DNA from: Conexivisphaerales archaeon
GTDB taxonomy: Archaea; Thermoproteota; Nitrososphaeria; Conexivisphaerales; UBA164
Assembly: GCA_030756715.1 (NCBI GenBank)
Contig: JAVBJD010000009.1
Location: 1-32,235, forward strand
DNA length: 32,235 nt
Direction of reading: 5' to 3'
Shown here: one piece after another, positions 1 through 32,235 of the stretch
Layout of the letters: the number at the start of each line of letters is the position of its first letter
Numbering within the stretch: the stretch's first letter is position 1
The notes under the pieces: model-generated
Database searches by the model: none
The model's input: only the letters and a program-made list of their open reading frames with translations
What the model was told of the DNA's origin: nothing
Made by a program: the position numbers and the translations under genes

Positions 1-2
1 CA

Positions 3-47
3 AGCGCGCCGATGAACCGAGAAGCCCCAACCGTGAGGTTGGGGTAG
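3..47 (+). pseudogene. tnpB: C-terminal tail of an IS200/IS605-type TnpB (OrfB), truncated by the window edge
   Basis: Frame 3 reads SAPMNREAPTVRLG-stop, resembling the xEAPxxRxG C-termini of archaeal TnpB proteins; the stop codon abuts a hairpin followed by GTAGTTCAC, typical of IS605-group right ends. Confidence 0.6.
25..44 (+). repeat. Perfect 8-bp stem hairpin CCCCAACC-GTGA-GGTTGGGG with GNRA-type tetraloop; IS605 right-end / omega-RNA scaffold candidate
   Basis: Direct inverted repeat at 25-32 / 37-44 with GTGA loop, overlapping the 3' end of the tnpB-like reading frame. Confidence 0.7.
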
Positions 48-309
48 TTCACTTCGGCTCAGCCTTTCCGGGGACATATATCGAGCCCTATAAAAAACAT
101 GTGAAGAGTGGCGAACTGAACAGGAGCACCGGAAAACATTTAAGCGATCACAAGGCCGATGAACACTAGTAAAAATGAGTAACTTTTTTGATTGCTATTA
201 CTATGGTCATTCCATCAGCAAATATAAGAAGTAGGTCGATTATCAGCTTAACCTGTAGTGAAATTACCAAAGCTATAGATTTCTTAAAATTTCTGGAAAT
301 ATTGATGTT

Positions 310-891
310 TTAGATCTTTAACGAAAGAACGATGTCGAGTATCTGATCAAGCTTTATTGTTTCCTCCTCGGATGGCCGAGGTATGCTTGAAATGTATATG
401 CCGTACGGTTCATACTTTGTCCCGTCAAAGCCGTAAGGTGAGAAAAACGCATAATTATCAACATTCTCAAAGACGGCTTCCAAATATGAGTCTATCAGCC
501 GCAACCCTTCACAGGCATTCTTTTTGTTCTTAAGATCTCTTTCGTATGTGTTTACTGAGAAAAGAACCACATACTTATCACTGTAATCGTTTACTGTCTT
601 TAAAAGGAGCTCGAGTTCTTCTTTTAAGCTGATCTTGAACATATCAGTTGAAGGCCTACCGTAAGTTGGGTTGGAAAGGGGTATGTTCGATAGCTGTATA
701 CCCTTTGAAAGGAGATCTTCAAAAGGTGTTCTTTTAAGTATAGCCTGCCAGGCCTTTAGCGGCTCGAAAAATTCTCTGTTTTCGACAACCCCCCTGTAAG
801 TTGAACTGAAAAGGCTTAAGAGAAACCTGGGATTGCAATCGGCAAAGCTTGAATACGAAAGCCCGCTTATCGAAACAGCTACCGCTCTCAT
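310..891 (-). CDS. Hypothetical protein, 193 aa
   Basis: ORF whose ATG overlaps the stop of the upstream thioredoxin gene by 4 nt (ATGA), suggesting translational coupling. Confidence 0.65.
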   Translation of the reverse strand: MRAVAVSISGLSYSSFADCNPRFLLSLFSSTYRGVVENREFFEPLKAWQAILKRTPFEDLLSKGIQLSNIPLSNPTYGRPSTDMFKISLKEELELLLKTVNDYSDKYVVLFSVNTYERDLKNKKNACEGLRLIDSYLEAVFENVDNYAFFSPYGFDGTKYEPYGIYISSIPRPSEEETIKLDQILDIVLSLKI

Positions 892-1211
892 TGCATCAAC
901 CTGTTGAGCGATTCAACCAAGTAATTCTTAGAAACCACGCCAACAATCCTGTCCACGACGTGGCCGTTCCTAAAAAGAAGAAGCGTAGGAAGCCCGTAGA
1001 TTTCGTATTTTTCTGCTGCTTCAGGATAGTTCTGAGTGTTTATCCTGCCGAAGTTTATCTTTGAATATGTTGGGGCTACGCTCTGAAGGATCCTGTGAAG
1101 TATGTGACAGGGAGCGCACCACGGTGCCCAGAAGTCAACTACAGCATATTCAGAACTTTCAACGAACTCCTCGAGCTCTTCGAAACTCAAACACTCAATA
1201 AGCTCTTGCAT
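888..1211 (-). CDS. trx: Thioredoxin-fold protein
   Basis: WAPWCAPC active site and YGLPTLLLFRNG cis-Pro motif in a 107-aa protein. Confidence 0.92.
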   Translation of the reverse strand: MQELIECLSFEELEEFVESSEYAVVDFWAPWCAPCHILHRILQSVAPTYSKINFGRINTQNYPEAAEKYEIYGLPTLLLFRNGHVVDRIVGVVSKNYLVESLNRLMQ

Positions 1212-1277
1212 AACAGACTAATAAACAAATCAAATTTAAACTTACTTTTTCTTTTTTATGACTTTTTAGGAAATCTG

Positions 1278-2243
1278 TCAGTAGACCTTAAGGCCAAGCA
1301 CATAGTGTATGAAGACGCCGAGCGAAAAGGTCACTATTGAAGCGGCTATGGCAAGCCCGATCATTTCCAATATCTTCCTTTTGTAATCAACCCCGGTTGT
1401 TATGCTTGTTACAAAAGCTACAAGGGCCAGGACGATTACTGTGAAAATGTACGAAAGTACCTGGTCAACCCTTATGCTTAATGAGAGAAAATACGGCAAT
1501 GTAGGTATGAGCGCTCCTACGAGATAAGAAAAACCTACAAAGAAAGCCGACTCCTTTGCTGTCGACTCTTCTTTTTCATCTGGCTGGGGTATGCCAAAAA
1601 CCCTGCTCATAAGAAGCTGCCTCAGCCTCTTGTTTTCGTTAAGTTCTCCCTCAGATTTTGAGGAGATGTATGCTCCCACAGCCATCGAAAGGCTTCCAGA
1701 AACGCCTATCACTATTCCTGCTATGCCTACGAGGAAGCCTACCGCGTAGGCACCCACAAACCCCGAAACTGCGGCTAAAAGTTCTATGAGGCCATCGTTT
1801 ATGCCGAGCAGGATGTCCCTTATATTCTTTAAAAACGCGCTCTCTGTTTTGGTCCTGAAAAAGCTCTCGTGCTCCATTTCGTCCTTAATAACCCTTTTCA
1901 GCGTATCCTTTTCTTCGTTTGTCAAACGCTGATCGTCATAGAGCTTAAGGTAGTTTACCACCGTCGCAGATTCCCTTTCTTCAAAAAGCTTCATGGTAAG
2001 GTTGAGCCCAAAAACGTAAAAGAACAAAGCCTCGAGCGAAATGAAGAAATTGTTCGGGGGATTTGGTACCTGTATCGAAAGCCTGTTCATCATCTTTCTA
2101 AAGAACTCAGCGTGAAACCTTTCAACGTTTGACAGTTCCTTTAACCTTTCTTTGGCTTCCTTATCTTTCACTAATTTTGAAAGCTTCTCATAAAGCATCA
2201 TGTCGTGAAGTTCGTCAAGGTAGAAGGACGCTATCAAATCCAT
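1278..2243 (-). CDS. Ferritin-like/rubrerythrin N-terminal domain fused to VIT1/CCC1-family membrane transporter (MbfA-like)
   Basis: N-terminal ExxH-type helices (ERFHAEFF, DEMEHESFF), then VIT1-like GINDGLIELLAAVSGFVGA and several TM segments. Confidence 0.85.
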   Translation of the reverse strand: MDLIASFYLDELHDMMLYEKLSKLVKDKEAKERLKELSNVERFHAEFFRKMMNRLSIQVPNPPNNFFISLEALFFYVFGLNLTMKLFEERESATVVNYLKLYDDQRLTNEEKDTLKRVIKDEMEHESFFRTKTESAFLKNIRDILLGINDGLIELLAAVSGFVGAYAVGFLVGIAGIVIGVSGSLSMAVGAYISSKSEGELNENKRLRQLLMSRVFGIPQPDEKEESTAKESAFFVGFSYLVGALIPTLPYFLSLSIRVDQVLSYIFTVIVLALVAFVTSITTGVDYKRKILEMIGLAIAASIVTFSLGVFIHYVLGLKVY

Positions 2244-2320
2244 GGTTGGTTTATTGAAAAAATTTTATTTAAACGTTCTTAAAATATGTATTAAAAATAA
2301 ATTATTTAAAATGATAATTT

Positions 2321-3070
2321 TTAGTCCAGCCGGTAAAGGTATGGCAGAGAGACGCCCAGGGGTTCCTCTGGCTCAAGGTCAAGAACTCTGTCCCCGAGGA
2401 TCTTTGAAACAGGGTCGTACTCCATAAGACTCAATTCACCTTCCACAAGCCCGGTTATTAAGCCTCCGGTTCTGTTTACTGATACTGAAAAAGAGAGGCC
2501 CAGTTCAGCAAGTTTGCTCTGAATCGACTCCGTAACGCTTGGCGATATGTTTTCGCTCATCAGCAGTACCTTCGCGTCTCCGACTTTTTTGAGCAGCTTA
2601 AACAGGTTAAGCGCAAAAGACGGTATACCTTCCTCTCCGTGTAAAGGCAGAGCTACGATTGGCTGGTTTGAAGAGGGCAAAAGCGATTGGTTTTCGGCGT
2701 CTATCGCTTTTATGGTCGCATATATTTCTTCTGCTATCTCGCTGAAGATAGCAGAATACGGTTTGTCCTTTAAAGCTTCTTCATAGGCCTCAGCCTCAAA
2801 TATTATCAGGGGCTTGTTTTTAGAGAGTATCCTCTTTATCTGCGTTGCCGCCTTGAACTTAGCGGACTTTTCTTCTTCAAAAGGGGTAACACCAACGTAT
2901 ATAAAGCCATCGAGGTCTTCATCTATACCATCTTTGCCAAGATTGAACACGTAATATCTCTTCGAAAGCTTTAACCCTTCTTTGTCAGCTAAATCCAATA
3001 CGTATTTGCCAATCATACCATCGACTAAGATTCGGTTTAAATAAGACATAAATGACACTTGCCAGTTCAT
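2321..3070 (-). CDS. Hypothetical protein, ~249 aa (possible start at internal Met, MSYLNRI...)
   Basis: Long ORF with coherent composition; no family recognised. Confidence 0.55.
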   Translation of the reverse strand: MNWQVSFMSYLNRILVDGMIGKYVLDLADKEGLKLSKRYYVFNLGKDGIDEDLDGFIYVGVTPFEEEKSAKFKAATQIKRILSKNKPLIIFEAEAYEEALKDKPYSAIFSEIAEEIYATIKAIDAENQSLLPSSNQPIVALPLHGEEGIPSFALNLFKLLKKVGDAKVLLMSENISPSVTESIQSKLAELGLSFSVSVNRTGGLITGLVEGELSLMEYDPVSKILGDRVLDLEPEEPLGVSLPYLYRLD

Positions 3071-3300
3071 TAGATATAAAAGAACCTATACAAATATCAT
3101 TAATTACTGATAAACAAAAATTGACACGACAGTTGTTATATATTTTTAACTGATTTGGTAATATAATTTAACTTTTGAATAAAATTATTCAAAAAACCAT
3201 AACATTACATGACAGCACTGTTTGGCTAAAATAATTCTTTTAGATATATTAAATTTTGGCCATAAAAGTTTAAGAGAAGATTATATATCAAGTACTTTCA

Positions 3301-4650
3301 TTGATTAAAAAGATGCGGTATTATATTGAAACTTACGGATGTGCTGCCAACGAGTTTGATAGCCTCGTTATTTCAGATTTTCTGGAAAAGGAAGGATGGG
3401 AAAGAAGTGACCTTAACGGTTCTGACCTTATAATAATAAACACTTGTGGTGTTAAGAAGCCTACAGAGGACAAGATACTCTACAGGTTAAAAGAAATAAA
3501 CGCGCTTAACAAAAAGATAGTCGTAGCTGGATGCCTTACCAGGATAGACCCGGAAGCGTTAAAAGCCGCTGGCTTTAACGTTGCTATAGACGTCAGATCA
3601 CTGAACAGAATAGGCGAAGCGGCCGAATCAGCTCTAAAAGGCGCAAAGAACGAGTTCATTCAATCGGATAAAAATTTTGATAAGGTTGCTTTCTTAGCAA
3701 AAAAATTAACCCAAACAATAGGAGTCATAGAGGTTCAGGAAGGCTGTGCCTATAACTGCTCATATTGCGCAACTAAGATCTCCAGAGGCAGCGTGTTCAG
3801 TTTTCCTGACAGTTCAATACTGAGAAGCGTGAGCGAGCTTGTAAGGAAAGGAGCGGTAGAAATATGGCTTACAGGGCAGGACGTAGCGGCATACAGGTAT
3901 GAAAAAAAGGATCTGGCGGATCTTTTAATGGAAATCGATACAGTCGATAAGGACTTTTACGTTCGGGTTGGGATGTCAACGCCACCATTTTTCAAAGCTA
4001 TAGCTGAAAAGCTGTTGAGGTCTTACCCGAAAAAGGCTTACAGGTTCTTTCACATACCCGTGCAGTCTGGGAGCGATATGGTTCTGCTTGACATGAAAAG
4101 AGGGTACAGGGCAAGCTTGTTTGAGGACCTGGTAAGAAAGGTACGCTCCTTTTTTCCCGATGCCACAATAGAAACTGACATCATAGTTGGTTACCCAACT
4201 GAAACTGAAGAAGACTTTGAGGAAACCATCGAGCTGCTGAACAGGACAAGGCCCAACGTCGTTAACATATCGAAATTCTGGAAAAGACCTAACACCGAAG
4301 CTTCAAAGTTTAAGGAGCTTGACTCAAAAGTAGTTGCTGAGAGATCTAAAAAGGCTTATGAGCTCATCCTGCAGATCATGAAAGAAGAGAATCAGAAGTG
4401 GATAGGATGGGAAGGGGAAGCTTTAGTTACTGAAAAGAGCGAAAAAAGAACTGGCTGGAAAGCTAGAAACATGGCATACAAGCAGATAATAATCGAAAGC
4501 GAAGGAATGCTGCTCGGGAAAAAGGTGTTCGTCAAAGTTCATGGGTCTGACCCGGTTAACCTCTACGCCAGGCCTCTTTATGTTATTGATGAAAAGGAAC
4601 CCATCACAGACGATACTTCATTCAGCTTAAGTTCTAAAAGTGTAAATTAA
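3301..4650 (+). CDS. tRNA (N6-threonylcarbamoyladenosine(37)-C2)-methylthiotransferase, archaeal CDKAL1/MtaB type; likely start ATG 3313
   Basis: UPF0004 start YIETYGCAANEFDS, radical-SAM motif EGCAYNCSYCATKISRG, PVQSGSDMVLLDMKRGY, TDIIVGYPTETEEDF; TATA-like tract ~30 nt upstream of ATG 3313. Confidence 0.92.
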   Translation: MIKKMRYYIETYGCAANEFDSLVISDFLEKEGWERSDLNGSDLIIINTCGVKKPTEDKILYRLKEINALNKKIVVAGCLTRIDPEALKAAGFNVAIDVRSLNRIGEAAESALKGAKNEFIQSDKNFDKVAFLAKKLTQTIGVIEVQEGCAYNCSYCATKISRGSVFSFPDSSILRSVSELVRKGAVEIWLTGQDVAAYRYEKKDLADLLMEIDTVDKDFYVRVGMSTPPFFKAIAEKLLRSYPKKAYRFFHIPVQSGSDMVLLDMKRGYRASLFEDLVRKVRSFFPDATIETDIIVGYPTETEEDFEETIELLNRTRPNVVNISKFWKRPNTEASKFKELDSKVVAERSKKAYELILQIMKEENQKWIGWEGEALVTEKSEKRTGWKARNMAYKQIIIESEGMLLGKKVFVKVHGSDPVNLYARPLYVIDEKEPITDDTSFSLSSKSVN

Positions 4651-4733
4651 GCACAGGTTATTAAAAAGTACCGCCAAATAATATGCGACCTCGATGATAT
4701 CAAGGAAGAGCCGTCTGAGGTGTGATGTAGATT

Positions 4734-5396
4734 ATGAGTGATGAGAGGTCAAAATTTGCGGTCTTACTGTCAGGTGGAAAGGACAGCAACTACGCAATTC
4801 TTCTGAACAAAAGAAAAACTGGCAAGATGCCGTGCTGCGCGATAACAGTCAAAGCGAAGGAAGACGACATGCTCTTTCATTATGAAAACGTAAAGTGGGC
4901 TGAGCTTCAGTGCAGGAGCATGGGTTTGTCATGGATCTTCGTGGATGAACTAGAAGAAGGGCTGAAAGAGGCCAGAGAAAAGTACGGGGCCGATTCGTTA
5001 CTAACCGGAGGAATACTGAGCAATTTTCAGAAAAAGCGGTTTGAAAGCTTGGCAGCGAAGTTCGGGATGAGCGTCTACTCACCTCTCTGGGGAGTTGATC
5101 AGGAAGAGTACATGACTCAGCTCGTCAAAGACGGTATAGAATACATAATAGTTAAGGTGGCCGCACTAGGTCTGGGAAAAGAGTGGCTAGGAAGGAAGAT
5201 AGGTATGAAGGAAACTGTTGAGCTATTAGAGCTATCCAGAAAGTACAGGTTTAACCCTAGCTTTGAAGGGGGAGAGGCTGAAACATTCGTTCTGAGGTCG
5301 CCGCTTTACAGCAGAGGTATAACGATAAAGCAATATGAGGTAATATGGAAGAAGGATTCGGGGGTATATTTAATAAAGGAGGCAGCGCTTGAGTAA
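4734..5396 (+). CDS. dph6: Diphthine--ammonia ligase (Dph6-type ATP pyrophosphatase)
   Basis: SGGKDSNYAI PP-loop; LLTGGILSNFQKKRFE, SPLWGVDQEEYM and GGEAETFVLRSPLY motifs. Confidence 0.9.
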   Translation: MSDERSKFAVLLSGGKDSNYAILLNKRKTGKMPCCAITVKAKEDDMLFHYENVKWAELQCRSMGLSWIFVDELEEGLKEAREKYGADSLLTGGILSNFQKKRFESLAAKFGMSVYSPLWGVDQEEYMTQLVKDGIEYIIVKVAALGLGKEWLGRKIGMKETVELLELSRKYRFNPSFEGGEAETFVLRSPLYSRGITIKQYEVIWKKDSGVYLIKEAALE

Positions 5397-5401
5397 TTGT
5401 A

Positions 5402-6685
5402 ATGCTTGAAGAGCTAAAGGAAGGGTTAAAGAACGCTTTTGACAAGCTCCTGAAAGGCGGAGTTGATGAAAAAGCCATAAGGGAATTTATACTCGACCTT
5501 CAGAGGACCCTGATCAGAGCTGACGTAAACGCGAAAGTAGTTTTTGACTTCACCAAAAAGGTGGAGGAAAGGCTCAAGACAGCCTCTGAGCTTCCCGGGG
5601 TATCTTTTAAAGAAATGGCGATAAAAATAGTTTACGAAGAAATGACAAACCTTCTTGGGGGAGAGTACAAGCTTCAGTTAAAACCGAAGAACGTGATCAT
5701 GCTGGTTGGCATACAGGGTTCGGGCAAGACCACTTTTTCTGTAAAGCTCGGTAACTACTTAAAAAAGAGGGGTTATTCTGTCGGCATAATAGAGGCTGAC
5801 GTGTACAGGCCAGGGGCTTATGAACAGGTTTCTCAGCTGGCAGAAAGAGCAGGGCTGAGCGTTTACGGCTCTAAGGACGAAAAAGACCCGAAAAAGATAG
5901 TCGAGAACGGACTGAAAAACTTTTTTGACAAAAGCGTAGTGATAATAGACACCGCTGGAAGGCATAAAAACGAGCAGGAGCTTATGAAAGAGGTAAAGGA
6001 GCTTTACAGCGAATTTAATCCAACGTTAACTTTGCTCGTGATAGACGCAACGATAGGGCAGCAGGCATACTATCAGGCCAAAGCTTTTGCTGAGACCGTT
6101 GGAGTGGGGGGCATAGTGATTACAAAGCTAGATGGCACGGCAAAAGGAGGGGGTGCGCTTGCTGCAGCAGCCGCTACAGGGGCAAAGGTTTATTTTATAT
6201 CTACGGGAGAGAGGATAGAGGAAATAGAGGAGTTCAACCCGAAGAGGTTCGTGGGCAGGCTCATAGGGCTTGGTGACTTGGAAGGCCTGCTAGAAAGGGT
6301 CAAAAACGCGGAAATACAGGTTTCAAAAGAACAGACTAAAAAGATAATGTCGGGAAGGTTTACACTTGAGGACTTCCTCGAGCAGATAGAGCAGATGGAA
6401 AAGATAGGGCCTATGGAAAAGATCGTCGAGATGCTGCCTCTGCCTGTAAAGGTTGACAAGAAGGAGATAGAGAAGGCAAAGGTTCAGACGAAGAAATGGA
6501 AGGCGATAATCTTGAGCATGACGCCCGAGGAAAGGATAAACCCAAAGCTGATCAACGGATCTAGGATGAGGAGGATAGCCCTTGGTTCTGGGACAACGGA
6601 AAAGGACGTTAAAGACCTCCTTGAAGCTTTTGAGAAAGGGAAGACCTTTATCAAGGGCGCAAAGCGGACTAGGTTTGCTTTCTGA
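5402..6685 (+). CDS. srp54: Signal recognition particle GTPase SRP54
   Basis: GIQGSGKTT, DVYRPGAYEQ, DTAGRH, TKLDGTAKGGGAL and M-domain INGSRMRRIALGSGT. Confidence 0.97.
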   Translation: MLEELKEGLKNAFDKLLKGGVDEKAIREFILDLQRTLIRADVNAKVVFDFTKKVEERLKTASELPGVSFKEMAIKIVYEEMTNLLGGEYKLQLKPKNVIMLVGIQGSGKTTFSVKLGNYLKKRGYSVGIIEADVYRPGAYEQVSQLAERAGLSVYGSKDEKDPKKIVENGLKNFFDKSVVIIDTAGRHKNEQELMKEVKELYSEFNPTLTLLVIDATIGQQAYYQAKAFAETVGVGGIVITKLDGTAKGGGALAAAAATGAKVYFISTGERIEEIEEFNPKRFVGRLIGLGDLEGLLERVKNAEIQVSKEQTKKIMSGRFTLEDFLEQIEQMEKIGPMEKIVEMLPLPVKVDKKEIEKAKVQTKKWKAIILSMTPEERINPKLINGSRMRRIALGSGTTEKDVKDLLEAFEKGKTFIKGAKRTRFAF

Positions 6686-7691
6686 ACCTGCCATACTGTA
6701 ACGGGTTCTTTATGTTGTCACAAGTTTCGTCCCTCCTGCAGAGGTGCAGGGCAAGAAGCTTTTCGCAGCTGGGAACCATGTACTTTGTCCCAGAACCCTT
6801 GCTGCCTGAGATCTGCATTACCTGATACTTTGTGATCCTTTCGTTAAAATCCGGGGCCGTCCTGAAAAGCTCCACTATATCATCGGGGTTCCAGCCTATG
6901 TTCGTCAGGTAGGTGGCTATAAGGAACCTCGCGGAATGCGGAATGTTGACTCCCTGCTTTAGCTGGTTAATCTGGTAGTCGACGCAGGGGGGCATCTTCC
7001 CAGTGTAAACGAAGGTCCTTGGCTTTGGCTTTGCTTCTTCGATTTCTTTCACAAGTGAAAGAAGGCTTCCCTTAATGTTGGGCTTTGGCATGTTCTTTAG
7101 CCTTTCAACAATCATGTTCATAGAAATTTCCCTGAACATGTGAGCAAGCTCGCTGTGCTTTACGTAAACATTTCCCATGTAAACCCACCTGTTCACTAAC
7201 TTCCAGGACTCCTCTCCCTTTACAGAGAACCTCATGTAGTATGGGAGAGGCATCAGGAACCCTTTATCAAACTGGTCAAGCTTTACCCCAGAAATTCTTT
7301 CAAAGATTGCCCTCACAATTTCTCTGCCCCTTGGGTTTTTCTCTATCTCTTCCAGCAGATAAGATTCACTCCTTCTCGCTTCAGCTATCGCAAACCTGCT
7401 GTAGATTACCTGATCTTCTGTAAACCTCACAGCTATCATTGAAATTATAAAAGATACTAAAGATACGTCGTGGTGCACGTCGTCCATTTTCGGAGATACG
7501 CCTGTCCTGATTCCGGTTACGAGCCTTTTCCTCGTTGCATCCAGAACATCCCCGGGATCAAAGCCCATTATCTCTATAGAATCTATTTTATCGATGGTCA
7601 GCCCCGGGTTTCTCTTTAAGGCATAGGAAATGCTCTCCGGCAAAAAAGGATACTTTGCGTAATCTTCGATCCCAAGGAACTCCTGCAACAA
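6669..7691 (-). CDS. priL: DNA primase large subunit (4Fe-4S)
   Basis: PriL-like C-terminal region PPCVDYQIN...HSARFLIATYLTNIGW...PSCEKL...C with four conserved-type Cys. Confidence 0.88.
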   Translation of the reverse strand: MLQEFLGIEDYAKYPFLPESISYALKRNPGLTIDKIDSIEIMGFDPGDVLDATRKRLVTGIRTGVSPKMDDVHHDVSLVSFIISMIAVRFTEDQVIYSRFAIAEARRSESYLLEEIEKNPRGREIVRAIFERISGVKLDQFDKGFLMPLPYYMRFSVKGEESWKLVNRWVYMGNVYVKHSELAHMFREISMNMIVERLKNMPKPNIKGSLLSLVKEIEEAKPKPRTFVYTGKMPPCVDYQINQLKQGVNIPHSARFLIATYLTNIGWNPDDIVELFRTAPDFNERITKYQVMQISGSKGSGTKYMVPSCEKLLALHLCRRDETCDNIKNPLQYGRFRKQT

Positions 7692-7765
7692 TCATTTAAA
7701 AAGCTGTCAGAATTAAAAGCTTATCGATAGAAATAATTATAAAATGCCTGTTCTAACATATAAGT

Positions 7766-8515
7766 ATGTTTCATTTACAGACTAAAGACGTCAACAGCTG
7801 GAACATGGTCATAAAGGCAGCATCGGCGCTGCTTGAAGAAGTAGCTCTTGAGTTTCATCCCGACATGATAACGATGAGGAACATGGACCCTTCTCACATA
7901 GCCATGCTAAACCTTGAATGGCTCAAACAGTCCTTTGATGTTTATGAATGCGATGGAGAGCACGTAGTTACTTTAAGGATAGACGACCTTGCAAACGTAA
8001 TGAAAAGGGCTTCTAAAGGGGAACAGATAGAGATGTCGCTAGGAGAGGGCAACACTTTGCTGATAAAGGTTTCTAACGGTTTTCAGAGGGAATTTGTACT
8101 GCACATCTTGGAATCATCGCACACAGCCGTTCCTGTACCAAAAGTTAACTTTTCTGCAAAGATAGTCATGACGTTAAAGGGTTTCAGGGAAGCCCTTGCT
8201 GACATAGAAACAGTATCTGACGAAGTAAACATGAAGGCCGACACCGGGGCTCTTGTGCTGAGCGGTTCCAGTGAATACGGAAACGTAAAGGTAACGGTCA
8301 CAACCGCTACCCCTGATGTCAAAGAAATAACAGTTAACGAGCCGTCTTCGGCTTCTTACAGCATCGAGTACCTTGAGAAGTTCATAAAATCGCTGTCTTC
8401 TTCTCTTGATTACATAACTATTGAGTTCGGGAACAGGCTCCCGATAAGGGTTCAAGCTCCGCTAGATGATAAAGGTTCAAAGCTAGAGTACTACCTTGCA
8501 CCGAGGGTTGAGTGA
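7766..8515 (+). CDS. pcn: DNA polymerase sliding clamp PCNA
   Basis: 249 aa; FHPDMITMRNMDPSHIAMLNLEW, YSIEYLEKFIKSLSSSLDYITIEFGNRLPIRV, LEYYLAPRVE. Confidence 0.97.
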   Translation: MFHLQTKDVNSWNMVIKAASALLEEVALEFHPDMITMRNMDPSHIAMLNLEWLKQSFDVYECDGEHVVTLRIDDLANVMKRASKGEQIEMSLGEGNTLLIKVSNGFQREFVLHILESSHTAVPVPKVNFSAKIVMTLKGFREALADIETVSDEVNMKADTGALVLSGSSEYGNVKVTVTTATPDVKEITVNEPSSASYSIEYLEKFIKSLSSSLDYITIEFGNRLPIRVQAPLDDKGSKLEYYLAPRVE

Positions 8516-8838
8516 TGAACATAAAAAGGCTCTTTACATTTGAAAACCTTTACATCGCAGCTTTTCTCTTGGTACTTTCTGGGATAATCAGCTTTATAGT
8601 TGGGGAAACTTCCGTGCCCCTTACTGCTGCCTTTACGTCTAACCTTTCTTACCAGACACTTTTTGAAACTATAATTCTTTTCTTCATAAACGTTCTGGGC
8701 GTTTCAGGCCTCTTCCTGCTTTTCAGAACAGGAAAGGCAAACGATGTACGGGTCGCCAGGACTTACCTTTTTACCGGACTTATATTCATAGTTGTATGGT
8801 ACCTCTTGATTTACGAGCTCTATTACACTGTAGCGTAA
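8512..8838 (+). CDS. Small 3-TM membrane protein, OSTC/Ost3-Ost6-like architecture (tentative)
   Basis: 107 aa, three hydrophobic segments; start overlaps PCNA stop (GTGATG). Spacing and motifs (SGIISFIVGE...FFINVLGVSGLFLLFRTGKAN...TGLIFIVVWYLLIYELYY) resemble OSTC. Confidence 0.7.
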   Translation: MMNIKRLFTFENLYIAAFLLVLSGIISFIVGETSVPLTAAFTSNLSYQTLFETIILFFINVLGVSGLFLLFRTGKANDVRVARTYLFTGLIFIVVWYLLIYELYYTVA

Positions 8839-8895
8839 ATTTAGCTCAAAGTTATCCAAAAGCTTTAATAACCTTTCCTGCTACTACATTCGAAG

Positions 8896-9282
8896 GTGAA
8901 GCCGATGAGCCAAAAACCTAGTTATGTAAAGTTTGATACGCCAGCTGAGCTTGCCCAGGCTGCGCTGGATGCAGTCAAGCAGGCAAAAGAAACCGGAAAG
9001 ATTAGGAAGGGAACAAACGAAGTAACAAAAGCTGTGGAAAGGGGCGAGGCCAAATTGGTGGTAATTGCAGAAGACGTTGATCCTCCAGAAATAGTAGCGC
9101 ATTTGCCCTTGATCTGCAGCGAGAGAAAGATACCCTACATATACGTTAAGTCAAAGAAGGACTTGGGGGCCGCAGCGGGATTGCAGGTTGCATCTGCAGC
9201 TGTAGCGATAGTCGACCCTGGACAGGCTAAACAGATACTGGATCAGGTTACTTCTCAGCTCCAGAAAATAATAGGTGTATAG
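8896..9282 (+). CDS. rpl7ae: Ribosomal protein L7Ae (likely start ATG 8905)
   Basis: [58 protein letters not shown]. Confidence 0.98.
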
Positions 9283-9289
9283 AATATAA

Positions 9290-9499
9290 ATGAGCGAAGA
9301 GGAGCACCTAACCCCTGCACAGGTAGTACAGATAGTTGGGAGGACAGGGGTAGCCGGGGAAATAACCCAGGTAAGGCTGAAGATCATGGACGGGCCTGAA
9401 AAGGGAAGGATACTTACAAGGGATGTGAAGGGACCAGTAAAGCTAGGGGACATAATAATGCTCAGAGAGACAGAGAGGGAAGCAAGGAAAATAAAGTGA
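9290..9499 (+). CDS. rps28e: Ribosomal protein S28e
   Basis: [54 protein letters not shown]. Confidence 0.97.
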
Positions 9500-9505
9500 T
9501 AGAAA

Positions 9506-9682
9506 ATGATATCTCAAAAAGTTTGTTCTTTTTGCGGAAGACCGATAAAGCCTGGTACTGGGATCACAGTTATCATGAACGACGGGAGCGTCCTGAGGTT
9601 CTGCAGCTTAAGGTGCAGGATATACATGCTTGAACACAAAAAGGATCCAAGAAAGCTTAAATGGACAGCAAAACATAAGTAA
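9506..9682 (+). CDS. rpl24e: Ribosomal protein L24e (58 aa, below the ORF-track cutoff)
   Basis: Read by hand: [58 protein letters not shown]-stop; CxxC...CxxxC zinc site, between S28e and NDK as in many archaea. Confidence 0.95.
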
Positions 9683-9687
9683 TCAAT

Positions 9688-10092
9688 ATGAGCGACAGAA
9701 CTTTAATTGTTATAAAGCCTGACGCTGTAAAGAGGGGCCTTATTGGGCAGATAATAAGCCGTTTTGAAGCAAAAGGTTTCGTAATAAGAGAGCTAAAGAT
9801 GATGACCCTTACAAAGGAAAAGGCAGAAGAGTTTTATTCTGTTCATAAAGGGAAACCTTTTTTTAAGGATCTTGTTGATTTTATAACTTCTGGGCCTGTT
9901 GTAGCAGCAGTCCTGGAGGGAAGAAACGCGGTAGAAGCTGTTCGAATAATGATAGGGAGCACAGACGCTTCAAAAGCTCCCCCGGGTTCTATAAGGGGGG
10001 ACTTTTCCTTAGGGCTCACGGACAACAGCATCCACGCCAGCGATTCGTTGGAAAGCTTTCAGAGAGAAGCAAAAGCGCTTGATTTGATTTGA
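9688..10092 (+). CDS. ndk: Nucleoside diphosphate kinase
   Basis: [47 protein letters not shown]. Confidence 0.98.
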
Positions 10093-11186
10093 CAGAAAGC
10101 TATAAAGAATTTGCAACTTATAATGGCTTAAATTATATAAAGCAAGATACTGACTTCAGAAAATACGAAGCCATAGCGTTTGATGTGGATGGAACGCTCG
10201 TTGACTCGCGGTTGTCTTATAACGAGACAATCTATCATACCGTTTCCATGTTTTTTCAATGGTCAGTTGGTTTTAAACCCCCAAAGGATGAAATAAAGAA
10301 TTCGATAGCAAAGTTAAGGCTGACGGGCGGGTTCAACAATGACTGGGACACTTCTTATACCATTCTTATAGGCCTTTTCTCTGGCCTTCCAGATGAACTG
10401 TTAAAGATTATTTCATCTCCAGAATACAGGTTCTTCAAGAGCTTTACAAAGATTAAGGTTAACAGGGAAAGCTTGACAGAGGCATCTATAAAAGCACTGA
10501 ATTACCTGTTGATGTACGCGGACAACAGGGGGCTGCAGAGCATAGAAGAAGGGATCAGGAAGCTTTACAACAAAAAGGACAAGCTGAATTACCTGACTGA
10601 AATCAAAAACAAGCTGAATTACCCGAGCTTGCCGGGAAAAAGCATACTTTCGAGCGTTTTTGAGGAGCTGTACCTCGGGACAGACCTTTACACCGAAATG
10701 TGGCAGGTCGAGCCAGTTTTCAAGGTAAAAAAAGGACTTATAGAAGAAGAAAAGGTTGTGCTTGATAACGACGTCAAGTTATTCATTAAAAAGAGGTTCG
10801 GAAACAGGATAGGCATAGCAAGCGGAAGGCCAAGGAAAGCTGCAATGAGAACTCTAAAAGACCTTATCGGGAGCTTCTTTAACTCAGAGGGTTCTTTTTT
10901 CATAGATGACGCATACTACAAATCAAAGAACGAATGGCTCGGCAAGCCAAACCCATTTCTGATCGAACAGGTCTTCAAAAGCCTAAATGTACGCAGTTGC
11001 CTTTACATTGGGGATTCATACGAGGATATGTTAATGGTAAAAAACGCAAAAGACCACGGGTATGAAGCAGGGTTCGTCGGGGTCTACGGCTTTTCAGCAG
11101 ACCCAAAGAGCTTCGTTCATAAATTCATAGAAACGGGAGCTGACGCTGTTCTTCCTTCTGTAAACGATATAAAATTTTTATTTTAA
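10089..11186 (+). CDS. HAD-superfamily hydrolase with large cap insertion (TIGR01548-like, tentative)
   Basis: [20 protein letters not shown] motif [17 protein letters not shown] motif IV; about 250 aa between. Start overlaps ndk stop. Confidence 0.85.
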
Positions 11187-11297
11187 AGCTTAAAACACGA
11201 GCGACATTAACCACAAAGATTCTGAATTTGTTCTGCTTTTAAAAAAACGTTTGATTTAACAGTAGCATTTAAAACTTTTAATAAAAAACATATAAAT

Positions 11298-11741
11298 ATG
11301 AGCGTTAACGAGATCGAACACTCCGCGGGGGGTGTTGTGTTTAAAGAAAATAAAAGCGGTCCCCTCTACTTAGTGTTGATGAGCAAGAGGAGGATCTGGG
11401 AGTTCCCGAAGGGCCACCTGGAGCCCGGGGAAGATACCAGGATGGCCGCAATAAGGGAAGTTAAAGAGGAAACAGGTTTAAACGACCTGGAGATTTTTGA
11501 CGGCTTCAGCTTTACGATAAACTATGAGTTCTTTAAAAACGGAAGCAAGGTAAAGAAAGACGTGGTGTATTATATCATGAAGACGAATTCTCAGAGCGTA
11601 ACGATAAGTGAGGAGCACATAGGTTATATGTGGCTTTCCTATGCAAAGGCCCTTGACACTTTAACCCACAAGAACTCAAAAAACCTTTTGATGGAAGTAA
11701 ATTCCTGGCTGATGGCTCTCAACGGTTCGTGGCGAGCATAA
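11298..11741 (+). CDS. Nudix hydrolase (diadenosine-polyphosphate/MutT type)
   Basis: Nudix box GHLEPGEDTRMAAIREVKEETGL. Confidence 0.93.
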   Translation: MSVNEIEHSAGGVVFKENKSGPLYLVLMSKRRIWEFPKGHLEPGEDTRMAAIREVKEETGLNDLEIFDGFSFTINYEFFKNGSKVKKDVVYYIMKTNSQSVTISEEHIGYMWLSYAKALDTLTHKNSKNLLMEVNSWLMALNGSWRA

Positions 11742-11793
11742 ACTTTAATCAAAAATATTTTATTAATCATTAAAAAGGTTTAACTTTTATAAC

Positions 11794-11802
11794 TTTATAT
11801 AA
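11794..11802 (+). promoter_or_regulatory. TATA box TTTATATAA for the wHTH/ATP-cone gene
   Basis: About 30 nt upstream of the TTG start at 11829. Confidence 0.6.
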
Positions 11803-11804
11803 TA

Positions 11805-11818
11805 CTGTTAACTAACAG
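11805..11818. promoter_or_regulatory. Perfect inverted repeat CTGTTA-AC-TAACAG, operator candidate
   Basis: 6-bp perfect half-sites, 2-nt spacer, between TATA box and start codon of the HTH protein. Confidence 0.5.
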
Positions 11819-11828
11819 TCTAAGAGAT

Positions 11829-13646
11829 TTGAGCAGCAATCTTATGACAAAAAGGTTAAAAATAATATTTTCTGTACTCGCTTCAAAGAGCAGACTTGAG
11901 ATACTCAAAATACTTTCTGCAAAGGGTGGCATGACTTACACTGAGCTCAAGGAAGCTTCAGGCTTTACTCCAAAAAGAGAGTCCGGAAAGTTCGCTTATC
12001 ATTTGAAAAAGCTCGTTCAGCAGAACCTTGTAGTGCAGAACAAGCAGGAGAGGAAGTACATGATCGCCCCACTCGGCAGACTTGTGCTTTCTCTTGCAAA
12101 ACAGATAGAGGAAGAGTCACTAGTTTCTTCTGGCAGGCTTTACGTAAGGGAATCTTCTCAGAAGATAGAGGAATTCGACACTTCAAAGATAGTCCAGAGC
12201 CTTATAAAAGAAGCTAACGTGCCTGTTGAAGTTGCCCAGAACATAGCTAGCGAAGCTGAGTCAAGAATATACAAGTTCCAGCTGGCATACCTGACTTCAC
12301 CCCTGATAAGGGAAATAGTTAATTCAATTTTGCTGGAGCAGGGAATGGAACAGTACTGGAAAAAGCTGAGCAGGCTCGGAATACCGGTTTACGACCTTGA
12401 GCTCATGCTTGAAGATACTAGCAAAGAGGGTGAGGGTTTCGAGGACCTCGTCTACAGGGCGGCAGAAAGGATATTTTCAGATTATCTCGTAAGATCGGAC
12501 CTGCCAACAGACCTTATAGACGCTCATTTTAACGGAGAAATACACCTTCCTTACCCACATAACTGGATGTTCAAACCGGACATAGTTGCCCTTGACTTTA
12601 CCATGTTAAGCGAGAGCGTAAGCGCTCAGGGGGGTTCAAACTGGAACAGGTTTGTAAGCATGGTCTACGGTCTGTCAAGAGAAACGAATTCTGAAGTCTT
12701 TATAAAGGTGGACAGCGATTATCTGAAAAAAGTAAAGGGCGAAACCTTTACTTTGCTTCACAGTTTGTTGCCCAGCACTGCGAGGTCTCCTCTGATCACG
12801 ATCCACCTTGAAGACGCTGACGAAGAGCTGATAAAAGAGTACCGGGACTACCTTTTCAAAATAAAGAAGCCAAAAGTTGTTCTGAGCGTTAAAGGCAACA
12901 AGATAAAGGACAGCATACCTTTAATACTGGTAAACAACGACTACAAAACGGCAACGGGCTTCAAGTTGAGCGAAGAAAAGGGGCTTGAAATGGGGATAAT
13001 ATCAGCTTCAGTGAACCTGCCACATCTGGCAAATGAAGCGCAGAACGAGGAAAGCTATTTTAAAGTTAAGGTTCTTTTACTTAAGGACATACTGCAGGAC
13101 GCTATTGCACAGAGGAACAAGCTGTTGAACGGCAGGCTGCTGATGGGGCTTTTACCTTCTTTAAAGGAAATAGCGGTCAAGCACCCATCTGAATACATTA
13201 CTTCCTTGGTCAACCTTGCTGGCCTCAGAGAGAGCATGATAATGCTGAACATAAACCAAGATGAAGTAACAAAGAAGGAGACGGAGCTCATAGAGCTTTT
13301 GCAGGAAAAAGTTGGATATCCTGTTTCCTGGATTCAGGACGACTCCGGGGAAAGACTGGCTTACCTTGATTCGCAGAAGCTAGGAAAAAAGTACAACCCG
13401 CAACCGTATTCCCTTGGGCTGGAAGTTTATGAAAAAAACGGATTTGACGCTCAGGAGGTAAGGGAACTGAACAGGCACCTCAAGGGGGGCTTGAGATTAT
13501 CCCTGGGATTCCACATAGACGATAAGATAACTTACCTTTATAAAGAGAAAGAAATCAAATGCAAAAAGTGCGGCTGGATGAACCCAGTATCGCTGAAAAA
13601 CTGTAGACACTGCGGCTTTCCGCTTGAAATCTCAGTAAAAGCTTAG
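11829..13646 (+). CDS. wHTH + ATP-cone + NrdD-like (glycyl-radical-less) + C-terminal zinc ribbon; putative nucleotide-sensing regulator
   Basis: ArsR-like HTH (SKSRLEILKILSAKGGMTYTELKEASGF...FAYHLKKLVQQNLV); ATP-cone IEEFDTSKIVQSLIKEANV...VNSILLEQGM; NrdD-like HFNGEIHLPYPHNW, MGIISASVNLPHLANEA, SGERLAYLDSQKLG; only Cys are CKKC...CRHC near the C-terminus. Confidence 0.8.
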   Translation: MSSNLMTKRLKIIFSVLASKSRLEILKILSAKGGMTYTELKEASGFTPKRESGKFAYHLKKLVQQNLVVQNKQERKYMIAPLGRLVLSLAKQIEEESLVSSGRLYVRESSQKIEEFDTSKIVQSLIKEANVPVEVAQNIASEAESRIYKFQLAYLTSPLIREIVNSILLEQGMEQYWKKLSRLGIPVYDLELMLEDTSKEGEGFEDLVYRAAERIFSDYLVRSDLPTDLIDAHFNGEIHLPYPHNWMFKPDIVALDFTMLSESVSAQGGSNWNRFVSMVYGLSRETNSEVFIKVDSDYLKKVKGETFTLLHSLLPSTARSPLITIHLEDADEELIKEYRDYLFKIKKPKVVLSVKGNKIKDSIPLILVNNDYKTATGFKLSEEKGLEMGIISASVNLPHLANEAQNEESYFKVKVLLLKDILQDAIAQRNKLLNGRLLMGLLPSLKEIAVKHPSEYITSLVNLAGLRESMIMLNINQDEVTKKETELIELLQEKVGYPVSWIQDDSGERLAYLDSQKLGKKYNPQPYSLGLEVYEKNGFDAQEVRELNRHLKGGLRLSLGFHIDDKITYLYKEKEIKCKKCGWMNPVSLKNCRHCGFPLEISVKA

Positions 13647-13680
13647 AAATCCCGAACGATCTTTTTGGGTTTTATTGTTT

Positions 13681-14112
13681 TTAAACGCTTTTAGATGCAC
13701 ACTGAAGCATGTCCCTGACTATCTTCTTTATAGTGTTGACAACTATTGAGCTGGAGATCGTGCCTATCATGCCCGAGACTTTAGGGTCTGCAGAATAGCC
13801 AAGGTAGTTGCCATCGTCTGAACTTTTAAGATAAATGGTTACAGCCGATTCAAAGTTGCCCAGGTTGCTTGTCCCCTGCATCGAAAGCAGAGCTTCCTTT
13901 TTGAGCTGATCGTTTTTCTCTATGGAAACGGTAACGTCAAAAGTCCCCTTTATGAAGCCTATCCCCTGTTTTATCTTAGCTTTGATCACGTTGTTGGAAA
14001 CGTTCCATTCAACAACCCCGGGAACGCACTTTATTATCTTTTCAGGGTCTGACAGGTAATCCCAGACTTTATCTGGGTTTGCTTCTATTTTTTCGCTCCC
14101 TTCAATTTTCAT
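13681..14112 (-). CDS. coxG: CoxG-family (SRPBCC fold) protein
   Basis: MKIEGSEKIEANPDKVWDYLSDPEKIIKCVPGV and the following conserved pattern; adjacent to Mo-hydroxylase genes. Confidence 0.9.
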   Translation of the reverse strand: MKIEGSEKIEANPDKVWDYLSDPEKIIKCVPGVVEWNVSNNVIKAKIKQGIGFIKGTFDVTVSIEKNDQLKKEALLSMQGTSNLGNFESAVTIYLKSSDDGNYLGYSADPKVSGMIGTISSSIVVNTIKKIVRDMLQCASKSV

Positions 14113-14186
14113 TTATTTATAAAATTGGAAATCTGCTTATAAAAGTATTATTTCAAAAAAATATGAAATTTTTAACCGCTAAAAGT

Positions 14187-14672
14187 TCAGAACGTCTCAG
14201 GAGAGCCGTCTTTATAGAACGCCCTCGCGCTTTTAACAGCTTCTTTTATCTGAAAGTAAGTGCCGCACCTGCATATGACCCCCTTTAGCTTTTCGCTTAT
14301 TTCCTGGTCGTCAGCATCTGGGTTAGACGAAAGGACGCTGTGAGCTGTAGTAACAAAAGCAGGCGTACAGAAACCACACTGCATGGCCCCGTGCTTTACA
14401 AAAGACTCCATCAGTACCCTTGCCCTTTTATTGTTATATAGACCTTCAGCTGTCAGGATCTCTGAACCGTCAACTTCCACTGAAAGCAGCATACAGCTTT
14501 TCATGGGCTTATTGTCTATCAGGACCGTGCAGAGCCCGCATTCCCCTCTCCAGCAAGCTGCTTTAACGCTGGTTATACCGAGCCTGGTTCTAAGAGTGTC
14601 AAGGAGTATCTCGTTATCCTCGACAATTAAGTGCCTGAAAACGCCGTTTACATTAATTCTGATCTCTTTCAT
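14187..14672 (-). CDS. Mo-hydroxylase small subunit, two [2Fe-2S] (CoxS family)
   Basis: ACWRGECGLCTVLIDNKPMKSC; MQCGFCTPAF; VICRCGTY. Confidence 0.96.
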   Translation of the reverse strand: MKEIRINVNGVFRHLIVEDNEILLDTLRTRLGITSVKAACWRGECGLCTVLIDNKPMKSCMLLSVEVDGSEILTAEGLYNNKRARVLMESFVKHGAMQCGFCTPAFVTTAHSVLSSNPDADDQEISEKLKGVICRCGTYFQIKEAVKSARAFYKDGSPETF

Positions 14673-15525
14673 CTAAGAACACCTCTTTAACGGCCTGAAG
14701 AGAAAGGTATCTTATCACGTTCTTTCTGAAGTCAGAAGAAGCGAGGAGGTCGTCCACGGGGTTCACGTTCAGCTGAAGGTACCTCTCCAGCTTTTCTACG
14801 TTCGTGCCAAAATCTTTATCGAAGTCCCAGTCCACGTCTGACTCTCTTATCGTTATGGGAGTTTCAGATGCAGAACCTATTACAAGGTTGAACCTTTTTT
14901 CTTCAGTAAAATATGTCAGAGCGACAGTAGCGAGGCCGTATTCGCTTCCGTTTGCAAACTTCAGGTATGTCCCGCGAACCTTTCTCAAAGGTATGAGCGC
15001 CCTGCTGATTATTTCGTCATCGTCAACGTTGATCTGACCAAGTCCGAGAACAAGGCCGTTGACAGGCACAACCCTTGAAGAGCTTTTTTTCGATATTTCA
15101 GCTTCAGCTTCCATAGATATAAGGGCAGGATAAGCGTCACCCCAGGGCACAGCTTCTGCAAGGTCTCCAACTAGCGTTCCCATGTTCCTTATTGTAGGAT
15201 CCGCTATATTTTTGACAGCCCTGTAAAGTGTGGGCAGGCTGTTCTTGATAGACCCGGACTCAAGCTCGCTCAGGTGCACGTTTGCACCTACTGCAAGCAC
15301 TCCCCCTTTTATCTGTAGAGTTTTCAGCTCGGGCACCTTTGAAATGGAGATCACGTATTCTGGAGCTGTCAACCTTTCTTTCATAAAAGCAAGCAACCCT
15401 ACTCCGCCTGACATAATTTTAGCGTTCCCGCTGTGCTCGTGAAGAGAGCTCAGAAGTTCTTCGAGAGAATCAGGCCTTAAATATTTGAACTTTGGGAGAG
15501 TAAAATACGGTCCTCCAAAGCTCAT
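14653..15525 (-). CDS. Mo-hydroxylase FAD subunit (CoxM family)
   Basis: FKYLRPDSLEELLSSL, GGVGLLAFMKERL, TIRNMGTLVGDLAEAVPWGDAYPALI; overlaps neighbouring subunit genes. Confidence 0.95.
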   Translation of the reverse strand: MSFGGPYFTLPKFKYLRPDSLEELLSSLHEHSGNAKIMSGGVGLLAFMKERLTAPEYVISISKVPELKTLQIKGGVLAVGANVHLSELESGSIKNSLPTLYRAVKNIADPTIRNMGTLVGDLAEAVPWGDAYPALISMEAEAEISKKSSSRVVPVNGLVLGLGQINVDDDEIISRALIPLRKVRGTYLKFANGSEYGLATVALTYFTEEKRFNLVIGSASETPITIRESDVDWDFDKDFGTNVEKLERYLQLNVNPVDDLLASSDFRKNVIRYLSLQAVKEVFLDERDQN

Positions 15526-17918
15526 TCCGCCATTACCTCCTTCAGTGATTCCTGAAAGCTCTTCAGAGCTTTTGAAAAGAGTTCTGGCTTCTGCTTCATG
15601 ATCTCTCTCCAGACCTTTTCCGCGCTCATGGGCAGTTCGTTCATCTTTACGCCTGTTGCGTTAAAGACAGCGTTTGCTATAGCAGGGGCTACAGCTATCA
15701 TAACGTGCTCACCTATGCCCCTCGCACCTAGAGGACCGTCTTTCTGAGGGGTTTCAATGAAACTCTCTTTTATTTCAAAATCACAGTCTGTAATCCTGGG
15801 AACATAATAGTGCGTGAGGTTCGGGTTAAGCACCCAGCCCGAATCGTCGAACTTTATTTCTTCGAAAAGCGCAGAGCCGAGGCCCATTATAAAGCCGCCG
15901 TCTGCCTGGCCAATAAGGGTCAAAAGGTTGATGACCTTCCCGACGTCAAAAACCTGGACAGCTCTCAGCACCTTTATTTCGCCTGTTATCAGGTTCAGCT
16001 CCACTTCAACCGCTGTAGCTCCGTAGGTGTGAAAAACGGTGTTCGATCCGTGACCTTTTTCGTCCAGAAAAGTGTTCAGCACTGGGATGTAAGAACCCCT
16101 GCCTATCACAGGTCCTCCGACGCTCGTGCCATCGCTGAAAGTGTAGCCGTTTGCGAACTCCCTGAGCTCTTTCCTTATCCATGGATGTGTCCTTGAGAAA
16201 ACGTAACCCCCAGAGACCTCAACGTCGTCTTCTGGAACCCTGAAAACAGCCGAAGCGATCTTCTTAACCTGACCCTTGGCGTCCTCTATAGCCCTCAAAA
16301 CTGCTATCCCGTCAGAGAAAAGCCCCCTGCTTCCAACTGTCTGCCACGTGTAAGCGCTCCTGTCAGTGTCTACTCCTTCAGTCTGAACAACCTTAACGCT
16401 TTCAAGTGGGACTCCAAACTCTTCAGCAACTATCATGGCAAGGCCTGTTGGAGTTCCCTGTCCCATGCTTCCCGTTCCAGTTATCACATCAACAGTACCG
16501 TCTTCGTTGAGCTTTACGACGGCAGAAGCAGCCGCGTTGGATGGCTGAGATGGAGCCTTCACGAGCATGGAGAGGCCCTTCCCAATGACCGTCCACGGAA
16601 CAGATGGGTTTTCAACCTTATCAATTTCTATAAGCCCTGCGGCTGTCCTCAAAACGCCTTCCGGGTTGCCTTCATCTTCCCTTACCTTTTCTCCGGTTGC
16701 CCTTTCTGAAAAACCGGGTTTGAGCAGGTTAACTGCCCTTATGCTAACGGGATCCATTTTGAGCTCATGTGCGGCCCTGTCAAGGATCTGTTCAAGGGGC
16801 CAGTGATTTTCAGGATGACCGAAACCCCTCATAGCAGTAGTTGGTATCTTGTTTGTGTATACGGCCAGAGATTTCACGTTAACGTTTTCTATTTCATAAG
16901 AGCCTTCTGCTGAATAACCGGCTGTCCTGGCTACGTTAACAGTATAGTCAGCATAAGCCCCTGCGTCCAGAAAGAACTCCGCTTTGTAAGCCAGAAACCT
17001 GCCTTCTTTTGAGAAACCGGCCCTGACTTTAGCCAAAAAGAGATCCCTGCTTGGGGCTGAAGTCATCTGTTCAGCCCTGCTGAGCACCAGCTTTACAGGC
17101 CTGTTGCCAGCTTTTTTAGAAAGAAGAGCAACCAGGGCTTCCCAACCCAGCCCTGCTTTTAAACCGAACCCACCTCCTATCGGCGGCGCGTGGACTATGA
17201 CCCTGTTCAAAGGAACGCCAAGGGATTTTGAAAGCAAAAACCTAGTAGCAAAAGGCGACTGGACGCTGCTCCAGAGCTCAACTACGTTGTCAGGCCTCCA
17301 GTAACCTATTGAGTTCTGGACTTCCATCGCAGCATGACTTATCTGGGGAATCCTGAATGTGTCCTCTATTACAACGCTCGATTCTTTCAACCCTTTTTCG
17401 ACGTCCCCTTTTACTAAGTTGAACTCGTTTGCTATGTTTGTTCCAGGGACTGGCCTGAACCCCGGGAAAACGCTGTAGTCAGCGAGGTCTTCATGAACCA
17501 AGGGAGCATCTTTTTCAAGAGCTTTTTCAACGTCCAGGACAGGCTCCAATGGTTCGTAGTCGACGTTAACCTTTTCAGCAGCTTCTTCCGCTGAGCTCAT
17601 ATCGGTAGCGATTACCGCCGCAACAGGATGGCCGACCCATCTAACTTTGTTAACCGCGAGCACATCCCTGTCTGAAACGTAAATGCCGAGCCTGAAAGGG
17701 AAATCCTTGCCTGTTGCTACGGCTACAACGCCAGGAACTTTGAGGGCTTCCTCAAAGCTCAGTGACCTGATCTTTGCGTGAGCGTACTTGCTTGTTACGA
17801 GTTTAGCGTAAAGCATCCCGGGAAGGCTTATGTCAAAACTGTACCTGAGCGTTCCTGTAACTTTAAGCCAGGAATCTACCTGAGGCACCTTTTCGCCTAA
17901 TACTGTTCGAGAGTTCAA
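15522..17918 (-). CDS. Mo-hydroxylase large subunit (xanthine/aldehyde dehydrogenase-CoxL superfamily; not form I CODH)
   Basis: PPIGGGFGLKAGL, TTAMRGFGHPENHWPLEQ, GPLGARGIGEH (catalytic Glu). Lacks the AYxCSFR form I CODH loop. Confidence 0.94.
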   Translation of the reverse strand: MNSRTVLGEKVPQVDSWLKVTGTLRYSFDISLPGMLYAKLVTSKYAHAKIRSLSFEEALKVPGVVAVATGKDFPFRLGIYVSDRDVLAVNKVRWVGHPVAAVIATDMSSAEEAAEKVNVDYEPLEPVLDVEKALEKDAPLVHEDLADYSVFPGFRPVPGTNIANEFNLVKGDVEKGLKESSVVIEDTFRIPQISHAAMEVQNSIGYWRPDNVVELWSSVQSPFATRFLLSKSLGVPLNRVIVHAPPIGGGFGLKAGLGWEALVALLSKKAGNRPVKLVLSRAEQMTSAPSRDLFLAKVRAGFSKEGRFLAYKAEFFLDAGAYADYTVNVARTAGYSAEGSYEIENVNVKSLAVYTNKIPTTAMRGFGHPENHWPLEQILDRAAHELKMDPVSIRAVNLLKPGFSERATGEKVREDEGNPEGVLRTAAGLIEIDKVENPSVPWTVIGKGLSMLVKAPSQPSNAAASAVVKLNEDGTVDVITGTGSMGQGTPTGLAMIVAEEFGVPLESVKVVQTEGVDTDRSAYTWQTVGSRGLFSDGIAVLRAIEDAKGQVKKIASAVFRVPEDDVEVSGGYVFSRTHPWIRKELREFANGYTFSDGTSVGGPVIGRGSYIPVLNTFLDEKGHGSNTVFHTYGATAVEVELNLITGEIKVLRAVQVFDVGKVINLLTLIGQADGGFIMGLGSALFEEIKFDDSGWVLNPNLTHYYVPRITDCDFEIKESFIETPQKDGPLGARGIGEHVMIAVAPAIANAVFNATGVKMNELPMSAEKVWREIMKQKPELFSKALKSFQESLKEVMAE

Positions 17919-18101
17919 GTAAAGAATTTAACTCTCTTTTTGTTTATTAAAATTGCCGTGTTCGTTTGTTCGATAATCAAGAGTTTATGTAAAAAATATA
18001 CAGGTTTTCTGATCAAAGGGGAAAAAAATTAAACAGAAGCTTTGTTTTTTGCGTTAGTCATTTGGCTAAAAAAACCTTTTTTTGAATAAAAAACGTTTAC
18101 G

Positions 18102-18110
18102 TTTATATAA
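18102..18110 (+). promoter_or_regulatory. TATA box TTTATATAA of the malic enzyme gene
   Basis: About 30 nt upstream of in-frame TTG 18136, implying a leaderless mRNA. Confidence 0.6.
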
Positions 18111-18135
18111 TCGTGTGTGTTTACATTTATTTAAA

Positions 18136-19419
18136 TTGGATCCTGTAGAGTTCTCAAGAAAATATGGGGGTAAAATACAGATAATACCAAAGGTTCCGCT
18201 GAAGAGTTATGATGATTTTTCTATCATTTATACACCCGGCGTTGCCCAGGTTTCAAAAGTTATAGAGGCAGATGAAGACAGGAGCTTTGAGCTGACAAGC
18301 AGGGGAAACATGATAGCTGTGCTGACGAACGGGACAAGGGTTCTTGGCCTTGGCCCTATCGGGCCAACTGCCGGGCTTCCTGTAATGGAAGGAAAAGCTC
18401 TGCTTTACAAGTTTTTGGGCGGCGTTGACGCTGTCCCACTTGCCGTTAAGGCTGAAACTACGGAAGACATGGTAAGGATAGCGGAAGCGATACAGCCATC
18501 TTTTGGGGGGATAAACCTTGAAGATATAGAAAGCCCGATGTGCTTTGAGGTATGGGAAAAGCTGCTTGAGAAGCTGAAGATCCCTGTATGGCACGACGAC
18601 CAGCACGGTACAGCAGGAGCCATACTTGCTGGATTAATAAACGCGATGAAGCTCGCTGATAAGAAGAAGGAGACGGCAAAGGTCGTGCTCTTCGGGGCAG
18701 GGGCAGCTAACATAAGGACAGCTTATGTGCTAATAGACTACGGGTTCAATCCAAAGAACATAATACTGATAGACAGCAAGGGGCCGCTCTACGCTAACAG
18801 GGAAGATGTTGACAAGCTTATGTTCACGCACAAGTGGAAGTACGACCTCGCGGTCAGAACGAACGGGGAGAACGCGATAACCATTGAGGACGCGTTCAAA
18901 GGTGCAGACATTTTGGTAGCTGCAAGCAAACCTGGTCCCGGAACCATAGACAGACACTGGATAATGCTGATGAACGACAAGCCCATAGCGTTTTTGCTCG
19001 CGAACCCCGTGCCCGAGATGATGCCTGAAGAAGCAAAGGAAGCTGGAGCGTACATCGTCGCAACAGGCAGGAGCGACTTCCCGAACCAGGTAAACAACTC
19101 TCTTGTCTTCCCGGCTGTTTTCAGAGGCGTTCTCGACAGCAAGAGCAGCAAAGTTGACGACCAGATAGTCATAGCCGCTGCTGAAGAGCTCGCGAGGCAG
19201 GCAGAAATAAAGGGAATAAACCCGGACTACATAATACCGAGGATGGACGAATGGGAGGTATTCATAGAAGAAGCTGCCTCTGTGGCTGACGCTTCAGCAA
19301 AGCTAGGATACGCAAGGGTCAAGCTTTCGAAGGACGATTACAGACAGATCGCTAAGGAAAAGATAGAAAGCAGCAGAAAGATACTGAACAGCATACTCCC
19401 GTTTATTGAAAAACCATAA
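18136..19419 (+). CDS. Malic enzyme (oxaloacetate-decarboxylating malate dehydrogenase); ORF opens at 18082 but start likely TTG 18136
   Basis: [91 protein letters not shown]. Confidence 0.95.
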
Positions 19420-19427
19420 TTTTTAGT

Positions 19428-20636
19428 TTATTTTACCAGTTTTATGAGAAGTTCAGATATGTCCATCACGGATTCATCCCTGTAAAGGTTTACAAAGCAT
19501 ATAGGGCATGAGGTTACTATGATTTCTGCGTTCGTTTGCTTGAGCTCTCTAAACCTCCTTTCGGATATCTTTTCAGATGCCTTGGGGTAGAAAGCCTCTA
19601 TCGGGCCTCCGCAGCAGTACGTGTTTTTACCGTTATGTAAAGGAAGGGTGAGCTCTGCAGTCTTTTTTATGAAGTCTCTGGGAACGTTGTGGTCAGTGTG
19701 CCTTACAAGGTGACAGGGCTCGTGGTAAGTAACCCTTTTGTCCAGCTTTGACAAGTTCAAGGAGTTCAGATGATCCAGGTAAAAGGAAACGTTAAAGTCA
19801 AAGTCGCTGACGTACTTTTTATACTTGTTTATCAGAACGTCATAAGTGTGGGGATCAACGGTTATTATGTTCTTTACCCCTTTTTTATGAAACAGATCGG
19901 TAACAGTCTGGGCGTACTCCTTGAAGTCAGAAACGTAGCCCATGTCTATCATGAGCGTCCCGGGATAAGGCTCTTCTTCCCCGAGGTAAGAGAACTTAAC
20001 GCCCGCTTTCCTCAAAAGATAATATATGTTCTTGAGCTGGGCTTCTGACCTTTCCTTTATCTTCTTATCGTAAAATTTTGAAAATATAAAAGAAGGGTTA
20101 CCCAAAGAAGAGAGAAGAGGAGTTATGAACCTGTAAAGCTCGCCGATCGACTTCAGCATCTCTCCGAGCTTTTTGTTATATGCCATAAGCTGGTACATGT
20201 GCCCAGTGTAGAGGATCGTTTGGTAAGAGCTGTCAAACTCAAGACCTTTAGACCACTCCGTAACTTCTTTTGTAAGTCCAAGGGGATCCCTGTACTTCTT
20301 TATGAGCACAGTTATCATCCTTGCAACCTGATGCTCCTGGTCCTGAACCTGGCCTTCAGCAATAGCCTGCTTCATAAGCTCGCTTACTACACCGGAGTTT
20401 ACGTGTGCAGGGCAAACCTGAAAACAGGCGTAGCAGTCAAGGCACGATTCGAAAGGGTCCCTGAAATTGAGGACCCTGTTTCCGTTCAGGAACTCTTTGG
20501 CGAGGTTTATTCTTCCTCTTGCGCCCATCGAAGTCCTGTAGTCAAATGCAGGTATGGTTGGGCAAACAGCCTCGCAGAATCCACAGTTTATGCATTGCGA
20601 TGTTTCTAACGTGAGATCCTTGAAAATTTCATTCAA
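19428..20636 (-). CDS. glcF: Glycolate oxidase/2-hydroxyacid dehydrogenase iron-sulfur subunit (GlcF-like)
   Basis: Two 4Fe-4S motifs (CINCGFCEAVCP, CLDCYACFQVCP) and C-terminal CCG domain (HEPCH...TYCCGGPIE...SCPICF). Confidence 0.9.
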   Translation of the reverse strand: MNEIFKDLTLETSQCINCGFCEAVCPTIPAFDYRTSMGARGRINLAKEFLNGNRVLNFRDPFESCLDCYACFQVCPAHVNSGVVSELMKQAIAEGQVQDQEHQVARMITVLIKKYRDPLGLTKEVTEWSKGLEFDSSYQTILYTGHMYQLMAYNKKLGEMLKSIGELYRFITPLLSSLGNPSFIFSKFYDKKIKERSEAQLKNIYYLLRKAGVKFSYLGEEEPYPGTLMIDMGYVSDFKEYAQTVTDLFHKKGVKNIITVDPHTYDVLINKYKKYVSDFDFNVSFYLDHLNSLNLSKLDKRVTYHEPCHLVRHTDHNVPRDFIKKTAELTLPLHNGKNTYCCGGPIEAFYPKASEKISERRFRELKQTNAEIIVTSCPICFVNLYRDESVMDISELLIKLVK

Positions 20637-21993
20637 TAAGCTTTCCCCTGTTGAGGATGTCCCTGGGGTCGAAGACGTTCTTTATCTTCTTCATCAGTTC
20701 AAGGTTTATCTGGTTTCCCCTGTAGGCGAATTCTTTCTGCAGAAGCTCTTTTTTCTCCAGGCCTATCCCGTGTTCAGCTGAAACACAACCACCGTGTTTC
20801 ACTGCTATCATCGCTGTTTCTAAAAGAAGCTCTTTTGCTTTATCGATCTCGTTGGGACCTGTGAATATGTTGAGGTGGACGTTGCCATCGCCTATATGGC
20901 CGAATATGGAAACCTTCATTCCGCTGGACTGAATGGCTCTGTAAATTTCATCTATTGTTTCTGAAATCTTTGAAGGGGGCACAACTATATCCCCGATGAT
21001 AACCTTCTGTTCCGGCTTATCCCTTTCTAAAAGCAGGGATGAATAAAGGCCCTTCCTTAATTTCATGGCGTTATCCATTTCAGCCTGATCCTTTATAGTT
21101 CTCACTTCTATTGGGTCGGTTTCTTTAAGAGCCTTCAGTGTTTCATCGCTGTTTTCAGAGGTTATTATTATCAGAAGGGCCTTTGCTTTATCAGGGTAAG
21201 GTATGCCGTAGCCCTTAACAGCGTCCATGGATATTTCGTCTAAAAATTCAGCCGTCAAAGGTATGAGCCCTCTCTCGTTAAGCGTGCCAATTACGTCTCC
21301 AAATTTCTTATAACTGTCATAGAAGACCAGAAACATCGTGTCCCTCTTTGGCAGTGGAGCTATCTTAAGAATGGCTTTCGTTATTACAGCAAGCGTGCCC
21401 TCGCTCCCTACCATGAGAGCAGTGAGGTCGTAGCCCTCTGACCTCTTCAAAGTTTTTTCACCGAACTGAGTTACAGTACCGTCTGGGAGAACGACTTCCA
21501 GCCCAAGAACCCACTCTTTGGTCGCACCGTACTTTGCTCCCCTGACCCCTCCTGCGTTAGTGTTTATCGACCCGCCTACTGTTGCCGCTATGTCGCTCGC
21601 CGGATCCGGAGGATACATGTACCCATATCTTTCCAGATACGCGTTCAGTTCCCCTACCCTGACGCCCGCTTCAGCTATTACGTACCTGTCCTTTATGTTA
21701 ACTTCTAAGATCTTGTCAAACCTTAGCATGCTCATGACTATCCCTCCTTCTGGAACAGAAGAACCTGTTAACGAGGTGCCTCCTCCTCTAACGTAAACAG
21801 GTATGTTGTTATCGTAACAGAGCTTAAGGATCTTTGAAACTTCAGAAGTGCTGCCGGGAATCACCACGGCAATGGGTTTCTTACCCTCAATGTAAGAAGC
21901 ATCCTTAACATAAGGGACTATGTCCTCGTACTTAGTCAAGACATATTCCTTTCCAACGATCTTTGCCAGCTCGTTTGTAACGCTCATCATCAA
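20629..21993 (-). CDS. glcD: FAD-linked glycolate/D-lactate dehydrogenase (GlcD-like), copy 1
   Basis: VYVRGGGTSLTGSSVPEGGIV, YPPDPASDIAATVGGSINTNAGGVRGAKYGATKEWVLGLEVVLPDG, GDGNVHLN, SAEHGIGLEKK. Confidence 0.95.
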   Translation of the reverse strand: MMMSVTNELAKIVGKEYVLTKYEDIVPYVKDASYIEGKKPIAVVIPGSTSEVSKILKLCYDNNIPVYVRGGGTSLTGSSVPEGGIVMSMLRFDKILEVNIKDRYVIAEAGVRVGELNAYLERYGYMYPPDPASDIAATVGGSINTNAGGVRGAKYGATKEWVLGLEVVLPDGTVTQFGEKTLKRSEGYDLTALMVGSEGTLAVITKAILKIAPLPKRDTMFLVFYDSYKKFGDVIGTLNERGLIPLTAEFLDEISMDAVKGYGIPYPDKAKALLIIITSENSDETLKALKETDPIEVRTIKDQAEMDNAMKLRKGLYSSLLLERDKPEQKVIIGDIVVPPSKISETIDEIYRAIQSSGMKVSIFGHIGDGNVHLNIFTGPNEIDKAKELLLETAMIAVKHGGCVSAEHGIGLEKKELLQKEFAYRGNQINLELMKKIKNVFDPRDILNRGKLIE

Positions 21994-22033
21994 TATAATA
22001 TATAATTTTATATATAAACGATGTTTTGAAATA

Positions 22034-22057
22034 CGTTAATAAAAAACGCGTTAATAA
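22034..22057. promoter_or_regulatory. Direct repeat CGTTAATAA x2 (22034-22042, 22049-22057) with palindrome AACGCGTT (22045-22052), upstream of the glcD1 TATA
   Basis: Exact 9-mer repeated at 15-bp spacing, just upstream (minus-strand sense) of TATA-like tract 22008-22018. Confidence 0.45.
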
Positions 22058-22073
22058 TAAAAATCATTCTTTT

Positions 22074-24878
22074 CTAAAAATAATCGTATATGTAGTCGTG
22101 TATCTGAAGGATTTCTTTCGGCAGTTTCTTTTTCTTTATGGCGTTAACTATTTCGTCCCTTGATGGATTACCATCATTATCCCTGTAGACAGGTTTCAGA
22201 TCTCTGTCAAGGTAATATATTGCATCCAGAAGTTTCTCTCTTGTTTCAGTGTTTTTGTCTGCAAGCGAGAAAAGAACCCTTGCGCTGTGCTGGATGTACT
22301 TTGGAGACAGTATCTGCCTCTTTAGCACGTCCATTATGAATGGAGCTTCCCTGCGGTCAAACATGGGCTCGTTGGCCTTTAACAATCCCAGAACATAACT
22401 GTACTTGAGGCCAAGCTTATCCGATATGCTCCTTGCGGCTTCGTTCAGGGTCAACTTTTTCTCATAAGTAGGCTCCTTACCGTAAGTTCTTGAAACTGCA
22501 TCCTGCACAGAGTCAATGCTCTCCAGAACTTTCAGCATTTTATCGCTGAACTGTACGTTTAGGAGCTCAGCGATCTTTTTCACAACGTTCTCGTCGAGCT
22601 CTTTGTAGAGCACAATCTCTTTCAGGACTTCGTCGAGCTTCTGAGAAACGTCTTCATATGTCTTTCCGCCCTCCACGCCTATTGCGCTTATCGCCAGCCT
22701 CATAGCTACAAGCCTGTCGTAATCTTTGTAGAACTCAGCCGTCCACTTATAGTGCTGCTCCCATATCTTCTCGAAAAGATCCCTGTCAAATGTTGTCCCA
22801 GCTTTAACTTCGTAAACGTTTTCGTCCGGGATGACTCCATCCTTAGTGAGCTTTGGACCTTTAACATAGCCGTCCTTAGTTATCTTTGCTTTGTTGTTAG
22901 CAAGGGTCCAGAGCCATGAAACGAATATCCTGTACGTTGCGAGGTCGTTCATAAACCTTACAAGCCTGTTTGCGAAGGCCCTATAGTCGTCTATAGCAGC
23001 TGCAAGGTTTCCGTTCAGGACCTGGAAGCCGTAGTTTGCGGCCATGTAGAATGCGTGCTGTATGTTTTCAACAGTTACGTCGCCTTCTGCAATGTCGTAA
23101 AGGCTGTTCCAGAGGTCCTTGCCCCTCCAGAGTTTATCAGATGATACGAACTTTTCGGGACTTTCAAGCATGTCCTTTGTTATAACCCAGGGGGTTATCT
23201 TGCCGTTCTCGTCAACAAGGCCGAGGCTGTTGAGCAGCTTTTTCTCGTCCTCAGTTAGCCCGCTCTCAACCTTCGGAGCAACCCTTTCACCGTTCTGTTC
23301 TTCCCAGACGACAGGAGCATCCAGCATCTTCTGTAGCTCAGATATGTCAGCCCTGAGCGGGCCGTTTCCAGCAGCAACGTACTGGTCGTCAGGAGAAGCA
23401 ACCCAGCTCTGTCTGTACGCGTCGTACAGCTTACCCTTTACCCTTCCGCTGAGAATATCTTCAAGCGTTATTTTCTTATCAGATGGGTCGTCTTTTGCTA
23501 CAAAGGAAGCCTTTTTGTCCGAAGCGCTTGAATCAGGAACGAATGTTGTCTTATTGTTTTTCGGGTCCTCTTCGGGGACAAAGATAAGGCCTATGAGCCT
23601 TTCCCTTAGCTTGTCGAGCTTCATAGCCCTGAGAGTCACCGCGTTGTGTCTGTTCCTTCCGTACGCGTCGGACTTCTGGTAGAGCATAACTGCTGCCATG
23701 CCGCCTATTGGAGCACCGTTCTTCAGTTCTCCGTCCTTGATGCCGGCCATAACGTTGAGAAGAGCGTTGTACCTCTGGTAGGCCATCATGTGAGGAGAAG
23801 TCATTCCCATGCGAGAACCGTTCTGCGGGTCGGGGAGTATCTTTTCGTTCTTCCACATCTCAATAAGGCTGGCAGTGTAGTCCCACCTTCCAACGTTAGC
23901 GCCTATAAGCCAGTACCTCCACGTCCACATTATGGCCGGAAGGTGCCTGCCTGCGTTTCCCTCTTCGTAAAGGGCTTTGAACTTTATGAGGCTGCCGGGC
24001 TTTTCAGCGCCCATCAGCTTTTCTAACTTCCATATAGCTTTGGCCAGCATGAAGGCTTCCTGAGGCGTCTGGGTCTTCGGCAGGTAGAAAAGCACAATCC
24101 TGCCTGCTTTTTTCAAAGAATCATAATCGTTCAGCGCGTGGACAACCAGGTCAACGACGAAAGAAGGTGCCGGTTTCCCATCGATCTCAACGTTAAAGGT
24201 AAGCAGATGAATGCCCGGGATCCTGTGGAAGCTAGCGGGCCACTTTTCCATCGGTTTCTGCATCTTGTAAACCCTGACCTGACCCTTTTTCTCTATCCTT
24301 ACTTCCATGAGCTGACCGGCCAGTATCTTCTTTTCGTTCAGCCTGGATTCAAAAAGGCCGATGGAGGATTTGTCCCTGCTGCTGATCGGTATGTAATCAG
24401 GGGGTGCAGCGTCTTCATCGTCCGGACCCATTGTCGCAGCAACGTCAGCGTTTATCTGCTTTATTGCCATGTCCGGAGGGCTCCATGGCCCTGTTATCTC
24501 AAGTCCTGGGTTCTTAAGCGGGTGAGCGTAATCCGGGATGGGGACGAGGTCGTTCAGACGCCACGCCAGAGGCGTGTCCTTGCCCAAAAAGTTGTCGATC
24601 AGGCCCTGAACGATTTCTCTGTAAGTCCTCTTTTCCCCCGTAACCGGGTCCTCGTACACTTCATCCCATTTAGGAATAGAGTACTTTTCCCTTACTTTCT
24701 GGGGGGAATCAAGAAGTTCCCTTCTCTTTTTAAGGACCTCTTCCCAGAGGTTCTTAACTTCATCGTATACCTGGGCTATCACGTCTTCCACGACGAGCTT
24801 TCTGCCGTTTACGTTTTTTTCACCGAAAAGCTCAGAGTATTTTTGAGCTACCCTGTTAGAAAGTTTAACCCTTTCCAT
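22074..24878 (-). CDS. Large archaeal-type malate synthase, 934 aa
   Basis: LFYLPKTQTPQEAFMLAKAIW, GANVGRWDYTASLIEMW, GMTSPHMMAYQRYNALL, GAPIGGMAAVMLYQ correspond to malate synthase LPK, GxNxGRWDYxxS, MTSPxMxAY and GGMAA motifs. Confidence 0.88.
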   Translation of the reverse strand: MERVKLSNRVAQKYSELFGEKNVNGRKLVVEDVIAQVYDEVKNLWEEVLKKRRELLDSPQKVREKYSIPKWDEVYEDPVTGEKRTYREIVQGLIDNFLGKDTPLAWRLNDLVPIPDYAHPLKNPGLEITGPWSPPDMAIKQINADVAATMGPDDEDAAPPDYIPISSRDKSSIGLFESRLNEKKILAGQLMEVRIEKKGQVRVYKMQKPMEKWPASFHRIPGIHLLTFNVEIDGKPAPSFVVDLVVHALNDYDSLKKAGRIVLFYLPKTQTPQEAFMLAKAIWKLEKLMGAEKPGSLIKFKALYEEGNAGRHLPAIMWTWRYWLIGANVGRWDYTASLIEMWKNEKILPDPQNGSRMGMTSPHMMAYQRYNALLNVMAGIKDGELKNGAPIGGMAAVMLYQKSDAYGRNRHNAVTLRAMKLDKLRERLIGLIFVPEEDPKNNKTTFVPDSSASDKKASFVAKDDPSDKKITLEDILSGRVKGKLYDAYRQSWVASPDDQYVAAGNGPLRADISELQKMLDAPVVWEEQNGERVAPKVESGLTEDEKKLLNSLGLVDENGKITPWVITKDMLESPEKFVSSDKLWRGKDLWNSLYDIAEGDVTVENIQHAFYMAANYGFQVLNGNLAAAIDDYRAFANRLVRFMNDLATYRIFVSWLWTLANNKAKITKDGYVKGPKLTKDGVIPDENVYEVKAGTTFDRDLFEKIWEQHYKWTAEFYKDYDRLVAMRLAISAIGVEGGKTYEDVSQKLDEVLKEIVLYKELDENVVKKIAELLNVQFSDKMLKVLESIDSVQDAVSRTYGKEPTYEKKLTLNEAARSISDKLGLKYSYVLGLLKANEPMFDRREAPFIMDVLKRQILSPKYIQHSARVLFSLADKNTETREKLLDAIYYLDRDLKPVYRDNDGNPSRDEIVNAIKKKKLPKEILQIHDYIYDYF

Positions 24879-24903
24879 TTTAAGTTATATTTAAAAGATG
24901 TTA

Positions 24904-24912
24904 TTATATAAA
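24904..24912 (-). promoter_or_regulatory. TATA box of the malate synthase gene
   Basis: Minus strand TTTATATAA about 30 nt upstream of the ATG; suggests a leaderless transcript. Confidence 0.55.
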
Positions 24913-24989
24913 CCTTTCACATAATAAGAAGATGCTAGACAAACGTGTAACTTTTTTAAACAGAATATTAAAAAGCTATAAAACAGTTT

Positions 24990-25601
24990 ATGCTAACAAA
25001 TAATGTGGAAATAAAAGCTGAAAAATTGAATTCATATGAGTGGAAGGTTAAAGATCTTGTGATAGATGATAGGATTGGAACTTTTAGCAAAGTTTTCCAG
25101 AACCATGGGGGCTATTTTTTCGCTGTTGAGAGGAAAGCGCTGTATGATACAATGTCTGGCATAGTAAAGGGAAGAAGCTCACTGGTTTACACGAACCTCA
25201 GAGCAGAATACGAAGAAACTGTAAAAAAGCTTGGACTGGATAGGGTTATCAGGCTTGACAAGAACTCAAAAGTTGATGCAAAGAAAGCCCTTTTCGACGT
25301 TGAAGTTGGTATAATGGAGCCTGATGCGCTTGCCGCAGAATCAGGATCAATAATTCTGTTTGATTTTGACGCTACAAAGAGCTTCGTAGCATTTCTTCCC
25401 GAGATATTCATAGCGATAGCCGATGAAAGCCTTATGTACGATACAGTGCCAGAAGCCGTGGGAGCTCTGACCAAAAAGCACAACAGGTTACCGGCAACGA
25501 TACAGATAGTTAACGGGCCTAGCAGGACCGGCGACATAGAAAACAAGATAGTTAGGCCTTCTCACGGCCCAAAGGACGCTTATCTGATAATGGTGAGGTA
25601 A
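24990..25601 (+). CDS. lutC: LutC-like LUD-domain protein
   Basis: DALAAESGSIILFDFDATKSFVAFLPEIFIAIADESLM, QIVNGPSRTGDIENKIVRPSHGPKDAYLIMV. Confidence 0.88.
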   Translation: MLTNNVEIKAEKLNSYEWKVKDLVIDDRIGTFSKVFQNHGGYFFAVERKALYDTMSGIVKGRSSLVYTNLRAEYEETVKKLGLDRVIRLDKNSKVDAKKALFDVEVGIMEPDALAAESGSIILFDFDATKSFVAFLPEIFIAIADESLMYDTVPEAVGALTKKHNRLPATIQIVNGPSRTGDIENKIVRPSHGPKDAYLIMVR

Positions 25602-26732
25602 ATGAGCTACAAACAGGTACACAGAAAGATACTAAGGGCTCTCCAAAAGGAAGACCTGAGGAAGGGCTCAGAGGCAGCTACAAAGGACGAGCTGAAAAAG
25701 AGGAGGTACGCCATAGAAGCTCATAAGTACTCTTTAAAGTGGGCAGAAGACGTAAAGAACGCAAAGTCTTCAATGCTTTCTGACATAGAATCTTCAGTTG
25801 AAAAGTTCAGAGAAGCTTTTGAAGGTAAAAACAAACACTTTTACTTTGCGAAAACGCCTGAAAACCTGAAGAACATAATATACAGCATTATAAAACCAGG
25901 AGATGTAGGAGTCAAAAGCAAGAGCATGGTCGGAGAAGAAATAGAGCTCAGGCAGTTCATGGAAGGGAAGGGCATAAAGATATACGAGACGGACCTCGGT
26001 GAATTTCTGATCCAGCTCGCGAACGAAAAGCCGGCGCACATGGTAACGCCGGCAGTCAATATGAGCGAAGAAAGGGCGAGAGAGCTGCTAGAGCCAGTTG
26101 TAGGAGAGAAACTCAGCGACGTAACGTCAATGGTCCTTGGAGTTAGGAAGTTCATGAGAAAGATATTCTTTTCAGCCGACTTCGGCATGGTTGGCGCAAA
26201 CGCGCTATCTGCTGACACCGGATCAGTGATCTTCATAACAAATGAAGGCAACGGGGCTCTGACCTCGACGCTTCCAGACAAGCTTATAGTGATAACTTCT
26301 GTGGAAAAGATATATCCGACGCTTCTGGATGCTATAAAGGCTGTTACCACTCAGGCCATCTTCAGCGGTTTTGAGTACACTACTTACGTGCACATAATAA
26401 ATGGACCCTATGATACGTATGGCCCAAAGGAAATACATTTGATAATGCTTGACAACGGCAGAATCAGAGAAGATGACCTTAAAGAAACCCTTCTCTGCAT
26501 AAAGTGCGGAGCATGCCAGTTCGCCTGCCCTGTATTCCAGGTAGTTGACGGTGCCTGGGGGCACATTTACACTGCTGCAATAGGCGTTCCGTGGACAGCT
26601 ATAACAAATTCAAAGGATACAGCAAGGTCCCTTGCAGCTTTTTGCCTTGAATGTGGTAAATGCAGGGAAGTCTGCCCGATGAAGATAGATATACCTGAGC
26701 TAATAAGAAAAATAAAAGCAAGAGAGGTTTAA
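25602..26732 (+). CDS. lutB: LutB-like protein: LUD domain plus 2x[4Fe-4S] ferredoxin domain
   Basis: KSKSMVGEEIELRQFMEGKGIKIYETDLGEFLIQLANEKPAHMVTPAVN; CIKCGACQFACP and CLECGKCREVCP. ATG directly follows lutC stop. Confidence 0.9.
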   Translation: MSYKQVHRKILRALQKEDLRKGSEAATKDELKKRRYAIEAHKYSLKWAEDVKNAKSSMLSDIESSVEKFREAFEGKNKHFYFAKTPENLKNIIYSIIKPGDVGVKSKSMVGEEIELRQFMEGKGIKIYETDLGEFLIQLANEKPAHMVTPAVNMSEERARELLEPVVGEKLSDVTSMVLGVRKFMRKIFFSADFGMVGANALSADTGSVIFITNEGNGALTSTLPDKLIVITSVEKIYPTLLDAIKAVTTQAIFSGFEYTTYVHIINGPYDTYGPKEIHLIMLDNGRIREDDLKETLLCIKCGACQFACPVFQVVDGAWGHIYTAAIGVPWTAITNSKDTARSLAAFCLECGKCREVCPMKIDIPELIRKIKAREV

Positions 26733-26734
26733 AA

Positions 26735-27040
26735 TCACTTAACGGCGTTCAGCTTTTTCGCTATGTAGTCCCTTGCGTATATCGCCAGCTCCGCGACGTC
26801 GACGCCGGTCGGGCACTCGATGTAACATCTCCTGCAGGTGTTGCACGTATAAATAGAATCTATTGCCTCTTCGATCTTGAAGTTGGGCTCGTTCACCATG
26901 GCTTTTATCAGGGTTACCCTGCCACGGGGGCTGTAATACTCGTTCATCCCGTGAACGGCCCAGCTTGGACACGAGTAAACGCAGAAGCCGCACCTTATGC
27001 ACTTCTGAGTTACCTGTTTAAGTATTTCTTCTGAGTTCAT
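26735..27040 (-). CDS. 2x[4Fe-4S] ferredoxin subunit (HdrC / split GlcF N-terminal half)
   Basis: CIRCGFCVYSCPSWAVHG...SPRGRVTLIKAMV...CNTCRRCYIECPTGVDVAELA. Confidence 0.88.
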   Translation of the reverse strand: MNSEEILKQVTQKCIRCGFCVYSCPSWAVHGMNEYYSPRGRVTLIKAMVNEPNFKIEEAIDSIYTCNTCRRCYIECPTGVDVAELAIYARDYIAKKLNAVK

Positions 27041-27043
27041 ATA

Positions 27044-28102
27044 TCAAAGGACCTCCACGAGGTCGTAGAGCTTGAAGCTGGAATTTGAAACGTAGCCTGC
27101 GGCCCTGAACATCATGTCGCACGCTGGACAGGAAGTCACTATGTTGCTTGTACCTGTTGCAAGGAGCTCTTCGAGCCTTATCTTTGCTGTCCTTACGGCA
27201 GCCTCCGGATCAGTGTATTCAACGCCTCCGCCATCGCATCTTGTTCTCAACCTGTTATTCGGAGGATCTATCACTTTAAAGCCTGAAGCTGATATCAGGT
27301 TTCTTGGCTCTTCAGTAACCCTCAGATACCTTGCTAGGTAACAGGGGTCGTGGTATACGACCTTTTCATTCTGTTCTTTCTGTCCAGATGGTTTGATCAC
27401 TTCTGATATGTGCTTGACTTCAATGTCAAACCCGTTCAGGAACTGGGGGTAAAACTTTTTAAAAACAGTGGCTGTAATGGGGTCCATGGTTATGATTCTT
27501 TTTACACCGTAATCCTTCAGCTTCTTGTAAACGCCGTTTGCAACTTCTGTAAAATCGTCGAGAAGCCCGAAAGTGTGCAGGGCTACCCCTGAGTCTGGCT
27601 CGTTCTTTCCAAGGTAAGCTATGTCCACACCGTTGCTCTGAAGCACCTGAACGCCTTTTCTCAGAACCCCCCAGTAGTACTGGTTCCTTGCGTCGTTTTC
27701 TCCAGCTATCTTCCTCAGCTTTGCTAAAGTCTCCGAAGAAACACCCAGCAGCTTACCGAGAGAGCTCATTGGAGATTTTAAGAGCCTTATGACGTCCTTC
27801 ATCGTGCTCTTGTAACCCAGATACTTTGCCTTTTTTGCCATGTCTAGCATCTGGGCTATGCTCATGCCTTCTTTTTTGGCAGTGTACTCAAGCAGCAGAG
27901 CTGTTTCAGCATAACCCATGTATGAATACATGCCCGAGTAGAAGATAGTTTCACCTCTTTCCTTTATGTTAAGGCCATTGCTCCACTGAGAAAGCTCTTC
28001 CTGAGGCACTCCTACAGGATTACCGTATTTCAGTATAGTTTCCTTAGTGAAGTTTAGAACAGCAAATATCTCTCTGTGCCTTTCACTCATGCCATTCTTC
28101 AC
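27044..28102 (-). CDS. CCG-domain (HdrB / split GlcF C-terminal half) protein; likely start near 28090
   Basis: Homologous in layout to the GlcF C-terminal half: DPCYLARYLRVTEEPRNLI...RTRCDGGGVEY...SCPACDMM. Confidence 0.85.
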   Translation of the reverse strand: MKNGMSERHREIFAVLNFTKETILKYGNPVGVPQEELSQWSNGLNIKERGETIFYSGMYSYMGYAETALLLEYTAKKEGMSIAQMLDMAKKAKYLGYKSTMKDVIRLLKSPMSSLGKLLGVSSETLAKLRKIAGENDARNQYYWGVLRKGVQVLQSNGVDIAYLGKNEPDSGVALHTFGLLDDFTEVANGVYKKLKDYGVKRIITMDPITATVFKKFYPQFLNGFDIEVKHISEVIKPSGQKEQNEKVVYHDPCYLARYLRVTEEPRNLISASGFKVIDPPNNRLRTRCDGGGVEYTDPEAAVRTAKIRLEELLATGTSNIVTSCPACDMMFRAAGYVSNSSFKLYDLVEVL

Positions 28103-29493
28103 CTAGAGCGTATTTGTCCGGGTTGAGTATGTTCTTTGGATCAAACAGCTTCTTTATCTCTTTCATGAGCCTGTAAACAGGCATCTGATTCCTTACCTTA
28201 AACTGTTCCAGCAGCATGTCTTCCTTGAGCTTTCCAATTCCATGCTCAGCTGTGATAGTGCCGCCGAGCTTTATGGCGAGCTCGTTTATCTCTCTTGCTG
28301 CTTTTTCAGCCCTCTCCCACTCTTCTTTATTATTCATGTCGGCACCTATGTTCGGGTGAAGGTTGCCGTCCCCAGCATGACCCACTGTTGCTATGAATAC
28401 ATTGTACTTCTTTCTTATCTCATCAACACCCCTAAGAGCATCCTTTATCTTCGACAGGGGCACAGCTATGTCTCCATCTATGAAACCAGGGTAAAGGTGC
28501 CCGGGAGCTGTGAAAGCTACTGCTCTCACGTCGAGGAGCTCGTTCATCGTTTGCGGATCTTCAGCCTTTATTATCTTTGCGGCGTGGTTTTCGTTCATTA
28601 TCTTTACAACCCTGTCTGCAACCTTTTCAAGGCCTTCCGCATGTCCGTCAACGTCAACAAGGACCATGCCGCCGTCGAGCGCAGGGTAATTGTATCCCCT
28701 GACCTTGTTTGCGGCCTCTATCCCTTGTTTGTCAGCAAATTCTAAAATTAAAGGGTTGACGCCTTCTCTCCTTATCCTGAAGATCGTTTCTCCGGCGTCG
28801 TCCAAGCTGTTGAAGAAACCGGCAACCCTGATTATCTTTTCAGGCAAAGGCATCATCTTAAGCCATGCCTTTGTAATTATCGCCAGAGTGCCTTCGCTTC
28901 CAACCACAAGCCCGAGAAGGTCGTAACCGGCCCTATTCTTGTAAGTGCTTTCGCCAAAATAAGTTAATGTGCCATCGGAAAGCACAACTTCAACTTTGAG
29001 AACCCAGTCCCTCATCACGCCGTACCTTGCTCCCCTCATACCACCTGAGTTTTCAGCAAGAGCTCCCCCGATGGTTGCGACCCTGCTGCTGGCAGGGTCA
29101 GGAGGGAAAAAGAAGCCGTGCTTCCTGCATTCTGTATCTACATCAAGCACAGTGGCACCGACTTCTGCTTCAACGATTCCGTTGTCTACATCGACCTTTA
29201 TCTGGTTAAGAGCTCTCATGTCCAGAACAATGCCCCCGCGAGCTGGAACCACCGCCCCTGTAACGCTTGAGCCAGAACCTCTTGCTACTATAGGAACGCC
29301 GTACTTGTAGGCAACCTTTACAACCTCAGGAACTTGCTCTCTTTTAGTTATATGAACGACCACTTCAGGCTTCCTCTTGTATGCGTCAACAGCGCCCTGC
29401 TGGAAAAGCAACCTGCTGGCTTCATCAAGAAGAACGTTTTCAGGGCCCACGATAGACCTTAATTCGGATATCCACGGATTTTGGGCTTCCATT
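28083..29493 (-). CDS. FAD-linked glycolate/D-lactate dehydrogenase (GlcD-like), copy 2; ORF opens at 29615 but start likely 29493
   Basis: PIVARGSGSSVTGAVVPARGGIVLDM, FPPDPASSRVATIGGALAENSGGMRGARYGVMRDWVLKVEVVLSDG, GHAGDGNLHPN, TAEHGIGKLK. TATA-like tracts lie between 29493 and 29615. Confidence 0.93.
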
Positions 29494-29668
29494 GTGCGAT
29501 TATATAAAACGTTAGAATATAAGTTTTTACAAACGTCTTTTTTAGAGCCTTTAAAACATGCGTTTTTGCAAGCAAAAGCTTTTTTATCTGTATGGTTTTC
29601 TAACTGCACTTTCATGCTGCTACCGTGCTTCTAAAAAGTTATATATCCATAACACCTAATAAAAAACC

Positions 29669-30088
29669 ATGACCGAAAACATAACGCTTGAAGAAGCAAA
29701 GAAATTGGCCGAAAAGGCCATATCAAAAGCGAAGGAAATAGGGATCAAGATAAGCGTTGCTGTTTACGACTCTAACGGACACATGGTTCTTCTAGAGAAG
29801 ATGGACGACGCAGCGTGGATCACTCCGGATCTCGCTATGGGAAAAGCATTCACCGCAGTGGCTTTCAGGCTGCTCGGGGAAAAACACTCTGACTCAGGTG
29901 CTGTTGGAAGGAACTTCGCTGAAGCACAGTCATTGCTTTTCAGCCTATCACTCAAGTACGACGGAAAGGTAATAGGGAGACAGGGAGGCTTACCCATAAT
30001 AAAGAACGGCGCCGTAATAGGAGGAATAGGGGTCAGCGGAGGTTCTCCTGACCAGGACGAAGCCTGCGCAAGGGCGGCGCTGTCTTAA
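29669..30088 (+). CDS. glcG: GlcG/HbpS family (DUF336) protein
   Basis: LEEAKKLAEKAISKAKEIGIKISVAVYDSNGHMVLLEKMDDAAWITPDLAMGKAFTAVAF...GGLPIIKNGAVIGGIGVSGGSPDQDEACARAAL; ATG about 26 nt downstream of a TATA box. Confidence 0.93.
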   Translation: MTENITLEEAKKLAEKAISKAKEIGIKISVAVYDSNGHMVLLEKMDDAAWITPDLAMGKAFTAVAFRLLGEKHSDSGAVGRNFAEAQSLLFSLSLKYDGKVIGRQGGLPIIKNGAVIGGIGVSGGSPDQDEACARAALS

Positions 30089-30091
30089 GCC

Positions 30092-30928
30092 ATGGATATC
30101 TATGAGTTTATAGACCATTTAGCCAAAGAATCTCTAAAAGACCTGATGCCGGCAAAGATTCCAAGAGAAAGAATAATCGATGACGATCCAAACCACGAGT
30201 ACCTGCTTTACACTGGACAGCTGTACCAGGTAACTCCTTATCTGGATACGATAAGGGATATGCTTGAAAAGGTTGAAAGCATGGAAGAGTTTCTCTTTTC
30301 TCTTTATACTCATTTTGATTCAGTGTGGGCGTTTATCAAACCTAACAGAACTATCAAGGAGAGGTACCAGAACATAATCAAAAGGGCTTACTCAAAGCTC
30401 AAGGAGAAGGTCGACGTTGGTTACGATTTTTCAATAGATTATTATTCAGGGGTAATTTTTCATGATCTTGGAAGCAGGTACTTTAACGACTACGCCAAGA
30501 TAATGACAGGAAAACTGAAGGACAGAAAGCTGATAACTCTGGACCCTCACACGACATACGCAGTCAAGGTCCTTTACAAAAAAGTGGATCCATCTTTTAA
30601 CGCTGAAGTTCACCACTACTCAGAGTTTCTGAAGGTGGATAATGCCTCTGATTTTGTTGATCATGAATCATGCTATTTAGTCAGGTATCTTGACATGCAG
30701 CTCTCGAGCAACGCTGTAAAGCCCGAAGAATCTGGAAAAGAAATGGGTTGCTGCGGGGGTCCGATAGAGTTCGTTTCTCCAAGGCTGGCAACCGAAATAG
30801 CAAAGCTGAGGATGGACAGGCTTCTGAAAACAGGAAAGAACAAGGTTCTAGTATGGTGTCCTATATGTTTATCAAACCTTTCGAGATTGAACAGAGCAGA
30901 AATTAAGGATGCATTAGAAATAATTTAA
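30092..30928 (+). CDS. Stand-alone CCG-domain protein (third GlcF/HdrB-like paralog, no ferredoxin domain)
   Basis: YTGQLYQVTPY..., DHESCYLVRY...MGCCGGPIEFVSPRLATEIAKLRMDRL...WCPICLSNL; start 4 nt after the glcG stop. Confidence 0.8.
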   Translation: MDIYEFIDHLAKESLKDLMPAKIPRERIIDDDPNHEYLLYTGQLYQVTPYLDTIRDMLEKVESMEEFLFSLYTHFDSVWAFIKPNRTIKERYQNIIKRAYSKLKEKVDVGYDFSIDYYSGVIFHDLGSRYFNDYAKIMTGKLKDRKLITLDPHTTYAVKVLYKKVDPSFNAEVHHYSEFLKVDNASDFVDHESCYLVRYLDMQLSSNAVKPEESGKEMGCCGGPIEFVSPRLATEIAKLRMDRLLKTGKNKVLVWCPICLSNLSRLNRAEIKDALEII

Positions 30929-30955
30929 AAATTAAAAAAATAATCTTATGATTTT

Positions 30956-32235
30956 TTAGAACCTCATTGCCCCAGGTAGCAGGAATGCATATATCAATCC
31001 TATTATTATGAGGTAGATCAGAATTACCAGAGTCCAGCCCATGTTATGCCTTATTACTTCTCCTTCTTTCCTTAAGTATTTTGAAGTAGATACTCCAACG
31101 CTGGCTGTCTGGGGAGCTACAGGCTTTCCTACTTCAGCCCCTACTGAGTTGAGCGCAGGCAGCAGATAAGGCGGCAAACCAAGAAGTAATCCTACCGAAT
31201 ACTGTAGATATCCGAACATGGCGTTGGTTGATGTGTTGCTTCCTGAAAGGGCCACACCTATCCAACCTAGTATTGGTGCAAGCACAATGAAAACGATACC
31301 CACCCTTGAGAAAGAATACGCCAAAGTTGCCGCCATTCCTGAATAGTTGAACGTATCAGCCAGAGCTACCATAAATATACCAGTTAAAACTGCGCCCCAA
31401 AGCTGGTTCCACGAAGTCTTCATTGCCTGAATGAACTTGTCTTTCGGAGGTCTCAAAATTGCTGCTATTATTATCCAGGAAATCATAATGAAGGTACCTC
31501 CAACGAACGGAGAAAATTCAAAAGCTACGGCCATAACTTTGTGAGTTATTGAAGAAATTGTAAATACTGCAGCTATGAACGGCTTGTAAGCTGGCAATGG
31601 AGACCATGGACCAGTACCGAGAACTACAACTATTATGAGCACAATGAATGGCATGAAAAGCTCAGCAACCTCTGAAGCTGTAAACTTTCTTCCCTGCGAA
31701 GAATTTACTTGGGACGGATCGAGTATCTTGCCACCGAAACCTCTTATGTTTTTTGGTTTCCAGTACCTTAAAAATATAAGAAGGACTGTAAACGAAACAA
31801 GAGACCCAGCTATATCTGGCAGATAAGGGCCTACATAGTTTGATACCGGGAACTGACCTAATATATATGCAAGAGATCCGACAATAGCTAAAGGCCATGC
31901 TTCTTTTACTCCTTCTTTTCCAGAAACCAAGTATATCAATATCCAAGGAGGTGCAAGAGCTAGCAAAGCTACAACTCTACCTACTGCAGCAGAAACGTGG
32001 AAAAGCGGGAGACCCGTTACAGCTGCAAGAATTACCACCGGTACTCCCAAAGCCCCAAATGAAACCGGCGCGTTGTTTGCAATAGCTGCGACCCTTATAG
32101 CTTCTATATCAACAACTCCAAGGCTCATCAGAATCGGTGCAACAAAAGCCCATGGATAGCCGAAACCTACAAGCCCTTCGAGCAGAGCGCCGAATGACCA
32201 CGCTATCAGCACAGCTTGAATCCTTACATCTGCAG
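30956..32235 (-). CDS. LctP/GlcA-family lactate/glycolate permease, N-terminus beyond the window edge
   Basis: Multi-TM protein with ADVRIQAVLIAWSFGALLEGLVGFGYPWAF, VAAIANNAPVSFGALGVPV, LSGSNTSTNAMFGYLQ. Frame stays open past the tracked start 32212 to the window end. Confidence 0.92.
   Translation of the reverse strand, partial: ADVRIQAVLIAWSFGALLEGLVGFGYPWAFVAPILMSLGVVDIEAIRVAAIANNAPVSFGALGVPVVILAAVTGLPLFHVSAAVGRVVALLALAPPWILIYLVSGKEGVKEAWPLAIVGSLAYILGQFPVSNYVGPYLPDIAGSLVSFTVLLIFLRYWKPKNIRGFGGKILDPSQVNSSQGRKFTASEVAELFMPFIVLIIVVVLGTGPWSPLPAYKPFIAAVFTISSITHKVMAVAFEFSPFVGGTFIMISWIIIAAILRPPKDKFIQAMKTSWNQLWGAVLTGIFMVALADTFNYSGMAATLAYSFSRVGIVFIVLAPILGWIGVALSGSNTSTNAMFGYLQYSVGLLLGLPPYLLPALNSVGAEVGKPVAPQTASVGVSTSKYLRKEGEVIRHNMGWTLVILIYLIIIGLIYAFLLPGAMRF

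Follow-up and report, generated by a model that had tools for sequence, protein, structure and literature searches.

The window, that is, the whole stretch of 32,235 nucleotides analysed here, carries on its forward strand (11829..13646) a gene with a TTG start for a 605-aa protein, delimited by its open reading frame, Pfam matches and orthologues. From the N-terminus the protein consists of a winged HTH, a domain resembling an ATP-cone, and a pseudo-NrdD region. Directly upstream (9688-11741) lie genes for a Nudix hydrolase, a HAD hydrolase and a kinase of NDK-like type; the Nudix gene seems to adjoin the same gene, in varying orientation, in other genomes of the window's own family (f1 in the numbering of families used below). 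On the opposite strand, adjoining this gene, positions 13681-17918 encode large, medium and small subunits of the CO-dehydrogenase/xanthine-oxidase type together with a CoxG-like protein. An apparent lactate/glycolate oxidation cluster occupies 19428-32212, with two GlcD-like FAD oxidases, a lactate-permease-like transporter, Fe-S (LutA/LutB-like) proteins on both strands and, at 22074-24878, a malate-synthase-like protein of 934 aa.

The winged HTH (residues 13-87; 11865..12089, forward strand) is of the ArsR-like type, with Pfam scores of 41.1 bits for DUF7347 (E-value 2e-10, cut-off 27.6) and 27.8 bits for HTH_20 (2.5e-6, cut-off 27); the domain that marks ArsR-like regulators is hence present. 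ArsR/SmtB-type regulators share such an N-terminal winged HTH; in the window protein, by contrast, the HTH is devoid of cysteine, the presumed sensor is the RNR-derived body and not a metal site, and the NCBIfam metalloregulator score of 32.6 stays below the cut-off of 55. Residues 105-179 (12141..12365, forward strand) match the Pfam ATP-cone above its cut-off (7.6e-8), with VRESSQKIEEF in place of the KRDG hairpin according to the hairpin alignment. The dead NrdD body, at about residues 196-573 (12414..13547, forward strand), was recognized by profile and alignment comparisons and has cysteine at neither catalytic position. It is followed by a C-terminal zinc ribbon, CKKC...CRHC (13560..13613, forward strand), the equivalent of the NrdD zinc site in profile alignments. 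All four cysteines of the protein reside in this ribbon, none before residue 578, and the chain ends directly behind it, ahead of where the glycyl-radical loop would stand; an RxxGY loop is absent. The sequence-only reading had described the ArsR-like N-terminus, the cone behind it, the confinement of the four cysteines to the terminal ribbon and the missing loop, and each of these points was borne out by the Pfam matches and by a cysteine survey of all 605 residues.

A TATA-like box, TTTATATAA (11794..11802, forward strand), was read from the sequence and is conserved in same-genus relatives; its position fits a nearly leaderless transcript from near the TTG. Two contigs from the genus of the window bear the names Thaumarchaeota EvPrim.Bin21 and Nitrososphaerales KMA_Bin22. 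Between this box and the start lies a perfect palindrome, ACTGTTA-AC-TAACAGT (11804..11819), for which 0.07 matches with up to two mismatches are expected per window. First read as an operator, it was downgraded to a weak candidate for an autoregulatory site, because the exact 16-bp form occurs just once in the window's genome and is degenerate even within the genus.

Descent from NrdD and loss of the catalytic residues

By itself, the window sequence reaches an E-value of 0.011 against Pfam NRDD, under the cut-off, and 3e-4 against the NCBIfam NrdD model over residues 390-448. A family profile built from 26 relatives of the window protein returned four NrdD structures as its top matches in the PDB (4coi at 6.8e-13, then 4u3e, 9d3x and 1h78), and profile-profile comparison with true archaeal NrdDs gave a probability of 99.6 and an E-value of 3.3e-24 over 447 columns, which take in the whole protein behind the cone. 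Orthologues from the ammonia-oxidiser family f7 score 52-81 bits against NRDD (model positions 275-529), and three distant relatives with degenerate loops attain 227-316 bits. Thus the NrdD-like region noticed earlier, weak when judged from the single sequence, stood up once the body was compared with NrdD by family profile; on these comparisons it is a genuine descendant of class III RNR (NrdD), unambiguously so when relatives are included. Orthologues that match over the full length, at 29-81% identity, were found throughout the class and the phylum, so the finding is not due to chance. Since the ribbon aligns with NrdD's own zinc site, it is, on that alignment, this very site and no added domain; it is missing in a few relatives. 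Structure prediction from the window, L001 and L002 sequences yielded a pLDDT of 38 and was given no weight.

Catalytic residues were compared in an alignment of 45 family members with six true NrdDs. Cysteine is found at the first active-site position in 0/45 members and at the thiyl position in 0/45, while both cysteines are present in 6/6 of the NrdDs, the placement of single columns in this fast-evolving region being approximate. Within the class, the ribbon cysteines are the only conserved ones. No member of the class has the glycyl-radical loop. More distant relatives show degenerate versions of it (SRVSAK, RSSATY), and family f13 retains the loop glycine and lacks the cysteine. The protein shares with NrdD the succession of cone, body and four-cysteine zinc site, with homology across the whole body, whereas the thiyl cysteine, the second catalytic cysteine and the RxxGY loop are gone and an N-terminal HTH has been added. 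Judged by these residues, the window protein and the whole family are CATALYTICALLY dead, in agreement with the earlier statement that anaerobic reductase chemistry looks impossible. The three distant relatives with degenerate loops look like intermediate stages, because they still score so highly against NRDD. Scores above 300 bits in some distant relatives and the glycine kept in f13 could be taken to indicate a working anaerobic RNR, operating by unusual chemistry or with a partner that supplies the missing loop, but the catalytic cysteines are lacking in every one of the 45 members, the loop is missing in the class, and the hosts, ammonia oxidisers among them, carry nrdJ. Such an enzyme is already strongly disfavoured, to the point of being barely conceivable.

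Some members (L051 from genome G046, and L175-L177) retain HTH and cone, with the zinc site or a large part of the body gone (L051 is without the zinc site; L177 is down to 550 aa), which suggests that the body is still eroding there. As a separate observation, an in-frame TGA breaks the true nrdD of a genome from the window's genus (L074 in G003) into two ORFs. Its counterpart in G010, which belongs to the same family, is intact; decay of nrdD seems to be under way in this lineage.

The distribution of sequence conservation was compared in nine sampled f7 genomes. All nine have one and the same HTH protein sequence (100%), although the nine stretches of DNA that encode it diverge by 17% at the nucleotide level. 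Identity is 92% in the cone and 70% in the pseudo-NrdD body, next to about 86% for f7 NrdJ, an approximate value, as one of six sequences is truncated. Overall, the body is the least conserved part (31%). Because the HTH is invariant in f7 in spite of the nucleotide divergence, DNA binding looks like the most constrained function of the protein. A decaying gene fusion devoid of function would account for the fast-evolving body and for the shortened members L177 and L051; it is hardly compatible with reading frames that are intact in nearly all matches phylum-wide, with very strong purifying selection on the HTH and with conserved synteny, and neither frequent stop codons nor relaxed selection on the HTH were seen among family members. 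This explanation is considered very improbable. Below, the protein is called the regulator, as a working name.

Distribution, gene neighbourhood and promoter elements

Within the class, the protein occurs in families f1-f3, f5, f7, f9 and f10, and in f4 as a copy cut by a contig end; beyond the class, many families of the phylum have it. Searches of complete genomes from several other families did not find it, and apparent matches in f6 were rejected as unrelated HTH proteins with neither cone nor NrdD body. Families f7, f9 and f10 are regarded as ammonia oxidisers, since archaeal AmoA is carried by all members tested. In f7 genomes, NRDD matches are limited to the regulator and short partial matches elsewhere.

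The positions of regulator and nrdJ (class II RNR) were tabulated. In 39/40 ammonia-oxidiser genomes (f7 33/34, f9 3/3, f10 3/3) nrdJ directly follows the regulator in the same orientation, the single f7 exception being a 210-contig assembly. The two genes are convergent in f2 (4/4), and likewise in f4 (G013), where the nrdJ contig ends inside the regulator gene and retains its last 70 aa. In f33 the regulator is followed on one strand by glutaredoxin and a true nrdD, and in f1 (G000, contig 54), f3 and f5 it lies apart from nrdJ. A position next to nrdJ or nrdD, in the same direction, would also fit a protein that acts on the RNR enzyme itself and modulates its activity, its body or cone forming mixed oligomers with NrdJ or NrdD and its DNA binding serving autoregulation alone, and cones are known to drive oligomerisation in RNRs (PMC11226230). 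Against such a partner speak the HTH as the most conserved part (100% in f7), the body, its likely interaction surface, as the least conserved, and a linkage that extends beyond RNR to pyrBI; direct action on the enzyme is thus an unlikely account.

The pyrB and/or pyrI genes adjoin the regulator in 11/19 distant loci, mostly in convergent orientation, one pyrB/pyrI pair having been identified with Pfam and the remaining pairs read by sequence likeness; OTC-type carbamoyltransferase genes lie near it in two further distant loci. This association suggests targets beyond RNR, and it would also suit a protein whose main or ancestral role is the control of pyrimidine biosynthesis, with the RNR link secondary. 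The pyr neighbours are, however, mostly convergent and not co-transcribed, and an RNR gene is the neighbour in the ammonia oxidisers, f2, f4 and f33, which makes a primarily pyrimidine-related role improbable compared with control of RNR.

The nrdJ promoters of f1, f2 and f4 have in common a dyad, TTGTMAA-N6-TTKACAA, placed directly before the TATA box in f1 and f4. With one mismatch permitted, it occurs at 0-7 sites per whole genome; the exact form is found once genome-wide in G006, G007 and G013, always at nrdJ, and twice in G016, one copy at nrdJ. Its presence at nrdJ is partly circular, because the motif was derived from those promoters, so that only its genome-wide rarity and its recurrence across families count. 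In the window's own genome the dyad is weak (GGGTCAAAATGATTTCACAA, p about 0.06 against shuffles). A related footprint, KTGTNAA-N5-TTGANC, stands out within the otherwise variable intergenic region of f7 nrdJ promoters. The dyad was not found at nrdJ of f6 and f8, families without the regulator, nor at nrdJ of f5, f9 and f10, families with it, and none of three other dyad sites inspected has a nucleotide gene beside it. The f4 genome G013, from which the regulator gene seemed to be missing, was considered as a counter-example to the link between motif and regulator and rejected as such, its nrdJ contig ending within the regulator C-terminus.

The f7 regulator promoter holds an extremely conserved element of its own, distinct from the nrdJ footprint. 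As a motif of a wider regulon, this element (GTCAYAARTCTTAWTTAC) was rejected, since close matches occur only at the regulator and others are at control level. Elements upstream of the regulator, GTCAYAARTCTTAWTTACT in f7 (e.g. L022, L027) and CGTAAAATCTTTTAGAC in f2 (L010-L012), are conserved far beyond the surrounding DNA, and the f7 element GTCAYAARTCTTAWTTACT is unique in the genomes tested.

A dead reductase as candidate regulator of nucleotide supply

The architecture, the NrdD descent, the loss of the radical residues, the HTH conservation, the gene adjacency and the common dyad are computed observations. The protein is read here, with a probability of roughly 0.7, as a transcription regulator of nucleotide supply, chiefly of RNR, that arose from a class III RNR which lost catalysis; it is probably a missing switch for nucleotide genes, because a dead enzyme is fused to a DNA-binding domain and usually stands beside such genes. 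We infer DNA binding, the sites bound, repression rather than activation, and a ligand. The ArsR-like winged HTH, probably dimeric, would bind the dyad at the RNR promoter and perhaps also the regulator's own promoter, and the degenerate ATP-cone together with the NrdD body would serve as sensor. Nucleotides (dNTPs, ATP/dATP or substrate NTPs) may shift the dimer or oligomer state of this sensor, and the oligomer state would set DNA binding and with it the expression of nrdJ (or nrdD, or pyr), much as in bacterial NrdR.

With respect to the ligand, the canonical V-x-K-R-D-G hairpin has become VR[TSE]S-like in every aligned family member. In the NrdR cone, K50 and R51 of this hairpin contact the phosphates (PMC9110341). 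Direct sensing of ATP/dATP by the cone is accordingly a weakened proposition, and a ligand, if any, may bind differently, as KRDG is lost. The earlier idea of an NrdR-like nucleotide-sensing regulator has therefore fared unevenly: the dead NrdD body, the HTH fusion and the RNR linkage in several families speak for it, while the altered cone detracts from its ATP/dATP part. NrdD enzymes bind dNTPs also at a specificity site at the dimer interface (PMC11226230, PMC12662201), for which reason the inherited body is a possible sensor; nucleotide sensing, if present, may thus employ a changed site in the cone, or else the body, where the former specificity site for dNTPs is one example.

NrdR proteins comprise 140-220 aa and bind DNA by an N-terminal zinc ribbon (PMC9110341). 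They resemble the window protein in uniting a DNA-binding part and an ATP-cone in one polypeptide and in their genomic tie to RNR genes. On the other hand, the NrdR combination of N-terminal zinc ribbon and cone within 140-220 aa, and the KRDG hairpin, are lacking here; instead there are a winged HTH, a cone without KRDG, a whole dead RNR body and a C-terminal zinc site in 605 aa. The protein is most likely a regulator analogous to NrdR, of separate origin, and not a member of the NrdR family. NrdR is reported to be rare in archaea (PMC9110341), and the regulator, located beside nrdJ in nearly every ammonia-oxidising archaeon examined, offers a testable candidate for the archaeal tuning of RNR expression.

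BirA, PutA and the repressors of the ROK family are enzyme-derived regulators, and the window protein would be akin to them in reusing an enzyme fold as sensor for a regulator of its own pathway. To our knowledge, no RNR-derived transcription regulator has been described, and none was found in the literature searched. The genomic context of the dead-NrdD regulator is a new finding; an earlier description of the regulator itself was not found in the open-access literature searched. In a wider reading, given about even odds, RNR-derived regulators operate throughout the phylum, the dead enzyme sensing the dNTP/NTP balance via its inherited allosteric surfaces and controlling pyrimidine synthesis and the active RNR, which is of class II in aerobes and of class III in anaerobes; the principle of NrdR would then have been invented a second time, independently. 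It would be a clear case of an enzyme that keeps its regulatory body, loses its chemistry and comes to control the pathway to which it once belonged. Present-day relatives would still display intermediate stages of this change, such as degenerate glycyl loops and a neighbouring true nrdD. Along with these proteins, a 268-aa protein was encountered at 850-1656 of contig 138 in G000 (L035), in which a partial ATP-cone that keeps KRDG is fused to an unknown C-terminal region.
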